Source of the DNA: Cryomorphaceae bacterium | GTDB taxonomy: Bacteria; Bacteroidota; Bacteroidia; Flavobacteriales_D; Sanyastnellaceae | Direction of reading: 5' to 3' | NCBI GenBank assembly: GCA_016124575.1 | Contig: WGNM01000018.1 | Location: 62,001 to 126,000 of the forward strand | DNA length: 64,000 nt | Part shown: positions 1 to 64,000 of the stretch, one piece after another | Numbering within the stretch: the stretch's first letter is position 1 | How the letters are laid out: each line of letters begins with the position of its first letter | Notes under the pieces: generated by a model | The model's database searches: none | What the model saw: the letters and a program-made list of their open reading frames with translations, nothing else | Told to the model about the DNA's origin: nothing | Translations under genes and position numbers: made by a program

Positions 1-1
1 G

Positions 2-889
2 CCAGCTGATAAAACAGCTTTGAAACTAGAGATTGGTCGCATTCCTGAAGTGTTGTTTGACAATACCGATCGCAACCGTACCTCGCCGTTCGCCTTTACA
101 GGAAACAAATTTGAGTTTAGAGCGGTTGGCTCATCGGCAAACTGTGCCAACGCAATGATTGCTTTGAACACCATCATGGCTGATCAGTTAATAGACTTTA
201 AAAAGAAAATCGACGCACGTTTGGCGAAAGGCCAGAAGAAAGACGACGCTATTTTGAGTGAGCTGCAAGTGATGATCAAAGATTCGAAGTCGGTTCGTTT
301 TGAAGGAAATGGCTACTCAGATGAGTGGGTTGTAGAAGCGAAGAAACGTGGACTTTCGAATTTGATGGACACCCCATCGGCGTTGAAGGTTTGGAAAGAT
401 AAGAAAGTGCAGCAGTTGTTCAAAGACATGAATGTCTTGGACCCAGAGGAGTTGCACGCACGCTTGGAGGTTGAGTTGGAGAACTACATTCTTCGTCGTC
501 AGATCGAAGCAAGAGTTTGCGCCGACTTGGCTCAAAACCACATTATCCCTACAGCAATCAACTACCAAACTCGTTTGATTGAGAACGTCCGCGGATTGAA
601 AGATCTGTTATCGGCTGCTGAATTTAAATCAGCATCATCAACACAAATGAAGTTGATCAAGGAGATTTCGGAACATTTAACTGAGATGAAATCGAAAATC
701 GATGAATTGCTTGAAAAACGTCGCAAGGTTGACGCTTTGGAAAGCGCTGAGAAAAAGGCTGAGCAATACGCCTCAATCGTTCTACCTCTCATGGACGATA
801 TCCGCGAACACGTTGACCGCCTCGAAATGCTCGTTGATGACGAACTTTGGCCGATGCCGAAATTACGTGAGATTCTTTTCGCGCGTTAA
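2..889 (+). CDS. glnN: Glutamine synthetase type III, C-terminal part (partial gene)
   Basis: The reading frame is open to the left edge, so only the last 295 codons are visible. The product makes glutamine from glutamate, ammonia and ATP in the cytoplasm. The segment DRNRTSPFAFTGNKFEFR near visible residues 23-40 and the following GSSANCA are typical of the end of the GSIII catalytic domain. RFEGNGYSDEW at about 99-109 and the stretch around IPTAI and LIENVRGLK belong to the long C-terminal extension found only in type III enzymes of Bacteroidota and some other groups. The true start lies outside the window; the TTG at 20 is just an internal codon. A probable terminator follows within 60 bases, so the gene looks monocistronic at its 3' end. 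Confidence 0.93.
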   Translation, partial: PADKTALKLEIGRIPEVLFDNTDRNRTSPFAFTGNKFEFRAVGSSANCANAMIALNTIMADQLIDFKKKIDARLAKGQKKDDAILSELQVMIKDSKSVRFEGNGYSDEWVVEAKKRGLSNLMDTPSALKVWKDKKVQQLFKDMNVLDPEELHARLEVELENYILRRQIEARVCADLAQNHIIPTAINYQTRLIENVRGLKDLLSAAEFKSASSTQMKLIKEISEHLTEMKSKIDELLEKRRKVDALESAEKKAEQYASIVLPLMDDIREHVDRLEMLVDDELWPMPKLREILFAR

Positions 890-912
890 TCAGAAATAAA
901 ATAGAAACCTGG

Positions 913-946
913 AAAGGCCGTTTCACGATTGTGGGGCGGCTTTTTT
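913..946 (+). terminator. Probable intrinsic terminator after glnN
   Basis: Stem AAAGGCCG (913-920) pairs with CGGCTTTT (937-944) with one G-U pair, and a T-run covers 941-946. The rest of the 239-base gap before the next start holds only a candidate promoter. Confidence 0.55.
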
Positions 947-1078
947 ATTGGATAAGAAAACAAGAAAACTTGGCGTTTAAGTTAAATAAGAAGTCGCAAG
1001 AACTTGTAGGTCTCGTCTGACTTGTTACCTTTAACCCTTAAATTGTCGAGCTCCACAATAAACATGTAGAATTTGCAA

Positions 1079-1111
1079 TTTGTTAATCTGTGGAATATTT
1101 ACTTATTTTCG
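1079..1111 (+). promoter_or_regulatory. Candidate Bacteroidota promoter for the PorE-like gene
   Basis: TTTG at 1079-1082, 21 bases, then TATTTTCG at 1104-1111, one mismatch from the TAnnTTTG -7 box. The predicted leader is under 20 bases before the ATG pair at 1129/1132. Confidence 0.4.
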
Positions 1112-1128
1112 CTTCCTGTAATCGGAAA

Positions 1129-3132
1129 ATGATGCAAAAGACCAACCTTAAAAGATCAGTATTACACTTTACTGCTGCTGCAGCCTTGCTTTTAGTTGCC
1201 TCTATTGGTAACGCGCAATCGAAGTACACAGAAAGTGCAGATAGAGAATTCGAACGCGGAGGATACTCAGATGCTTCGAAAGAATATTTAATTGCCTACA
1301 ACAAGTTGAAGGGCATTGAAGAGAAGGGACGTGTTTCTTTCCAAATAGCAGAATGTCACCGACTGATGCTAGATCTTCAGGGTGCTGCCGATTACTACAA
1401 CAAGGCGATAGGATTCAAATACTTCAAGGAAAACCCTGAGGTATTCTTCAATTACGCTGAAACGCTTCGTGAGCAAAATAAGTTCGATGAAGCCGTTAAG
1501 CAATACAACGAATACAAAGATAAAGGGGGCGATAAGTCGAAAGCCAACACACGTATTAAAGAGTGTGAAGAAGCAGCCCTCGCTTTGGATCAGCCACCAA
1601 CAAGATACGTTGTTGAGCAGGTTCCTGTTTTAAATACAGAGCAGTTCGACTATGCACCAGCTTGGGCGAGCAAGAAAGGAGATGAAATGATTCTTTCTTC
1701 TTCAAGAGCAGCATCAACAGGAACTGCTGAAGACCCTATCACTGGAGAGAGCTTCATGGATTTGTTCGTTTCTGAGCGTGATAAAAAAGGAAAATGGTCA
1801 ACCCCAATCCTTATCAACAATACCGTTAATACTACTTCTAGCGAAGGAGTTGTTGCTTTTGATAAGAAGTTCCAAACCATGTACTTCACTCGTTGTGTGT
1901 ACGAAGGGAAATCGAACTTTGCGTGTGATATCTTCAAGGCGAAGCGTCAAGGTAAAAACTTTGGTCCTGCTGAACCTTTGAACATCATCAACCGCGATGA
2001 AGATGACTCTTCATTGGTAGGTCACCCATGCATTACCCCAGATGATAAATACATGATCTTCTCATCGGATATGCCAGGTGGTTTTGGCGGAAAAGATTTG
2101 TGGTACATGGAGTATGACTCTAAAGCCGACAAATGGTCGAAGCCTAAGAACCTCGGAAACACTGTGAATACAAAAGGTGATGAGGGATGGCCACATGTTA
2201 AGGCAGATGGTACTTTGTACTTTAGCTCAACCGGACATCCTGGTTTGGGTGGTTACGACATGTTTTCTGCTTCTCCAAGCGGCGACATGGTCTTCGGGAA
2301 TGTCCAAAACTTGAAATACCCTTTGAACTCCTCTTCTGACGATTTGGGAATCATTTTCGAAGAAACAGCTGATCAAGGATTCTTCTCTTCTAACCGTCCA
2401 GGCGGAAAAGGAAAAGACGATATCTACTCGTTTAAAATGCCTCCTTTGGAATTCTGTTACCGTGCTACAGTGTATGATGACAAAACAGGGACTCCTTTGG
2501 CGAACTCGAATATTGTAATTGCTGGTACAGATGGTTCTAGCTTCGCTCTTAAAACCGATGGTAACGGAGGTGTTAGCCTTTGTGAAGGTGAAGTATTGAA
2601 AGATGTTTCTTACAATGTTGATGTTGCTCTTGATGGCTACATCGGAACAGGTGACAAGTATTCAACAGTAGGTTTAACCGAGTCTACCACGTTTGCACGT
2701 GAGTATTTCTTGAAGCCAATCATCATTGGTGAGAAATACGATATGCCATTGGTACTTTATCCATTCAACCAAGCTACATTGTTGATCAATGAACAAGTAA
2801 ACTCTGCCGACTCATTGAACTACTTATACGATTTGATGGTGAAAAATCCAACGTTTGTAGTTCAATTGGAATCGCATACAGATACACGTGGTTCGGTAAC
2901 CGACAACCAGAAATTGAGTCAGCGTCGTGCGCAGACTTGTGTTGATTACTTGGTTGGACGTGGTATAGATACTGCCCGTTTGGTAGCATCAGGAAAGGGT
3001 GAGAGTGAGCCATTGATCTCTGATAAAATGATCAATGCAATGGCTACTGAAGAAGAGAAGGAGATTGCCCACCAAAAGAACAGAAGAACGGTATTTACCA
3101 TTCTACGATACGACTACGTGCCTAAACAATAG
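1129..3132 (+). CDS. PorE-like OmpA family protein (TPR, beta-propeller, CRD-like, OmpA domains)
   Basis: A predicted periplasmic/outer-membrane-associated protein of 667 residues. After a signal peptide ending near NAQ (residue 30) come TPR helices (about 35-150), PD40/WD40-type propeller blades (about 165-450, with repeated SSxRPGG / SSDMPGG turns), a carboxypeptidase-regulatory-like beta domain (about 450-540) and a C-terminal OmpA domain with HTDTRG and NRRT peptidoglycan-contact motifs. This order matches PorE of the type IX secretion trans-envelope complex in Porphyromonas, but Bacteroidota encode several such paralogs, so orthology is not shown. The longest frame starts at GTG 1090; I prefer ATG 1129 (or 1132) because the signal peptide begins there. 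A strong terminator follows. T9SS cargo genes elsewhere in the window fit an envelope role. Confidence 0.85.
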   Translation: MMQKTNLKRSVLHFTAAAALLLVASIGNAQSKYTESADREFERGGYSDASKEYLIAYNKLKGIEEKGRVSFQIAECHRLMLDLQGAADYYNKAIGFKYFKENPEVFFNYAETLREQNKFDEAVKQYNEYKDKGGDKSKANTRIKECEEAALALDQPPTRYVVEQVPVLNTEQFDYAPAWASKKGDEMILSSSRAASTGTAEDPITGESFMDLFVSERDKKGKWSTPILINNTVNTTSSEGVVAFDKKFQTMYFTRCVYEGKSNFACDIFKAKRQGKNFGPAEPLNIINRDEDDSSLVGHPCITPDDKYMIFSSDMPGGFGGKDLWYMEYDSKADKWSKPKNLGNTVNTKGDEGWPHVKADGTLYFSSTGHPGLGGYDMFSASPSGDMVFGNVQNLKYPLNSSSDDLGIIFEETADQGFFSSNRPGGKGKDDIYSFKMPPLEFCYRATVYDDKTGTPLANSNIVIAGTDGSSFALKTDGNGGVSLCEGEVLKDVSYNVDVALDGYIGTGDKYSTVGLTESTTFAREYFLKPIIIGEKYDMPLVLYPFNQATLLINEQVNSADSLNYLYDLMVKNPTFVVQLESHTDTRGSVTDNQKLSQRRAQTCVDYLVGRGIDTARLVASGKGESEPLISDKMINAMATEEEKEIAHQKNRRTVFTILRYDYVPKQ

Positions 3133-3160
3133 GTAGCTTACAGAATTTGCAATAACTTGC

Positions 3161-3190
3161 GGGGCGATTGAGAGATCGCCCCTTTTTTTT
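3161..3190 (+). terminator. Strong intrinsic terminator touching the purM start codon
   Basis: Perfect 8-bp stem GGGGCGAT (3161-3168) / ATCGCCCC (3175-3182), loop TGAGAG, then eight T (3183-3190). The purM ATG begins at the next base. Confidence 0.9.
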
Positions 3191-4366
3191 ATGAACGATT
3201 CACGCTACAACCAACGCGGAGTGTCTGCATCGAAGGAAGATGTCCACGCCGCCATTCAATCCATCGACAAAGGTCTTTTTCCCAAAGCCTTCTGTAAAAT
3301 AGTTCCCGACCTGCTTTCAGGAAGCGAAGAACATTGCCTTGTAATGCATGCCGATGGCGCAGGTACAAAATCGTCGTTGGCGTATATGTATTGGAAAGAA
3401 ACCGGAGACATTTCTGTTTGGAAAGGCATTGCACAAGATGCCCTCATCATGAATATCGACGACCTGCTTTGTGTAGGAGCCGTGGAGAATATTTTGGTAT
3501 CGTCAACCATCGGTAGAAACAAAAACCTGATTCCAGGCGAAGTCATCAAAGCCATCATTGAAGGAACTGAAGAGCTCATGGCAGAACTACGTGCTATGGG
3601 CCTCGGCGTTCATGGAACAGGCGGAGAAACAGCCGATGTGGGCGATTTGGTGCGCACCATCATCGTAGACTCTACCGTGGTTTGTCGCATGAAGCGGTCA
3701 GAAGTAGTAGACAACGCCAACATACAAGCGGGTGATGTTATTGTAGGTTTGTCGTCATACGGACAAGCTACTTATGAAAAAGAATACAACGGCGGTATGG
3801 GCAGCAATGGATTGACATCTGCTCGGCACGACGTTTTCAATAAAGCTTTGGCAACAAAGTATCCAGAGAGTTTCGATGCCGCAGTACCTACAGAATTGGT
3901 CTACAGTGGAAATCACAGTCTGACCGATGCCATTGAAGGCTCGCCTATTGACGCAGGGAAATTGGTGCTTTCACCAACAAGAACGTACGCACCCATCATC
4001 CGCCACGTGTTGGCGAACTTTAAAGAAGATGTACATGGCATGGTGCATTGCTCAGGCGGAGCCCAAACCAAAGTGCTCCACTTCGTTGACGATTTGCACA
4101 TCATTAAAGACAACCTTTTCGATTGTCCACCGCTGTTTCGCATGATCCAAGAATCATCGAAAACATCTTGGGAAGAGATGTACAAAGTGTTCAATATGGG
4201 ACATCGGATGGAAATTTACTGCAAGCCAGAAGCCGCGCAAGCCATTGTCGCAGCTTCCAAGACATTCAATGTTGACGCCCAAATTGTTGGTCGATGTGAA
4301 GTGGCAACCGGCAAAAAGTTAACCATCTCCTCAGAGTTTGGAGAGTTTAAGTACACCCAAGCGTAA
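3191..4366 (+). CDS. purM: Phosphoribosylformylglycinamidine cyclo-ligase
   Basis: AIR synthetase of purine biosynthesis: closes the imidazole ring of FGAM using ATP. The 391 residues carry the AIRS N- and C-terminal folds, with DGAGTK at 55-60, the MNIDDL motif at 88-93 and a glycine-rich GTGGETAD loop. The opening SRYNQRGVSASKEDVH is typical of the longer Bacteroidota PurM, which supports the ATG at 3191 even though it directly abuts the T-run of the preceding terminator. No promoter box is visible between that hairpin and the start, so expression may need read-through. prfA and pyrF follow with almost no spacing and are probably co-transcribed. Confidence 0.95.
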   Translation: MNDSRYNQRGVSASKEDVHAAIQSIDKGLFPKAFCKIVPDLLSGSEEHCLVMHADGAGTKSSLAYMYWKETGDISVWKGIAQDALIMNIDDLLCVGAVENILVSSTIGRNKNLIPGEVIKAIIEGTEELMAELRAMGLGVHGTGGETADVGDLVRTIIVDSTVVCRMKRSEVVDNANIQAGDVIVGLSSYGQATYEKEYNGGMGSNGLTSARHDVFNKALATKYPESFDAAVPTELVYSGNHSLTDAIEGSPIDAGKLVLSPTRTYAPIIRHVLANFKEDVHGMVHCSGGAQTKVLHFVDDLHIIKDNLFDCPPLFRMIQESSKTSWEEMYKVFNMGHRMEIYCKPEAAQAIVAASKTFNVDAQIVGRCEVATGKKLTISSEFGEFKYTQA

Positions 4367-4369
4367 GAC

Positions 4370-5449
4370 ATGAGACATTGGATGGATAAGTTGGTGGCGA
4401 TAGAAGATCGTTACCGTGAAGTAAATCAACTCATTGTTGACCCCGGCGTAATATCTGATAGCAAGCGCTATGCAGGATTGATGCGCGAGTACAAGGAGCT
4501 TGGTGCGCTGGTGAAGCTGATAGTGGAGTTCAAAACCTTGCTTCAAAACCATACATCTACCAAAGAGCTGTTGGCTGTTGAAACCGATCCTGATATGAAA
4601 GAAATGGCCAAAGAAGAGCTTGAGGCCATTGAAGCGCGGCGAGAGACTTTGGAAGAAGAGCTTAAGATGGCACTCATTCCTAAAGATCCAGAAGATGCCA
4701 AAGATTGTATCGTAGAACTGCGCGCAGGCACTGGAGGCGATGAAGCCAGTATTTTTGTCGGAGACCTTTTCCGCATGTATTCAAAATACATCGAAACAAA
4801 AGGCTGGACCATGGAGATAGCCAACGTTAGTGAAGGAACGGCAGGCGGATTTAAAGAAGTGATTTTCACCGTTTCAGGCGACAATATTTACGGAACCCTC
4901 AAATACGAAAGTGGTGTCCACCGCGTTCAACGCGTGCCAGCCACCGAATCACAAGGCCGTATTCATACCAGTGCAGCTACCGTTGCTGTGATGCCAGAGG
5001 CCGATGAGGTAGACGTTGTGTTGAACCTTGTTGATGTGAAGAAAGACACCTACCGCGCAAGTGGAGCAGGAGGCCAGCACGTAAATAAAACAGAATCGGC
5101 TGTGCGACTTACGCACTTGCCTACAGGAGTAGTTGTGGAGTGTCAAGACGGAAGGTCGCAGCACCAAAACTATGAGAAAGCACTTATGGTATTGCGCTCT
5201 CGACTGTATGAAGCAGAGTTGGCGAAGAAACATCAAGAGCGGGCTGCTGAGCGCAAGAGTTTGGTAAGCACCGGCGACAGATCAGCGAAGATACGGACCT
5301 ACAACTACCCGCAAGGAAGAGTGACTGACCACAGAATTAACCTCACACTGTATAATTTGCAGGCCATAATAGACGGCGATATTCAAGAGATTATTGATGC
5401 GTTGAAGATGACCGAGAATGCAGAGAAATTAAAGGCCGGACAATCATGA
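4370..5449 (+). CDS. prfA: Peptide chain release factor 1
   Basis: Recognises UAA and UAG in the ribosomal A site and triggers release of the finished peptide. The 359 residues include the PAT codon-recognition tripeptide (in VPATESQGR) and the catalytic GGQ at residues 234-236 within GAGGQHVNKTESAV. PAT rather than SPF separates it from RF2. The start at 4370 gives a four-residue extension before the more usual MDKL at 4382; either start is possible. It begins 3 bases after purM, and its stop overlaps the pyrF start by 4 bases (ATGA), the arrangement of translationally coupled genes. Confidence 0.96.
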   Translation: MRHWMDKLVAIEDRYREVNQLIVDPGVISDSKRYAGLMREYKELGALVKLIVEFKTLLQNHTSTKELLAVETDPDMKEMAKEELEAIEARRETLEEELKMALIPKDPEDAKDCIVELRAGTGGDEASIFVGDLFRMYSKYIETKGWTMEIANVSEGTAGGFKEVIFTVSGDNIYGTLKYESGVHRVQRVPATESQGRIHTSAATVAVMPEADEVDVVLNLVDVKKDTYRASGAGGQHVNKTESAVRLTHLPTGVVVECQDGRSQHQNYEKALMVLRSRLYEAELAKKHQERAAERKSLVSTGDRSAKIRTYNYPQGRVTDHRINLTLYNLQAIIDGDIQEIIDALKMTENAEKLKAGQS

Positions 5450-6249
5450 CACGTCTAGAACTGGTTCAAGAGATAAAACGCAAACAGTCGTTTTTATGCG
5501 TTGGGTTGGATACCGACTTGGAGAAGATTCCAGGTTTTTTGCGTGGTCAGGAAGATGCCTTGCTGGCATTCAATGAGGCAATTATTGAGGCTACAGCTCC
5601 TTATGCAGTTGCATACAAACCGAATTTAGCTTTTTATGAGCGTTATGGTTCGGCGGGGTGGGACATCTTGAAAGAAACCATTTCTAAGATACCGAAGAAC
5701 TGTTTGGTGATTGCCGATGCCAAACGCGGCGACATTGGGAATACAGCCAGCTATTATGCAGAAGCCATTTTCAATGATCTGGGCGCAGATGCGATAACAG
5801 TGGCGCCTTACATGGGAGAAGATTCGATCAAACCATTTTTGGGACATCCAGATAAATGGGCCATCGTGTTGGCATTGACATCGAACCCAGGTGCGAATGA
5901 TTTTCAATATCTCGGCAATCCACCCCTTTATCAGCGTGTAGTTGAAAAATGCGTTGAGTGGGGAAGTCCGGATGAGCTGATGTTTGTTACCGGCGCCACG
6001 CGCGGAGCCGACTTAGCGCACATACGCGCTTTGGCGCCAGATCACTTTTTTCTCGTTCCCGGTGTAGGAGCCCAAGGTGGTGATTTGGATGCTGTTTGCA
6101 AAGCGGCGCTAAACAAAGAGGCTGGCTTACTTATCAACTCCTCACGCGGAATAATCTATGCTTCTCAAGAAGAAGATTTCGCGTCAGCAGCAGCAAAAGC
6201 AGCCAGCCAATTGGTAGATGAAATGAGAGGTTATCTAAGCGACTTATAG
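5446..6249 (+). CDS. pyrF: Orotidine 5'-phosphate decarboxylase (type 2)
   Basis: Converts OMP to UMP, the last step of de novo pyrimidine synthesis. The 267-residue length and DAKRGDIG at residues 91-98, which holds the catalytic lysine, fit the longer type 2 OMP decarboxylases. LCVGLDTD near the N-terminus and the VPGVGAQGGD phosphate-binding region are also present. Its ATG overlaps the prfA stop. The 3' end overlaps the convergent lipoprotein gene by 6 bases, so the two messages are complementary at their ends. Confidence 0.95.
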   Translation: MTRLELVQEIKRKQSFLCVGLDTDLEKIPGFLRGQEDALLAFNEAIIEATAPYAVAYKPNLAFYERYGSAGWDILKETISKIPKNCLVIADAKRGDIGNTASYYAEAIFNDLGADAITVAPYMGEDSIKPFLGHPDKWAIVLALTSNPGANDFQYLGNPPLYQRVVEKCVEWGSPDELMFVTGATRGADLAHIRALAPDHFFLVPGVGAQGGDLDAVCKAALNKEAGLLINSSRGIIYASQEEDFASAAAKAASQLVDEMRGYLSDL

Positions 6250-6780
6250 TTCGATCTCAGCGTAAGCCCGCACATCCGTTATTACCTGTAAAACGAAGTG
6301 CACCGGTGTTTCAGTCACCAAACCGTCTACGGCAATTTTGATTTTCTTGTCAGACTTCAAAGCAGTAGCGATAGCTTCTTTTGAAGCATCGTCAACAGTA
6401 ATGAAGCGGTGTGCTTGTTCTAGATTTAGAACCACAAGGCTGTCTTCAGCAATAGCGAAATTGAAGATGTTTGAATCGTCGTTGGCATTCACTTTAATAG
6501 ATCCTGACACTTTGCTTCCTTGATCGCCGCCGAATTCCCAGACTTTATATTGTATCTCGCGGAATTCCAAACGCGTGATTTTGTCTTGAACCTCTGAGAT
6601 GTCGACATTGCTCAAGACATCAATCAATTCCTCTTGAGAAAAAGTTGCTTCAGTAGCACCTGCTGGAATGTCGACAGTGAAGTTGTGAATGTATTGGGCA
6701 TTGAACCCTTTTTCAGTTGTTTCATTGCAGGAAGTCAACAAGACAATCACAGCAATTGGGAGTAGCAAGTAGTATTTCAT
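6244..6780 (-). CDS. Small predicted lipoprotein of unknown function
   Basis: The 178-residue product starts with a short hydrophobic segment followed by the lipobox LTSC (cysteine 18), so it should be lipid-anchored. The rest is beta-rich with no motif I recognise. It converges on pyrF with a 6-base overlap. An exact TAACTTTG box lies about 40 bases upstream on the same strand. The function is not known. Confidence 0.75.
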   Translation of the reverse strand: MKYYLLLPIAVIVLLTSCNETTEKGFNAQYIHNFTVDIPAGATEATFSQEELIDVLSNVDISEVQDKITRLEFREIQYKVWEFGGDQGSKVSGSIKVNANDDSNIFNFAIAEDSLVVLNLEQAHRFITVDDASKEAIATALKSDKKIKIAVDGLVTETPVHFVLQVITDVRAYAEIEL

Positions 6781-6820
6781 GGCTAGTTATTTGCATCCAC
6801 AAAATAGAAGTGGACATCCG

Positions 6821-6828
6821 CAAAGTTA
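6821..6828 (-). promoter_or_regulatory. -7 box (TAACTTTG) for the lipoprotein gene
   Basis: Exact match to TAnnTTTG on the minus strand. A TTG lies upstream at a longer than usual distance (about 25 bases), so the -33 element is weak. Confidence 0.4.
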
Positions 6829-6865
6829 CGAAAAATTGTTCAGATTTTGTTTGCAACTTCCGCTT

Positions 6866-8125
6866 ATGAACGAAGACTACCTCCAATATATCTGGCGATT
6901 TCAACGCTTTCAGAACCTTGATTTGCGCCTCACATCTGGACGGAATTTGGTTGTTGTTTTCCAAGGACATTGGAATAAACAGAGTGGTCCCGATTTTTTA
7001 GAGTCGCGGATGCGCATAGACAAAGAAGTTTGGATAGGGAGCACGGAAATCCACATCAAATCGAGTGATTGGCGTCGGCACGGACATGCGCAAGACCCAG
7101 CATACCACAACGTAGTATTGCATGTGGTTTATGAAGATGACGAGCCACTAGTGAATCATGCCGGCCAGCAAGTACCCACTCTGGAATTGAAGGATTTAAT
7201 AGACCCCGAGCACCTGACACAGTACCATAACTTTGTAGGTGCTGTTGACCAACTGCCATGTGCTAAACGACTGTCTGAAGTACCCGACATCTCACGACAA
7301 GCCTGGCTGCACCGAATGGCAGTTGAACGATTGGAAAACCGATATGCAAAATGTATGTCGCTCCTGAACGAACATCAATTCGACTGGAATGCCGTTTGGT
7401 GGCTCATGCTGTGCAGGTCAATAGGTTTTGGCATCAACCAAGAGGCTTTCGAAGTAGTTGCCAGGAGCATTGATTGGAAATGGATGGACAGATGGCGGCA
7501 CCAACCAGTGCGCATGGAGGCGCTTCTGGCCGGACAATCGGGATGGTTCAATTTAGACGACCCCAGTTTTCCGCAGGAAGTGAAACAAGAGTATCAACAC
7601 CTCGTTAAGTTGCTGAAAGTAAAACCATTGATGGAAGCCCTGTGGCAAAGAGGGCGAATGAAACCCGCGAATCGGCCGATAGTGAGGATGGGACAACTGA
7701 TTTCGATTGTGTCTGGAGGGTGGTTGAATTGGAATAAAATGCTTGAAGTTGATGATTTGGCTGTGCTAAGAAAAGCATGGAAAGCGACTGTTGACGCCAA
7801 ACTGTTTTCTGATGGCAAAGGAAAAACCATCGCAATAGGAGCCAAAGCATTGGATTTGATTTTTACCAATGCACTGATTCCATTGATGTTTACATACGGA
7901 CAATACTCAAATCGGACAGATTTAACAGATCGCGCAGTAGCGTGGATGGAGAGCATTGCGCCTGAAGACAACCACATAACAAGGTTGTGGTCAGCAAACG
8001 GATGGAAAGGCGAGAATGTACTCGAAACACAAGGACAACTTCACTTGCATCGCAATTATTGTTGCCAGAAAAAATGCTTATCTTGCCTCATTGGAATCAA
8101 TCTTTTAAAAGACAAAGCGCAATGA
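6866..8125 (+). CDS. DUF2851 family protein
   Basis: A 419-residue protein of the DUF2851 family, widespread in Bacteroidota and without known function. The N-terminal MNEDYLQYIWRF, the GPDF motif and HIKSSDW are recognisable. The frame continues upstream to 6779, but the family begins at MNEDYLQY, so I start at the ATG at 6866. The last four bases overlap the start of a PspC-domain gene, and an ion-channel gene follows directly, so the three are probably one operon. The GPDF and HxxxxDW residues could form a nuclease-like active site, but this is not established. Confidence 0.8.
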   Translation: MNEDYLQYIWRFQRFQNLDLRLTSGRNLVVVFQGHWNKQSGPDFLESRMRIDKEVWIGSTEIHIKSSDWRRHGHAQDPAYHNVVLHVVYEDDEPLVNHAGQQVPTLELKDLIDPEHLTQYHNFVGAVDQLPCAKRLSEVPDISRQAWLHRMAVERLENRYAKCMSLLNEHQFDWNAVWWLMLCRSIGFGINQEAFEVVARSIDWKWMDRWRHQPVRMEALLAGQSGWFNLDDPSFPQEVKQEYQHLVKLLKVKPLMEALWQRGRMKPANRPIVRMGQLISIVSGGWLNWNKMLEVDDLAVLRKAWKATVDAKLFSDGKGKTIAIGAKALDLIFTNALIPLMFTYGQYSNRTDLTDRAVAWMESIAPEDNHITRLWSANGWKGENVLETQGQLHLHRNYCCQKKCLSCLIGINLLKDKAQ

Positions 8126-8349
8126 TACAGCGAATTCTCGATTACTTTGAGCGACAGGCCTTCGGCGTATGTTCTTGGTGGGGATGCAAACTGGGGATAG
8201 CAGCCTCAAAGGTGCGCTTATCGTTCATTTACCTTTCATTCCTTACCCTCGGCTCGCCCATCATCATCTACCTAATCATGGTTTTTATCCTTGAGAACAA
8301 AGCTTATTTTAAGCTCAACGGCAAGCGTAAAACAATTTGGGATTTGTAA
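8122..8349 (+). CDS. PspC-domain small membrane protein
   Basis: A 75-residue protein with an amphipathic N-terminus, a short GVCSWWGCKLGIA segment and one hydrophobic helix (about residues 33-58) as in PspC domains. PspC proteins take part in envelope stress responses in other bacteria. A partner PspA or PspB is not seen here, so the role is unknown. The ATG at 8122 overlaps the stop of the DUF2851 gene (ATGA). The stop is followed with no gap by the ATG of the ion-channel gene. Confidence 0.75.
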   Translation: MIQRILDYFERQAFGVCSWWGCKLGIAASKVRLSFIYLSFLTLGSPIIIYLIMVFILENKAYFKLNGKRKTIWDL

Positions 8350-9387
8350 ATGGTATTCTCTCATTTCAAGATTTTCTCTCGCATTTTTTTTGCGATAGGA
8401 ATTCTGTTTGCGGTAATTATCGGAGGAAGTTTTGGTTTTGTATGGCTCGAGGGCTACACATGGTCGGAAGCTTTTTACATGACCATCATCACGGTAACTA
8501 CCGTTGGATTTGAAGAAGTCAAGCCGTTATCTGATAACGGAAGGTTATTTACTAGTTTCCTCATTCTAACGAGCATTGGTACATTTACTTATGCGCTCTC
8601 TGCCATCACAACGTATTTTGTGGCTGGTGAATTTAAAACTCGGACAAAAGAAGCACGTGTGAATAAACAAATTAACGAATTGTCGAACCACGTTATCGTA
8701 TGCGGATACGGTCGTGTTGGTGAAATGGCTGTTAGCCAATTGGTAGATAGCGGCGTTGATATCGTCGTGATCGAATCAAATCAATCGAAAATAGCTTTCT
8801 TGACCGAAAGTCCGCATTTCTTGCTGGTTCGTGGCGACGCTACCTCCGATGAAAACCTTATCAAAGCTGGTGTGCAACGAGCAAAAGCCATTATCACAAC
8901 CCTGCCTGATGACGCTGATAACTTATATACCGTGCTCACAGCTAGGGAGTTAAATCGAAATCTCATCATCATTAGTCGCGCATCAAAAACTGTTTCGGTG
9001 AAGAAATTGCGAATAGCAGGTGCCGATAATGTTATCATGCCCGACAAAGTGGGGGGAGCGCACATGGCATCTTTGGTTGTCACCCCTGATGTTGCTGATT
9101 TCCTGGATCATATTCGCATTCAAGGCAGTGGCACTGAGATCAACCTCGAAGAAGTTAGCTTTTCTGATTTACCAAAAGATTTTCATTTTCAGACACTTGG
9201 GGAGTTGGACGTCAGAAACCGTATCGGCGTCAATATCATCGGGTTTAAGACCGGAGAAGGAGAATACATAATCAATCCTGGCGCCAACACACGCATAGTT
9301 CCTGATTCTAAACTGTTTGTCCTCGGTAACAAAGAACAAATTCGCGCATTAAATCGGATTTTTGGTTTGCCATCTTCGGCATCATAG
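8350..9387 (+). CDS. Two-TM ion channel with RCK (TrkA-N) regulatory domain
   Basis: A 345-residue membrane protein with the plan of a prokaryotic ligand-gated K+ channel: TM1 (about 10-32), pore helix and filter, TM2 (about 65-92), then a cytoplasmic Rossmann-type RCK domain with GYGRVG at 119-124 and a TrkA-C-like end. The filter reads T-V-G-F-E-E (51-56) where K+ channels usually have TVGYGD. The second glycine is therefore replaced by glutamate and selectivity cannot be assumed. The start codon directly follows the PspC stop. The family is confident; the ion carried is not. Confidence 0.85.
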
Positions 9388-9408
9388 TGCAACTTCTATC
9401 GCTTTCCT

Positions 9409-9416
9409 TATATTTG
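9409..9416 (+). promoter_or_regulatory. -7 box (TATATTTG) for the symporter gene
   Basis: Exact TAnnTTTG match about 20 bases before the chosen ATG at 9437. No good TTG is seen at the usual -33 distance. Confidence 0.4.
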
Positions 9417-9436
9417 ACAGCCAAGCCAAAAAACTC

Positions 9437-10966
9437 ATGAATAAACTATCACGCGCTTTATTAACCCTCGCAACTTTTCTCATCCCTGCTGTAGCAGGAG
9501 CTCAATCGACCATTGATGACAAATTGAACAGTGTTATGGAACCTGTTACAAAGTTCATCTCAAACGTTATTTTCTTTAAGGTTCCGATTGGTGGTGGAAA
9601 AGAAGTGCCTTTTGTCTTGATATGGTTGATTTTAGGTGCTGTTTATTTCACGTTTTTCAATGGATTCATCAATATTCGAGGTTTCAGACACGCTTTGGAT
9701 GTCGTTCGCGGAAAGTTCGATAACCCAAAAGACAAAGGCGAAGTGTCTCACTTTCAGGCGCTTACTGCTGCATTGTCAGGCACAGTTGGTGTAGGTAACA
9801 TTGCCGGTGTAGCTGTTGCAATTTCTGTAGGTGGACCTGGAGCAACTTTTTGGATGATTGTTGCTGGCTTGTTCGGCATGTCGTCGAAGTTTGTTGAATG
9901 TACCCTCGGTGTAAAATACCGAAACGTTAATGCAGATGGCACCGTTTCGGGAGGCCCGATGTACTATCTGTCGAAAGGTTTTGCCAACAAAGGCATGGCT
10001 GGGTTCGGAAAAGCGTTGGCCATTGTTTTCGCTATCGCATGCATCGGCGGATCATTTGGCGGTGGTAATATGGTTCAAGTAAACCAGGCCACCAATCAGT
10101 TTATTGCTGTAACGGGGGGTGAAGAGAGCTTCTTGTACGGACAAGGTTGGATATTCGGAGCATTGATGGCGTTGATAGTTGCTGTAATTATAATAGGTGG
10201 TATAAAAAGTATCGCTAAGGTTACCGATAAAGTAGTGCCATTCATGGTTGGCATCTACATTCTTGCAGCGCTCGTGGTATTGGCAGTTCGGTTCACCGAT
10301 ATTCCTGAAGCACTCGGATTGATATTCAAAAGTGCTTTTACAGGCACCGCGGCCTTTGGTGGATTTATAGGTGTTATGATCAACGGATTCAAACGTGCAG
10401 CCTTCTCGAATGAAGCTGGTATTGGTTCGGCGTCTATTGCTCACTCTGCTGCCAAAACCGATGAGCCAATAAGCGAAGGAATCGTTTCATTGTTGGAGCC
10501 GTTTATTGATACCGTTGTTATCTGCACCATGACGGCTTTGGTGATTGTGGTAACAGGCATGGCGCCAACAACAACTACTGAGATCTCAGGCGACGCAGCT
10601 ATCGGTCTCACATCATCTGCATTTGGCTCTGTAATTAGCTGGTTCCCTTATGTCCTCTCTGTCGCTGTAATCTTATTCGCACTATCGACCATGATTTCCT
10701 GGTCTTACTACGGCTTGAAAGCATGGACCTACATTTTTGGAGAGAAAAAATCTTCAAGCGCTACATATAAAATATTGTACTGTTTGTTTGTTGTCGTTGG
10801 CTCTGCCATCAGCGCAAAGCAAGTCTTTGACTTTGGCGACGCCATGATTTTTGCCATGTGTTTCCCGAACGTGCTCGGACTGTTGATTTTGGCACCAGAG
10901 ATCAGAAAAGACCTGGCCAGCTATATGAGTCGCGTGAAGTCGGGTGAAATAAAACGATTCAGCTAG
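9437..10966 (+). CDS. Sodium:alanine/glycine symporter (AGCS family)
   Basis: A 509-residue inner-membrane carrier of the AGCS family, which couples uptake of alanine or glycine to Na+. The family core [12 protein letters not shown] (about 108-119), GGPGATFWM and a series of about ten hydrophobic segments are clear. The N-terminus looks like a cleavable signal (LIPAVAGAQ) before the first core helix, common in Bacteroidota members. The frame extends up to 9362, inside the channel gene; I chose the ATG at 9437 because it starts the hydrophobic leader and follows a TATATTTG box. The exact substrate is not readable from sequence. A helix-hairpin-helix gene starts one base after the stop. Confidence 0.9.
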
Positions 10967-10967
10967 C

Positions 10968-11864
10968 ATGAAAAAATTCTTCGGTCAGCGATTCAAACTT
11001 TTATTGAGTGCAGGCCGAAGAGACAGGGAAGGGATCATTTCGTTTATCTTCCTTATTCTAGCCATATCCACTACCGTCCAATTTTTCTCTGAGAAACAAA
11101 AATTATCGCGCCTTAGCGATAACGAAGTTTTGTTCTCCTATCTCAACGCATTCGAAATCGATGATGCGATTCAAGATCAGCCTATAGCCGAGGCACCGGT
11201 TGATACTGAGCGCACCCCATTCGATCCGAATGAATTGGATAAATCGGGCTGGATGGAGACAGGGCTGAGCGAGCGGCAAGCAGAGAGCGTCTTAAAATAT
11301 TTATCGCGTGGAAAAGGCATTTTCTCACTGGCCGATCTCGAAAGAATTAACGTCCTCTCTGAAAAATGGCACAGCAAAAATGATCCAATCATGGTTTTCC
11401 CTGCCCAGCCATCAGCTTCGCCTCACTCGGCGGATGTTGATGCAGCACCCACCCTGGAACGAATCATAGAATTAAATAGCGCTGATACATTGGAGTTGGT
11501 AAAAATCAGAGGCGTAGGAGCTTACAGTGCGCGCGCCATTGTGAAATACAGAGAGCGATTGGGTGGATTTGTTTCTTACGAGCAATTGAATGACATCCGC
11601 GCGTTGCGCGAAGAAGTAAAAGAAGTGTTGCGGACAAAAACCACCCTTGACGATCGCATGGTGAGGAAAATTTGCATTGACACGTGTGGTTTTGAAACAC
11701 TTTCACAATTACCCTATTTCAGGGCCAAGCAAGTTCGAATTTTATTGAATTATCGCGAAGCCCATGGAGGATTTACCCATGTGAATCAAATAAAAGAGTG
11801 CGTAGTCGTATCAGACAGCTTATTTTTGCGAGTAGAACCCTACTTAGTAATCTGCAATGATTAA
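10968..11864 (+). CDS. Membrane-anchored helix-hairpin-helix protein (ComEA-like)
   Basis: A 298-residue protein with one N-terminal transmembrane segment (about residues 22-38) and three regions resembling helix-hairpin-helix units. The clearest is ELNSADTLELVKIRGVGAYS, at about 165-185, and another lies near YFRAKQVRILLNYR. HhH units bind DNA backbones non-specifically, as in the competence protein ComEA, but no transport partner is nearby. It starts one base after the symporter and overlaps apt by 8 bases. The linker near residues 145-160 contains a 21-base stretch that recurs at 29896. Confidence 0.75.
   Translation: MKKFFGQRFKLLLSAGRRDREGIISFIFLILAISTTVQFFSEKQKLSRLSDNEVLFSYLNAFEIDDAIQDQPIAEAPVDTERTPFDPNELDKSGWMETGLSERQAESVLKYLSRGKGIFSLADLERINVLSEKWHSKNDPIMVFPAQPSASPHSADVDAAPTLERIIELNSADTLELVKIRGVGAYSARAIVKYRERLGGFVSYEQLNDIRALREEVKEVLRTKTTLDDRMVRKICIDTCGFETLSQLPYFRAKQVRILLNYREAHGGFTHVNQIKECVVVSDSLFLRVEPYLVICND
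11417..11437. repeat. 21-base repeat copy A (core CGCCTCACTCGGCGGA)
   Basis: Identical over 21 bases to 29896-29916. Here it is read in frame in the linker of the HhH protein (SPHSAD region). The core can form a CGCC/GGCG hairpin. Confidence 0.55.
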
Positions 11865-12381
11865 AGACGAGATACTATCAGTTGTGCGCAATGTTGCCGA
11901 CTTCCCGAAGCCGGGGATATTGTTTAAAGACATCACACCGATATTGCAAGATCCTGCATTGAGTGAGCGCCTGTTAGACGCCCTAGCTGCAGCAGTGCCA
12001 GCAGATGTAAATGCCATTGCCGGAATAGAGAGCAGAGGTTTTTTATTTGGTTTACCCTTGGCAATGCGCTTGGGATTGCCATTTATTCCCATTCGGAAAT
12101 CAGGGAAGTTGCCTTATGAAACAGTGGCTTATTCGTATGAGCTAGAGTACGGTCATGCCACCATTGAAATGCACGCTGATGCTTTGGAGCGCGGACATAA
12201 AGTGCTCATTCACGATGATTTATTGGCAACTGGAGGAACGGCAAAGGCGGCTGCTGAGTTGGTGATAAAAGTTGGCGGACAAGTAGCAGGGTTTAGTTTT
12301 ATTTTGGGGTTAGAATCGTTGAATGGTATGCATGATTTAACAGTTTACAGCCGTAATATCACTATTTTAGCCCCATGTTAG
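11857..12381 (+). CDS. apt: Adenine phosphoribosyltransferase
   Basis: Purine salvage enzyme that joins adenine and PRPP to give AMP. The 174 residues show the type I phosphoribosyltransferase PRPP loop in HDDLLATGGTAKAA and the APT-typical PGILFKDITPIL near the N-terminus. The ATG overlaps the end of the HhH gene by 8 bases, so translation may be coupled. A small inverted repeat without a T-run begins at the stop codon. Confidence 0.95.
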   Translation: MIKDEILSVVRNVADFPKPGILFKDITPILQDPALSERLLDALAAAVPADVNAIAGIESRGFLFGLPLAMRLGLPFIPIRKSGKLPYETVAYSYELEYGHATIEMHADALERGHKVLIHDDLLATGGTAKAAAELVIKVGGQVAGFSFILGLESLNGMHDLTVYSRNITILAPC

Positions 12382-12399
12382 AGCGCAGTAGCGTCTAAC
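12377..12399 (+). other. Inverted repeat after apt
   Basis: GTTAGA (12377-12382) and TCTAAC (12394-12399) can pair, extended by CGC/GCG with one bulged G. There is no T-run, so it is not a clear terminator. Another TCTAAC follows at about 12409. Confidence 0.3.
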
Positions 12400-12430
12400 C
12401 AATTGAGGTCTAACGTTAAAGGTTAAAGCA

Positions 12431-13573
12431 ATGAACTTTCAACCCAACGAAAACCTGCAGATGATAGCCGACATGGCGCGAGATTTTGCAGAAAGGGAAA
12501 TTCGTCCGTATGTTATGGAATGGGACGAATCGCAATATTTTCCAAAAGAGCTTTTCAAGAAGCTCGGCGAGCTCGGAATGACCGGGGTATTGGTGCCGGA
12601 AGAGTACGGAGGTGCTGGCTTAGGGTATTTCGAGTATGTAACAGTAATCCAAGAGATTTCGAAAGTTTGCGGGTCAATCGGATTGTCGGTTGCAGCCCAC
12701 AATTCACTCTGTACTGGGCACATCATGATGTTCGGAAATGAAGAGCAGAAGAAGAAATATTTACCGCTGTTGGCCAGTGGAGAATGGGTAGGAGCTTGGG
12801 GATTGACTGAGGCCAATACAGGATCTGACGCCATGCGCATGCAGTGTGTAGCAAAGCAAGACGGAGATTCGTGGGTGATTAACGGCACGAAAAACTGGAT
12901 CACTCACGGAATCAGCGGAGATGTGGCAGTTGTTTTAGCTCGGACAGGTGATTTGCTCGATAGCAGAGGAATAACAGCATTTATTGTTGAGAGAGGAACG
13001 CCAGGTTTCAGAGGAGGCAAGAAAGAGAACAAACTCGGCATGCGCGCCAGTGAAACAGCCGAATTGATTTTTGAAGATTGTCGCATACCGGCCTCAAATG
13101 TTTTAGGCAATGTGGGTGAAGGCTTTGTCCAAGCCATGAAGATTTTGGACGGCGGACGCATTTCTATCGGAGCGTTGGGGTTGGGCATTGCGAAAGGTGC
13201 TTTGGAAGCTGCGGTAAAGTATTCGAAAGAGCGACATCAGTTTGGACAACCGATTTCGAATTTTCAAGCCATCAGTTTCAAATTAGCCGATATGGCGACT
13301 GAGATTGAAGCCTCGGAGATGGTTTTGATGGAAGCATGTGATTTAAAGAACCGCCATCAGAAGGTAACGAAGGTAAGTGCCATGGCCAAGTACATGACCA
13401 GTGAGGTTAGTGTGAGGGTTGCTACAGAAGCGGTGCAGATTTTCGGTGGATATGGGTACACCAAAGATTTCCCAGTAGAGAAATTTTACCGTGACTGTAA
13501 GCTATGTACCATAGGCGAGGGGACCAGTGAAATCCAGAAGTTGGTAATTTCACGAGAGATTTTAGGAGAATGA
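12431..13573 (+). CDS. Acyl-CoA dehydrogenase
   Basis: A 380-residue FAD enzyme that oxidises acyl-CoA to trans-2-enoyl-CoA and passes electrons to ETF. The ACAD N-, middle and C-terminal domains are complete: the [11 protein letters not shown] flavin-binding motif, the GxRxSET motif (as [10 protein letters not shown]) and the C-terminal GEGTSEIQ, where Glu363 is at the usual place for the catalytic base. Chain-length preference cannot be read; the overall pattern resembles short-chain or branched-chain enzymes. It sits alone, 49 bases after apt, with the rpsU promoter just downstream. Confidence 0.9.
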
Positions 13574-13604
13574 TTTGGAGTATGTTTAAATAGTGCTATA
13601 TTTG
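13574..13604 (+). promoter_or_regulatory. rpsU promoter (TTTG-N19-TATATTTG)
   Basis: TTTG at 13574-13577 and TATATTTG at 13597-13604 with 19 bases between: an exact Bacteroidota housekeeping promoter. Transcription should start near 13611, giving a leader of roughly 19 bases. Confidence 0.8.
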
Positions 13605-13629
13605 CGCTCCATTTAGAAAAGAGAAGATT

Positions 13630-13824
13630 ATGTTGATCATACCTGTAAAAGAAGGCGAAAACATTGAGCGCGCTTTGAAGAAGTTCAAGAAGAAGTTTGA
13701 GCGTACTGGTGTTGTTCGTGAACTACGAGCTCGTCAGCAATACACGAAGCCATCTGTAGAGCGTCGTGAAGCAATGAAAAAAGCGGTTTATCGCGTGAAA
13801 ATGCAAGAGCAATTCGAAGCGTAA
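13630..13824 (+). CDS. rpsU: 30S ribosomal protein S21
   Basis: A 64-residue basic protein with the S21 pattern: PVKEGENIERALKKFKKK at the N-terminus and a long arginine/lysine-rich helix. It is a late-assembling small-subunit protein located near the anti-Shine-Dalgarno region; in Bacteroidota this region is known to sequester that sequence. It has its own strong promoter and a terminator right after, with xerC starting on the end of that terminator. Confidence 0.96.
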   Translation: MLIIPVKEGENIERALKKFKKKFERTGVVRELRARQQYTKPSVERREAMKKAVYRVKMQEQFEA

Positions 13825-13843
13825 GATAAATCTTCATATATTG

Positions 13844-13878
13844 AAGCGGAGTTTGATTATTCATTCTCCGCTTTTTTT
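13844..13878 (+). terminator. rpsU terminator touching the xerC start codon
   Basis: Stem AAGCGGAG (13844-13851) / CTCCGCTT (13866-13873), 14-base loop, T-run to about 13878. The xerC ATG starts at 13879. Confidence 0.8.
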
Positions 13879-14766
13879 ATGTCTGAGATCGACAAGTTTA
13901 CAAGCTACCTTCGAAGTGAAAAGCGCAGTTCTGCGCATACTGTTCAGGCGTATAGGACTGATATTGAGCAATTTAAGGCATACATCCAATACACATTTGA
14001 AGAGTCTGATATATTAAAAGCGACCAGTGTCATGGTGCGATCATGGATTGCATCGATGAAGACAGAAGGGTTTCGTTCACGATCGATGCATCGCAAGCGA
14101 TCATCGCTAAGTTCGTTTTACAAGTATGCCCGTCGGCAAGGCTGGTTGACCGTTGACCCTGTGAAGCGCAGTGTAGCGCCAAAGATGGAGAAGCGGCTGC
14201 CTATTTTCGTTGATGAGAAAGGCATGCAAGACCTCTTGGAAGGGCCAGGTTTTTTCGAAGATGATTTTTTTGGTTTGCGCGACCGATTGATGGTAACCTT
14301 ATTATATGAATGTGGTATAAGGAGGGCAGAGCTCATCGGAATCAAAGATGAGGACATCGATATGGGTCGGCAACAAGTCAGAATTTTCGGTAAGCGCAAC
14401 AAAGAACGGGTTATACCTGTTTCAGAAGCCACATTGAAAATGATTGCAGAGTACCGCCAACAGCGGGATGCCGAGTTTGTCATGGGACATTCACATTTAT
14501 TGTGTACCGATAGAGGCTCTAAAGTTTATCCAAAGTTTGTTTATGAGCGCGTGAATCTATACCTTGGAAGGGTTAGTACGATAGAGAAACGCAGTCCGCA
14601 TATTCTTCGACACACATTCGCTACGCATATGTTAAACAACGGTGCACAGTTGAATTCAGTAAAAGAGTTGCTTGGTCATTCAAGTTTAGCTGCTACGCAG
14701 ATTTACACGCACAACACCATTGAGAAGTTAAAATCAATTCACGAGCAAAATCACCCAAAAGGTTAA
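13879..14766 (+). CDS. xerC: Tyrosine recombinase XerC/XerD
   Basis: Site-specific recombinase that resolves chromosome dimers at dif. The 295 residues carry an N-terminal SAM-like DNA-binding domain and the full catalytic set: Arg148 (GIRRAEL), the lysine of the KRNKERVIPV hairpin, His241 and Arg244 (HILRHTFATHML), His267 (LLGHSSL) and nucleophile Tyr276 (QIYTH). The position between rpsU and raiA is conserved in Bacteroidota and argues for a chromosomal Xer protein, not a phage integrase. The ATG directly follows the rpsU terminator T-run and no promoter is seen between, so the message probably arises by partial read-through. Confidence 0.92.
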   Translation: MSEIDKFTSYLRSEKRSSAHTVQAYRTDIEQFKAYIQYTFEESDILKATSVMVRSWIASMKTEGFRSRSMHRKRSSLSSFYKYARRQGWLTVDPVKRSVAPKMEKRLPIFVDEKGMQDLLEGPGFFEDDFFGLRDRLMVTLLYECGIRRAELIGIKDEDIDMGRQQVRIFGKRNKERVIPVSEATLKMIAEYRQQRDAEFVMGHSHLLCTDRGSKVYPKFVYERVNLYLGRVSTIEKRSPHILRHTFATHMLNNGAQLNSVKELLGHSSLAATQIYTHNTIEKLKSIHEQNHPKG

Positions 14767-14778
14767 ATCTAAAAGATT

Positions 14779-15078
14779 ATGCAAGTACAAGTTCATTCCA
14801 TCCATTTCGATGCAGATCAGAAGTTGATCGCTTTCATTCAAGAGAAAATCAGCAAGTTGACCTTGTTTCACGACGAGATCATTGGTGGTGAGGTTTTTTT
14901 GAGGTTAGATAAGGCAGACAACAAGGAGAATAAGGTAACAGAGATTAAGTTGCTCGTTCCGGGAAAAGATCTTTTCGCGAAGCGCCAGTGCAAGTCGTTC
15001 GAAGAAGCGACTGACGATGCAGTTGAGGCGTTGCGTCGTCAAATCAAGAAACAAAGGGATAAGGCACGCGAACATTGA
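14779..15078 (+). CDS. raiA: Ribosome hibernation promoting factor / RaiA family
   Basis: A 99-residue protein of the short HPF/YfiA family, which binds the 30S decoding region and inactivates ribosomes in slow growth. The opening MQVQVHSIHFDAD, the central EVFLRLDK strand and the C-terminal helix with repeated lysine and arginine fit the family. The long C-terminal dimerisation domain is absent. It lies 12 bases after xerC and before the tRNA-tuf promoter, the usual Bacteroidota order. Confidence 0.92.
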   Translation: MQVQVHSIHFDADQKLIAFIQEKISKLTLFHDEIIGGEVFLRLDKADNKENKVTEIKLLVPGKDLFAKRQCKSFEEATDDAVEALRRQIKKQRDKAREH

Positions 15079-15117
15079 AATAATTTAAGTCTACAAAGAA
15101 ATATTTTCACGATTAGT

Positions 15118-15147
15118 TTTGTACGGTCGAAATCTTTATTACATTTG
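15118..15147 (+). promoter_or_regulatory. Promoter of the tRNA-tuf operon (TTTG-N18-TACATTTG)
   Basis: TTTG at 15118-15121 and an exact TAnnTTTG box at 15140-15147. The predicted start falls inside the hairpin at 15148-15178. Confidence 0.7.
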
Positions 15148-15178
15148 CACTCCCTTATTCCGAGGGAGTGTTTTTTTT
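15148..15178 (+). terminator. Hairpin plus T8 between raiA and the tRNA genes
   Basis: Perfect 8-bp stem CACTCCCT (15148-15155) / AGGGAGTG (15163-15170) followed by eight T. It looks like the raiA terminator, yet it begins right at the predicted start of the tRNA operon transcript. A boxA-like TCTTTGAAAT lies at about 15191-15200, before the first tRNA. Confidence 0.7.
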
Positions 15179-15204
15179 GACACGAATTGATCTTTGAAAT
15201 AGAA

Positions 15205-15278
15205 GCCGGTGTAGCTCAGTTGGCCAGAGCAGCTGATTTGTAATCAGCTGGTCGGGGGTTCGAATCCCTCCACCGGCT
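15205..15278 (+). tRNA. tRNA-Thr (anticodon UGU)
   Basis: Seven-pair acceptor stem GCCGGTG / CACCGGC (15271-15277), TAGCTC D-arm, anticodon stem GCTGA/TCAGC around loop TTTGTAA (anticodon TGT), GTTCGAATC T-loop and discriminator T. CCA is not encoded. Confidence 0.97.
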
Positions 15279-15316
15279 CTTCTTTTTTTTAAAAGAAGAG
15301 GTACCAAATAATATAA

Positions 15317-15399
15317 GGGGGTGCGCCGGAGTCGGAGAGCCGGGGCAGACTGTAAATCTGTTGTGTAATGCTGAATAGGTTCGAATCCTATCACCCCCA
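15317..15399 (+). tRNA. tRNA-Tyr (anticodon GUA)
   Basis: Acceptor GGGGGTG / CACCCCC (15392-15398), loop CTGTAAA with anticodon GTA, and a long class II variable arm. 83 bases without CCA. Confidence 0.97.
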
Positions 15400-15419
15400 C
15401 AACAAGTAGTTTAATTACT

Positions 15420-15493
<74 letters not shown>

Positions 15494-15497
15494 AAAA

Positions 15498-15569
<72 letters not shown>

Positions 15570-15610
15570 CTAAGAAGAAAGAACAGGAACACTAATTTAA
15601 AATTCTGGCT

Positions 15611-16798
15611 ATGGCTAAAGAAACATTCGACCGTTCGAAGCCGCACGTGAATATCGGAACCATCGGTCACGTTGACCACGGTAAAACCACTTTGACAGCA
15701 GCTATTACTAAGGTATTGGCTGATGCAGGATTCTCTGAAGCGCGCAGTTTTGACCAAATCGATAACGCACCTGAAGAGAAGGAACGCGGTATCACAATCA
15801 ACTCATCACACGTTGAGTATGCAACTGCTAACCGTCACTACGCTCACGTTGACTGTCCGGGTCACGCTGACTACGTTAAGAACATGGTTACAGGTGCTGC
15901 GCAGATGGATGGAGCTATCTTGGTGGTTGCCGCTACAGATGGTCCAATGCCACAAACTCGTGAGCACATTCTTCTTGGCCGCCAGGTAGGTGTTCCTCGT
16001 ATCGTTGTTTTCTTGAACAAAGTAGACATGGTAGATGACGAGGAGCTTTTGGAGCTTGTTGAAATGGAAGTTCGTGACTTGTTGTCTTTCTACGATTACG
16101 ACGGTGATAACACACCTGTAATCAAAGGTTCAGCACTTGGTGCATTGAACGGAGAGCCACAGTGGGTAGCAACTGTATTGGAGCTTATGGCTGCAGTAGA
16201 CGTATGGATCGAGATTCCACCACGTGACGTTGAAAAAGCTTTCCTTATGTCTATTGAAGACGTGTTTACGATCACTGGTCGTGGAACTGTTGCAACAGGA
16301 CGTATCGAGACAGGTGTAATCAACACTGGTAACGAAGTTGACATTCTTGGTATGCAAGAAGAGAAGCTGAAGACTACCGTAACAGGTGTTGAGATGTTCC
16401 GTAAGATTCTTGACCGTGGAGAAGCTGGAGATAACGTTGGACTACTTCTACGTGGTATCGACAAAGCTGATATCCGTCGTGGAATGGTTATCGCTGCTCC
16501 TGGATCAATCAAGCCTCACACGAAGTTTAAGGCTGAGGTTTACATCTTGAAGAAAGAAGAAGGTGGACGTCACACTCCATTCCATAACAAATACCGTCCA
16601 CAGTTCTACATGCGTACAACTGACGTAACAGGCGAAATCATGCTTGAAGCGGGACGTGAAATGGTTATGCCAGGTGATAACGTATCTGTAGAAGTACATT
16701 TGATCGTACCAGTTGCGATGGACAAAGGACTTCGTTTTGCGATCCGTGAAGGCGGACGTACAGTAGGTGCGGGTCAGGTTACTGAGATCATCGAGTAA
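15611..16798 (+). CDS. tuf: Elongation factor Tu
   Basis: Delivers aminoacyl-tRNA to the ribosome as a GTP complex. The 395 residues contain the GTPase motifs GHVDHGKT (P-loop), DCPGHADY (switch II) and NKVD, followed by EF-Tu domains 2 and 3. It is full length. The 41-base spacer after tRNA-Thr contains no promoter box, so the gene shares the tRNA operon promoter. A perfect 11-bp hairpin lies 24 bases downstream. Confidence 0.98.
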
Positions 16799-16822
16799 AA
16801 TCGATTAAATACAAATTGTGCG

Positions 16823-16850
16823 AAGAAGGTGACAAACGTCACCTTCTTTC
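16823..16850 (+). terminator. Hairpin after tuf, partial terminator
   Basis: Perfect stem AAGAAGGTGAC (16823-16833) / GTCACCTTCTT (16838-16848), loop AAAC. Only three T follow before a C, so read-through into tRNA-Trp and secE is likely. Confidence 0.65.
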
Positions 16851-16859
16851 GCCATATCC

Positions 16860-16932
16860 ACGGGCGTAGCTCAATTGGCAGAGTAGTGGTCTCCAAAACC
16901 ATTGGTTGCAGGTTCGAGTCCTGCCGCCCGTG
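16860..16932 (+). tRNA. tRNA-Trp (anticodon CCA)
   Basis: Acceptor ACGGGCG / CGCCCGT (16925-16931), discriminator G as expected for tRNA-Trp, loop CTCCAAA with anticodon CCA. secE starts 15 bases later. Confidence 0.97.
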
Positions 16933-16946
16933 CAAAAATAAAAGCC

Positions 16947-17168
16947 ATGGCAGGTATAAAAACATATTTTGAGGAATCATATCAGGAGCTTTTACACAAG
17001 GTTACCTGGCCCTCATGGAAGGAACTACAGGAGGCTGCTGTTTTAGTATTCATAGCTTCTTTGATCATCGCAGGAATAGTATTCGTAATGGACTATGTTC
17101 TCGGTGTTAATTCTGCTACTTCCATTTGGAAGGGCGCAATTGGTTACCTGTACGAAATTCTGCAGTAA
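16947..17168 (+). CDS. secE: Preprotein translocase subunit SecE
   Basis: A 73-residue single-membrane-span subunit of the SecYEG channel. The motif KVTWPSWKEL before one hydrophobic helix (about 32-55) is the SecE signature. The frame runs upstream through tRNA-Trp, so the ATG at 16947, which gives MAGIKTYFEESYQ, is the start. It leads the secE-nusG-rplKAJL-rpoBC cluster. Confidence 0.95.
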   Translation: MAGIKTYFEESYQELLHKVTWPSWKELQEAAVLVFIASLIIAGIVFVMDYVLGVNSATSIWKGAIGYLYEILQ

Positions 17169-17193
17169 CGCAGAAGTAAGCCCCAAAAGGTCC

Positions 17194-17745
17194 ATGTCTG
17201 AAATAGAAAAAAAATGGTACGTTGTCCGCGCCATTAGCGGAAAGGAAAAAAAAGTCAAGGAGTACATCGAGAGTGAAATAAAAGCTCAAGGTCTCCAAGA
17301 CTTTATCGGTCAAGTGCTGATTCCTACGGAGAAGGTTTACCAGATACGCAACGGAAAAAAAATCAGCAAAGAGCGCAGCTACTTTCCAGGATATGTCCTG
17401 ATAGAAGCAAACCTTATTGGTGAAGTACCTCACGTAATCAAAAACATTACTAATGTTATTGGTTTTCTAGGGGGAGAAATAAAGGGAGAACCAATTCCAC
17501 TTCGCATGTCTGAAGTTAACCGCATCCTCGGAAAAGTGGATGAGTTGGCAGAGACAGATGAGGAATTGAACATCCCATTCATCGTTGGAGAAACCATCAA
17601 GGTTATTGATGGTCCTTTCAATGGTTTCAATGGAACCATTGAGGAGATCAACGAAGAGAAGAAGAAACTGAAGGTAATGGTCAAGATTTTCGGACGTAAG
17701 ACACCTGTTGAGCTTGGTTACCTACAAGTTGAAAAAGAGAATTAA
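17194..17745 (+). CDS. nusG: Transcription termination/antitermination factor NusG
   Basis: Binds RNA polymerase, suppresses pausing and links it to ribosomes or Rho. The 183 residues comprise the NGN domain (KKWYVVRAISGKEKKVKEYI, FPGYVLIE) and a C-terminal KOW domain (GETIKVIDGPFNGFNG). The start is the ATG at 17194; the longer frame upstream overlaps secE and has no homology. It lies 25 bases after secE. Confidence 0.96.
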   Translation: MSEIEKKWYVVRAISGKEKKVKEYIESEIKAQGLQDFIGQVLIPTEKVYQIRNGKKISKERSYFPGYVLIEANLIGEVPHVIKNITNVIGFLGGEIKGEPIPLRMSEVNRILGKVDELAETDEELNIPFIVGETIKVIDGPFNGFNGTIEEINEEKKKLKVMVKIFGRKTPVELGYLQVEKEN

Positions 17746-17764
17746 TTGGTTAACACAGCCGTAT

Positions 17765-17799
17765 TGCACAAAGTCCTATTTAATGCTTCCCTCTGTGCA
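17765..17799 (+). promoter_or_regulatory. Possible leader structure upstream of rplK
   Basis: TGCACA (17765-17770) and TGTGCA (17794-17799) can pair in the 83-base nusG-rplK spacer. L1 autoregulation at this site is known in other bacteria, but I cannot show that this element is the L1 target. Confidence 0.25.
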
Positions 17800-17828
17800 C
17801 GTGCGTCTGATCATTTATACAAATAAAA

Positions 17829-18266
17829 ATGGCTAAAGAAGTAGCTGCTCTGATCAAACTGCAAGTACGCGGTGGTGCAGCCAACCCGTCACCACCAATT
17901 GGACCTGCTTTGGGTTCGAAAGGTGTGAACATCATGGAGTTCTGTAAGCAATTCAATGCTAGAACCCAAGATAGACCTGGGAAGGTTTTACCAGTAGTGA
18001 TCACGGTATATGGCGACAAGTCTTTTGACTTCGTTATCAAAACACCACCTGCTGCTGTACAACTTATGGACGCGGCTAAGCTCAAAGGCGGATCGCCAGA
18101 GCCGAACCGTAAAAAAGTTGCCACAGTAAGTTGGGATCAAGTACGTACGATCGCAGAAGAAAAAATGCCCGATCTGAATTGCTTTACCATGGAATCTGCG
18201 ATGAGCATGATTGCTGGAACGGCAAGAAGTATGGGTATTACGATCGAAGGTGAACGCCCTTTTTAA
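17829..18266 (+). CDS. rplK: 50S ribosomal protein L11
   Basis: A 145-residue stalk-base protein that binds the GTPase-associated region of 23S rRNA. The opening [28 protein letters not shown] and the C-terminal RNA-binding domain ending GTARSMGI are clear. It precedes rplA by 23 bases. Confidence 0.97.
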
Positions 18267-18289
18267 GTTAGAGATCAAAAAGCAAAACA

Positions 18290-18985
18290 ATGGGAAGAGT
18301 AACCAAAAACAGAAAAGCTGTCATCGGTAAATATGACCAACAAAAGTCATATGCTATTGGTGAAGCTGCTTCTATCGTAAGAGAGATATCGACTACAAAG
18401 TTCGATGCCTCTGTGGATATTGCTGTTCGCCTTGGTGTTGATCCTAGAAAATCAAATCAGATGGTTCGTGGAACCGTCTCTTTGCCTCACGGAACCGGTA
18501 AGGATGTCCGTGTGCTTGTGCTTTGTACTCCTGATAAGGAAGAAGAAGCGAAAGCAGCAGGTGCTGATTTTGTAGGTTTAGATGATTATCTAGCTAAAAT
18601 CAAGGCCGGATGGACCGACGTGGATGTAATTATTACCACCCCCAGTGTAATGGGAAAAGTGGGTGCCTTGGGCCGTATTCTCGGACCACGTGGACTCATG
18701 CCAAACCCGAAATCGGGTACCGTTACTATGGAGGTTGGAAAGGCTGTGCTGGAAGTGAAAGCTGGTAAGATTGATTTTAAGGTAGACAAGTACGGTATCG
18801 TACACGCGTCTATCGGAAAGACGTCTTTCGATTCAGGCAAACTAACTGAAAACGCTCAAGAGCTAATTCAGACTTTGTTGAGATTGAAGCCAGCGGCTGC
18901 AAAAGGGGCATACATTAAAAGCATCAATTTGAGTGCTACAATGAGTCCTGGAGTTAAGGTTGAACCCAAATCAGTTACGGCTTAA
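18290..18985 (+). CDS. rplA: 50S ribosomal protein L1
   Basis: A 231-residue protein of the mobile L1 stalk that assists release of deacylated tRNA and represses its own operon in many bacteria. The signature [18 protein letters not shown] and the GTGK turn are present. It follows rplK and precedes rplJ by 24 bases. Confidence 0.97.
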
Positions 18986-19009
18986 GTAATTGGTCTAATT
19001 CTTTGACAC

Positions 19010-19531
19010 ATGACACGTGAAGAAAAAAACCAGGTTATCGATGAGCTGCAATCATTGCTCGCAGAGGCACCAGTGGTTTATCTTACTGATGCATCAGCGC
19101 TTGATTCAGCGGCCACTAGCCAGCTGAGAAGGGAGTGCTTCAAGAACGACATTCAATTGCGCGTTGTTAAAAATACTTTGTTGCGTATCGCTATGGAACG
19201 CACTGAAGATAAAGTCTTCTCGCCTTTGATAAGTGGAGCTCTTGCTGGTCAAACTGCTTTAATGCTATCGAACGCAGCGAATACGCCTGCACGATTGATT
19301 AAGGAGTTTCGCACCAAGCATCCGAAACCTCTCCTGAAAGGAGCCTACATCGAAGAATCTTGCTATGTCGGCGACGACCAACTAGAAGCACTCGTTAACC
19401 TGAAATCAAAAGAAGAATTGCTTGGAGACATCATTGGTCTTCTTCAATCTCCTGCGAAGAATGTTATCTCTGCGCTTAAATCTGGTGGTAACACAATTGC
19501 CGGTGTTGTTAAGACGCTGTCGGAGCGTTAA
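19010..19531 (+). CDS. rplJ: 50S ribosomal protein L10
   Basis: A 173-residue stalk protein that anchors the L7/L12 dimers. The N-terminal MTREEKNQVIDEL, the L10 core with RVVKNTLLRIA and the C-terminal L12-binding helix fit. The 24-base gap to rplA is too short for the long L10 leader known from enterobacteria, so any autoregulation must differ. rplL follows after 47 bases. Confidence 0.96.
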   Translation: MTREEKNQVIDELQSLLAEAPVVYLTDASALDSAATSQLRRECFKNDIQLRVVKNTLLRIAMERTEDKVFSPLISGALAGQTALMLSNAANTPARLIKEFRTKHPKPLLKGAYIEESCYVGDDQLEALVNLKSKEELLGDIIGLLQSPAKNVISALKSGGNTIAGVVKTLSER

Positions 19532-19578
19532 TCCTGACGTATTAATTTTTTGTTGAACAATTTATAAATCACAATACA

Positions 19579-19950
19579 ATGGCTGATTTGAAAGCTATGG
19601 CTGAGAACCTTGTTAACCTAACCGTTAAAGAGGTTAATGAACTCGCTACAATTTTGAAAGACGAATACGGTATCGAGCCTGCTGCTGCTGCAGTAGCTGT
19701 TGCTGGTCCTGCTGCTGCTGGTCCTGCTGCTGAAGAGAAGACATCTTTTGATGTTATCTTGAAGTCTGCTGGTGCCGCTAAACTTGCAGTTGTTAAACTA
19801 GTTAAGGAGTTGTCTGGTCTTGGTCTGAAAGAGGCTAAGGATATCGTAGACGCTGCTCCAGCTCCTATCAAAGAAGGTGTGCCTAAAGACGAAGCTGAAT
19901 CGTTGAAGTCACAACTGGAAGAAGCAGGAGCGGAAGTTGAGCTTAAATAA
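19579..19950 (+). CDS. rplL: 50S ribosomal protein L7/L12
   Basis: A 123-residue acidic stalk protein that recruits translation factors. It has an N-terminal dimerisation helix, an Ala/Pro/Gly hinge (about 34-50) with repeated GPAA units, and the conserved C-terminal domain with [11 protein letters not shown] and [13 protein letters not shown] large hairpin separates it from rpoB. Confidence 0.97.
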
Positions 19951-19970
19951 GCTTAACGACTTTTAGCTTT

Positions 19971-20010
19971 AGGGTTTAGGCCGGGCCGCAGGTCCAGGCC
20001 TAAACCCTTT
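19971..20010 (+). terminator. Attenuator-like hairpin between rplL and rpoB
   Basis: Perfect 12-bp stem AGGGTTTAGGCC (19971-19982) / GGCCTAAACCCT (19997-20008) with a 14-base loop. The T-run after it is short and interrupted, so it probably lets a fraction of polymerases pass to rpoBC. Enterobacteria have an attenuator at the same place. Confidence 0.65.
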
Positions 20011-20068
20011 TACCCTTTCTTTTACCTGCAAGCCTCATTTTTGTTGTACCCATTAGTCTGTAAACCTC

Positions 20069-23000
20069 ATGGCCCTGGTTACTCAACATACTTCACCCGC
20101 TCGTATCGACTTTTCGTCGAGCCGTCGTGAATTTGATTATCCTGATTTCCTAGAAATCCAACTGCGTTCGTTCCAAGAATTCTTCCAATTGGAAACCAAT
20201 CCGGAAGATAGAATGAACGAGGGACTCTTTAATGTGTTCGCAGAGAACTTCCCGATAACGGATACACGAAACCAATTCGTGCTCGAGTTCCTCGATTACT
20301 TTATTGACCCTCCTCGTTATACCATTGAAGAATGTATCGAACGTGGTTTAACATACAGTGTGCCCCTCAAGGCGAAACTGAAACTCTATTGTACAGATCC
20401 TGAACACGAGGATTTTGAAACAATCGTGCAAGACGTATACTTGGGTACTATGCCGTATATGACTCCTCGTGGTTCTTTTGTTATCAATGGAGCTGAAAGA
20501 GTTATTGTAAACCAATTGCACCGTTCACCGGGGGTGTTCTTCGGACAAAGCCGCCACGCGAATGGAACAAAACTGTACTCCGCTCGGATTATTCCGTTCA
20601 AGGGGTCATGGATCGAATTTGCAACAGACATCAACAGTGTCATGTATGCATACATCGATCGTAAGAAAAAATTACCTGTTACTACGCTTCTTCGTGCGAT
20701 AGGTTTCGAAAGTGATAAAGATATCCTCGAAATCTTTGACCTCGCTGAAGAAGTTAAAGTGAGCAAGGCTTCTATAAAGAGAGCACAAGGCCGCCGCTTG
20801 GCTGCTCGTGTGCTTAAAACTTGGATCGAAGATTTTGTTGATGAAGATACCGGTGAGGTTGTCTCTATCGAACGCAATGAAGTGATCATCGACCGTGAAA
20901 CGGTTCTCGATAAAGATCACCTAGATCAAATCTTGGATTCTGGTTCGAAAAGCATCATCCTTCACAAGGAAGATGTTAACCAAAGTGATTACACAATCAT
21001 TTACAATACCCTCCAAAAAGATGCTTCTAACTCTGAGAAGGAAGCTGTGGAGTATATATACCGTCAGTTGCGTAACGCTGAGCCACCAGATATGGAAACG
21101 GCTCGTGGTGTTATCGACAAGTTGTTCTTCTCTGAACAACGCTATGACTTAGGTGAAGTTGGTCGTTTCAGAATTAACCGCAAGCTAGGTCTTGACATGT
21201 CTTCTGATCAACGCACGCTTACACGCGAAGATATCATTCGTATCATCAAGTACTTGATTGACCTTGTGAACTCGAATGCTGATGTGGATGATATTGACCA
21301 CTTGTCTAACCGTCGTGTTCGTACGGTAGGTGAGCAGTTATACAGTCAGTTTGGTGTCGGATTGGCTCGTATGGCCCGCACGATTCGTGAACGTATGAAC
21401 GTTCGCGATAACGAGGTCTTTACTCCAACTGACCTTATCAACGCAAAAACTTTGTCATCTGTGATCAACTCTTTCTTCGGGACAAACCAGTTGTCGCAGT
21501 TTATGGACCAAACAAACCCGCTTTCGGAGGTCACGCACAAGCGTCGTATCTCTGCTCTCGGGCCTGGTGGTTTGTCACGTGAACGCGCCGGATTTGAGGT
21601 TCGTGACGTTCACTACACGCACTACGGTCGTTTGTGTACCATCGAAACCCCAGAAGGTCCGAACATCGGATTGATAAGTTCATTGTGTGTATTCGCAAAG
21701 GTGAACCGTCTCGGTTTCATCGAAACGCCATACCGTCGTGTTGATGATGGTGTTGCGAAATATGGCAGCGAAGCGATTACTTACCTATCAGCTGAAGAAG
21801 AAGATACCATGATCATCGCCCAAGCAAACGCGAAGGTGAACGATAAGGGTGAGTTTACTACAGATACGGTTAAGGCGCGTTTGGAAGGTGACTTCCCAGT
21901 GGTTGCTCCGGATAAGGTGAAACTGATGGACATCGCTCCAAACCAGATTGCATCGATAGCGGCATCGTTGATTCCTTTCTTGGAACACGATGATGCGAAC
22001 CGTGCCTTGATGGGTTCTAACATGATGCGTCAAGCTGTTCCTCTTATGCGTCCGGAATCTCCGATCGTAGGAACAGGTCTTGAAGCCCGTGTTGCCGAAG
22101 ATTCTCGCGTTCTTGCAACTGCTGAAGATGAAGGGGTTGTAGAATATGTTGACTCTCGTGAAATACGTATCAAATACAAAATGACAGAGGAAGATCTTCT
22201 TGTGTCGTTTGATGATGATATTAAAACATACCCAATCACCAAGTTTGCTAAAACCAACCAAGGTACCTGTATCAACCTTCGTCCACTCGTTACTGTGGGC
22301 CAAAAGGTGAAGAAAGGTGATGTCCTTGTTGAAGGTTATGGAACTCAACTCGGTGAATTGGCTCTCGGTCGCAACCTACAAGTAGCGTTCATGCCTTGGA
22401 AGGGTTACAACTTCGAGGATGCGATCGTAATCTCTGAAAAAGTTGTCCGTGAAGATATTTTCACCTCTATACACATCGATGAGTACGTGCTTGAAGTACG
22501 TGACACAAAACGCGGTGTTGAGGAGTTGACAGCTGATATTCCTAACGTTAGCGAAGAAGCAACACGTGATCTTGATGAGAACGGGTTGATTCGTATCGGA
22601 GCGGAAGTGAAGGAAGGGGATATTCTTATCGGAAAAATCACTCCGAAAGGGGAGACTGATCCTTCGCCAGAAGAGAAACTTCTTCGCGCAATCTTTGGTG
22701 ACAAAGCTGGTGATGTGAAAGATGCTTCATTGAAAGTGCCACCTTCAAGCAGAGGTGTGGTTATCGACAAGAAGTTGTTCTCTCGTGCGATCAAAGACAG
22801 AAAGTCGAAAGCTGCCGACAAAGCAGTAATCGATGCAGTAGATAAAGAGTTCGAACGTGAAGGTGGTGAATTGAAGAAAATTCTCATCGACAAGTTGATG
22901 CAGCTTTTGAATGGTAGAACTTCTGCCGGAGTTTTCAATTACTACAAGGAAGAGCAAATCAAGAAGGGTGTGAAGTTTTCTGCAAAGGCACTTCAGACGC

Positions 23001-23890
23001 TTGATTACTCTATCGTAAATGCTGAAAATTGGACGAAAGAAGAAGATGTTAACGGACTTGTTAAGCGTTTGATTCACAACTACAACTTGAAGAACAATGA
23101 TATTCTTGGTGCTCACAAGCGCAAGAAGTTCCAAGTTACCGTAGGTGATGAGCTGCCAGCAGGTATCGTGAAATTGGCGAAGGTTTACATTGCTCAAAAA
23201 CGCAAGTTGCGTGTGGGTGATAAGATGGCAGGACGTCACGGTAACAAAGGTATTGTTGCACGTATTGTTCGTCATGAAGACATGCCTTTCCTTCCTGATG
23301 GAACGCCGGTTGATATCGTATTGAACCCACTCGGGGTACCTTCTCGTATGAACCTCGGGCAGATTTATGAAACAGTTCTCGGATGGGCTGGATTGAAGTT
23401 GGGTTTGAAATTCTCAACGCCAATCTTCGACGGTGCATCTCTTGCTGATATCAACAGTTATACACAACAGGCTAACTTGCCAGAATACGGGGTAACTTAC
23501 CTGTATGATGGTGGTACCGGAGTGCGCTTCGACCAGCCTGCAACCGTTGGAGTAATCTACATGCTTAAACTCAGCCACATGGTTGATGATAAGATGCACG
23601 CGCGCTCTATCGGTCCATACTCACTCATCACGCAACAGCCGTTGGGTGGTAAGGCACAGTTTGGTGGACAACGTTTTGGAGAGATGGAGGTTTGGGCACT
23701 CGAAGCATTCGGTGCAGCGAACATCCTTCAGGAAATCCTTACCGTGAAGTCGGATGATGTTATCGGTCGTGCGAAAGCCTACGAGTCTATCGTGAAAGGC
23801 GAAACAATGCCGATGCCGGGTATTCCGGAGTCATTCAACGTATTGTTACACGAACTCCGCGGACTCGGTTTGACTGTGTCCCTAGATTAA
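20069..23890 (+). CDS. rpoB: DNA-directed RNA polymerase subunit beta
   Basis: The 1273-residue beta subunit, which forms half of the active-site cleft and the rifampicin pocket. Recognisable stretches include the fork/rif region ([17 protein letters not shown], then [11 protein letters not shown] and [11 protein letters not shown]), [20 protein letters not shown], and the C-terminal [14 protein letters not shown] and [21 protein letters not shown]. The first rif cluster residues appear wild type as far as I can read (Q, D, H and S positions present). It is uninterrupted and followed by rpoC after 41 bases. Confidence 0.98.
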
Positions 23891-23931
23891 TGGTCTTTGA
23901 CCTTTGTATGAACGGTTGATTAGATTCGATT

Positions 23932-26900
23932 ATGACCCAGAAACGCATAAGTAAACTTAAGAGTGATTTCACCACAATAACGATCTCACTCGCTTCTCCG
24001 GAAGAAATACTCGAAAACTCATACGGTGAGGTTTTGAAGCCGGAGACCATCAACTACCGGACGTATAAGCCGGAGCGTGATGGACTATTTTGTGAACGGA
24101 TTTTTGGTCCGGTTAAAGATTATGAATGCCACTGTGGAAAGTACAAGCGTATCCGATACAAAGGAATCGTTTGTGACCGATGCGGGGTTGAAGTAACTGA
24201 AAAGAAAGTTCGTCGTGAGCGAATGGGTCACATCCAATTGGTTGTGCCTGTAGCCCACATATGGTACTTTAAATCGCTGCCGAATAAAATTGGTTACCTG
24301 CTAGGTATTCCAACCAAAAAGCTTGACCAGATCATCTATTACGAGCGCTACGTGGTTATTCAACCAGGTATTGCAAACAATAAGGATGGTTCTGTGCTGA
24401 CGGAGTTGGATTTCTTGACTGAAGAAGAGTACTTGGATATCCTTGACACCCTTCCGAAGGAAAACCAGTATTTGGACGATAAAGACCCGAATAAGTTCAT
24501 CGCGAAAATGGGGGCAGACGCTTTGCACGATTTGTTGCAACGTCTAGATCTAGACTCGTTGTCGTTTGACCTGCGTCACAAAGCAGATACCGAAGGTTCT
24601 CAACAACGTAAGAATGAGGCGCTGAAGCGTTTGCAGGTTGTTGAAGCACTTCGTGATGCAAACTCACGTATTCAAAATAAGCCGGAATGGATGATCATCA
24701 AGGTCGTGCCGGTTATTCCACCTGAACTACGTCCACTCGTTCCTTTGGATGGTGGTCGTTTCGCTACTTCTGACTTGAACGATCTTTATCGTCGTGTTAT
24801 CATTCGTAACAACCGTCTGAAACGCTTGATTGAGATCAAAGCTCCTGAAGTAATCTTGCGTAACGAAAAACGTATGTTGCAAGAAGCGGTTGACTCTTTG
24901 TTCGACAACTCTCGTAAATCGAGCGCTGTTAAAACGGAGTCGAACCGTCCACTGAAATCACTTTCTGATAGCTTAAAAGGTAAACAAGGTCGTTTCCGTC
25001 AAAACCTTCTTGGTAAGCGTGTCGATTATTCTGCACGTTCGGTAATCGTCGTTGGACCTGAATTGAAGCTTCATGAATGTGGTTTGCCTAAAAACATGGC
25101 TGCCGAGCTTTACAAGCCGTTCATCATCCGTAAAATGATTGAGCGTGGTATCGTTAAAACGGTAAAGTCTGCAAAGAAAATCGTAGACCGTAAAGAGCCT
25201 GTTGTTTGGGATATCCTAGAGAATGTATTGAAGTCGCACCCGGTGCTGCTTAACCGAGCCCCAACTCTTCACCGTCTTGGTATCCAAGCGTTCCAGCCAA
25301 AACTAATCGAAGGTAAAGCGATTCAGTTGCACCCACTGGTTTGTACGGCTTTCAACGCCGACTTTGATGGTGACCAAATGGCGGTGCACTTGCCGCTTGG
25401 CAATGCTGCAATTCTCGAAGCTCAACTTTTGATGTTGGCATCTCACAATATCTTGAACCCTGCGAATGGAGCACCTATTACGGTTCCTTCTCAAGACATG
25501 GTATTGGGGCTTTACTACATCACGAAAGGAAAGCGCTCAACAGAAGAAGTGGTGATGAAGGGTGAAGATAAAATCTTCTACTCACCTGAAGAGGTAACCA
25601 TCGCTCACAACGAGGGCAAATTGGATTTGCATAGTCATATTAAGGTGCGTTGGACGAAATTCGACGGCACTACTGAAATGATTGACACTACCACAGGTCG
25701 TGTTTTGTTTAACCTGCGTGTGCCTAAAGAAGTTGGGTACTTGAACCAATTGCTAACGAAGAAAGCTCTTCGTGATATCATTGGTTTGATCTTGAAAGAA
25801 ACAGGTGTGCCTCGCGCCGTTAAGTTCTTGGATGATATCAAGGATTTGGGCTACTACATGGCATTTAAAGGTGGTTTGTCATTCAATCTGAATGATGTAA
25901 TCATCCCTGAAGAAAAAGTGAAACTTGTAGGTGAAGCTGGAGTGAAGGTTCAGGAAGTGATGGACAACTATAACATGGGTCTAATCACGAACAATGAGCG
26001 TTACAACCAGATCATCGATATATGGACGCATACGAACTCGCGCTTGACGAATATCCTAATGGATCGTCTTGAAACGGATAAACAAGGATTCAACTCGATC
26101 TACATGATGTACCACAGTGGTGCACGTGGTTCGAAAGAGCAAATCCGTCAGCTTTCTGGAATGCGTGGTTTGATGGCGAAGCCTCAGAAATCTACAGCAA
26201 CGGGTGGACAAGATATCATTGAGAATCCGATCCTTTCTAACTTTAAGGAAGGTCTGTCGATTCTTGAGTACTTCATCTCTACGCACGGTGCTCGTAAGGG
26301 TCTTGCAGATACTGCATTGAAAACAGCAGATGCTGGTTACCTTACGCGTCGTCTTGTTGACGTTGCTCAAGACGTTATCATTACTGATGACGACTGTGGA
26401 ACGCTGCGTGGTTTGATGGCTACAGCCCTCAAGAAAAGCGATGAAATCGTTGAATCTCTGCAAGATCGTATCCTCGGTCGTGTGAGTGTTCACGATATCT
26501 ACCACCCTGAAACTGGTGAGTTGATCGTTGAAGCAGGAAAGGAAATTCGCGAAGATGCTACTGATATGATTCAGGATGCAGGTATCGAAGAAGTTGAAAT
26601 TCGCTCTGTACTTACGTGTGAATCACCAATGGGTGTTTGTGCAAAATGCTACGGAAGAAGTTTGGCTTCAGGCAAGATGGTTCAACGTGGTGAGGCAGTT
26701 GGTGTAATCGCTGCTCAATCAATCGGTGAACCGGGTACACAGCTTACACTTCGTACGTTCCACGTGGGTGGTACCGCATCAATGATCTCTGATGAGAACG
26801 ATATGCGCGCTAAACATTCAGGTCGTATCGAAATGGATGAACTACGTACCGTAGATCGTACCCTTCCTGATGGAACTATGCAGGCTATCGTGGTTTCTCG

Positions 26901-28230
26901 TTCAACAGAATTGAAAATCGTTGATGAGAAAACAGGTGTTGCGCTGTCTACTAGCAACCTCCCATACGGATCTCTGCTTCACATAACTGATGGAAAAAAC
27001 ATCAAGAAAGGTGATTTGATCTGTACTTGGGATCCTTACAACAACGTGATCGTTAACGAACTTGAAGGAACAGTTGATTTTGATGCTGTAGAAGAAGGGA
27101 TTACTTACCGCGTAGAACAGGATGAACAAACCGGTTTCCGCGAAATGGTAATTATCGAAACGAAAGACAAGAAGAAAAACCCGTCTATCAATATCATCAA
27201 GGGCAAAGCGAAAGATGTTATCCGCACCTACTCTGTGCCAGTAGGGTCTCACATTTCTGTGAAGAATGGTGATCCGATCAAACCAGGTGATATCATCGCG
27301 AAAATCCCTCGTTTGACTGGTAAATCGGGTGATATCACAGGAGGTCTTCCGCGTGTAACTGAACTTTTTGAAGCTCGTAATCCTTCTAACCCTGCAGTAG
27401 TATCTGAAATCGATGGTATCGTGTCTTACGGTAAAGTGAAACGCGGTAACCGTGAAATTCAGGTTGAATCACGTACAGGTGAGAAAACACGATACTTGGT
27501 GCCGCTTTCTAAGCACATCTTGGTGCAAGAAAACGACTGGGTAAAAGCGGGTATGCCACTTTCTGATGGCGCTATCACTCCTGCCGATATTCTCGCAATT
27601 CAAGGACCTACTTCGGTTCAAGAATACATCGTGAATGAAATTCAGGAGGTGTACCGTCTGCAAGGGGTGAAAATCAACGATAAACACTTCGAGGTAATCG
27701 TTCGTCAAATGATGAAAAAAGTGGTTATCGAAGATCAAGGTGATACCCGATTCCTAGAAAAGCAAAGCATAGAGAAAATCGACTTTATGTCTGAAAACGA
27801 TCGTGTTTACGGTATGATGGTGGTAACCAATGCCGGAGAATCTGAATCGCTTCGTCCAGGTCAAATCATCAGCGCGCGTAAACTGCGCGATGAAAACTCT
27901 CTGCTTCGCCGCCGCGATAAAGAACTAGTTGAAGCTCGTGAAGCTGTTCCAGCTACATCACGTCCGCTTCTTCAAGGTATCACTCGCGCGTCGCTTCAAA
28001 CGAAATCATTCATCTCTGCAGCTTCCTTCCAGGAAACTACCAAGGTGTTGAATGAAGCAGCTGTAAGTGGTAAAGTAGACTACCTATTGGGTCTGAAAGA
28101 GAATGTGATCGTTGGTCACTTGATCCCAGCTGGTACGGGTATGCGTGAATTCCAAAAAGTAATCGTAGGAGATAAAAGCGAATACGAAAGCCTAGTTGGT
28201 TCGCGCATGGTTGAATCTACTGAAGAGTAA
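23932..28230 (+). CDS. rpoC: DNA-directed RNA polymerase subunit beta'
   Basis: The 1432-residue beta' subunit. The catalytic Mg2+ motif NADFDGD lies at residues 475-481 (aspartates 477, 479, 481). The N-terminal zinc site [19 protein letters not shown] is present, and the second zinc site uses Cys822, Cys896, Cys903 and Cys906. The bridge and trigger-loop region ([16 protein letters not shown]) is intact. The last 200 residues include the Bacteroidota-typical [19 protein letters not shown] region. A UUCG-loop terminator follows the stop. Confidence 0.98.
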
Positions 28231-28250
28231 GCTCAAAATATCTGACAATA

Positions 28251-28283
28251 AAAAAACCATTCCTTCGGGAATGGTTTTTTTTT
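28251..28283 (+). terminator. rpoC terminator with UUCG tetraloop
   Basis: Stem AAAAAACCATTCC (28251-28263) / GGAATGGTTTTTT (28268-28280) closed by TTCG, with T continuing to 28283. The A-rich 5' arm makes it bidirectional, serving also the convergent gene ending at 28302. Confidence 0.93.
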
Positions 28284-28301
28284 GACTAAATGTGAATTGT
28301 C

Positions 28302-29765
28302 TTATATCTGTCCGTTCGAAATCGTTGGATGTCCTTTGGCTTTGTCTGCAGCCTCCCCAGTATACCCAAACAACTTTTTATCTTTGATGATGGTGTCTAC
28401 ATAAGTAGGTACCATTTCTTCCCAGCCTGGCGTGCCGTCTTTAATCATCTGCAGACAATTCCGAGAGTAGATCTTTAATATCTCTGCATTAAAATCTTCT
28501 ATGTCGACGATCCGCTTGTTGAACAATAAATAATCGTAAAGTGGCTTCAAACGAGGGTGAATAGGAGCATTAATGGAGTTCAACATCGGTTGGTCTTCTG
28601 TCTCTGCCCATGGATAGAGATAGATCTTTAAATCGCGTGAAAACAATATGCCGAATGCCTCAAGAATACCGCCATTCAAATCGCGATAGTACTTCTCATT
28701 AAATACGTCTAACAGGTTGTTAACGCCCATGATAAGCCCCATCCGCTTCTTTGTGTAACGCGAAAAGTATTCTACCAACTTGTAGTATTTCTGGTAGTTC
28801 GAAATCAACACAGTCTGCCCCAATGAACAAAGTATATCAGCTCGATCTAAAAAGTCTTTCTCATCAATATCGCCTTCCGATTTGAGGTTGTTCAATGTGA
28901 TCTCAAACAATACTTGTATGTTGTCTTGCTCAACTCGACCTTCCTGCTCGAAAATCTGAAAGCCTTTCATGATCATGTCAATGTTGACTTTCGTTACGGG
29001 TCTGAAACTGCCACGTATCGTTAGGATGTTCTTTTTGTACAGCACGTCTGCAGCCTGCAAGTTCCTTCCGTCAGGAGAAAATATTACTGCGTCAGTCATG
29101 CCATTCTTAACGAGCTGTAAACTCAATAAGCGATTGTCAACTTCCTCGAAATCCGGACCGTTCATCTGTATCATGTCGATCTCGATCTGATCTCGCGTCA
29201 GATTATCATACAAACTCAACAGCAAATCGTTCGGATTCTTGTAGAAAAACAAACAACCATAAATCAAGTTAACTCCCAAAATACCAACGGATGCGTGTTG
29301 CAGCAAAGCGTCGTTTTCGTGAAAGCGGACGTGTATGACGACGGTATTCGGTCCGCCTGTAGGCGATGTTTGAAACTTCATCCCAAACCACCCGTGACCC
29401 TGCACCGTTTTGTGAAAATTAATGGTAGCAACCGTGTTGGCAAATGCAAAAAAGCGCTTTGTTGGGTGCTTCTTGCGGTCCAAACGCTCTTCCATGAGGT
29501 TGTACTCATAGTTCAACATGTTCAACAATCGTGGCTTGCACACGTATCGCCCTTTCTCCTCCGGACCATAAATGACATCGCTAAAATCTTTGTCGTAAGC
29601 CGATATTGTTTTGGCGATTGTGCCTGATGCACCCCCAGCTCTGAAGAAATGACGCACTACCTCTTGTCCGGCGCCTATCTCAGCGAAGGTGCCATATAAA
29701 TCCTGATTCAGGTTGATCCGCAGTGCTTTCTGCTTTTCTGATAAGACTACGCGTTCAATATCCAC
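28302..29765 (-). CDS. Conserved Bacteroidota protein of unknown function (about 490 aa)
   Basis: A 487-residue cytoplasmic protein of a strongly conserved family in Bacteroidota, recognised by FAEIGAGQEVVRHFFRAGGASG near the N-terminus, NLIYGCLFF and the C-terminal KKRMGLIMGVNNLLDVFNEKYY. Databases have given the family conflicting names, including nicotinate-nucleotide adenylyltransferase and TonB-dependent receptor. I see no nucleotidyltransferase HxGH motif, signal peptide or barrel, so neither is supported. The start codon is GTG (29763-29765). A promoter, TTG-N20-TACTTTTG, lies just upstream. The gene converges on rpoC. Confidence 0.85.
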   Translation of the reverse strand: MDIERVVLSEKQKALRINLNQDLYGTFAEIGAGQEVVRHFFRAGGASGTIAKTISAYDKDFSDVIYGPEEKGRYVCKPRLLNMLNYEYNLMEERLDRKKHPTKRFFAFANTVATINFHKTVQGHGWFGMKFQTSPTGGPNTVVIHVRFHENDALLQHASVGILGVNLIYGCLFFYKNPNDLLLSLYDNLTRDQIEIDMIQMNGPDFEEVDNRLLSLQLVKNGMTDAVIFSPDGRNLQAADVLYKKNILTIRGSFRPVTKVNIDMIMKGFQIFEQEGRVEQDNIQVLFEITLNNLKSEGDIDEKDFLDRADILCSLGQTVLISNYQKYYKLVEYFSRYTKKRMGLIMGVNNLLDVFNEKYYRDLNGGILEAFGILFSRDLKIYLYPWAETEDQPMLNSINAPIHPRLKPLYDYLLFNKRIVDIEDFNAEILKIYSRNCLQMIKDGTPGWEEMVPTYVDTIIKDKKLFGYTGEAADKAKGHPTISNGQI

Positions 29766-29787
29766 GGTTAATTGATTGCATGAGTGA

Positions 29788-29818
29788 CAAAAGTAACCCG
29801 TTCTGCGTTGGTAGACAA
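29788..29818 (-). promoter_or_regulatory. Promoter (TTG-N20-TACTTTTG) for the 28302-29765 gene
   Basis: On the minus strand, TTG at 29818-29816 and an exact TAnnTTTG box at 29795-29788. The leader would be about 16 bases. Confidence 0.65.
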
Positions 29819-29895
29819 TGTAGGATGCTGTTAATTTCGTTTTTTTAAACTCTCAATGTGATTCTTATGCAGTGAGGTCTCTTATTTTCGTTTTT

Positions 29896-29916
29896 TTCGC
29901 CTCACTCGGCGGATGT
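29896..29916. repeat. 21-base repeat copy B (core CGCCTCACTCGGCGGA)
   Basis: Intergenic copy identical to 11417-11437. It sits in the 173-base gap between two minus-strand genes, next to two TTTCGTTTTTTT runs (about 29834 and 29886). Confidence 0.55.
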
Positions 29917-29938
29917 CGGAGGAATCGAAAAAAACAAT

Positions 29939-30409
29939 CTATTTCGTTTTTTCAATGTACTTATCCAACGAGGTCATGGCTCCTTTTTTGACCTTGTTTT
30001 GCATAAATGCGGTTGATCCCAATAGCTTTCCTTTTAGTCCCAAGGCCTGCCTGCACCAGCGTGATAAGTCGAATTCGTCATGGTGGCTTTTTATTCGGCC
30101 GTTTTCAAATTCGAAGGTTGCACGAATATCGTTAATGACTTTCTTGCCTGTTTGCGAAAAGGTATATGTTGCTACCCAATGTGCTTTCCCTTTCTGGTCA
30201 TCTGCTTCTATATCGCTGAATACAATCTGCAAATCTTTACCTCTGGTCACCAACATTTCCCACATTTTCCGAACCTGATGGGTATTGAGATTTTGAAAAA
30301 CAGGATCTGAAAAATGTGCATCTTCAGCATAACATGCCTGCATCCCTCTATGATCTTTTTCCTGAAAGGCGATGTAGAAATTGTGAAGCAACTTGGTGTT
30401 TGGGTGCAT
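29939..30409 (-). CDS. NTF2-like / SnoaL-like protein
   Basis: A 156-residue single-domain protein of the NTF2-like cone fold. The pattern LLHNFYIAFQEKDHRGMQACYAEDAHFSDPVF is the typical N-terminal helix pair and first strand of SnoaL-like proteins, and HWVATYTF plus the following strands complete the domain. Members include enzymes, binding proteins and immunity factors, so a substrate cannot be named. The last 35 residues are a basic tail. It appears monocistronic. Confidence 0.75.
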   Translation of the reverse strand: MHPNTKLLHNFYIAFQEKDHRGMQACYAEDAHFSDPVFQNLNTHQVRKMWEMLVTRGKDLQIVFSDIEADDQKGKAHWVATYTFSQTGKKVINDIRATFEFENGRIKSHHDEFDLSRWCRQALGLKGKLLGSTAFMQNKVKKGAMTSLDKYIEKTK

Positions 30410-30485
30410 GGGCCATTTTTCGACAATATACTGCTCTTTGCATTGGCCTTTATGTAAAAAGTGTGAATTCGATTGTCAGAATAAA

Positions 30486-30527
30486 CGAAAAAGGGCGACC
30501 CCAATGCTGGATGCCACCCTTTCTTAA
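30486..30527 (-). terminator. Probable terminator of the lipoprotein gene
   Basis: On the minus strand AAAGGGTGGC pairs imperfectly with GTCGCCCTTT and ends in a T-run. It lies 15 bases after the lipoprotein stop at 30543. Confidence 0.5.
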
Positions 30528-30542
30528 CTTAACCGATATTTT

Positions 30543-31346
30543 TTAATGCAGTGTGATTGTTGTTGAAGTGCCATTGAAAATTACAGTAGCCTCATCGTCG
30601 CATGTGCCATTTCCAAAGTCTATGATTCTGACGCCGTTCGGGGCATCTATTGTTACAACTCCAGATACTGTGTATCCACAGATAAAATCGCGTACCAAAG
30701 GTATTGAAATTGTCCGGTTGACAACAGCCCCACTGGGTCTTACAATATACCCAGAACCGGTAATTGTAAATACGTTGTCGCCACATGCTTCGGTGTCGTA
30801 CCCCGATGTCCAAACGATATTTTCTGTGAAATGTCGCTCAATGGTGTTTATGTGAGTTATGGTCATGTCAACACTGCGGGTAAATTGAGGTTCTCCGTCA
30901 GTTGTGTTGGCCACTCGGGTGGTTATGCGATTGCCGCTGAGCTGCTTGCTATTGAAAGCAAAATCCTGAAAAGTAACGGTTCGCGTTGCGCCAATTTCCG
31001 ACATGTCGTTTGTTAGCGTAATATGTATGGTGCCGCTGCGCATGTTGCCGCCCGGACCTACACAACCGTCGCCATAATCCAAAATGATGGTTCTTGGATA
31101 TTCATCTTCGCCAGAATCAGTTACTGTTACACACGATGCGAGGAATCCTTCACCGGCGCAGTTTGTATCGATAAACCCACTTTTGGTGATGTGTTCAATA
31201 TCGTCTGAAAACGATTTTTCAGCTACCATGAACGTTACTTCGTTTGAAGCCGCTGATGCGTCGTCGGTGTTCTGATCTTTTTTGCAACCCAATATCAATG
31301 CACTCGAAATGATTGCAATGTGGATTGTCTTGTTTAGATTTTTCAT
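30543..31346 (-). CDS. Predicted beta-rich lipoprotein
   Basis: A 267-residue protein with a lipobox, LILGC, in a short signal sequence, so it should be anchored to the outer membrane or inner-membrane surface. The mature part is acidic and beta-rich, with two TIILDYGDGCVG / IIDFGNGTCDD type segments that look like an internal duplication (about 85-100 and 245-258). I start at the third methionine (31346) because it gives a normal signal peptide; 31355 or 31379 are possible. The function is not known. Confidence 0.7.
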   Translation of the reverse strand: MKNLNKTIHIAIISSALILGCKKDQNTDDASAASNEVTFMVAEKSFSDDIEHITKSGFIDTNCAGEGFLASCVTVTDSGEDEYPRTIILDYGDGCVGPGGNMRSGTIHITLTNDMSEIGATRTVTFQDFAFNSKQLSGNRITTRVANTTDGEPQFTRSVDMTITHINTIERHFTENIVWTSGYDTEACGDNVFTITGSGYIVRPSGAVVNRTISIPLVRDFICGYTVSGVVTIDAPNGVRIIDFGNGTCDDEATVIFNGTSTTITLH

Positions 31347-31404
31347 TCTTATCATGGCTATTTTTTTGTTGATACCCAATTGACTCTTATTCCATTTGAA
31401 GGTT

Positions 31405-31412
31405 TAATTTTA
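31405..31412 (+). promoter_or_regulatory. Candidate -7 box (TAATTTTA) for the MBL gene
   Basis: One mismatch to TAnnTTTG, with TTG at 31380-31382, 22 bases upstream. Only 5 bases separate the box from the ATG at 31418. Confidence 0.4.
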
Positions 31413-31417
31413 CACCC

Positions 31418-32179
31418 ATGAAGGTTACCTTCCTCGGTACGGGCACCTCACAAGGTGTTCCTGTAATTGCCTGTAAATGCGCTATTTGTTTGTCTGATGA
31501 TAGCAGAGATAAACGGCTGCGGACATCCGTTATGCTTTCCGATGAAGGCATGAATGTGGTAATAGATACAGGCCCTGATTTCCGTCAACAAATGCTGCGT
31601 GAAAACGTCGAAACCCTCGATGCGGTTGTTTTTACGCATGAACACAAAGACCATGTGGCGGGTCTCGACGACATCAGGGCTTTTAATTTCTCTCAGCATA
31701 AGGAAATGGATGTTTTTGCCACCCCGCGGGTACAAGAGGCTCTGAAAAGAGAGTTTCACTATGTTTTCGCAGAAACAAAATATCCCGGCGTGCCGGAAGT
31801 GAAACTGAAAACCATCGATGGAGGGCCATTCAAAATTGGGGAGTTGCATTTCACTCCTGTGGAGGTGATGCACTATAAGATGCCTGTTCTTGGATTCCGC
31901 GTCGGGAATTTCGCTTATGTAACAGACGCCAACTATATCGCGCCGGTAGAATTGGAAAAACTCAAAGGTCTAGATGTTCTTGTCTTAAACGCTTTGCGCA
32001 TCCAAACCCACATGTCGCATTTTAGCCTTTCAGAAGCGCTCGAAATCATTGATTTTCTCAAACCAAAGAAGGCGTATCTAACCCATATCTCCCATTTACT
32101 GGGGAAACACAATGTCGTTGCTGAGGCTCTTCCTTATCATGTTGAACTAGCGTACGACGGACTATCTATTGAGGTCTGA
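31418..32179 (+). CDS. MBL-fold metal-dependent hydrolase (PhnP type)
   Basis: A 253-residue metallo-beta-lactamase-fold phosphodiesterase. The start MKVTFLGTGTSQGVPV, two cysteines in CKCAIC and the metal site THEHKDH (73-79) are typical of the PhnP/RNase Z-like branch, whose known members open cyclic phosphodiesters such as 5-phosphoribosyl 1,2-cyclic phosphate. No phn genes are nearby, so the substrate here is unknown. Further metal ligands are His near VEVMHYKMP, Asp in TDANYI and the late THISH. The family start coincides with the ATG at 31418, which lies right behind the promoter box. Confidence 0.88.
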   Translation: MKVTFLGTGTSQGVPVIACKCAICLSDDSRDKRLRTSVMLSDEGMNVVIDTGPDFRQQMLRENVETLDAVVFTHEHKDHVAGLDDIRAFNFSQHKEMDVFATPRVQEALKREFHYVFAETKYPGVPEVKLKTIDGGPFKIGELHFTPVEVMHYKMPVLGFRVGNFAYVTDANYIAPVELEKLKGLDVLVLNALRIQTHMSHFSLSEALEIIDFLKPKKAYLTHISHLLGKHNVVAEALPYHVELAYDGLSIEV

Positions 32180-32198
32180 ATCTTTTTTTTTATTCAGA
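32175..32198 (+). terminator. Hairpin with T-rich loop over the MBL stop codon
   Basis: TCTGAAT (32175-32181) pairs with ATTCAGA (32192-32198) around a loop of nine T. This is not a canonical terminator; the stop codon lies in the 5' arm. Confidence 0.3.
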
Positions 32199-32293
32199 AT
32201 GCAACTTTTCAAATATCGGTTGTCTATTAATTAGCGTTATCATAAAATCCACCGTTTGGATAATGATTACCTTTTAATCGAAATAACCAATGT

Positions 32294-34144
32294 ATGAAAC
32301 GACTGATACTGCTGAGTAGCACCTTGCTATCTCTATGTTTAGCCCAAGCTCAGGTCAATGATCACTTCGGTGCCGGACAGGTCAACGGGGTAGTGGTGAC
32401 CTCTTCGAGCCAATCGAATGGCTCGTCGGCCGTTGCCACCATTAACGGACAAGGAATGCAGGAACATCTATTCGATGCTTCGCGATTCTTGAGCCAATCA
32501 ACCCTCGGTGCCAATCATGAATTGATTTCTGAAGTTGCTGCCTTCGGTCCAGAAGCATGGATTGATATGCAGTATACGCTGCCAACCATGTCGTACCGCG
32601 ATACCACCCAAATGATTTGGGATTACTTCGTTGATCTGTATGTGAACCAATGGGGTGAGAGTGAGATCATCAACAATGGCAACATTTTTCCAGTTGCCGT
32701 GTATTGGCGACAAGCATGGTGGAACAATACCATGAAAGGTGAAGATCAGCTTCGGCAGCGTGTGGCATTGGCTTTGAGCGAGATTTTAGTGGTGTCAGAA
32801 AAGTCGCAACTCGATTTGGTAGCGATGGGTCTGGCCGATTACTACGATGTTTTATACAAAAACGCTTTTGGCAATTACCGCGACATCCTCGAAGAGGTAA
32901 CTTTTCACCCTGCCATGGGATTCTTCTTGAGCCATTTGAATAACGAGAAGACAAATGTGGCTGCAAATACCCATCCCGACGAGAACTATGCGCGTGAGGT
33001 AATGCAACTTTTTACCATTGGCTTATATGAACTCAATCAAGATGGTTCGATTCAGTTCGATGCCAACAATGAACCCATTCCGTCATACGACAATGAAGAT
33101 ATTCAGGAATATGCGAAAGTATTCACAGGCTTAGGTCCTGCTGAGTATTGGAGTCATTGGGAAGACCTAAGTTCTATACCTGTGTTTTGGGACAACCCTT
33201 TCAATACAGTTCCTTCGATCAATATGTACATGCCGATGGTGATGTTTCAACAGTGGCACGAGCCAGGTGAGAAGTATTTGTTGAACGGACAAGTAGTGCC
33301 AGCCGGGCAAACAGGGAATGAGGACATTCAAGATGCCATCGATAATTTGTTCAATCACCCAAATGTTGGTCCGTTCATCGGAAAACAACTGATCCAAAGG
33401 TTGGTGAAGTCGAACCCATCACCTGAATATGTTGAACGTGTAGCTCAAGCTTTCAACGACAACGGCGATGGTGTGCGTGGTGATATGAAAGCCGTTATCA
33501 AAGCCATTTTGTTGGATGATGAAGCGCGCAACTGCTCTTGGATCGACCTTCCGTCAAGTGGTAAAATGAGGGAGCCGATCGTACGATACACACAGTTTAT
33601 GCGGGCGTTCGATGCGAACAATCAATCCAATCGCCCCTGGAATAGTGCTTACTATTTTGAACAAATCGTGAATCAACACGTGTTGGCATCGCCAAGTGTG
33701 TTCAATTTTTTCTTGCCTTCATACTCTCCTCACGGAGAAATATTCGACCAAGGACTTGTGGCGCCTGAATTTCAGTTGCTTACCTCAGCCACCTCGGTCA
33801 ATTACGTCAATCTGGTTTTTGCGTGGCTTCTCGGAGGTTTCTACATGGAGGTTTCCACTATCCCTAGTCCAGATGTCCCCGGCTACCCAGAAGGCGATAT
33901 CGCCAATGTCCCAATCGAAGATTTCGTGCTCATTGATATAACCGATGAATTGGCGCTAGTGAACCAGCCAGAAGTCCTCACAGAACGGTTGAACTTGATT
34001 TTCCTCGGCGGAACGATGAGCGCTGAAACAAAAGCTACTATCACTGAAACCATCTCTACCTTGGCATTCTTTGATGAAGAAGCTGCAGTGAAATCAGGTA
34101 TTTTCTTAACCTTAATATCTCCCGACTATGTCATCCAAAAATAA
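32294..34144 (+). CDS. Secreted DUF1800 family protein
   Basis: A 616-residue protein with a Sec signal peptide (LCLAQAQ, cleavage near residue 20) and a DUF1800 domain from about residue 60 onward: FLSQSTLGA, REVMQLFTIGLYELN and KQLIQRLVKS are recognisable. DUF1800 proteins almost always sit beside DUF1501 genes, as here, where the downstream gene overlaps by 17 bases. Their biochemical role is unknown; both are common in marine Bacteroidota and Planctomycetes. It lacks a T9SS sorting domain, unlike the third gene of this set. The 114-base upstream gap has no clear promoter box. Confidence 0.87.
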   Translation: MKRLILLSSTLLSLCLAQAQVNDHFGAGQVNGVVVTSSSQSNGSSAVATINGQGMQEHLFDASRFLSQSTLGANHELISEVAAFGPEAWIDMQYTLPTMSYRDTTQMIWDYFVDLYVNQWGESEIINNGNIFPVAVYWRQAWWNNTMKGEDQLRQRVALALSEILVVSEKSQLDLVAMGLADYYDVLYKNAFGNYRDILEEVTFHPAMGFFLSHLNNEKTNVAANTHPDENYAREVMQLFTIGLYELNQDGSIQFDANNEPIPSYDNEDIQEYAKVFTGLGPAEYWSHWEDLSSIPVFWDNPFNTVPSINMYMPMVMFQQWHEPGEKYLLNGQVVPAGQTGNEDIQDAIDNLFNHPNVGPFIGKQLIQRLVKSNPSPEYVERVAQAFNDNGDGVRGDMKAVIKAILLDDEARNCSWIDLPSSGKMREPIVRYTQFMRAFDANNQSNRPWNSAYYFEQIVNQHVLASPSVFNFFLPSYSPHGEIFDQGLVAPEFQLLTSATSVNYVNLVFAWLLGGFYMEVSTIPSPDVPGYPEGDIANVPIEDFVLIDITDELALVNQPEVLTERLNLIFLGGTMSAETKATITETISTLAFFDEEAAVKSGIFLTLISPDYVIQK

Positions 34145-35567
34145 TCAGAGAAATGGTGTTTCACGTAGGGCTTTCCTCGGACAAGCCAGCTGTGCTGCGC
34201 TGGGAACTACGACTTTTTTGAATTCGTTTTTGAACCTCGGCATGATCGGAGCACTGAGCGCCAAACCAATGCGCATGGCAGCTATGCCTCGTCCGTTCAA
34301 TGATGACTACAAAGCTTTGGTCTGCATCCTGCTCGCAGGTGGAAATGATAGCTACAACATGTTGGTGCCTTATACGGGTGAGATATACGACCAATATGCA
34401 GCTACAAGATCCAACTTGGCACTGGCCCAAGGAAGCATCCTCCCGCTGAACTATACCGACGGTTCGGGATATCAATATGCTGTGCACCCATCGATGCCAG
34501 AAGTTCAACAATTGTTCAATGATGGTAAATTGGCATTTGTCTCAAATGTCGGAACGCTGCGTGAACCAACTACGAAACAGCAAATTCTAGCTGGCACTGC
34601 TACTTTGCCGCTTGGCTTGCTGTCGCATGCTGATCAAATTCAACAGTGGCAGACTTCCCTTCCGCAAGAGCGGTCTGCAAAAGGGTGGGGTGGAAGAATG
34701 GCGGATATCCTTACAACTTTGAACACCAACCAGGAGGTCGCCATGGGTATCTCGTTGGCTGGTGTCAATACGTTCCAAACTGGAAATGATGTCGTTGAAT
34801 ACGCTATTCAGAACACGGGTAATGGCAGCGTGGGTATTGAATTGCTAGATGCTACAGACCCGTTCTCTCAGTTTCTCGGTGGCAGCGTTGAAAGCATGCT
34901 GAATCAGCAGTATCAAGATATTTTCAAAAGCACCTATGCGGGAAAGGTGATCAATTCGCACGATCAACATTTACTGTTCAGCTCGTCGATAGCTGCTGTT
35001 CCTCCTTTCTTGTCGCCGTTCACTCAATCGAATCCGATATCGAATAGTTTGCAAATGGTCGCAAAGAGCATCGCTGCGCATCAATCACTCGGACATTCAC
35101 GCCAAACCTATTTCATCACCTTCGGTGGATGGGATCACCACGATGAAGTCTTGAACAACCAAACAGCCATGCTGGCCATTGTTAGCCAGGCCATGGCTGA
35201 ATTCCAAGCAGCGCTTGAAGAAATTCAAATGGCTGACTGTGTAACGACATATACCATTTCTGATTTCGCTCGAACCCTTACTTCAAATGGCAACGGTACC
35301 GATCACGCTTGGGGAGGCAACTCAATGGTTATGGGCGGGGCGGTAAATGGCGGACAAATCTTTGGCCAATATCCATCATTGGCGCTGGGTAGCGATGTGG
35401 AGGTGGGCAATGGTGTCTTACTTCCAACCACCTCGGCTGATGCTTATTTTGCCGAATTGGCCATGTGGATGGGGGTCGAACCAGGAGATATCCCCTATGT
35501 TTTGCCGAACATCGGCAATTTTATTGATGTCAACAATGGATTGCCTCTGGGCTTTTTAAACCTATAA
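34128..35567 (+). CDS. Tat-exported DUF1501 family protein
   Basis: A 479-residue DUF1501 protein, a family related to the alkaline phosphatase/sulfatase superfamily. The twin-arginine motif SRRAFL at residues 12-17 precedes a hydrophobic stretch, so folded export by Tat is likely, unlike the Sec signal of its DUF1800 partner. Family segments include LAGGNDSYNMLVP, the AVHPSMPE region and FITFGGWDHHDEV, and SDFARTLTSNGNGTDHAWGGN near the C-terminus. The start overlaps the DUF1800 gene by 17 bases. The tight overlap suggests the two proteins act together. Confidence 0.87.
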   Translation: MSSKNNQRNGVSRRAFLGQASCAALGTTTFLNSFLNLGMIGALSAKPMRMAAMPRPFNDDYKALVCILLAGGNDSYNMLVPYTGEIYDQYAATRSNLALAQGSILPLNYTDGSGYQYAVHPSMPEVQQLFNDGKLAFVSNVGTLREPTTKQQILAGTATLPLGLLSHADQIQQWQTSLPQERSAKGWGGRMADILTTLNTNQEVAMGISLAGVNTFQTGNDVVEYAIQNTGNGSVGIELLDATDPFSQFLGGSVESMLNQQYQDIFKSTYAGKVINSHDQHLLFSSSIAAVPPFLSPFTQSNPISNSLQMVAKSIAAHQSLGHSRQTYFITFGGWDHHDEVLNNQTAMLAIVSQAMAEFQAALEEIQMADCVTTYTISDFARTLTSNGNGTDHAWGGNSMVMGGAVNGGQIFGQYPSLALGSDVEVGNGVLLPTTSADAYFAELAMWMGVEPGDIPYVLPNIGNFIDVNNGLPLGFLNL

Positions 35568-35569
35568 TC

Positions 35570-36295
35570 ATGAAACATCTTTTACTCTCTATTCTTTGCC
35601 TCGCTGCTGTTTCTTTTGCCAATGCGCAATGTGAATTTGGCGAACATTCTACCAATTGGGAAGATGCGTGGATGTCTTGTGAGGTTTCAGACAATCCAAA
35701 TTCGGCATACGACAACGGACATTGGATCATGTACGATCTTGGTTCGCCGCACGAATTCTTTGCTTCGCATATTTGGAATTACAACGTAGCCGGACAAACC
35801 GGTATTGGTATTCGAAATTGCAATATCGATTTCAGCCTTGATGGCGAAACGTGGTCGAATTACGGAAACGTGGAAATTCCTCAAGCAACAGGAGCTTCTT
35901 CCTATGCTGGCGTAGATGGACCAGATTTTAATGGCGTTGTTGGAAGGTATATGCTCATTTCAGTGATTGATAACTGGAATGGAAATGCGTGCTCTGGTCT
36001 CGCAGAAATCAGGGTCGATGTCCAACAAACTACTGTAAATGTTGCCGAAAATGAGGGGTTTGATGTGGTTGTTTACCCAAACCCTGTAAGCGATCAACTC
36101 GTTGTTCGCCACTATCAGCAAGATAAAATGGATTTGAAGGTTTACGATATTTCGGGCAACCTGGTAGTCAACCAACCCATGAATGGTTCTACCGTTTATA
36201 TCAATGTTAGCAACCTTAGCAATGGTCTGTATATAGTTAAACTATCTACTAATCAAGGAGTTTCATCAACACAGCGTTTCGTGATCAGCCATTGA
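35570..36295 (+). CDS. Discoidin-like secreted protein with T9SS sorting domain
   Basis: A 241-residue protein: signal peptide (VSFANAQ), a discoidin / F5-8 type C-like beta-sandwich (about 20-155; IMYDLG, FSLDGETW, GRYMLISV) likely to bind carbohydrate or another surface ligand, and a type A T9SS C-terminal domain (about 165-241; VYPNPVSD, VYDISG, SNGLYIVKL). It starts 2 bases after the DUF1501 stop and is in the same operon. It may be the surface-attached binding partner of the trio, but this is inference. Confidence 0.85.
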   Translation: MKHLLLSILCLAAVSFANAQCEFGEHSTNWEDAWMSCEVSDNPNSAYDNGHWIMYDLGSPHEFFASHIWNYNVAGQTGIGIRNCNIDFSLDGETWSNYGNVEIPQATGASSYAGVDGPDFNGVVGRYMLISVIDNWNGNACSGLAEIRVDVQQTTVNVAENEGFDVVVYPNPVSDQLVVRHYQQDKMDLKVYDISGNLVVNQPMNGSTVYINVSNLSNGLYIVKLSTNQGVSSTQRFVISH

Positions 36296-36306
36296 TCGAA
36301 TTCTTG

Positions 36307-36336
36307 TTGGAACTTTCGATCCCATTAGTAACTTTG
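36307..36336 (+). promoter_or_regulatory. Promoter (TTG-N19-TAACTTTG) of the acyltransferase gene
   Basis: TTG at 36307-36309 and an exact -7 box at 36329-36336. The ATG at 36344 comes only 7 bases after the box, so the message should be leaderless or nearly so. Confidence 0.7.
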
Positions 36337-36343
36337 CCGTCGT

Positions 36344-37237
36344 ATGGGATCCCGCCTACTCTACTACTTGCTGCTGAAACCTGTCAGCTTATTACCCTAT
36401 TTCTTATTATATAGGGTAAGCGATTTCTTCTATCTAGTTTTTATTTCTCTTTTCCGCTACCGAAGGGCTGTGGTGATGAGCAATCTTGAACGTGCATTCC
36501 CAGATAAAAATGATCGCTGGAGACAAGTGGTGATGAAAAGGTTCTATCGCCACATAGCAGATCTGATTGTAGAAAGTGTCAAGAATTTTAGCATATCAGC
36601 AGAAGAAACAAACGAACGCTTTATTGCTGAGAATACGCAGGTTTTTGGACATCTAGTGAAAGAGAATAAGCCCGTTGTAATAGCGGGTGGACACTTTAAC
36701 AACTGGGAGTTGTTCGCGCTAGCGGCTGCCGATCACATGCCACAAATCACTATGGCGATTTACAAGCGTCTGAACAATAAGTGGTTCGACCAAAAAATGC
36801 GTGAAGCTCGTGGAACGTTCGGTTTGGTGCTTGTTTCTACGCGCGAATCAGCGACATGGATAGACAACAATATTAAGAGAAATCCAGCCATCATCTACGG
36901 AATCGACCAATCTCCAGCTGATCCCATGAAAGCTTACTGGGGGCCATTTTTAGGCATCGATACTGCGATGTATTTGGGTGCTGAAAGCCATGCGAAAAAG
37001 TACGACATGGCAGTTGTATACGGACATATCGAAAAGCGCCGTCGGGGCTATTATGCTATCCGATATGAGTTGATCACTGAAGATGCGAGGTCATTTAAGG
37101 ATGGTGAACTCACTCAATTGCTTCAAGATAAACTGGAAGCTGATGTCCAAAAGAACCCTGAATATTGGCTGTGGACCCATAAAAGATGGAAACACAGTCG
37201 ACCAGCCGATTGGCAATTGCGCCCTATTAAATACTGA
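36344..37237 (+). CDS. LpxL/HtrB-type lipid A acyltransferase
   Basis: A 297-residue inner-membrane protein of the lysophospholipid acyltransferase superfamily. The N-terminal hydrophobic segment (LLYYLLLKPVSLLPYFLLY), the catalytic HFNNWE (HX4D/E type: His and Glu, about residue 124-129) and the later GIDQSPAD are family marks. It probably adds a secondary acyl chain to lipid A or a related lipid. Bacteroidota carry several paralogs, so the precise acceptor is not known. The N-terminus fits the family, which supports the ATG at 36344 despite its closeness to the promoter. Confidence 0.88.
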   Translation: MGSRLLYYLLLKPVSLLPYFLLYRVSDFFYLVFISLFRYRRAVVMSNLERAFPDKNDRWRQVVMKRFYRHIADLIVESVKNFSISAEETNERFIAENTQVFGHLVKENKPVVIAGGHFNNWELFALAAADHMPQITMAIYKRLNNKWFDQKMREARGTFGLVLVSTRESATWIDNNIKRNPAIIYGIDQSPADPMKAYWGPFLGIDTAMYLGAESHAKKYDMAVVYGHIEKRRRGYYAIRYELITEDARSFKDGELTQLLQDKLEADVQKNPEYWLWTHKRWKHSRPADWQLRPIKY

Positions 37238-37304
37238 TCACCACTTCTGAACTTCTCCCATAATTAATGCGGAGGTAAGCCTTTCTTTTTGCGAAATTAG
37301 CCGC

Positions 37305-38582
37305 ATGATGGAACACGCTCCTTTGGCTGAGAGAATGAGGCCTACGAATCTCGATGATTACGTGGGTCAATCCCATTTGGTTGGTGATGATGCGGTGTTG
37401 GGTAAGGTTATCCGAAGCGGTAGAATTCCGTCTATGATCCTTTGGGGTCCGCCAGGAGTCGGTAAAACCACACTCGCTGGTATCATGTCGGCAACGTTGA
37501 AACGTCCGTTCCATGCGCTGTCTGCCATTAATAGTGGTGTCAAAGAAGTTCGCGAAGTCATCGATCGTGTCCGCAATGCCGGCATGTTCGGAGGCAACGC
37601 AGTACTGTTTATCGATGAAATACATCGCTTCAGTAAGTCGCAACAAGACAGTTTGCTGGGGGCTGTAGAAAAAGGCGAAATTACACTCATCGGTGCCACC
37701 ACAGAGAATCCTTCTTTCGAAGTCATTCCCGCTTTGTTGTCGCGCTGTCAGGTCTATGTGCTCAAACCTTTCACTCCTGAAGAACTTATTTTTCTGCTTA
37801 ATCGTGCCATCGGCACGGATGAGGAGCTGAGTGCAAAAAAGATTGATCTGATTGAAACCGATGCGCTGCTTCGTTTATCAGGCGGCGATGCCCGACGTCT
37901 ACTAAACGTTTTTGAACTGGTAGTCAACGCACAGACGAAAGGCCCCATTCAAGTTACCAATGAGCTAGTAAATGCTGTGGTAACCGAAAATCCAGTGGCG
38001 TTCGATAAGTCTGGAGAAATGCACTACGATATTGCAAGTGCATTTATAAAGTCCATTCGTGGTAGCGACCCAAACGCAGCGGTGTACTATCTCGCTCGGA
38101 TGGTGGAAGGAGGGGAGGACCCCAAATTTATTGCTCGCCGTTTGGTGATTCTTTCAAGTGAAGATATCGGCCTAGCGAATCCTACTGCGCTGGTGATGGC
38201 TACTACTACCTTTCAAGCTGTTGAGCGAATCGGGTGGCCTGAATCGCGCATCATCCTCTCACAATGTGTAATTTATCTGGCTACCAGTCCGAAGTCAAAT
38301 TCTGCCTACGCTGCCATCGGCATGGCGCAAGCAGCGGTGCGCGAAACAGGAAATCTATCTGTGCCGCTGCACATCCGAAATGCTCCGACAGGATTGATGA
38401 AGGATTTGGGTTATGGCAAAAATTATCAGTACAGTCATAGCTACGAAGGAAACTTCTCAGCGCAAGAATATCTGCCCGATGCCATAGCAGGTACTGTTTT
38501 CTATAGTCCCGGTGCAAACGCAAAAGAAAACCAAGTTAAAACTTATTTGAGGGGTTTGTGGAATGAAAAGTATAGCTACTAA
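37305..38582 (+). CDS. rarA: Replication-associated recombination protein A (RarA/MgsA)
   Basis: A 425-residue AAA+ ATPase that acts at stalled replication forks and is related to clamp-loader proteins. Visible motifs: the N-terminal PLAERMRPTNLDDYVGQ, Walker A GPPGVGKTT (about 48-56), Walker B FIDEIHRF and the sensor ATTENPSF. The C-terminal MgsA region contains GSDPNAAVYYLARM and SEDIGLANP. It is full length. A strong hairpin about 130 bases downstream lies between it and the convergent Spy-like gene. Confidence 0.94.
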   Translation: MMEHAPLAERMRPTNLDDYVGQSHLVGDDAVLGKVIRSGRIPSMILWGPPGVGKTTLAGIMSATLKRPFHALSAINSGVKEVREVIDRVRNAGMFGGNAVLFIDEIHRFSKSQQDSLLGAVEKGEITLIGATTENPSFEVIPALLSRCQVYVLKPFTPEELIFLLNRAIGTDEELSAKKIDLIETDALLRLSGGDARRLLNVFELVVNAQTKGPIQVTNELVNAVVTENPVAFDKSGEMHYDIASAFIKSIRGSDPNAAVYYLARMVEGGEDPKFIARRLVILSSEDIGLANPTALVMATTTFQAVERIGWPESRIILSQCVIYLATSPKSNSAYAAIGMAQAAVRETGNLSVPLHIRNAPTGLMKDLGYGKNYQYSHSYEGNFSAQEYLPDAIAGTVFYSPGANAKENQVKTYLRGLWNEKYSY

Positions 38583-38709
38583 TAAGGCATATGCCGTATT
38601 GTTTCTCTAATAGTGGCAATGTATCTTGGTTGAAATCCAAGCTTCACAATCTCTCTCCCGTGCTGCCTGGTAAAGTGTCTACTTAAGTATTCAGGTTATC
38701 TGGTTAAAG

Positions 38710-38742
38710 AACAAAGGGCTACCAAATTGGTAGCCCTTTGTT
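38710..38742. terminator. Bidirectional hairpin between rarA and the Spy-like gene
   Basis: Perfect 14-bp stem (AACAAAGGGCTACC / GGTAGCCCTTTGTT) with loop AAATT. T-runs are short. The rest of the 237-base gap (38583-38819) shows nothing else. Confidence 0.6.
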
Positions 38743-38819
38743 ATGTTGTTTCCGCTGCTTTTTTTCTCCACTTCTGACGATGGATTTATTCGTTCAGCAG
38801 GGGATTCTTTTTTCCGTCT

Positions 38820-39194
38820 TTATTTTTTCCCTTTCATGCCTTTTGAGCCCTCTTGTCGATTCTCTTTTCTGTCTTCTTTCTTTTCTGCCTTCTTGGCTTC
38901 CCAGGTAGCTTTCTGTTCTGGAGTCAGAATCTGCATCATGGCTTCTTCTTGTTGCTTGCGCAGTTCTTTGCGTTGCTCACGCAATGCTTTTTCCTGCGCT
39001 CTCAGTCGCTCATGCTCGGGTTTGAACTTCGCGTCTACCGCCTTCATTTGCGTTTGTTGCTCGGTAGATAATCCGAGTTCGGTGGTCATTTTTTCAATTC
39101 TCTTTCCTTCCATCTCTTCTGAACGGTCGTCTTGAGCAAATGTGCTGCCTGCAAATGCGCAGGTCAACATCAATAAGAATGCGTATTTTTTCAT
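38820..39194 (-). CDS. Spy/CpxP-like periplasmic protein
   Basis: A 124-residue exported protein: signal peptide (CAFAGSTFAQ), then a helical, highly charged body with two LTxxQ-type segments (LSTEQQTQM at about 42-50 and LTPEQKATW at about 91-99) as in Spy/CpxP chaperones and periplasmic metal sensors, and a very basic end. A chaperone or envelope-stress role is likely but the partner is unknown. Confidence 0.75.
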   Translation of the reverse strand: MKKYAFLLMLTCAFAGSTFAQDDRSEEMEGKRIEKMTTELGLSTEQQTQMKAVDAKFKPEHERLRAQEKALREQRKELRKQQEEAMMQILTPEQKATWEAKKAEKKEDRKENRQEGSKGMKGKK

Positions 39195-39237
39195 AATTGC
39201 TATGTTTTGCTATTCGACTTCAAAAGGTGTGCCCGGT

Positions 39238-40452
39238 TTAATCAACGGGTGGAATTGATTCTGCAGCTATCCATGAAGTGGTCCATGCGGCCTGAAAATT
39301 AAAGCCTCCTGTTATGGCATCTATATCGAGTACTTCGCCCGCGAACCAAAGATTCTGAACGGTTTTACTCTCCATTGTTTTGAATGAAACGGTGTCGAGT
39401 TGCACTCCACCTGCGGTTACAAACTCTTCTTTAAAGGTGCTTTTTCCTCGCATGCGAAAAACTGATTTGCATAGTATGTCTGCCAAAACATCTATCTCTG
39501 CATTGCGCAGGTCAGCCCAGTTTTTTTGGTCTACATTGGCAAGCAGGGTCATGCGTTCCCAAAGCCGACGTGTAATGCCGGGGTAGGTGGTGGTCACTAC
39601 TTTTTTCTTGGCTTCTGCTGATCGCTGCTCCCGAAGGTATTCAACAACTTCTTCATTTGTTTCTGCTACCCAATTCACGATGACATCAGCATCGTAACGA
39701 CAGTCGGCTAACTTTCTTGCACCCCAAGCCGATAAACGCAGCACTGCTGGCCCGCTCAATCCCCAATGTGTGATGAGCAATGGTCCGAATGATTGAATAC
39801 CCAGTGATGGAATCGATACGTTGGCGTGTTGAACTGAAATGCCAGGTAAATCGCGTAAGAGCGAATGCTTGATGTTGAAGGTGAAGAGCGAGGGGACGGC
39901 TGCAACCAAGGAGATGCCGAGCGACTCGAGGAGTTTCCAGCTAAGCGGACTGCTGCCTGTGGTATACAAAACATAGTCGGCGTGGAAGACGCTGCTCTGG
40001 GTGGTTATTTCCCACTGTCTGTCGTGCTTCATGTGGGTTACTCCTTCTCCTGTCATTACCTTCACACCGAGCAAATCGGCTTCTTTTAGAAAGCATTTGA
40101 TGATGGTTTCGCTGTTGTCTGTAACAGGAAATACCCTGCCGTCATCTTCTATCTTTGTTTCTACTCCGCGGTTCGAAAGCCATTCCATCATATCGCCACA
40201 GGCAAATCGATTAAAAGGGCCGAGCAGTTCTTTTGATCCTCTTGGATAGTGTTTAACCAGTTCTTTTGGTTCAAAACATCCGTGGGTTACGTTGCACCTT
40301 CCGCCCCCTGAAATCTTTACTTTCTCAAGCACGCGGGTTCCTTTTTCAAGGATGTAAACACGGGCATTTGGATTGAGTTCGGCGTACCGGATGGCGCCAA
40401 AAAAACCTGCAGCACCTCCGCCTATCACTATCAAATCGGCTTTTGGAATCAT
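39238..40452 (-). CDS. HI0933/YhiN family flavoprotein
   Basis: A 404-residue NAD(P)/FAD-dependent oxidoreductase. The N-terminal dinucleotide-binding motif GGGAAGFFGA (11-20), the ISGGGRCNVTH loop and the C-terminal AGGVQLDTVSFKTMESK followed by FAGEVLDIDAITGGFN define the HI0933 family. Its substrate is not known in any well-described system that I can name. The ATG overlaps the stop of the upstream cNMP-AlbA gene by 4 bases, so the two are co-translated. Confidence 0.88.
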   Translation of the reverse strand: MIPKADLIVIGGGAAGFFGAIRYAELNPNARVYILEKGTRVLEKVKISGGGRCNVTHGCFEPKELVKHYPRGSKELLGPFNRFACGDMMEWLSNRGVETKIEDDGRVFPVTDNSETIIKCFLKEADLLGVKVMTGEGVTHMKHDRQWEITTQSSVFHADYVLYTTGSSPLSWKLLESLGISLVAAVPSLFTFNIKHSLLRDLPGISVQHANVSIPSLGIQSFGPLLITHWGLSGPAVLRLSAWGARKLADCRYDADVIVNWVAETNEEVVEYLREQRSAEAKKKVVTTTYPGITRRLWERMTLLANVDQKNWADLRNAEIDVLADILCKSVFRMRGKSTFKEEFVTAGGVQLDTVSFKTMESKTVQNLWFAGEVLDIDAITGGFNFQAAWTTSWIAAESIPPVD

Positions 40453-41330
40453 TTGAGATAATATGGAAAACGGTTAACGATGTATTGCATGGCATCGGCA
40501 ATGCTCAATTGTTGATTGGTGGCTCCTGAACGAATGATGAATACCTCTCCACTAACGCCTTTGCCAGCGTTTAAATAAATGGGCTTATACGAAGCTTCGC
40601 AATCTACTCGGTATATCATTTTATCGCGGTAGAGTTGGTGACTGAAGTGCACGTACGACATGGCTTCAGCTCCCAGCTTTTCTCGCACTAGATTCTGAAA
40701 GTCTTGGTCGAATTTATCGGCAGCACTGTTGTCTGATTCAGGTATGCCCAACAATGAACTGTCGTCGGCTACGCCAAGTAACAATGTACCGCCTTTTGTA
40801 TTGAGAAAGGCGGCCACAGCTTTCAATATGTTCGGGTTGAGCGCTCCTTCCTTAAACTCTGTGAATTCGTTCTCTCCTTGCTTTAGCAATGTTTCTATAC
40901 TGGTGTCAAGCAGTTCATGCAAGTAGCTAACTGTATTGCTGAACAAGACTTGTAAGAGATTCGGTTGCTTTGGCTCTGGCATCATACCGCTGGCTGTCAA
41001 ATCGGTATGTGAGAATGTCAACAAACTACTTTCCGGAGATTGCGAGATCACGGTGCCCAATCGGGGCAGTTGCTCCAATGTTGCAACCTCTCCGAAAGTA
41101 GCCCCTCTCCGCATGGATTTAGAGATGCCATTTTTCAAAACCAAACTGAATTCGCCTGAGTGCACGATATATAAATGCTGCCCTTCTTCATAACTGCGAA
41201 ATACACTTGCATCCAGTATGAACGCTTCATGGCGGTGAATGTCAAACAGCTTTCGCTTATCATCATCACTCAATACATGAAGCGATGAGGCGTTGAGGCT
41301 TTCGAGAAAGTCGGTATATTCAATTTTCAT
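40449..41330 (-). CDS. Fusion of cyclic-nucleotide-binding domain and AlbA_2 (Schlafen-like) domain
   Basis: A 293-residue cytoplasmic protein. Residues about 20-115 form a cNMP-binding/Crp-like beta-roll (YIVHSGEFSLVL, then FGEVATLEQLPR at 79-90, which resembles a phosphate-binding cassette with Arg90). Residues about 145-293 form an AlbA_2 domain (EFTEFKEG at 155-162, FLNTKGGTLLLGV at 175-187), the putative ATP- or nucleic-acid-binding core shared with Schlafen proteins. No HTH is present, so it is not a normal Crp regulator. The ATG at 41330 was chosen because the upstream extension has no similarity; a TATCTTCG box ends 7 bases before it. It overlaps the flavoprotein gene by 4 bases. Confidence 0.8.
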   Translation of the reverse strand: MKIEYTDFLESLNASSLHVLSDDDKRKLFDIHRHEAFILDASVFRSYEEGQHLYIVHSGEFSLVLKNGISKSMRRGATFGEVATLEQLPRLGTVISQSPESSLLTFSHTDLTASGMMPEPKQPNLLQVLFSNTVSYLHELLDTSIETLLKQGENEFTEFKEGALNPNILKAVAAFLNTKGGTLLLGVADDSSLLGIPESDNSAADKFDQDFQNLVREKLGAEAMSYVHFSHQLYRDKMIYRVDCEASYKPIYLNAGKGVSGEVFIIRSGATNQQLSIADAMQYIVNRFPYYLK

Positions 41331-41401
41331 GCTCCGCGAAGATAGGTGGGTTTGGGGTTGAAATGTGCTGATGAAGCGATGGACAACTACGATTATAAAT
41401 A

Positions 41402-41434
41402 AAAAAGACGACCCTTGCAATGGGTCGTCTTTTT
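41402..41434. terminator. Bidirectional terminator after the helicase gene
   Basis: Stem AAAAAGACGACCC (41402-41414) / GGGTCGTCTTTTT (41422-41434) with loop TTGCAAT. It serves the minus-strand helicase ending at 41452. Confidence 0.85.
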
Positions 41435-41451
41435 CTATGTTGTTCTTAGAT

Positions 41452-43275
41452 TTAACCTACAAAAGTCAAAGCTTTACCACGTTTTCCAGCACGTCCTGTT
41501 CTACCAATACGGTGAACATAGCTGTCGTATGTGCGTGGCACTTCGTAGTTGATAACGTGGCTGATGTCTTGGACATCGATACCACGTGCTGCAACGTCAG
41601 TAGCGCACAATACTTGGATATTGCCTTTCTTGAATTTATCAAGAGCAACCTGTCGAGCACGTTGGGTCTTGTCTCCGTGAATTTCATCAACAGCTACGCC
41701 CATCTTTTTCAAGTCGCGGCACAACTTGCTTACGCGGTGCTTTGTTTCGGCGAAGACGATTACACGTGTAAAGTCTTCATGCTGCAACATGGTTACAAGC
41801 GTCTCGATTTTATCATCCGCATTGCCAATGCGAACTATATCTTGATCAATAGTATCCGAAGATGATTGTCCTGAACTCACTTTTACAGTGATTGGATCTT
41901 CCAACAATCGCCCGATGATCTCTTTCAATCCATTGTCGATGGTCGCTGAAAACAACAGGTTCTGCTTTCTGTTGGTCATCTGCGCTGCCATGCGCTCAAC
42001 TTCATGAACGAATCCCATATCGAGCATGCGGTCGAATTCATCAAGCACCAAAACCTCAATCTTGTTCATCGGCAATGCGCCGCGATTGATAAGGTCAGCT
42101 ACTCGTCCTGGCGTTCCGATTATAACATGCGGACGCTGTTTCATGCGGCGAATGTCTTCGTTCACGCTTGTTCCACCAATGAATTTTTGAGCAAACAAAC
42201 GCATGCCTGGCGTAAGCGCTACGAACTCATCATAAACTTGCAAGGCAAGCTCACGGGTTGGGACAAGTATTAGGCTATCAAAATGCTGTGGAGAATGAAT
42301 CAAACGTTCCAAGATCGGAATAAGAAACGCAGCTGTTTTACCAGTTCCTGTATTCGCTATTCCCAACAAATCGCTACCTGCAATAGCTGCATCAATGGTG
42401 CGTTCTTGAATCTCAGTTGGTGTCTTAAACCCACGCTGACGCAATGCCTTTTTTACCAATGAATCGATAGGGAATTCATCAAATGTGCGCGGAGCAACAT
42501 AAGGTGCTTCAGGCTGAACCGGTGCAGCACGACGAATCAATTGCTCTGGATCCAAGCCTGGACCTAGTTTTTTCTTGCTGCGATTAGACGATGAACCTGC
42601 ACGACGGCTGTTTCCGCCTTGATCTCCGCGGCCATTGCGGCTTCTCGGACGATCACCAAAGCGTGAAGAGCCTCCTCTGCTTTCTCCGTTGCGGCTGCTG
42701 CCTTCTGACCGACGGGCTCCTTCTTCACGCGGTGGACGTGAATCCCCGCGGTTTTCAGTCCGCGTTGCGCCTTCTGAACGATCGTTCCCACGGTATCCAC
42801 CTTCTGAACGCTGTCCGCCTTCTGAGCGATTGTTCCCACGGTATCCACCTTCTGAACGTTGTCCGCCTTCTGAGCGATTGTTCCCACGGTATCCACCTTC
42901 TGAACGTTGTCCGCCTTCTGAGCGATTGTTCCCACGGTATCCACCTTCTGAACGTTGTCCGCCCTCTGAACGATTGTTCCCACGGTATCCACCTTCTGAA
43001 CGTTGTCCGCCCTCTGAACGCTGTCCGCCTTCTGAACGGTTTTCACCATTTCCTCCGCGGTATCCGCCTTCGCTTCTATTCCCTGGGCGATCATTGCCGC
43101 CACGTCCGCGGAAGTTTCCACCTCCTGATTGTCCGTCGCGAGATGAACCACCGTTATTTTTTTTCTTTTTGTTGTTCGGACGATCTGCGTTGGCTGATCC
43201 GGTGCGAGCACCTTTGCCAGCTTCTTGTCCTTTTGCAGGACCATCAGATGGTCTCTTTTTAAAAAATGTAAACAT
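41452..43275 (-). CDS. DEAD-box RNA helicase (RhlE type) with RG-rich repeat N-terminus
   Basis: A 607-residue ATP-dependent RNA helicase. The first 220 residues are low complexity: lysine/asparagine-rich, then tandem 16-residue units of the RSEGGYRGNN type, then an RG/SR-rich segment. The helicase core carries the Q motif region (GFKTPTEIQ), Walker A ANTGTGKTAAF, PTRELA, motif II as DEFD rather than DEAD, SAT, and the final YVHRIGRTGRAGKRG. Normally the RG-rich tail of such proteins is C-terminal; here it precedes the core and the protein ends right after motif VI. The start is the ATG at 43275 (MFTFFKKR), not the longer 43302 frame. Confidence 0.88.
   Translation of the reverse strand: MFTFFKKRPSDGPAKGQEAGKGARTGSANADRPNNKKKKNNGGSSRDGQSGGGNFRGRGGNDRPGNRSEGGYRGGNGENRSEGGQRSEGGQRSEGGYRGNNRSEGGQRSEGGYRGNNRSEGGQRSEGGYRGNNRSEGGQRSEGGYRGNNRSEGGQRSEGGYRGNDRSEGATRTENRGDSRPPREEGARRSEGSSRNGESRGGSSRFGDRPRSRNGRGDQGGNSRRAGSSSNRSKKKLGPGLDPEQLIRRAAPVQPEAPYVAPRTFDEFPIDSLVKKALRQRGFKTPTEIQERTIDAAIAGSDLLGIANTGTGKTAAFLIPILERLIHSPQHFDSLILVPTRELALQVYDEFVALTPGMRLFAQKFIGGTSVNEDIRRMKQRPHVIIGTPGRVADLINRGALPMNKIEVLVLDEFDRMLDMGFVHEVERMAAQMTNRKQNLLFSATIDNGLKEIIGRLLEDPITVKVSSGQSSSDTIDQDIVRIGNADDKIETLVTMLQHEDFTRVIVFAETKHRVSKLCRDLKKMGVAVDEIHGDKTQRARQVALDKFKKGNIQVLCATDVAARGIDVQDISHVINYEVPRTYDSYVHRIGRTGRAGKRGKALTFVG
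42784..43023. repeat. 48-bp tandem repeat in the helicase gene
   Basis: Five near-identical contiguous 48-bp units begin at 42784, 42832, 42880, 42928 and 42976 (each starts GTTCCCACGG on the plus strand). The period equals 16 codons, so copy-number changes keep the frame. Partial units extend on both sides. Confidence 0.9.
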
Positions 43276-43354
43276 TTGTGTTTGATTAAGTCTGTTTCGC
43301 ACGCGCTTGTTTTAGCGTGCACAGACATGAGTAAAGGTCCTGGGTTCGGTCTTG

Positions 43355-44443
43355 TCAGTCTGCAATTCCGAGTTGACGCAGCATTGAAGTATGACTGCGT
43401 AACGCGTCTTTCAATGAACCCAATGAATGATAAGGAACTCCAAATTCTTTAGCCGTAGCCGCGACGATGGGGGCAATTTTCGGATAGTGAATGTGGCAAA
43501 TATGCGGAAAGAGATGATGCTCCACCTGGAAATTCAATCCACCAGTGTACCAGGTGACAATCTTGCTTTTCTCGGCAAAATTAGCTGTCGTCCGTAATTG
43601 GTGTACATGCCAGCTGTAGCTGAACGTCGGATCTTCTTTCTCGTCAAGAATTTCCGTGGTTTCAACGACGTGCGCCAGTTGAAATGTGGCGCTCAAAATA
43701 ACTCCCATCACAAAGTGCATCACAAAGAACATCAACAGGATGGCCCAAAATGGTGCTGGGATAAATATGGCGGGAAGGACAAGTATGTATACAAAGTACA
43801 CTACTTTCCAAAGGGTGACATAAGAGAATTTTTTGCGGAAGTCTTCTCCTTCCTGAACAAGTCCTTTCTTCTTATATCTGAACAAACTGGTGAAGTCAGC
43901 AACTGTCACCCATGAAAAAGTCAGCAAACCATACAACAGCCATGCGTATCTATGCTGAAAACGATGTATCCATTTGCGCTCTTGAAACGGAGTGAATCGC
44001 AACACTGAAGGGACATCGATATCTTCGTCGGCGTGGTTAATGTTGGTGAAGGAGTGGTGCAACATGTTGTGCTGGATTTTCCAGGTTGTTGCGCTCGCAC
44101 CAACTATATTCATTGAATAGCCGAGTATTTTATTTACAAGTGGTTTTGAAGAGTAAGCGCCGTGCAAGGCATCGTGCATCACATTGGTCCCAATGCCTGC
44201 CATTCCCAAGCCCATTATCACCCACAGGCCAAATAGTGCCCACATATTGGTGATGATACCGGTCATCATGATCACCAAAGGTGCTAAAGCAATAGTGAAT
44301 ACAATGATGGTTTTGGCATGTACACGCCAATCAGCATTTCTTGTGATCTTATTGTCTTCGAAATAAGCTTCAACGCGTTTTCTGAGTGTGTTTACAAACT
44401 CTGCGTCTGCTTTTGTGGTAAATCTATACCTTTTTAACGTCAT
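43355..44443 (-). CDS. Fatty acid desaturase 1 (membrane, front-end-like)
   Basis: A 362-residue di-iron membrane desaturase. The three histidine boxes are complete: HDALH (90-94), HNMLHH (125-130) and QVEHH (306-310). The Q in the last box is typical of front-end or linoleoyl-CoA desaturase-like enzymes, but there is no fused cytochrome b5 domain. Four or more membrane helices lie between the boxes. It is a paralog of the gene at 54586-55710. The leader region (44444-44575) contains a possible structured RNA and an exact -7 box. Confidence 0.88.
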   Translation of the reverse strand: MTLKRYRFTTKADAEFVNTLRKRVEAYFEDNKITRNADWRVHAKTIIVFTIALAPLVIMMTGIITNMWALFGLWVIMGLGMAGIGTNVMHDALHGAYSSKPLVNKILGYSMNIVGASATTWKIQHNMLHHSFTNINHADEDIDVPSVLRFTPFQERKWIHRFQHRYAWLLYGLLTFSWVTVADFTSLFRYKKKGLVQEGEDFRKKFSYVTLWKVVYFVYILVLPAIFIPAPFWAILLMFFVMHFVMGVILSATFQLAHVVETTEILDEKEDPTFSYSWHVHQLRTTANFAEKSKIVTWYTGGLNFQVEHHLFPHICHIHYPKIAPIVAATAKEFGVPYHSLGSLKDALRSHTSMLRQLGIAD

Positions 44444-44483
44444 GCATTATCATGCTATCGAGCGACTTTCGTGCGTCAACTCG

Positions 44484-44553
44484 GGGGTTGTCTTTCTTTT
44501 CAGATTCCAGAGAAGTCAGGTGGCTTTTCGCCGTTCTCAAATTGAACAACCCC
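44484..44553 (-). promoter_or_regulatory. Possible structured leader RNA of desaturase 1
   Basis: On the minus strand GGGGTTGT (44553-44546) can pair with ACAACCCC (44491-44484), enclosing about 54 bases that contain a small GGC-GAAAA-GCC hairpin and weaker ones. It lies between a TACCTTTG box (44575-44568) and the start codon. Confidence 0.3.
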
Positions 44554-44652
44554 TCGTTAGAACGCCACAAAGGTACGTCTTTATTCAAATAGTTCGACGT
44601 AAAGGATGTTAAGAATCTAGGAACATCAGTGTTTACAGGTGGTTTGAAAGCA

Positions 44653-47600
44653 TTATTCTGCAATAATCAATCGCGAAGAAGCCTGATTTGAACCGTCGTT
44701 TAAGGTTAAGTTATAAACACCCAAGGCCAAATTGTTCAAATCAAGGTGAAGTGTGCCCGACTTGTTTTGAAAGGTTTGTTCAAAGACAAGTTTTCCCGTC
44801 ATATCGGATATTTGTACGATCAAATCTCCACCCGCTGCCCCTTCAATGCTGATTAGCCGATCTGCTCGCAATGGATTGGGGTAGATCGTGATCCCGCCTT
44901 CTCCAAAAAACTCTTCTATTGAAGTAGGATCAAGTAAAACTTCTAAGTAGTTAGGAAGGGTGGATACCTCCATCGGATTGCCATGTATGTCTTGTGCTGC
45001 GGAGATTTCAAGGTCAAGAAAATAGTCTGTACCACTAACGAAGACTGGATCAAATGCAAAATAATAGACGTCTGAAATTACCCATTGACTTTGTACAAGT
45101 GGCGCTCCAATGGTGGCATTGCTACCTCCATTTGGGAAGTTGAGGATAGGCAATATGTCTTGATTCATTTCTTCATCAAACCAAATGCTGCCAACCCACG
45201 ACTCACCCAAGTTGTCGAAATCTATGGTGTAGGTATTCGCTAAAACCATGTCGGCGAGAGGTGCTTTGGTGTCGATGGTGAGAGTCAATGCCATTTCCGT
45301 ATCGCCAACTATATTGCCGGCGGCATCGCTAAAGTTGGAAATAATGAAGTTGGCGTTCTCTGTTTCAATATCACCATCCGCTAGAAAGAAGCTTGCACTG
45401 AAAATTGAGCTGCCCAACCATACACTGGCCGCGGGGTTGTATATGAATGTAGCATTGGTGGCAGCATCATTTGCAGTCAAAACGGGTATCGTTGATGTAT
45501 CCATTGATTCGTCAAAAGCAATATTCGCAGTCATGGCGCCGCTGGCTACTGAGGCTATGTTAACGATAGATGTTGATGGGTTGGTTGAGGTGATCTCCGG
45601 AAATCTGGCGTCGTATTCAAAATCTGAATCGCCTATCCAAATGGCTTGGGTCAGGCCTTCAGCAGATACCGCTCCTGAAATGCGGATTTGGAAATCTCTC
45701 CATTCTTCTGAAATACCACTCACATTCCATGAGAATTCACCTGTTACGGCGTCGATCCAGACAAAACTCTGGTCCAACAAAGCACTGCTTTCAAGGTCGG
45801 CACCGTTAAATTCCAATAGGGGAGTTGAGCTCATGTCCATTTCTACATCGTAATGCGCCGTTACGTGAAACGTTGATCCTCCGTTGGTGCTATTGATGAT
45901 GGAAAATTCTGCTGTCACTGCATCTATATGGGGAAGTCCACTTTCTATGTACTCCCTTGCTTTGTCGAATGCGCCATTTCCGATTTCTATTCCAGCAATC
46001 CTTCCTGGAATGTCGTCACAGGGTGGGTGAATGCCTCCCCAAATGCGGGAAAGACTGCACTGGTCTGATGCGTCGCGATAGGTCGCCCACTGAAGTACGA
46101 TTTCTGTACTTGGCCCGTCTTCAAAAACCAGGTACTCGTTCATTTGTGCGTCGAATTCACCCATGCCTCCGGGGAAATATTCGTCGCCAGTTATTTGGGT
46201 TAATACTTCAGCAGCAGCCCTCGAGTAGGTGCTGTGGCCAGACACATAACCGGCAAACGGCGGGGTAACGAAGTTAGGGCGTTGATAAGGCCACCAATCT
46301 TCTGCTCTAATCCAACCTACTCCGGCAACGTCTGTTTCAGGATTGTCGATGAAGTAGTGTCCACGCCATGTATAAAGCTTGATCTTCCCGATGTGCTCAC
46401 CATTGTCTCCAGCTAGCGGATCGCCTGCTTCTATAAGTTCTATATAACCTGGATTTAAACGTATGCCCGCGGGATGGTAATGAGGCAGGTCTTCGCTGTT
46501 CGACTGTCCTTTGTCGCACATATAACGTATAGCGGAAACAGGACGGATAAAGTCGTACCACCCTTTGATTCCCCATGCGGTAATCGCTGCATCGTGCATG
46601 GCACCTCCCAAGGTTAAATACGATTTTACATCCCATTCCAAAAGGGGCAATATTTCTCCTTCGCCCATCCATCGGTGCTCCATCATGGGGTGGTCATTCA
46701 CGTAGTTCAAGATGGTAAACCAATGTCCGGGTGGTGTTTCTGAATGGGGTCCATCGGCCCAGAATTCGGCTAAAACACGGGCGTAGTCGCCACGAGGGAC
46801 AATTTGTGGTGCATACGGCTCGCCGGTGAAAGGATTGAGGTCGTGCCCGATGCCTGGGTCTCCTCCCTCAAACAAGTCATAAAAATCTGGATACTCCTCA
46901 AAACTAGTCGGCAACTCAGCAACATTGCCTATGCTTGCTGGTGAAATGTCCCACATAACTCCATCGTTTGGGTCCAAGTGTGAAGCCCAAATGCTGACCA
47001 ATTCAAACCCCCAACGGTATATGTCATCGTACTCGCGCGCTCCTAAAGTGTCGAGCTGTGGAGCAGGACCTGGATCGTGGTAAACGATGTACTGATCCCC
47101 ATCTCTGAAGTAAATGTTTTGGACAGACTCATCGAGTGCGAAGGGTATCAGGTTGCCCCATTCCGGACTAAGAAAAGGGGGGACGGTGGTAAATGGAATT
47201 CCGTTTTGATCGACAAATGTTTCCAACGCCAAAGGCTGCCATCTGTTCGGGTCAACAAGTGTTGGATTTCCAGGTTCAATCATCTCCAAATCGGGGTTCA
47301 CTGGAAGGTAGTATTGACTCGCATAACTTCCTCCTTCATTTGATCCGTCTTGCAATCCAAACTCAATCATTTTATCTCCAATGTAATTGCCCAATGCAGC
47401 TGGAATGTCGGTACTATAATCGGTACTCGCATACACAATGTCATACCCCAAGGCATTCATCAATGAATCACATCGTTGTAAGGTTTCTTCTGAACCTGGG
47501 GAATAGAAAAAACGATGTCGTAAAATGCGGTATGCAGCATAACTCATGGCTTCTTCTTGCGCCGCTTGAATGTCTTCTGGTATCGTCACTCCATCGAAGG

Positions 47601-47850
47601 CTACGGTGAAATCACCCATGGTATTGCCCAAAAAACAAGTGCTCGCTATGCTGTCGTAGGCTGCCCAAGCGTCGTACAATACTACAGAGGTGTGGTAAAG
47701 GTTTCTTGCATGTATCGTTGGTCGAGCTTGATCTCCTCGAATGGCTTCTAGAAGTACGTCGTTCCATTTTCGCGCTACACTGTGTTCTTGTGCATTTATA
47801 TTTGAAAAGATGAAGAGTAGTACGGGAACAACAAGTAATATCCGTTTCAT
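44653..47850 (-). CDS. Vanadium-dependent haloperoxidase-like T9SS protein 1
   Basis: A 1065-residue exported enzyme. After a signal peptide (NINAQ) comes a PAP2/vanadium haloperoxidase-like domain (to about 650). All vanadate-site residues known from fungal chloroperoxidase are present with the same spacing: Lys429 and Arg436 (K-x6-R in IKGWYDFIRP), Ser537-Gly538-His539 (VSGHSTYSR), Arg602 and His608 (R-x5-H in SRIWGGIHPP). About three Ig-like repeats follow (about 650-980), then a type A T9SS sorting domain (IYPNP, MTGKLV, LALGVYNLTL). Known relatives oxidise halide with H2O2 or act as acid phosphatases; the activity and halide cannot be told from sequence. It is a paralog of the 48451-52347 gene. 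Confidence 0.85.
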   Translation of the reverse strand: MKRILLVVPVLLFIFSNINAQEHSVARKWNDVLLEAIRGDQARPTIHARNLYHTSVVLYDAWAAYDSIASTCFLGNTMGDFTVAFDGVTIPEDIQAAQEEAMSYAAYRILRHRFFYSPGSEETLQRCDSLMNALGYDIVYASTDYSTDIPAALGNYIGDKMIEFGLQDGSNEGGSYASQYYLPVNPDLEMIEPGNPTLVDPNRWQPLALETFVDQNGIPFTTVPPFLSPEWGNLIPFALDESVQNIYFRDGDQYIVYHDPGPAPQLDTLGAREYDDIYRWGFELVSIWASHLDPNDGVMWDISPASIGNVAELPTSFEEYPDFYDLFEGGDPGIGHDLNPFTGEPYAPQIVPRGDYARVLAEFWADGPHSETPPGHWFTILNYVNDHPMMEHRWMGEGEILPLLEWDVKSYLTLGGAMHDAAITAWGIKGWYDFIRPVSAIRYMCDKGQSNSEDLPHYHPAGIRLNPGYIELIEAGDPLAGDNGEHIGKIKLYTWRGHYFIDNPETDVAGVGWIRAEDWWPYQRPNFVTPPFAGYVSGHSTYSRAAAEVLTQITGDEYFPGGMGEFDAQMNEYLVFEDGPSTEIVLQWATYRDASDQCSLSRIWGGIHPPCDDIPGRIAGIEIGNGAFDKAREYIESGLPHIDAVTAEFSIINSTNGGSTFHVTAHYDVEMDMSSTPLLEFNGADLESSALLDQSFVWIDAVTGEFSWNVSGISEEWRDFQIRISGAVSAEGLTQAIWIGDSDFEYDARFPEITSTNPSTSIVNIASVASGAMTANIAFDESMDTSTIPVLTANDAATNATFIYNPAASVWLGSSIFSASFFLADGDIETENANFIISNFSDAAGNIVGDTEMALTLTIDTKAPLADMVLANTYTIDFDNLGESWVGSIWFDEEMNQDILPILNFPNGGSNATIGAPLVQSQWVISDVYYFAFDPVFVSGTDYFLDLEISAAQDIHGNPMEVSTLPNYLEVLLDPTSIEEFFGEGGITIYPNPLRADRLISIEGAAGGDLIVQISDMTGKLVFEQTFQNKSGTLHLDLNNLALGVYNLTLNDGSNQASSRLIIAE

Positions 47851-47913
47851 GGATTTATGAATTTTAACGATTTTACAACTTAATGGTCGATTTCCCTAAG
47901 TATATGATATGTG

Positions 47914-48384
47914 TCAGCTACTAAAAATTGGTAACTGTTGAAGGCTCATGAAAAGATTAACAAGCGCATCGGCAGCAACTATGGCCAAAAGACCTGTTTC
48001 AAATGTGGCTTCTCGCCATTTTCGACCAATCATGAAATAGGCTGCCAGTGATATGATGCTCAACCAGGCCATATGCCTCGTCCCCGGTAAGTGAAATACC
48101 CTGAAAAGATTGAAAAGCAGCATGGGAATGATCACTGCATAGGCCGTTTTGTTCTTTAAAGTTTTGATGTTGAAAGCAAGTAGCAGGAGCAACGATAGGG
48201 TGTATATCCATGAACCCGCTAAAAGTACATAGCCCGAGAAAAAAAGGAGTAGCAATGAGGCAATGAGCTGCATGCTGATGATGACCTTCACAACCCAGTG
48301 GTTGTTAGTCTTTCGCAATGTCCCTATCGCTAAGCTCGCTGCAGCGAGGATGAAAATGTAATGGATATCTTGAACAAACTGCAT
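47914..48384 (-). CDS. Small polytopic membrane protein of unknown function
   Basis: A 156-residue protein with five to six hydrophobic helices and short polar loops, and no motif I recognise. The frame continues to a TTG at 48420 inside a terminator hairpin; the ATG at 48384, just after that hairpin, is the better start. It lies between the two haloperoxidase-like genes on the same strand, 63 bases before the second one. Confidence 0.65.
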   Translation of the reverse strand: MQFVQDIHYIFILAAASLAIGTLRKTNNHWVVKVIISMQLIASLLLLFFSGYVLLAGSWIYTLSLLLLLAFNIKTLKNKTAYAVIIPMLLFNLFRVFHLPGTRHMAWLSIISLAAYFMIGRKWREATFETGLLAIVAADALVNLFMSLQQLPIFSS

Positions 48385-48396
48385 GGCTGAAAGGTC

Positions 48397-48437
48397 AAAA
48401 AAAAACGGGACAACCATCAAGGTGTCCCGTTTTTTTT
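48397..48437 (-). terminator. Terminator after haloperoxidase-like gene 2
   Basis: Stem ACGGGACA (48405-48412) / TGTCCCGT (48423-48430) flanked by runs of A and T on both sides, thus bidirectional. The next gene starts 13 bases beyond it. Confidence 0.85.
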
Positions 48438-48450
48438 AATTCGTTGATGT

Positions 48451-51400
48451 TTAACGTATCACCTGAAGCTTCATGTTCATCATGCCCTGATCAGTCATTA
48501 GATTGATAAGGTAGATTCCCTCAGCAAGTTCAGCTGAAACGATAATGTTACCAGACTGTACAAGTGGACGTTCGGTATGCACCAATTGTCCGCTAACAGA
48601 ATAAATATCCAATCGATCAGGCGTTGTGTTTTCTCCCAATTGAATGCTAAACGATTGTCCGCTTAGTGCTGGATTCGGGAACAACAATCCATTGGTTGTT
48701 CCAAACTCTGCTACGCCAACACTTGTGATATCGATATCGAAGTAGTCTACATAAGCTGCTGTAATCAATAGGTTGCCAGCAAGGTCAAGACCCGCAGCAA
48801 CGCTGACGTCGATGTCCATCAAGGTAACTTCAGGACTAGCGACATTATACACTGCAGAATACGTAGTAGAATTGATCCAGCCTGATTCTGTAGTGTTGGC
48901 AGAAATGATTGCAAGAGGATTCTCAGATGGGAACAGCAAGATAGGGTTGCTGCTCGTGTTCATGGTTTCGTCAAAAATCATGATCAATTCGAACATGGCT
49001 GCCCCTGTGTCATCAATGCCAATTTCGTAATCATTTGCTGCAAGTATGATCAACTGTGGATTTCGGGTGTCGATAGCGAAGACATCGCTTTCTGAAATCA
49101 TCATTTGCGGATTTCCATTGGCATCGTTGAGGTTAGAAACGCTGAAACCAAGTCCATCTATCTCTTCGTTAATATCTGTAACGTCATACACTGCTTCGTA
49201 AGTTGTTGCACTTAACCATCCGCTTTCAGCGATGTTGACACTCAAACTTCCAGAAACATCACCACCAGTGAAATTGAGTGAAGGGGTCTGGGTTTGATCC
49301 ATGCCTTCACTGAACACAAGGGTGAATGTGATTGTTCCGCTGCCAGCATTTACATCTGCTATTTGGTAGTCGTTCATGGCGACGTTAGACAATGATGGGT
49401 TGTTGGTGTCAAGCATAAAGGCATTCGCAACCAAAGCGATGTTCTGGTTGTTGCCTGCAGGATCTTGAGCAGAGATAGACTCGATTTCAACAGATACCGC
49501 TGCCAGGTTTACATCTGCTACGTTATATACAGCAGTGTAGCTTGAGGCGCTTAGCCATCCGCTCATGGCATTGTTGAATGAAAGTGTAGCAGCACTGTTG
49601 CCATTGTCGTTAAAGACAATAATTGGAGCAATGGCTGTGTTCATGTCCTCATCAAATTCAAGATTCACTGAGAATGTTCCGGTTCCTTGCGAAAGCTCGT
49701 TCACAACGCCTGCCGACGTCAAAACGTTTATAGCTGTTGGATTTTTGGTATCGATGGCGATGTTAGTAGCCAATTGAAACGCTTCTTGGTCATTGCCCAA
49801 TGCGTCTTTCGCGCCGTCAACGTTCAATGAGATGATGTCGATTTCTTCGTTCGCATCACTCGCATCGTACACTGCTACGAATTCGTTTTGAGAAATCCAG
49901 CCACTGTTGCCAGCGTTGTAAACAAGTGAGTTTGCAAGTGGGTCTCCGTTAGAGAATGTCAAAGCCGGGTCAACAGACGTCAGCATGTCTTCAGAAAACA
50001 CAACACTGATTGAAACTTCACCATCTGCAATGGCTGCATCATTGATCATAAAGTTGTCCGGAGCAGCAATACTAACAATCGGGTTTTCGGTGTCGATTTC
50101 AATTACGTTGGCAGCAACGTATGGGTCTTGGTTGTTGCCCAGTGTGTCTTTACCACCTTGAACTTGCAAAAAGATCTGGTTCAAATGCACGCCGATATCG
50201 GATGTTGAATAGGTCAATTGGTAAACAGTCCCACTTAGCCATTGAGCTGAAATCAGCGACAAACCGCCATTCTCTGGGTTGTCGAATGGATAGTTTATTT
50301 GCGGAATAAATGTAACGTCCATGGCACGGTCGTAGGTTATGTCGATCACTACGTTGTTGCCTACTTCGGCGTCGTTAACAATTGTGATTGTTGGCACCAC
50401 TGAACTAATTTTCGGGGCATCCACAAACATGAACTGTTCTGCAAAAGCAAATACTTCAGGGCCTAGTTCTGCTCCAATCAATCGGCCTGGGATGTCGTCA
50501 CATGGGGGGTGGATACCTCCCCAGATGCGCGACAAGCTGCACTGGTCAGAAGCATCGCGGTAGGTCGCCCATTCAAGGAAAATGTCTTGTGACGGTCCTT
50601 CTTCAAAAACCAAAAATTCATTCTGTGGCGCTTCAAATGAACTCATTCCACCTGGGAAGTAAGGGTCTCCAGTAACAAGTGTCAAAATTTCCGCGGCAGT
50701 TCGAGAAAAAGTGCTGTGTCCGCTTACATACCCTGCAAATGGAGGGGTTACAAAAGACGGACGTTGATAAGGCCACCAATTTTTGGCAAGAATCCATCCC
50801 ACACCAGCTTGATCTACAGCAGGGTCTTCAATGTAGTCAGGGCCTTTCCAAGTGTAAAGCTTAATTTCATCAACAAATTCGTTGTTTGGTCCAGCCAATG
50901 GGTCACCAACTTCTACCAATTCAACATATCCAGGAATTAGCGGGAATCCATCTGGATGATAATGCGGCAGGTTTATGTCTGTACACTGACCTTTCTCTGC
51001 CATGAATCGTATTGCCGATACCGGACGACCAAAGTCGTAATACCCTTTGACGCTCCAAGCTGAAATGGCAGCATCGTGCATTCCGCCTCCTAGGGCAAGG
51101 TAGCATTTCACGTCCCATTCTAAATCTTCGAGTACAGGTCCCTGTCCACCCCAACGTTTTTCCAACATCGGGTGATCGTTTACTGTGTTAACAATTGTAA
51201 ACCAGTGTCCTGGAGGTGTTTCAGAAGACGGACCATCGGCCCAAAATTCAGCAAGTACGCGGGCGTAGTCAGATCTTGGCACCATGACAGGTTCATAAGG
51301 TTGTCCGGTAGCAGGATTTACTGCGTATCCTTGACTGGCATCGCCCCCTTCATATAGGTTATAAAAGTTCGGATAGTCGTCGAACGAGGTTGGAAGCGGT

Positions 51401-52347
51401 GGATTGTTTCCTAACGAGGCAGGCGATATATCGATCATTGTTCCATCGAACTCATGATGTGACTGCCAAATGGCTACCAGCACTTGTCCCCATTTCCAAT
51501 TCGATTCCAATCCTTCACCCAAACCAGGCTCCAACAAGGGTGGCATTCCTGGATCGTGAAAAACGTTCCAATCAAATCCATCTCTTTGAAGTACAGTTAA
51601 GTCATCAGTTGTTAATGAAAAGGGCACTACTTCTCCCCATTCTGGTGAAAGAAAGGCAGGGGTGTTTGCTGTTTGGTTTCCACTTTGGTCAATAAAAACA
51701 GCCAAACTTAAGGGTTGCCATCGGTTCGGGTCAATTGCCGTAGGGTTTCCAGGGTTGTCCATCACCAATGGTGGATTCAATGGGTAATAGAACTGGTTGG
51801 CGTATACGTTTTGTTCATTCGAACCGTCTTGCAATCCAAACTGTATGATTTGATCAGCTAGGTAGTTGCCCAAGTGGGCAGGGTCGCCATCGATATAGTT
51901 GGTCGAAGTATTGGAAATAGGGTGCCCCAAATCAGACATCAACTGGTTCATGAATTCGAACGTTTCTCCTGCTTGTGGTGAATTGGCAAATCGATATTCC
52001 ATGATTCGATACATGGCATAGCTGATTGCTTTTTCTTGTGCCGCTTGAACATCGGCAGGCACAGGTACTCCAGCAAAATCACAGGTATAACCTCCGAGTG
52101 TTTTTCCTAAGAAGAAGGGTTGTGCGATGGGGTCGTAAGCAGCCCAGGCATCGTACATCAATACAGAAGAGTGGAATAAGTTTCGAGCATGCACAGTAGG
52201 TCGTGCGAAGTCATTCCGGATACCTTCAAGAAAGACTTCATTCCATTGTCGGGCAACTGAATGTTCTTGCGAATAGCTATAAAATGGAATAGAAATCAAC
52301 AAAAATAGAAATGCACGAAAAGAAGAGGAGAGTAGAGATTTTCGCAT
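48451..52347 (-). CDS. Vanadium-dependent haloperoxidase-like T9SS protein 2
   Basis: A 1298-residue paralog of the neighbouring protein. It has a signal peptide (FYSYSQ) and the haloperoxidase-like domain to about 630 with the full set Lys434, Arg441, Ser542-Gly543-His544, Arg607 and His613. Five Ig-like repeats of about 112-116 residues follow (boundaries near 634, 749, 865, 977, 1093 and 1207, each marked by IDTxNP or a variant and a GWxxxxxYxAVYD segment), then a T9SS sorting domain (FPNPALSG, YSVSGQLV, EGIYLINL). The two proteins share the same start EHSVARxWN after the signal. The extra repeats mean a longer stalk than in protein 1. The substrate is unknown. Confidence 0.86.
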   Translation of the reverse strand: MRKSLLSSSFRAFLFLLISIPFYSYSQEHSVARQWNEVFLEGIRNDFARPTVHARNLFHSSVLMYDAWAAYDPIAQPFFLGKTLGGYTCDFAGVPVPADVQAAQEKAISYAMYRIMEYRFANSPQAGETFEFMNQLMSDLGHPISNTSTNYIDGDPAHLGNYLADQIIQFGLQDGSNEQNVYANQFYYPLNPPLVMDNPGNPTAIDPNRWQPLSLAVFIDQSGNQTANTPAFLSPEWGEVVPFSLTTDDLTVLQRDGFDWNVFHDPGMPPLLEPGLGEGLESNWKWGQVLVAIWQSHHEFDGTMIDISPASLGNNPPLPTSFDDYPNFYNLYEGGDASQGYAVNPATGQPYEPVMVPRSDYARVLAEFWADGPSSETPPGHWFTIVNTVNDHPMLEKRWGGQGPVLEDLEWDVKCYLALGGGMHDAAISAWSVKGYYDFGRPVSAIRFMAEKGQCTDINLPHYHPDGFPLIPGYVELVEVGDPLAGPNNEFVDEIKLYTWKGPDYIEDPAVDQAGVGWILAKNWWPYQRPSFVTPPFAGYVSGHSTFSRTAAEILTLVTGDPYFPGGMSSFEAPQNEFLVFEEGPSQDIFLEWATYRDASDQCSLSRIWGGIHPPCDDIPGRLIGAELGPEVFAFAEQFMFVDAPKISSVVPTITIVNDAEVGNNVVIDITYDRAMDVTFIPQINYPFDNPENGGLSLISAQWLSGTVYQLTYSTSDIGVHLNQIFLQVQGGKDTLGNNQDPYVAANVIEIDTENPIVSIAAPDNFMINDAAIADGEVSISVVFSEDMLTSVDPALTFSNGDPLANSLVYNAGNSGWISQNEFVAVYDASDANEEIDIISLNVDGAKDALGNDQEAFQLATNIAIDTKNPTAINVLTSAGVVNELSQGTGTFSVNLEFDEDMNTAIAPIIVFNDNGNSAATLSFNNAMSGWLSASSYTAVYNVADVNLAAVSVEIESISAQDPAGNNQNIALVANAFMLDTNNPSLSNVAMNDYQIADVNAGSGTITFTLVFSEGMDQTQTPSLNFTGGDVSGSLSVNIAESGWLSATTYEAVYDVTDINEEIDGLGFSVSNLNDANGNPQMMISESDVFAIDTRNPQLIILAANDYEIGIDDTGAAMFELIMIFDETMNTSSNPILLFPSENPLAIISANTTESGWINSTTYSAVYNVASPEVTLMDIDVSVAAGLDLAGNLLITAAYVDYFDIDITSVGVAEFGTTNGLLFPNPALSGQSFSIQLGENTTPDRLDIYSVSGQLVHTERPLVQSGNIIVSAELAEGIYLINLMTDQGMMNMKLQVIR

Positions 52348-52441
52348 ATTGGTCAGAGGTTAAGGGTAAAAAAATCGTAAGATGGTTAATCTTTAGACGT
52401 GTTGAATTGCTGATAGTTGCCTCTGAAAATGCTGATTTATA

Positions 52442-52753
52442 TTATTTTCTTAACCTTTCAATTTCGCTTTTAACCCATTTATCGGTTATGAAAGTGCCAA
52501 ATGGAAGTAGCGAAGCCACCAACATCCCTGCCGTGCGCAGGAAACTCCATTTCAATGAAATCCAGAGGGTTACTAAATAGAGTGAGAATGCAACGAATAG
52601 TGCGCCGTGTACCCAGCCGCCATATTTCACGAGCACAGGGAAATTAGCGAGGTATTTCAGTGGCATTGCGACAAAAAGCAGAAACAGATATGAAGCGCCT
52701 TCCCACAACGCAATTTTGCGAAAGCGGATAAGCAAGGGGAGGGTAGTTTGCAT
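52442..52753 (-). CDS. DUF3817 small membrane protein
   Basis: A 103-residue protein with three hydrophobic helices. The pattern FRKIALWEGASYLFLLFVAMPLKY followed by VHGALFV is the DUF3817 signature (integral membrane, function unknown). A strong terminator of the upstream OmpA gene ends about 25 bases before it. The ATG at 52753 is preferred; 52759 is also possible. Confidence 0.82.
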   Translation of the reverse strand: MQTTLPLLIRFRKIALWEGASYLFLLFVAMPLKYLANFPVLVKYGGWVHGALFVAFSLYLVTLWISLKWSFLRTAGMLVASLLPFGTFITDKWVKSEIERLRK

Positions 52754-52780
52754 GCGCAAAGATGCACAAGGATGGTGAGG

Positions 52781-52813
52781 AAAAAAAAACTGCCGGAAAA
52801 TAATCTCCGGCAG
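52781..52813 (-). terminator. Terminator of the N-terminal-OmpA gene
   Basis: On the minus strand CTGCCGGA (52813-52806) / TCCGGCAG (52797-52790) with an 8-base loop, then nine T (52789-52781). Confidence 0.92.
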
Positions 52814-52820
52814 CTTACGA

Positions 52821-54524
52821 TTAACTATTCACATGAAGTGCTTCTCTAAATTCATTCAGAGAAACAGGTACGGGTTTGAGCTTTAACCTAGGCTGTCCGG
52901 TAAACTTGGCTTGGTCAAGCATGATTTGTCCGTTTTTTACCGAATACGCTATGGCAACAGCGTTCTGTTTTTTGGGAATCAAGGGCGACGTATAACCCCT
53001 TTCTTGTTGACTGCACGGAAGTAGTGAGTTGATTTTATCGAATACCAGCACTACTTGGTTATCAATGGGAGCGTCAATGTGCAATTGTATTTTTGCAAGT
53101 GCTGGCTCTGCATAAAAGCGGTCGCAGTTGATCCAACCTAAACTTGAAGAATTAAAGGTATACGAATTTATCAGGTCTATATCCCATATGCCAGTTTCCA
53201 TCGCCATCGCTAGTTTTGCATTTCTGATTGCTGCGCATGAATCGCGCCAGGCGGATAATTTGGTTTCGTAGTCGGTATACAACAGGTTGATCTCTATTTC
53301 GCGTTTTTTTACGTAAGGCAAATAGATCTGTTCCATGAAATACAAGCTGTCTGTTGTAGTTTCTGTTCTCCATGCCATCAAGGCCTCTTGATATGCTTTG
53401 TGTTTTTCTGGTTGAGCAAGGCTATCAGCTATGAACTTTTCAAGTTTGGAGTGATAGCGCGCCATGCTGCGTTCATACCTCTGGTAAGCGCGCTCTTTAT
53501 TTGCTTGGTTCTGCGCAATGATTTTTTTTCGACCAAAAATTTCATACCATTCAAAATCGACTTCATATTTCGAATCATCTACTTCTTTAGGCATTTTAGG
53601 CCGCATGCGAATTCCCGGACGTGTAGGTTTTGGCGCAGCAGTAAATGATGGGACAAAACTTCGGAAGTTTGGGAAAATTGGACGTTCGGGATAGTTCGTC
53701 GACACTTCGACGGTGGAGGTTTTTGTGTCGGTCCAATCTGCACCGGTTTCAGAAACGAAGAGGGTCATTCCCTGTTTTTTGAAATCCGTAGGAAGTGAAA
53801 TGGTAATGGTGTTGTTCGGATCGAGGGTCAGTGCCTCGCCTGTGTTTGAAAATGCTTCGATTTTTAACATCCCGCCGCTTTCCAACATCTTGCCTTCCGA
53901 CATGGTTGTAAGTCCTTCAGCTAAAAAATCTTGATATGAAAGGGCCTCGGTTATGTTTATAATGGCGTTTTCAACAGGCTGCCCGTTGGCATCAAGGAAG
54001 CAGTTTGCGGGTATTCCAACAATGGTTCCACGATTGCTTTTAACAACGTTTTCTTGCGTGAGATCAATCTCTTTTTTCAGGTCGTTGTTTGAACCGAGTA
54101 TTTCCAATAGTTCGGCTTCTGATTCGATGTCGTGCTTTTGAATGACGACATCCACGCGCCGATTGTCGGTTAGGTTTTGTCGGTCGCCGTTCATGGGCTT
54201 TTGCTCTCCAAATGCCTCTGTTACTATGCCAATATCGCAGAATCCTTCTCCCGTCAATATGCTGGTAACGGTGGAGGCTCTTCGCTCAGAAAGGTCAAGG
54301 TTGTAGGATGTTGAACCTCTCTTGTCGGCGTGTCCGCGGACAACAATTGTCAGGTCATCATCGACGGTGAAGGTGGAGAGAAACTCTTTGAGCTTTTTTT
54401 GATTCGCGGCATCAAGCTGGTCGATGTCGGTGTCGAATCTCAATGAGATTTCAGAGGTTGTTGTTTTTGCATTGGCAGTGCAGAGGTAGAATAAACAGAC
54501 AGTCAATACATATATACTTCGCAT
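52821..54524 (-). CDS. Exported protein with N-terminal OmpA domain and long unknown C-terminal region
   Basis: A 567-residue protein: signal peptide (CTANAK), then an OmpA-like peptidoglycan-binding domain directly after it (about 22-132; GHADKRGSTSYN, LSERRASTV and NRRVDVVI keep the Asp and Arg that contact diaminopimelate). A beta-rich region (about 165-290) and a long helical segment rich in Arg, Tyr and Glu (about 320-450) follow, then a C-terminal beta region. OmpA domains usually sit at the C-terminus, so the order is unusual. I cannot name the rest. It may tether a periplasmic module to the cell wall. Confidence 0.75.
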   Translation of the reverse strand: MRSIYVLTVCLFYLCTANAKTTTSEISLRFDTDIDQLDAANQKKLKEFLSTFTVDDDLTIVVRGHADKRGSTSYNLDLSERRASTVTSILTGEGFCDIGIVTEAFGEQKPMNGDRQNLTDNRRVDVVIQKHDIESEAELLEILGSNNDLKKEIDLTQENVVKSNRGTIVGIPANCFLDANGQPVENAIINITEALSYQDFLAEGLTTMSEGKMLESGGMLKIEAFSNTGEALTLDPNNTITISLPTDFKKQGMTLFVSETGADWTDTKTSTVEVSTNYPERPIFPNFRSFVPSFTAAPKPTRPGIRMRPKMPKEVDDSKYEVDFEWYEIFGRKKIIAQNQANKERAYQRYERSMARYHSKLEKFIADSLAQPEKHKAYQEALMAWRTETTTDSLYFMEQIYLPYVKKREIEINLLYTDYETKLSAWRDSCAAIRNAKLAMAMETGIWDIDLINSYTFNSSSLGWINCDRFYAEPALAKIQLHIDAPIDNQVVLVFDKINSLLPCSQQERGYTSPLIPKKQNAVAIAYSVKNGQIMLDQAKFTGQPRLKLKPVPVSLNEFREALHVNS

Positions 54525-54585
54525 GTGACTGTGATTTTGGTACTAACCTAAAACAGCAACCACGAGCGAAATATTGTGCAATCCT

Positions 54586-55710
54586 TTAGCCCATTATATC
54601 ATCCAATGCTGGAGTACCAAATTTCCGAAGGGTGACTATGTGCGATTTGAAAGCTTCTCCGAATGAAGTAAATTCATGATACGGATGGTTAAATTCTGCC
54701 GCTGTCTCCTTTACTATCGGGGCAAGATCTGCGTAGTGAACGTGACAAATATTCGGGAACAAGTGGTGCTCAACTTGAAAGTTCAAACCGCCTACATACC
54801 AACTTAAAAATTTATTGTGACGAGCAAAATCAGCGGTGGTATGCAACTGGTGTACTGCCCAAGAATTCTCCATGTTGCCTTTTTCATCGGGCAGTGGGAA
54901 ATCGGTAGACTCAACAACGTGGGCAAGTTGGAATACTACAGATAAAACCATTCCAGCGATGAAATGCATCACCAGAAATCCGGTGAAAACCTGCCAGAAA
55001 GTATAGCCGGCCATCATTGGCAGTCCAACAGCTACCAGCATGTATACAATCTTTAAAAAAGTGATTTTGAAAAGGAAGGTTAGACTTTCCTTTTTTGACA
55101 TTTTATTCAATCCTTCTTTTCGGTATCGAATATATTGAACGTGGTCTTTGGCAACTGCCCAGTAGATGGTTAGAATTCCATAAAAAAAGAATGCCAAATA
55201 CCATTGGTGCTTGTGCACTGGCTTAACCTCTCCATGAGGGGCAAACTTCAATACCAACTTGTTGTCGATGTCGTTGTCTTTGCCACTCACATTCGTATAG
55301 GTATGGTGCAATACGTTGTGCTGTAAATTCCAATTGTACACGCTGCCACCCAATAAATTGAGTATCCGCCCAATGAATACATTGCCTTTTTGACTCCTTA
55401 AGTATGCTCCATGATTTGCATCGTGCATCACACTCATCCCAATTCCTGCCATGGCAAATCCCATGATGACCCACATTGCGGTCATCACCCAAAAACCAGG
55501 GGCAAATGCTACTATCGCAACAAACGGTAGTATGTATGCGCTTACCAAAATCGCTGTCTTCACAAACATGCGCGTATCGGCGTTTTGGCTTTTATTCGAC
55601 TCTTTAAAGTAATTGTCAACTCGCTTGCGCAAAGCTGAAACGAAATCTTGTTGCTCTCTGTTCGAAAAACGAACCACGGTTTGAGCTGTGGGTATAGTGT
55701 TGTTCATCAT
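54586..55710 (-). CDS. Fatty acid desaturase 2 (membrane, front-end-like)
   Basis: A 374-residue paralog of desaturase 1 with complete histidine boxes HDANH (96-100), HNVLHH (131-136) and QVEHH (312-316). It shares length, topology and the AGIGMSVMHD region with its paralog. The pair may act on different positions or chain lengths; the sequence does not show which. It is the first gene of the minus-strand block that contains the haloperoxidase-like genes, but a 61-base gap and terminators separate it from most of them. The 281-base upstream gap shows no clear promoter or other feature. Confidence 0.88.
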   Translation of the reverse strand: MMNNTIPTAQTVVRFSNREQQDFVSALRKRVDNYFKESNKSQNADTRMFVKTAILVSAYILPFVAIVAFAPGFWVMTAMWVIMGFAMAGIGMSVMHDANHGAYLRSQKGNVFIGRILNLLGGSVYNWNLQHNVLHHTYTNVSGKDNDIDNKLVLKFAPHGEVKPVHKHQWYLAFFFYGILTIYWAVAKDHVQYIRYRKEGLNKMSKKESLTFLFKITFLKIVYMLVAVGLPMMAGYTFWQVFTGFLVMHFIAGMVLSVVFQLAHVVESTDFPLPDEKGNMENSWAVHQLHTTADFARHNKFLSWYVGGLNFQVEHHLFPNICHVHYADLAPIVKETAAEFNHPYHEFTSFGEAFKSHIVTLRKFGTPALDDIMG

Positions 55711-55991
55711 ACAGGCCGCAAGTTAATGAATATAGCTATCTGGTCAATCGGTTTTTCGATCAGTTGCAATGTTAATATTCAACAATGTTCGGTGAATTGT
55801 CTAAAGGAGCTCGCCCTGATGTTTAAATAAATAAACTCCAAAAAGCTGTATTCGAGTTGGATGTAGAAAAATTATGGATAATATATCCGTGATATTTAAA
55901 TAACTGATTTTAAGCAGTTTTGTTTTCTAGGAACCTTTTTACCTTGTCGGCCAAAAGTTGGTGTTCCCTAACCAAAACTTATACTAAGTCT

Positions 55992-56352
55992 ATGATTTTT
56001 CGGACCTTTTTACTGCTGTCTATCATGTTCACTGTTGCATCAGCATCTGGGCAATGTCAATGGTACACGGTGACTCTCGAAGACACCGATTTGGCGTTCG
56101 AGGTTTCGTGGGAACTGATTGATGCGAATGGGGTGACCTGGCTTTCAGGGGGCGCTCCTTGTAACTGCACTTTGTGAATCATTGAACAGCGCTCTTGTAT
56201 GTGTTTGATGATGGAGTGGTATGCAGGAAAGGAGCGAATTTTTTTCCGATGTTCAACAACCGATAGGTTTAGCTAACTTGACAAAAGGTATGTATTTGTT
56301 CAGACTAACGAGCAGCCACAGGCAGTCACTACGCTTATTGATTCAGCATTGA
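55992..56352 (+). pseudogene. Decayed secreted protein with T9SS sorting-domain remnant
   Basis: The first part (55992-56177, 61 residues) has a signal peptide (SASGQC) and SWELIDANG, resembling secreted proteins with SWEL-type repeats, then stops. A middle piece in another frame (about 56192-56265) reads LLYVFDDGVVC, like the usual next repeat segment. A third piece in the third frame (56221-56352) ends in NLTKGMYLFRLTSS and LRLLIQH, the end of a type A T9SS sorting domain. Three frames in order over 360 bases show internal deletion and at least two frameshifts. This is a remnant of a former T9SS cargo gene. Confidence 0.72.
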
Positions 56353-56382
56353 CGTGAACAAGTGTCGGTGTAAGGCGCTTTT

Positions 56383-56775
56383 TTACGTTTCCGCATCTAT
56401 GATCTCTTTTAACATAGTGGTTGTAACTGTTTTTCCTCTAAAGCCTGTAATGATAGGATAAGATTCAGCCTTCGTTTTATCCCTGTCATCAAGCGACGAG
56501 GTAAGCATGAAAATCCTTGTTTTTTCAAATTGACTTTGGGGATGTTTCATGAGTTCATCAAGAACTTCGAAGCCATTCATTTCGGGCATGCGAATGTCGA
56601 GAAAGATATAGTTAGGAAGGGCTTCATTTTTTTCTAAAATGAGCTTTAGATAATCCAGACCCCGAACACTTGAATTATACACAGTGATTTCTCCGGAAGG
56701 GTCCACCTTTCGAATCACTTCCTGATGCAATATGTTCAAGATTACATCGTCGTCGATTAATAAATAAGTGCTCAT
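56383..56775 (-). CDS. Single-domain response regulator (CheY-like)
   Basis: A 130-residue receiver domain without output domain. It has the acidic pocket Asp8-Asp9-Asp10, phosphoacceptor Asp60 in FLDIRMP, Thr92/Ser93 and Lys115 in FRGKT. It follows the histidine kinase gene after one base, so it is its likely partner. Output may pass through protein-protein contact or a phosphorelay. Confidence 0.9.
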   Translation of the reverse strand: MSTYLLIDDDVILNILHQEVIRKVDPSGEITVYNSSVRGLDYLKLILEKNEALPNYIFLDIRMPEMNGFEVLDELMKHPQSQFEKTRIFMLTSSLDDRDKTKAESYPIITGFRGKTVTTTMLKEIIDAET

Positions 56776-56776
56776 T

Positions 56777-59269
56777 TTAGTCGTGTTGGAGCATTATCTC
56801 AACTTCAAATGTAGAACCTTTTCCGAGTTCTGATTTGACGTTGATTTTTCCGCTCAATTTGTTTATTATTTCTTTGCAAATATATAAGCCAAGGCCTGTT
56901 CCAGTGGCGCTGCTAGAGGCCCTGTAAAACATCTCAAATATCTTCTTCAGGTTCTTTGCCGATATTCCTTCCCCGTTGTCAGAAATGGCGATGGTCAGTT
57001 TTTCTGCCGTGTGTTGTATGTCTACTTTTACGTAGGAGTCGTTAACATGACGTCTGTACTTGACAGCATTACTGATGAGGTTCTTTAACAAGGTGCTCAT
57101 CCGATAATGATCCGAGCAAATTTCTTTATTTCCTTCCATTTGAAGTGACAATGAAAGGCTTTCATTGTCGGTGAAACGCAAATCATTAAAAATACCTGTC
57201 ACCATTTCTGTAATATCGAAGTTGGAAAATTGCAATTCCAAACGGGCATTTCTTGAATAATCGAGGATTTCTTTTATTGTGCCATCCAATCTTTCAGATG
57301 ATTCAACTGCAAGTGCTAAATACCGTTGATCACTCTCAGTCAAGGTGTTGTTGTCTATCACTAAGCCCAAAATGCCTTTGATACTCAATATGGGAGATCG
57401 CAAATCATGCGAAATGCTATAAACAAAATTGTCAAGCTCGTGGTTGATTTTATGCAGCTCGTTGTTTTTCTCAATTACGTCTTGCTGAATACTTTTTAAG
57501 TCGGTTATATCTAAGTAAATGCTTATCTGTCCGGCTATTTGTTTTTGCTGATTGAAGGTCGGACCGCTTGAAATGAGGTAATGAACAAGTGTGTCATTCG
57601 ATGTCTGAAGCGATATTTCAAATGCCCCCTCATCTATCTTGCGGTATTCTATAATTTCTCCCTTTCCTAATTTTTGAATGAGCACGCTCTCTACATCTTG
57701 CGTAAGCATGAGCGATTCAATAGGTGTTGCCTGGGCCATTTCCCTGAACTTTTTATTGCTAAACACCACTGTGCCAAAGGTGTCTACTTCCATCAGGCCA
57801 AGATTCATGTTGTCAATGATGGTGCGGTATTTCTCTTCGCTGGCCTTTAATTTTCTCTCTGCTTCCCGCTCTTCTGTAATGTCGATAGATGTGCCTACCA
57901 ATCGCAGTACTTCATCGTTTTCATCGCGCTCAACAATGGTCATTATTTTTAAAATGCGCTGTGCTCCGTTGTCGAGCCGTTTAATATTCACTTCATCTTC
58001 AAAGATGTCTGCGTCTTGGTTATACAAAGCGTAAACTTCCCTTCTTATCCTCTCTAGATCGTCACTTAGAATCGCCTTCTCCCAAAATCGCTCATGCGGC
58101 TCAAGGGGATTGATTGTAGCTCCATACTGCGAAACCAAATGTTCGTTCCATGCCAGTTTCCCGGTTTTAGGATACATTTCCCAAATACCTATGTTCGATT
58201 TCGCTGTAATTAACTCAAACCGAGAATTGATTCTTAAGATTTCTTGCTGCGCAATGATCTCAGAGGTAATGTCTTTTTGAAGGGCAATGAAATTGACGTG
58301 GTTGCCGAGGTCGTCGAACACAGGGGTAATCTCAAGCTGATTGTAATACGTTCCGCCGTCTTTTCGATGGTTTATGAGTGTAACTTCAATTGGTTTTTTA
58401 ATAAGGAGTGCTTCTCGAAGCTTCTGTATTGCCTCTTGGTCAGAACTATCGCCCTGAAGAAAGTCTTTGGGCTTCTTGCCTATAACTTCCTCAAGGGTAT
58501 ATCCTGTTGTGTCGGAAAAGCTTTGGTTAACCCATTCAATGCACCCAAATTTATCGGTAATGATTACTCCATTCTTCGTTTTTGTAGAAATTAATGAAAG
58601 TTTCCGTAACTCGATCTCTGAGGCGGTGATGGTTTCTATTTGCCTCTGAATCTTGTTGCTCTTAATCCGATTGCTGACAAGGCTTTGCGCTTGTTTTGAA
58701 AAAACGCTGAAGATGGTTCTGTGTCGGTTCTCTAGTCTGCTGTACAAGGGCAATTTCGCAATTGATGTGCATCCCAGCAGGTACGTTGAATAATTCAAAT
58801 CAGAATCGGTAAAGCAAAAGAATAAACCCTCAGCATAGCTCGATAGATGGTCGAGTTTTTGAAAGTCTTCAGCGCGGACTCCGAAATTTGAAATCGGTAT
58901 TTCAGAATCGGCAATGGATTTTAGGTCAGAAATGATCGTCGCTTTATCTATTGGGCCAGTCGGTCTGTATCCTTCAAGGTACAGCTGGCTATGAGTTGTA
59001 TCGTTGGTTTTCTCAAAATAAACAATAGCGCTTTCTACTTCAAAAAGATCTACAATGGCTTCTGTAAGTAGTCGAAAGAAGTCGGGGGGTGACTGCTCTC
59101 GAAGCGCTCTGGAATTGAAGTCGTGCAATTTCTTGTACAACTCCAATTCACTGTCAAGTCTGTCTCGTGTGTTAATTAACTGCTGCTCCACAAAAGCAAA
59201 GCGGGTGGTGCGCAACTGTAAGTCGCGGTAACTTTTTAGCAAATCTTCATACGAGAGGTCTCTATTCAT
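56777..59269 (-). CDS. GAF/multi-PAS sensor histidine kinase
   Basis: An 830-residue cytoplasmic kinase without membrane spans. Order: N-terminal coiled coil and GAF-like domain (about 40-210), PAS/PAC (about 225-340, with IITDKFGCIEWVNQSF), a second PAS/PAC (about 345-470), a third PAS (about 480-595), HisKA with His621 in YSISHDLRSP, and an HATPase domain (LISNAVKYRR, ISDNGEGIS, GTGLGLYICKEI). It starts 24 bases after the FIST gene and ends 1 base before the response regulator. A signal sensed by FIST could be passed to the soluble kinase; this is inferred from the operon. Confidence 0.93.
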   Translation of the reverse strand: MNRDLSYEDLLKSYRDLQLRTTRFAFVEQQLINTRDRLDSELELYKKLHDFNSRALREQSPPDFFRLLTEAIVDLFEVESAIVYFEKTNDTTHSQLYLEGYRPTGPIDKATIISDLKSIADSEIPISNFGVRAEDFQKLDHLSSYAEGLFFCFTDSDLNYSTYLLGCTSIAKLPLYSRLENRHRTIFSVFSKQAQSLVSNRIKSNKIQRQIETITASEIELRKLSLISTKTKNGVIITDKFGCIEWVNQSFSDTTGYTLEEVIGKKPKDFLQGDSSDQEAIQKLREALLIKKPIEVTLINHRKDGGTYYNQLEITPVFDDLGNHVNFIALQKDITSEIIAQQEILRINSRFELITAKSNIGIWEMYPKTGKLAWNEHLVSQYGATINPLEPHERFWEKAILSDDLERIRREVYALYNQDADIFEDEVNIKRLDNGAQRILKIMTIVERDENDEVLRLVGTSIDITEEREAERKLKASEEKYRTIIDNMNLGLMEVDTFGTVVFSNKKFREMAQATPIESLMLTQDVESVLIQKLGKGEIIEYRKIDEGAFEISLQTSNDTLVHYLISSGPTFNQQKQIAGQISIYLDITDLKSIQQDVIEKNNELHKINHELDNFVYSISHDLRSPILSIKGILGLVIDNNTLTESDQRYLALAVESSERLDGTIKEILDYSRNARLELQFSNFDITEMVTGIFNDLRFTDNESLSLSLQMEGNKEICSDHYRMSTLLKNLISNAVKYRRHVNDSYVKVDIQHTAEKLTIAISDNGEGISAKNLKKIFEMFYRASSSATGTGLGLYICKEIINKLSGKINVKSELGKGSTFEVEIMLQHD

Positions 59270-59293
59270 AATTATTGCGCTTCGCAGATGCGA

Positions 59294-60481
59294 TTATTGT
59301 CGGTAAACTACATACAATGCGGAGGTGTAATTGTGATATGTGTTTTTGCCGCCTAGACGGGCGAATTCGCCGAAACCGTACATGCCGAGCCAAGGCGGAC
59401 ATTCACCATCAACCAGGAAAGGTTCTTTCATGATGTTTACCAGCTCTTCTTTCAAAATGCGGTTGAAAAGAAAACGACCACGTGCCAAGCAATCGGCATG
59501 AAAAACAGCTACTGGTTTTTTTGTCCCAGCTCTCTTTTTCATCTCCACAACCATTTTACCCATTTCTTCGAAGATCAGATCTTCATCGCGGGTTGTAAGC
59601 CATAGTTCAGTTCCTTCCGGACAGGTGGTGGCGTAATGCATGTCGTTGCCTTCATGCTTAGTAACTACACGTAAAATATGCCTGTTGCCATACTCAGCTG
59701 CGTGTTCATCTGATAGCTTCTCTCCTAAAGCTCCAATGGGAATGGAATCGCCACAACTTGCGTCATGGGGAAGTCCCAATCGGGTAAGGTATTCTTGCCA
59801 TGCTGGCTTGTGATTGAATTCTTTGATTATATGCCCTTCTGACTTTGTAACTACCAATGGCTCTCCAATGGCCACAAATCCATGTGTGGCTTGGGTGTCA
59901 ATGCTCAGCGTAGGGTCTGAGAATCCTATGGCAAAAGCCCCGTGCTCATAAACGTTGTCGTCTACCGCTTGAAAGCTTATATGCCCTTTCATATTGTCTG
60001 ATGAAGTAGCTCCAAAAATGGTAACGTCTTCTCCAAATACCGACTCGAATGCGGCAATGCATTGGTCATTGTCAATGTCGATGCCAGATGCCAAAAAGTA
60101 TATCATGTTGATAGCTTGACCTGAATTCTTAAGCTGTTGGGCTATCTCTAAACTTTTCTCATACGAGTTATGTCCATAAATCTGATCCACACTTCCAACA
60201 GCAAAGTCTTGGCCTTTCACTGTCATGAGAGCAATGTCTTTCATTGATTCTGAAACTCCCTCTCGACCAACTACGCCACAGCAAGAGGCCGCAAGAATTC
60301 TAGCGTTTGGTGCGAGCAAGCGGGCTTGATCAACCATCTCTTGAAAATCATGACCGATGGAGGCGTGAAGTAATATGAGGTCGCAATCTGCAGTGTTTTC
60401 GCCCAAGGCGATTTCCATGCATTCCATAACACCACGGCGGGTGTTGACAATCCGCGCATTGGCAGAATTGAACTGTAACAT
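59294..60481 (-). CDS. FIST domain protein
   Basis: A 395-residue cytoplasmic protein with FIST_N (about 25-215, with ILAASCCGVVG and IFGATSSDN) and FIST_C (about 225-380) domains. FIST proteins are proposed small-molecule (possibly amino acid) sensors in signalling pathways. Here the gene leads an operon with a histidine kinase and a receiver, which fits a sensor role. The ligand is unknown. Confidence 0.9.
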   Translation of the reverse strand: MLQFNSANARIVNTRRGVMECMEIALGENTADCDLILLHASIGHDFQEMVDQARLLAPNARILAASCCGVVGREGVSESMKDIALMTVKGQDFAVGSVDQIYGHNSYEKSLEIAQQLKNSGQAINMIYFLASGIDIDNDQCIAAFESVFGEDVTIFGATSSDNMKGHISFQAVDDNVYEHGAFAIGFSDPTLSIDTQATHGFVAIGEPLVVTKSEGHIIKEFNHKPAWQEYLTRLGLPHDASCGDSIPIGALGEKLSDEHAAEYGNRHILRVVTKHEGNDMHYATTCPEGTELWLTTRDEDLIFEEMGKMVVEMKKRAGTKKPVAVFHADCLARGRFLFNRILKEELVNIMKEPFLVDGECPPWLGMYGFGEFARLGGKNTYHNYTSALYVVYRQ

Positions 60482-60665
60482 ACTTGTCGAATTTGGTTTA
60501 TTACTTAACTTCTTGTACTATCGAAGTTCTACGTCTAAGCCAAAAATGGGTTACAGAACACCATTGGGTTTGCTGGCTAATGTATTGTTTTTTCAATGAT
60601 ATCTAATCACCTTTCTCTTCAAACAGGGGTCTTAAAAGCTCAATTGCTAGGGATCTGCGTTTTTA

Positions 60666-61706
60666 TTAATAAAATGCTGCCATGCGCTCCATTGCGGTAA
60701 GGGCATGTTGGACAATTAAATTTCGAAATGCGTCGGTGTTTCCGTTAGAACGGGCTTCCTCGAGGGCTTTGTAATAATTCAGCCTACTCGTGTTATCGCC
60801 TTTCAAATTCGCGATGCAATAGCCATTCTGGAGCAGGTGCAGGTTCATCAGCAACCGTGATGTGCGACCATTGCCATCAATGAAGGGGTGGATGCTGACG
60901 AGCCGTAAATGTGCCTCTGCGGCAAATAAAACGGGGTGCATGCGGTTAAACTCTTTGTTATACCAACGAAAGAAATCATCCATGGCTTCTCGCAATTGGT
61001 AATGATTCGGCGGGTTGTGTTTGGAACCTCCAATCATGACCTGCACTGTGCGGTACCTGCCAGCGTCAGTTTGTGAAATGCCGCGAAGTATAAGGTTGTG
61101 AATTTGAAGGAGATCGCGCTCAGTGATGCGCGTGCGTCTTTTAGCCAATTGCTTAATGAAAGCAATGGCGTCAGTATGGTTTATTGCTTCAAGATGCTCT
61201 TGCATGGTTTTACCAGAAATGGTAAGACCTTGGTTGATCACCAATTCTGTTTCTTGTAAACTGAGCGTGTTGCCCTCTATGCGGTTGCTCTCAAAGGTGT
61301 ATTCGGTTTCTAATGCTTGAAGAATGCGGCTGTTCTCGTTGTTTCTAGAGTGAACCAGTGTGCTTCGAAGCTGATCGATTTTAGTGAGCATGGCCGACAT
61401 TTCTGGAAGCAATGGTTCACTCTGGAGGGCATATTCAGCCAGTTCTTCTTGCACCTGCTCAAGCGCTTCTTTCGCAAATGGGAACTCGAGCACATCGTTC
61501 AATATTCGCTGCTTCAACCAAGCAACAATAAGTGTTTCTTCGGGGATTTCGAGCAAAACCGCGAGCTTGATTACTTGATCTTTTGTTGGCAGACGTGTGC
61601 CGTTCTCAAATTTGCTTATCAGCGATTGATCAATGCCCAATGCCTGCGAAATATCTTTCGCACGAAGGGCTCTTTTTATTCTTGAAGATTTGAGTAATTG
61701 AAACAT
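60666..61706 (-). CDS. XRE-HTH-Fic protein (adenylyltransferase type)
   Basis: A 346-residue protein with an N-terminal Cro/C1-type HTH (about 8-60; ISQALGIDQSLISKFENG) and a C-terminal Fic domain. The catalytic motif HPFIDGNGRTSR starts at His273. An inhibitory helix motif S-x3-E-G-N is at Ser140-Glu144 (ESNRIEGN), so it is a class II Fic with built-in autoinhibition. Fic enzymes transfer AMP from ATP to target proteins. No separate antitoxin gene is adjacent. The longer 61736 frame runs through the promoter, so the ATG at 61706 is preferred. A palindrome overlaps the -7 box. Confidence 0.9.
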   Translation of the reverse strand: MFQLLKSSRIKRALRAKDISQALGIDQSLISKFENGTRLPTKDQVIKLAVLLEIPEETLIVAWLKQRILNDVLEFPFAKEALEQVQEELAEYALQSEPLLPEMSAMLTKIDQLRSTLVHSRNNENSRILQALETEYTFESNRIEGNTLSLQETELVINQGLTISGKTMQEHLEAINHTDAIAFIKQLAKRRTRITERDLLQIHNLILRGISQTDAGRYRTVQVMIGGSKHNPPNHYQLREAMDDFFRWYNKEFNRMHPVLFAAEAHLRLVSIHPFIDGNGRTSRLLMNLHLLQNGYCIANLKGDNTSRLNYYKALEEARSNGNTDAFRNLIVQHALTAMERMAAFY

Positions 61707-61719
61707 GACAAAAAATAAC

Positions 61720-61736
61720 TTGACAAATATAGTCAA
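61720..61736 (-). promoter_or_regulatory. Palindromic operator over the fic -7 box
   Basis: TTGAC-N7-GTCAA inverted repeat. Its centre reads TATATTTG on the minus strand (61731-61724), an exact -7 box. The HTH-Fic protein is the obvious candidate to bind it and repress itself. Confidence 0.6.
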
Positions 61737-61833
61737 TTTAATGCTGTCTTATAAATTCTCCCGAATTTTTTCAATATCCAAGTTGTCTGCCTTTTGTCCA
61801 CCGATTATTGTTCTCTCTTCAGTTAGGAAAGGG

Positions 61834-61841
61834 TATATTTG
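61834..61841 (+). promoter_or_regulatory. Promoter (TATATTTG) of the giant secreted protein gene
   Basis: Exact -7 box, with a TTG at 61808-61810, 23 bases upstream. The ATG follows 20 bases after the box. It is divergent from the fic promoter. Confidence 0.55.
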
Positions 61842-61860
61842 GACATAGAAACCATTTGCG

Positions 61861-64000
61861 ATGATTGCTTCTGTTCCCTTCAACCGTTCCCTTATGGTCG
61901 GTTTGTTTTTGATTTTTGGGTTTTGTGCATCCGGACAGTTCGCGGTGAATGTTTTTACCGACTCACCTGATTCGAATCCGGGTGATGGGGTGTGTGCAGA
62001 TGCAGGTGGGAATTGTTCGCTGAGAGCGGCGGTCATGGAGTCGAATGCTTTGCCTGGTAGCAATGATATTTCTCTACCCATAGGTGAATATGTTTTTACA
62101 CTTGGAGCTGCGAATGAAAACGCTGCGGCTTCAGGTGATTTAGATGTTACAGATGATCTTAGTATTGTTGGTGCCGACACACGGCAAACAATAATTCGCG
62201 CCGATTCATTGGATAGGGCGTTTCAGATTTTTTCAAACGTTGTAGTATCGATGGACAATCTCGAATTATGGGAGGGCCGACTATCCAATGGCAATGGTGG
62301 TGCTATTATTAATCAAGGTACGTTAGAACTCAATGAGGTTGGAATAAGAGCTTCGATGTGTGAAGGGGGGTCTGGGGCGCAAGGGGGCGGACTGGGTGGA
62401 GCGATTTACAACTCGGGTTCGCTACTACTAACGAACACAACAATCAACAATTGCAGGGCTTTAGGTGGTAAGGGCAACAATGGTGTCGCCCCAGGAGGCG
62501 GCAGCGGCGGTGGTGCCGGTCCGGGTTTGGGTGGCGCTATTTATAACGATGTGGGCGCAAACTGTGTCCTATCGAACTCAACAATAAGTGGGAACATCGC
62601 TCAAGGTGGTCGTGGTGGAAATGGTACTTTTCACCAAGGCTCAGGAACAACAGCTAGTCCGGGAGGCAGCGGCGGCGGTGCAGGCGGAAACGCAGGCGGA
62701 AACAATGCCGCCGGGGGTGCTGGTAACTGGGGCGGTGGCGGTGGCGGCGGCGGATCTATTTCTGGTGCAGGTGGCGCTGGTGGGTTCGGCGGCGGTGGCG
62801 GCGGCGGCGGTGCGAGCTCTTGGGGTGGAAATGCAGGGCCTGGTGGTGCGGCTGGACAGTATGGTGGTGCAGGTGGACAAGGTTGCTGCAGCGCGGGGTC
62901 AGGCGGTGGCGGCGGTGCTGGTATCGGCGGCGGACTGTTTAATAGAGGGGGGACAATAGAAATTACCAATTGTACAATAGCCTTTAATGAAGCAATTGGC
63001 GGCTTGGGTGGTAATGGTTGGTTTAGCGGGCCTGGAGCAGGTGGACAAAGTGTAGGAGGTGCTATTTTTAATCTTTCTGGAACGGTAATGATCGATCATG
63101 CTTTGTTCGCAGAGAATGCTGCAACACAAGGTCCGTCGCTGTTTGGGACTTTCGATTCAAATGGCGGACATAACTTGGTGCAAACATCAACGGCTACAGT
63201 AACGTATATAGGAAGCACAACCAACAACTTGTTGAATGTCGATCCTCTTATTTTTCCCCTGGCAAACAATGGTGGAAATACAGATACACATCTGCTAGAA
63301 GCGTGCAATCCAATTAGTCCGGCTGTAAATGCAGGTGATTTCGCTTTTGCTTTAACGCTAGATCAAATCGGACAGGTGCGTTCGGGGTTGCCAGAAATCG
63401 GTTCTTTAGAAGTTGTTGCAAGCTCGGTTTTATTGCTGCCAGCCGATACAACGCTTTGCTTTGGTCAGTCGATTTTACTCGATGTTACCAGCGATGACAG
63501 TGTTTATGAATGGAGTGATTCATCAACCGATCCAACGTTGTCGGTTGACCAAGCTGGCACCTATTCGGTTACCATAACCCAAAATGGTTGCGATTATTTC
63601 GATGAGATCGTTGTCGAATATAACCCGCTTGAAACCATCGATCTGGGTGAAGATCAAACACTTTGTCCGAGCACGACTTTGCTTCTTGATGCTGGCGTTC
63701 CAGGTGCAACCTACGCGTGGCAAGATGGGTCAGGCATGCAAACCTTTGTGGCCGATGCCCCAGGTGATTTTAGTGTGGTGGTAACAGTAGGTTTCTGCTC
63801 AGCGCAGGATATGGTAACGGTTCTTGCTCCTGAAGCGGTTTTGCTGGATCTCGGCGCTGATCAAACAATTTGTGAGGGTGAAGAAGTGACGTTTTCAACA
63901 GATGTTGTTGCAGATGAATATTCTTGGAATACTGGCGACGACACGCAAGCCATTGCCATCGACGCCGCTGGCGTATACACCCTTGAAATTTCGGTTGATG
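61861..64000 (+). CDS. Giant secreted CSLREA / beta-helix / glycine-rich protein (partial, open at right edge)
   Basis: The frame has no stop from the ATG at 61861 to the window end, giving at least 713 residues. A signal peptide (CASGQ) leads to a CSLREA-type start (VCADAGGNCSLRAAVMESN) and parallel beta-helix repeats with GGAI-N turns typical of adhesin-like proteins. A long stretch of Gly/Ala/Ser (about residues 210-365) interrupts the helix and raises GC content well above the neighbours. After about residue 515 come at least three Ig-like modules of the type LCFGQSILLD...YEW...AGTYSVTI, common in gliding-motility-associated surface proteins. The C-terminal secretion signal must lie beyond the edge. 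An adhesive surface role is inferred. Confidence 0.85.
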   Translation, partial: MIASVPFNRSLMVGLFLIFGFCASGQFAVNVFTDSPDSNPGDGVCADAGGNCSLRAAVMESNALPGSNDISLPIGEYVFTLGAANENAAASGDLDVTDDLSIVGADTRQTIIRADSLDRAFQIFSNVVVSMDNLELWEGRLSNGNGGAIINQGTLELNEVGIRASMCEGGSGAQGGGLGGAIYNSGSLLLTNTTINNCRALGGKGNNGVAPGGGSGGGAGPGLGGAIYNDVGANCVLSNSTISGNIAQGGRGGNGTFHQGSGTTASPGGSGGGAGGNAGGNNAAGGAGNWGGGGGGGGSISGAGGAGGFGGGGGGGGASSWGGNAGPGGAAGQYGGAGGQGCCSAGSGGGGGAGIGGGLFNRGGTIEITNCTIAFNEAIGGLGGNGWFSGPGAGGQSVGGAIFNLSGTVMIDHALFAENAATQGPSLFGTFDSNGGHNLVQTSTATVTYIGSTTNNLLNVDPLIFPLANNGGNTDTHLLEACNPISPAVNAGDFAFALTLDQIGQVRSGLPEIGSLEVVASSVLLLPADTTLCFGQSILLDVTSDDSVYEWSDSSTDPTLSVDQAGTYSVTITQNGCDYFDEIVVEYNPLETIDLGEDQTLCPSTTLLLDAGVPGATYAWQDGSGMQTFVADAPGDFSVVVTVGFCSAQDMVTVLAPEAVLLDLGADQTICEGEEVTFSTDVVADEYSWNTGDDTQAIAIDAAGVYTLEISVD

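Follow-up and report, generated by a model that had tools for sequence, protein, structure and literature searches.

Described vanadium haloperoxidases

In the characterised vanadium-dependent haloperoxidases (VHPOs), a His-bound vanadate takes peroxide, halide then attacks it, and the resulting bound hypohalite can react in place or leave (excerpt of PMC12887939). According to the excerpt of PMC8407465, the macroalgal and cyanobacterial enzymes generally produce diffusible hypohalous acid and the Streptomyces enzymes are site-specific; selective enzymes are marked by a catalytic Lys and a catalytic Ser (excerpt of PMC12871659). A vanadium iodoperoxidase (VIPO) has been described from Zobellia galactanivorans (excerpt of PMC9296495). 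The site of the chloroperoxidase (CPO) of the fungus Curvularia inaequalis includes Lys353, Arg360, Arg490 and His496 (excerpt of PMC10427571), and its His404 is named in a PDB title. Here, we describe two neighbouring genes of a Cryomorphaceae bacterium, VHPO-A and VHPO-B, which encode VHPO-like enzymes that are a surface-displayed, multi-domain variant of this known family.

The locus

The window, i.e., the whole stretch of DNA that was analysed, comprises 64,000 nucleotides of contig WGNM01000018.1. The genes of interest, and one hairpin, are all on its minus strand:

43355..44443, minus strand: DES1, fatty acid desaturase (Pfam PF00487, E 3e-36; boxes HDALH, HNMLHH and QVEHH)
44653..47850, minus strand: VHPO-A, 1065 aa; putative signal peptide, 620-aa VHPO-like catalytic domain, three predicted beta-sandwich repeats, type A tail of the type IX secretion system (T9SS)
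47914..48420, minus strand: small membrane protein P0006, of no known family, between VHPO-B and VHPO-A
48451..52347, minus strand: VHPO-B, 1298 aa; plan of VHPO-A with five predicted beta-sandwich repeats
52442..52759, minus strand: DUF3817 integral membrane protein (Pfam), between VHPO-B and the upstream DES2
52787..52816, minus strand: terminator-like hairpin (13 pairs and a T run), between the OmpA gene and the DUF3817 - VHPO-B - VHPO-A run
52821..54524, minus strand: OmpA-domain protein (Pfam), 567 aa, between VHPO-B and the upstream DES2
54586..55710, minus strand: DES2, fatty acid desaturase (Pfam PF00487, E 1.3e-33; boxes HDANH, HNVLHH and QVEHH)

The order of transcription is DES2, OmpA-domain protein, DUF3817 protein, VHPO-B, P0006, VHPO-A, DES1 and a DEAD-box helicase, the last named from its sequence. 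The coordinates in an earlier note on this DNA are exact. The note had rightly placed desaturase paralogs on both sides and on the same strand (DES1 and DES2 are 44% identical over 357 positions), with a small membrane protein between the enzymes. Its list of neighbours was correct for these five genes but left out the OmpA-domain and DUF3817 genes which, together with the hairpin, set DES2 apart from VHPO-B. An OmpA-domain homolog also precedes VHPO-B in G001 (L090), a genome of the same genus, and in G012 and G031; a DUF3817 homolog does so in G001 (L090) and G015.

P0006 had no match in Pfam or NCBIfam. We rejected it as a conserved partner of the VHPOs, as BLAST found no relative of it in the compared neighbourhoods; in G001 the contigs lack the part between A and B, which lies outside this comparison. 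Clustering of the neighbouring ORFs revealed no universal VHPO neighbour, the largest non-VHPO cluster covering 18 loci. The representative of this cluster, read by eye, resembles a PAS-type sensor. The window also contains a 48-base tandem repeat (42768-43020, 5.3 copies, 97% match) that codes for a portion of the N-terminal RSEGGYRGN-type tail of the DEAD-box helicase.

Signals around the genes were at background level. The terminator scan of the window region found 12 sites, against 12.1 in shuffled sequences, and the hairpin at 52787..52816, itself a pattern match, has the longest stem among them. Sigma-70 matches numbered 27 (23.2 in shuffles), which is overall at the shuffle level, as were both scans in L037 and L041. 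What we take to be the Bacteroidota-type promoter pattern matched twice in the window (2.1 expected) and never in the VHPO region. The 209-base leader of DES1 has no RNA element matched by Rfam (positions 40000-60000 searched). G015 has a 16-pair terminator-like hairpin between VHPO-B and VHPO-A, so that the two genes need not share one transcript; G002 has a weaker hairpin (6 pairs) between DES2 and VHPO-B. In G015, DES2 and the VHPO pair have an opposite-strand gene between them (L041:6111-6797), which reads by eye like a peroxiredoxin.

Domain plan and export

VHPO-A and VHPO-B are 48% identical over 976 aligned positions and follow the same plan: a signal-peptide-like stretch (identified by eye), some 620 residues of catalytic domain, repeats of about 114 residues each, of which A has three and B five, and a T9SS tail. 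The Pfam matches on both are DUF6851, VCPO_2nd and Por_Secre_tail. The last of these (PF18962) and the T9SS tail profile TIGR04183 scored above their cut-offs in both proteins, which confirms the T9SS tails reported in the earlier note. The genome also has a gene for SprA (TIGR04189, 2452 bits), the sole T9SS component that we searched for. Both proteins therefore combine a C-terminal tail domain with a T9SS gene in the genome, as expected for T9SS type A cargo, and the surface architecture that had been proposed for them agrees with this.

Linker motifs at residues 752, 866, 980 and 1093 divide the stalk of VHPO-B into five repeats of about 114 residues, and those at 747 and 860 of VHPO-A leave room for three. 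The model of the VHPO-B stalk and tail, built on a six-row alignment (pLDDT 80, pTM 0.55), is a chain of beta sandwiches, in line with the three and five repeats counted previously. These had been called Ig stalks. Beta-sandwich repeats are indeed predicted, and Ig-type chains are among the PDB matches, with myelin-associated glycoprotein first, but these matches are weak (TM-score by query length ≤ 0.25). "Ig-like" thus seems a fair label for the modelled repeats, with no closer family shown.

Fold and family of the catalytic domain

The AlphaFold model of the catalytic domain (621 residues, pLDDT 86, pTM 0.90) aligned with the bacterial VHPOs from residue 1-2 to residue 617-621 (Z 25.6-28.2 over 395-436 residues), i.e., the VHPO fold was found over the whole domain, N-terminal helices included. 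The best fold match was XhnO11 (9l8x, Z 28.2 over 427 residues); NapH1 (3w35) gave Z 28.1 over 432 residues, the Zobellia VIPO 25.7 over 395, and the Curvularia CPO about 21 over about 420. No solved VHPO was more than 24% identical in structural alignment. All 17 Foldseek matches at E ≤ 0.001 were VHPO-family chains, and so were the five PDB sequences matched at E ≤ 0.01 by a profile of 33 relatives (9l8x, 9ptr, NapH3, Zobellia VIPO and NapH1). The Pfam profile VCPO_2nd scored 30.3 in VHPO-A, over the cut-off of 27, and 25.5, just under it, in VHPO-B. NCBIfam gave nothing on the catalytic domain up to E 0.1, which makes this branch easily missed in annotation.

Residues of the vanadate site

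VHPO-A contains the motifs KGWYDFIRP (429-437), SGH (537-539) and SRIWGGIH (601-608), and VHPO-B the motifs KGYYDFGRP (434-442), SGH (542-544) and SRIWGGIH (606-613). The site residues are accordingly K429, R436, S537-G538-H539, R602 and H608 in A, and K434, R441, S542-G543-H544, R607 and H613 in B. Both proteins thus keep all the vanadate-site residues listed in the earlier note, K-x6-R, SGH and R-x5-H. The spacing likened there to that of a fungal chloroperoxidase is found in the Curvularia enzyme, as Lys353/Arg360 and Arg490/His496.

The seven residues (K, R, S, G, H, R, H) are invariant in 127 out of 127 full-length sequences, which were picked by similarity to VHPO-A (126 are different, two are those of the window, and six partial sequences were set aside). 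A Trp three positions before the Lys and a Phe seven positions before the SGH His are also invariant in these 127; presumably they correspond to Trp350 and Phe397 of the Curvularia enzyme. The alignment to the Zobellia VIPO pairs W..K......RP, PPF..Y.SGHS and SR..GGIH, with the Trp and the Phe at the same places. We dropped the idea of reading halide specificity from these two residues, as the Zobellia iodoperoxidase has both. The apparent loss of the essential Arg in the A2 row L081 is an X in the record and not a substitution.

Proposed function

We propose that VHPO-A and VHPO-B are two surface-anchored vanadium-dependent haloperoxidases, old paralogs, that probably yield hypohalous acid outside the cell. 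We put the probability of this reading, which draws on analogy with the characterised enzymes, at about 0.65. Both proteins would be exported via the Sec and type IX systems and would then stay at or close to the outer surface, on beta-sandwich stalks that differ in length. From the site residues and the predicted fold we infer vanadate binding and halide oxidation. On the model of the Curvularia and Zobellia enzymes, the ligand of vanadate would be His608 in A or His613 in B, and Lys429, Arg436, Ser537, Gly538 and Arg602 (A numbering) would hold the vanadate in place. H2O2 would then give peroxovanadate, and attack by halide would give hypohalous acid, with H539 (A) or H544 (B) as the putative acid-base His. 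Given the T9SS tails and the SprA gene, this chemistry would occur outside the cell.

Free, non-selective release of oxidant appears likeliest because both proteins retain the acid-base His of the Curvularia and Zobellia enzymes, and we infer it with reserve. The Ser of the Lys/Ser rule may correspond to the column of the SGH His, as the SGS of XhnO11 suggests; if so, Ser is absent there in 127 out of 127 sequences (the excerpt of PMC12871659 gives the rule without positions). The use of such enzymes would likely be external, e.g., to harm or deter competitors, to inactivate signals, or to deal with peroxide at the surface. The pair might also divide the labour: two hypohalite generators at different reach, on three- and five-domain stalks, with different halides or targets, could form a short-range oxidant weapon or a signal-quenching coat. 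We regard this elaboration as doubtful; were it true, it would concern a family of bacteria where nearly every member carries such an enzyme.

Alternative readings

The K/R/SGH/R/H set alone is common to VHPOs and PAP2 phosphatases, as the earlier note had pointed out, and we take the motifs of VHPO-A and VHPO-B to fit the PAP2 pattern. The proteins could thus be secreted PAP2-type acid phosphatases in which this set serves to hydrolyse phosphate esters at the surface of the cell, and phosphatase structures do match part of the model. This is unlikely: the Z of these structures does not exceed 11.2, and they cover about 200 residues, for the most part beyond model residue 210, whereas the VHPOs match the whole model with Z 25.6-28.2. 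The VHPO-like fold across all 621 residues sustains the haloperoxidase-like identity originally proposed; a class A acid phosphatase would show a PAP2 core alone and no N-terminal VHPO region. The profile search at E 0.01 yielded only VHPO-family chains, and Pfam reported VCPO_2nd and no PAP2 domain for either protein. Z alone is no proof of function, since the algal bromoperoxidases (Z 10.7-13.3 over 306-330 residues, cyanobacterial ones included) score hardly above the phosphatases. The enzymes could also be selective, substrate-specific VHPOs, or VHPO-fold enzymes with another oxidative chemistry, acting on a defined extracellular substrate. Their closest folds are XhnO11, NapH1 and NapH3, the PDB title of NapH3 names a rearrangement rather than a halogenation, and the domain is about 150-200 residues longer than the solved bacterial chains. 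Yet, SGH is present in all 127 sequences, against SGS in XhnO11 and SGF in NapH3, and the genes listed beside the pair include no biosynthetic gene cluster, which makes selective enzymes improbable. Haloperoxidases that release hypohalous acid at the surface remain our preferred reading.

The flanking desaturases had suggested a joint role, i.e., one pathway in which the surface VHPOs halogenate or oxidise unsaturated lipids supplied by the desaturases. The genes are on the same strand and their order recurs to some extent. The full order DES2 - VHPO-B - VHPO-A - DES1 was found in the window and, among the 59 other genomes searched, only in G002 and G015, so that the recurrence sought by the earlier note exists in two of them and goes no further as a full order. 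G001 has VHPO-A followed by DES1 and then the end of the contig, and G012 has DES2 6 kb upstream. DES1-type genes (≥ 60% identity) occur in 4 of 60 genomes, always beside VHPO-A, and the next best homolog is 50% identical. However, we found a desaturase homolog within 20 kb of a VHPO in at least six of the 44 VHPO-bearing genomes (the window genome G000, G001, G002, G012, G015 and G025), a lower bound taken from positions on contigs, many of which are short. Of the 60 genomes, 56 have desaturase homologs (E 1e-20), and among the 16 genomes that lack a VHPO the figure is 14. Among the best 80 loci from named genomes, many of them short, a desaturase was seen only in L098, from the same genus. 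Both G012 and G031 keep VHPO-A with no DES1 beside it, and G031 has neither desaturase on the stretch read. DES2 is separated from the VHPOs by the hairpin in the window, of a kind no commoner than in shuffles, or by the opposite-strand gene in G015. The arrangement lies within a longer syntenic block, in which DEAD-box, CRP-like and flavoprotein genes, unrelated ones, are conserved as well. It is best explained by vertical synteny. A joint pathway is thus very unlikely, and the desaturases are probably just neighbours of the two putative haloperoxidases.

History and distribution of the enzymes

In the tree (59 rows, quick method, SH-aLRT support only), VHPO-A falls in a clade of five rows (support 97) and VHPO-B in a clade of six (support 99). 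Genera g1, g2, g12 and g15 are represented in both clades, and the A clade joins genes of g16 and g6 (support 85) rather than joining B directly, which argues for an old duplication. The window, G002, G012, G015 and G031 have A and B next to each other and with intact sites; in G001 they are on separate contigs. These sequences indicate that A and B are paralogs of long standing that have stayed adjacent in four genera. The other adjacent VHPO pairs (G053, Tamlana nanhaiensis) are from different lineages. In G001, VHPO-A (L046:4747-7961, G001:C57) is split into two overlapping frames, by a frameshift or by an error of sequencing or assembly; it may be a sequencing error.

The window genome encodes further relatives. 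A third VHPO copy (L035:5767-9240, G000:C8) forms a separate, well supported lineage in the tree and has only N-terminal FG-GAP repeats in place of the stalk. A fourth, shorter relative (L036:8990-10552, G000:C61; 520 aa) has a Pfam PAP2 domain and a T9SS tail, and is about 30% identical to VHPO-B over the matched stretch.

We found a VHPO match (E ≤ 1e-5) in 44 of 60 near-relative genomes, that of the window included: 36 of 37 in the same family (again including its own) and 8 of 23 elsewhere in the order. The latter become seven at E 1e-60, the match in G048 being weak. When the phylum was sampled evenly, 17 of 296 genomes (own included) matched at E ≤ 1e-60; this type of VHPO is thus concentrated in the family of the window. 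A scan of named genomes gave at least 591 stretches, at least 588 of them confirmed, and the branch is widespread. The best 80, which were kept, are mostly from Bacteroidota, but include records labelled Gammaproteobacteria, Proteobacteria, Gemmatimonadetes, Ignavibacteriae, KSB1 and Verrucomicrobia; except for Cognaticolwellia mytili, these are metagenome-assembled genomes (MAGs), given here by their record labels.

An N-terminal extension of at least 250 aa is present in 37 of the 126 proteins that differ in their catalytic domains. Four scanned proteins with a long N-terminal extension carry FG-GAP and UnbV_ASPIC. One such fusion (L127:6566-11848, 1760 aa), from a MAG labelled Proteobacteria, has eight FG-GAP_3 and two UnbV_ASPIC stretches with the VHPO domain. 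A Saprospiraceae protein (L151:9932-13060) continues from its VHPO part into five putative metal-binding motifs of MopE type and a T9SS tail. No paper on the stalked branch was among the matches listed in our literature search, as judged from titles and the openings of abstracts, and the search that included UnbV gave zero papers. If these enzymes are active, surface-bound haloperoxidases would be common in some Bacteroidota and present in records labelled as other phyla. They would come in stalked, FG-GAP/UnbV-fused and metal-motif-fused forms, and hypohalous acid and organohalogens would have an overlooked source in the bacteria that carry them.

Comparison with known enzymes

The best fold and sequence matches, N-terminal helical region included, are NapH1 (3w35/3w36), NapH3 (8cxl), XhnO11 (9l8x) and 9ptr/9pts, at 18-24% identity to the model in structural alignment. 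The nearest folds are nevertheless not the nearest active sites, because XhnO11 and NapH3 lack the SGH His that VHPO-A and VHPO-B keep. The class A PAP2 acid phosphatases (PhoN, PhoC and that of E. blattae) share the core and the motif set, but most of the listed ones align only from model residue 210 on. The Curvularia chloroperoxidase (1vnc, 1idu) has the same K-x6-R, SGH and R-x5-H spacing; it is fungal, is 17-18% identical, and to our knowledge has neither a stalk nor a T9SS tail. The vanadium iodoperoxidase of 4cit and 4usz, which we take to be from Zobellia galactanivorans, has the same pattern of W, K, R, F, SGH, R and H. Its solved chain is about 410 residues long, against 620 for the domain of VHPO-A, with 23% identity, and its entry sequence of 458 residues leaves no room for a stalk of the VHPO-A/B type. 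VHPO-A and VHPO-B represent a little-studied branch of a known enzyme family.
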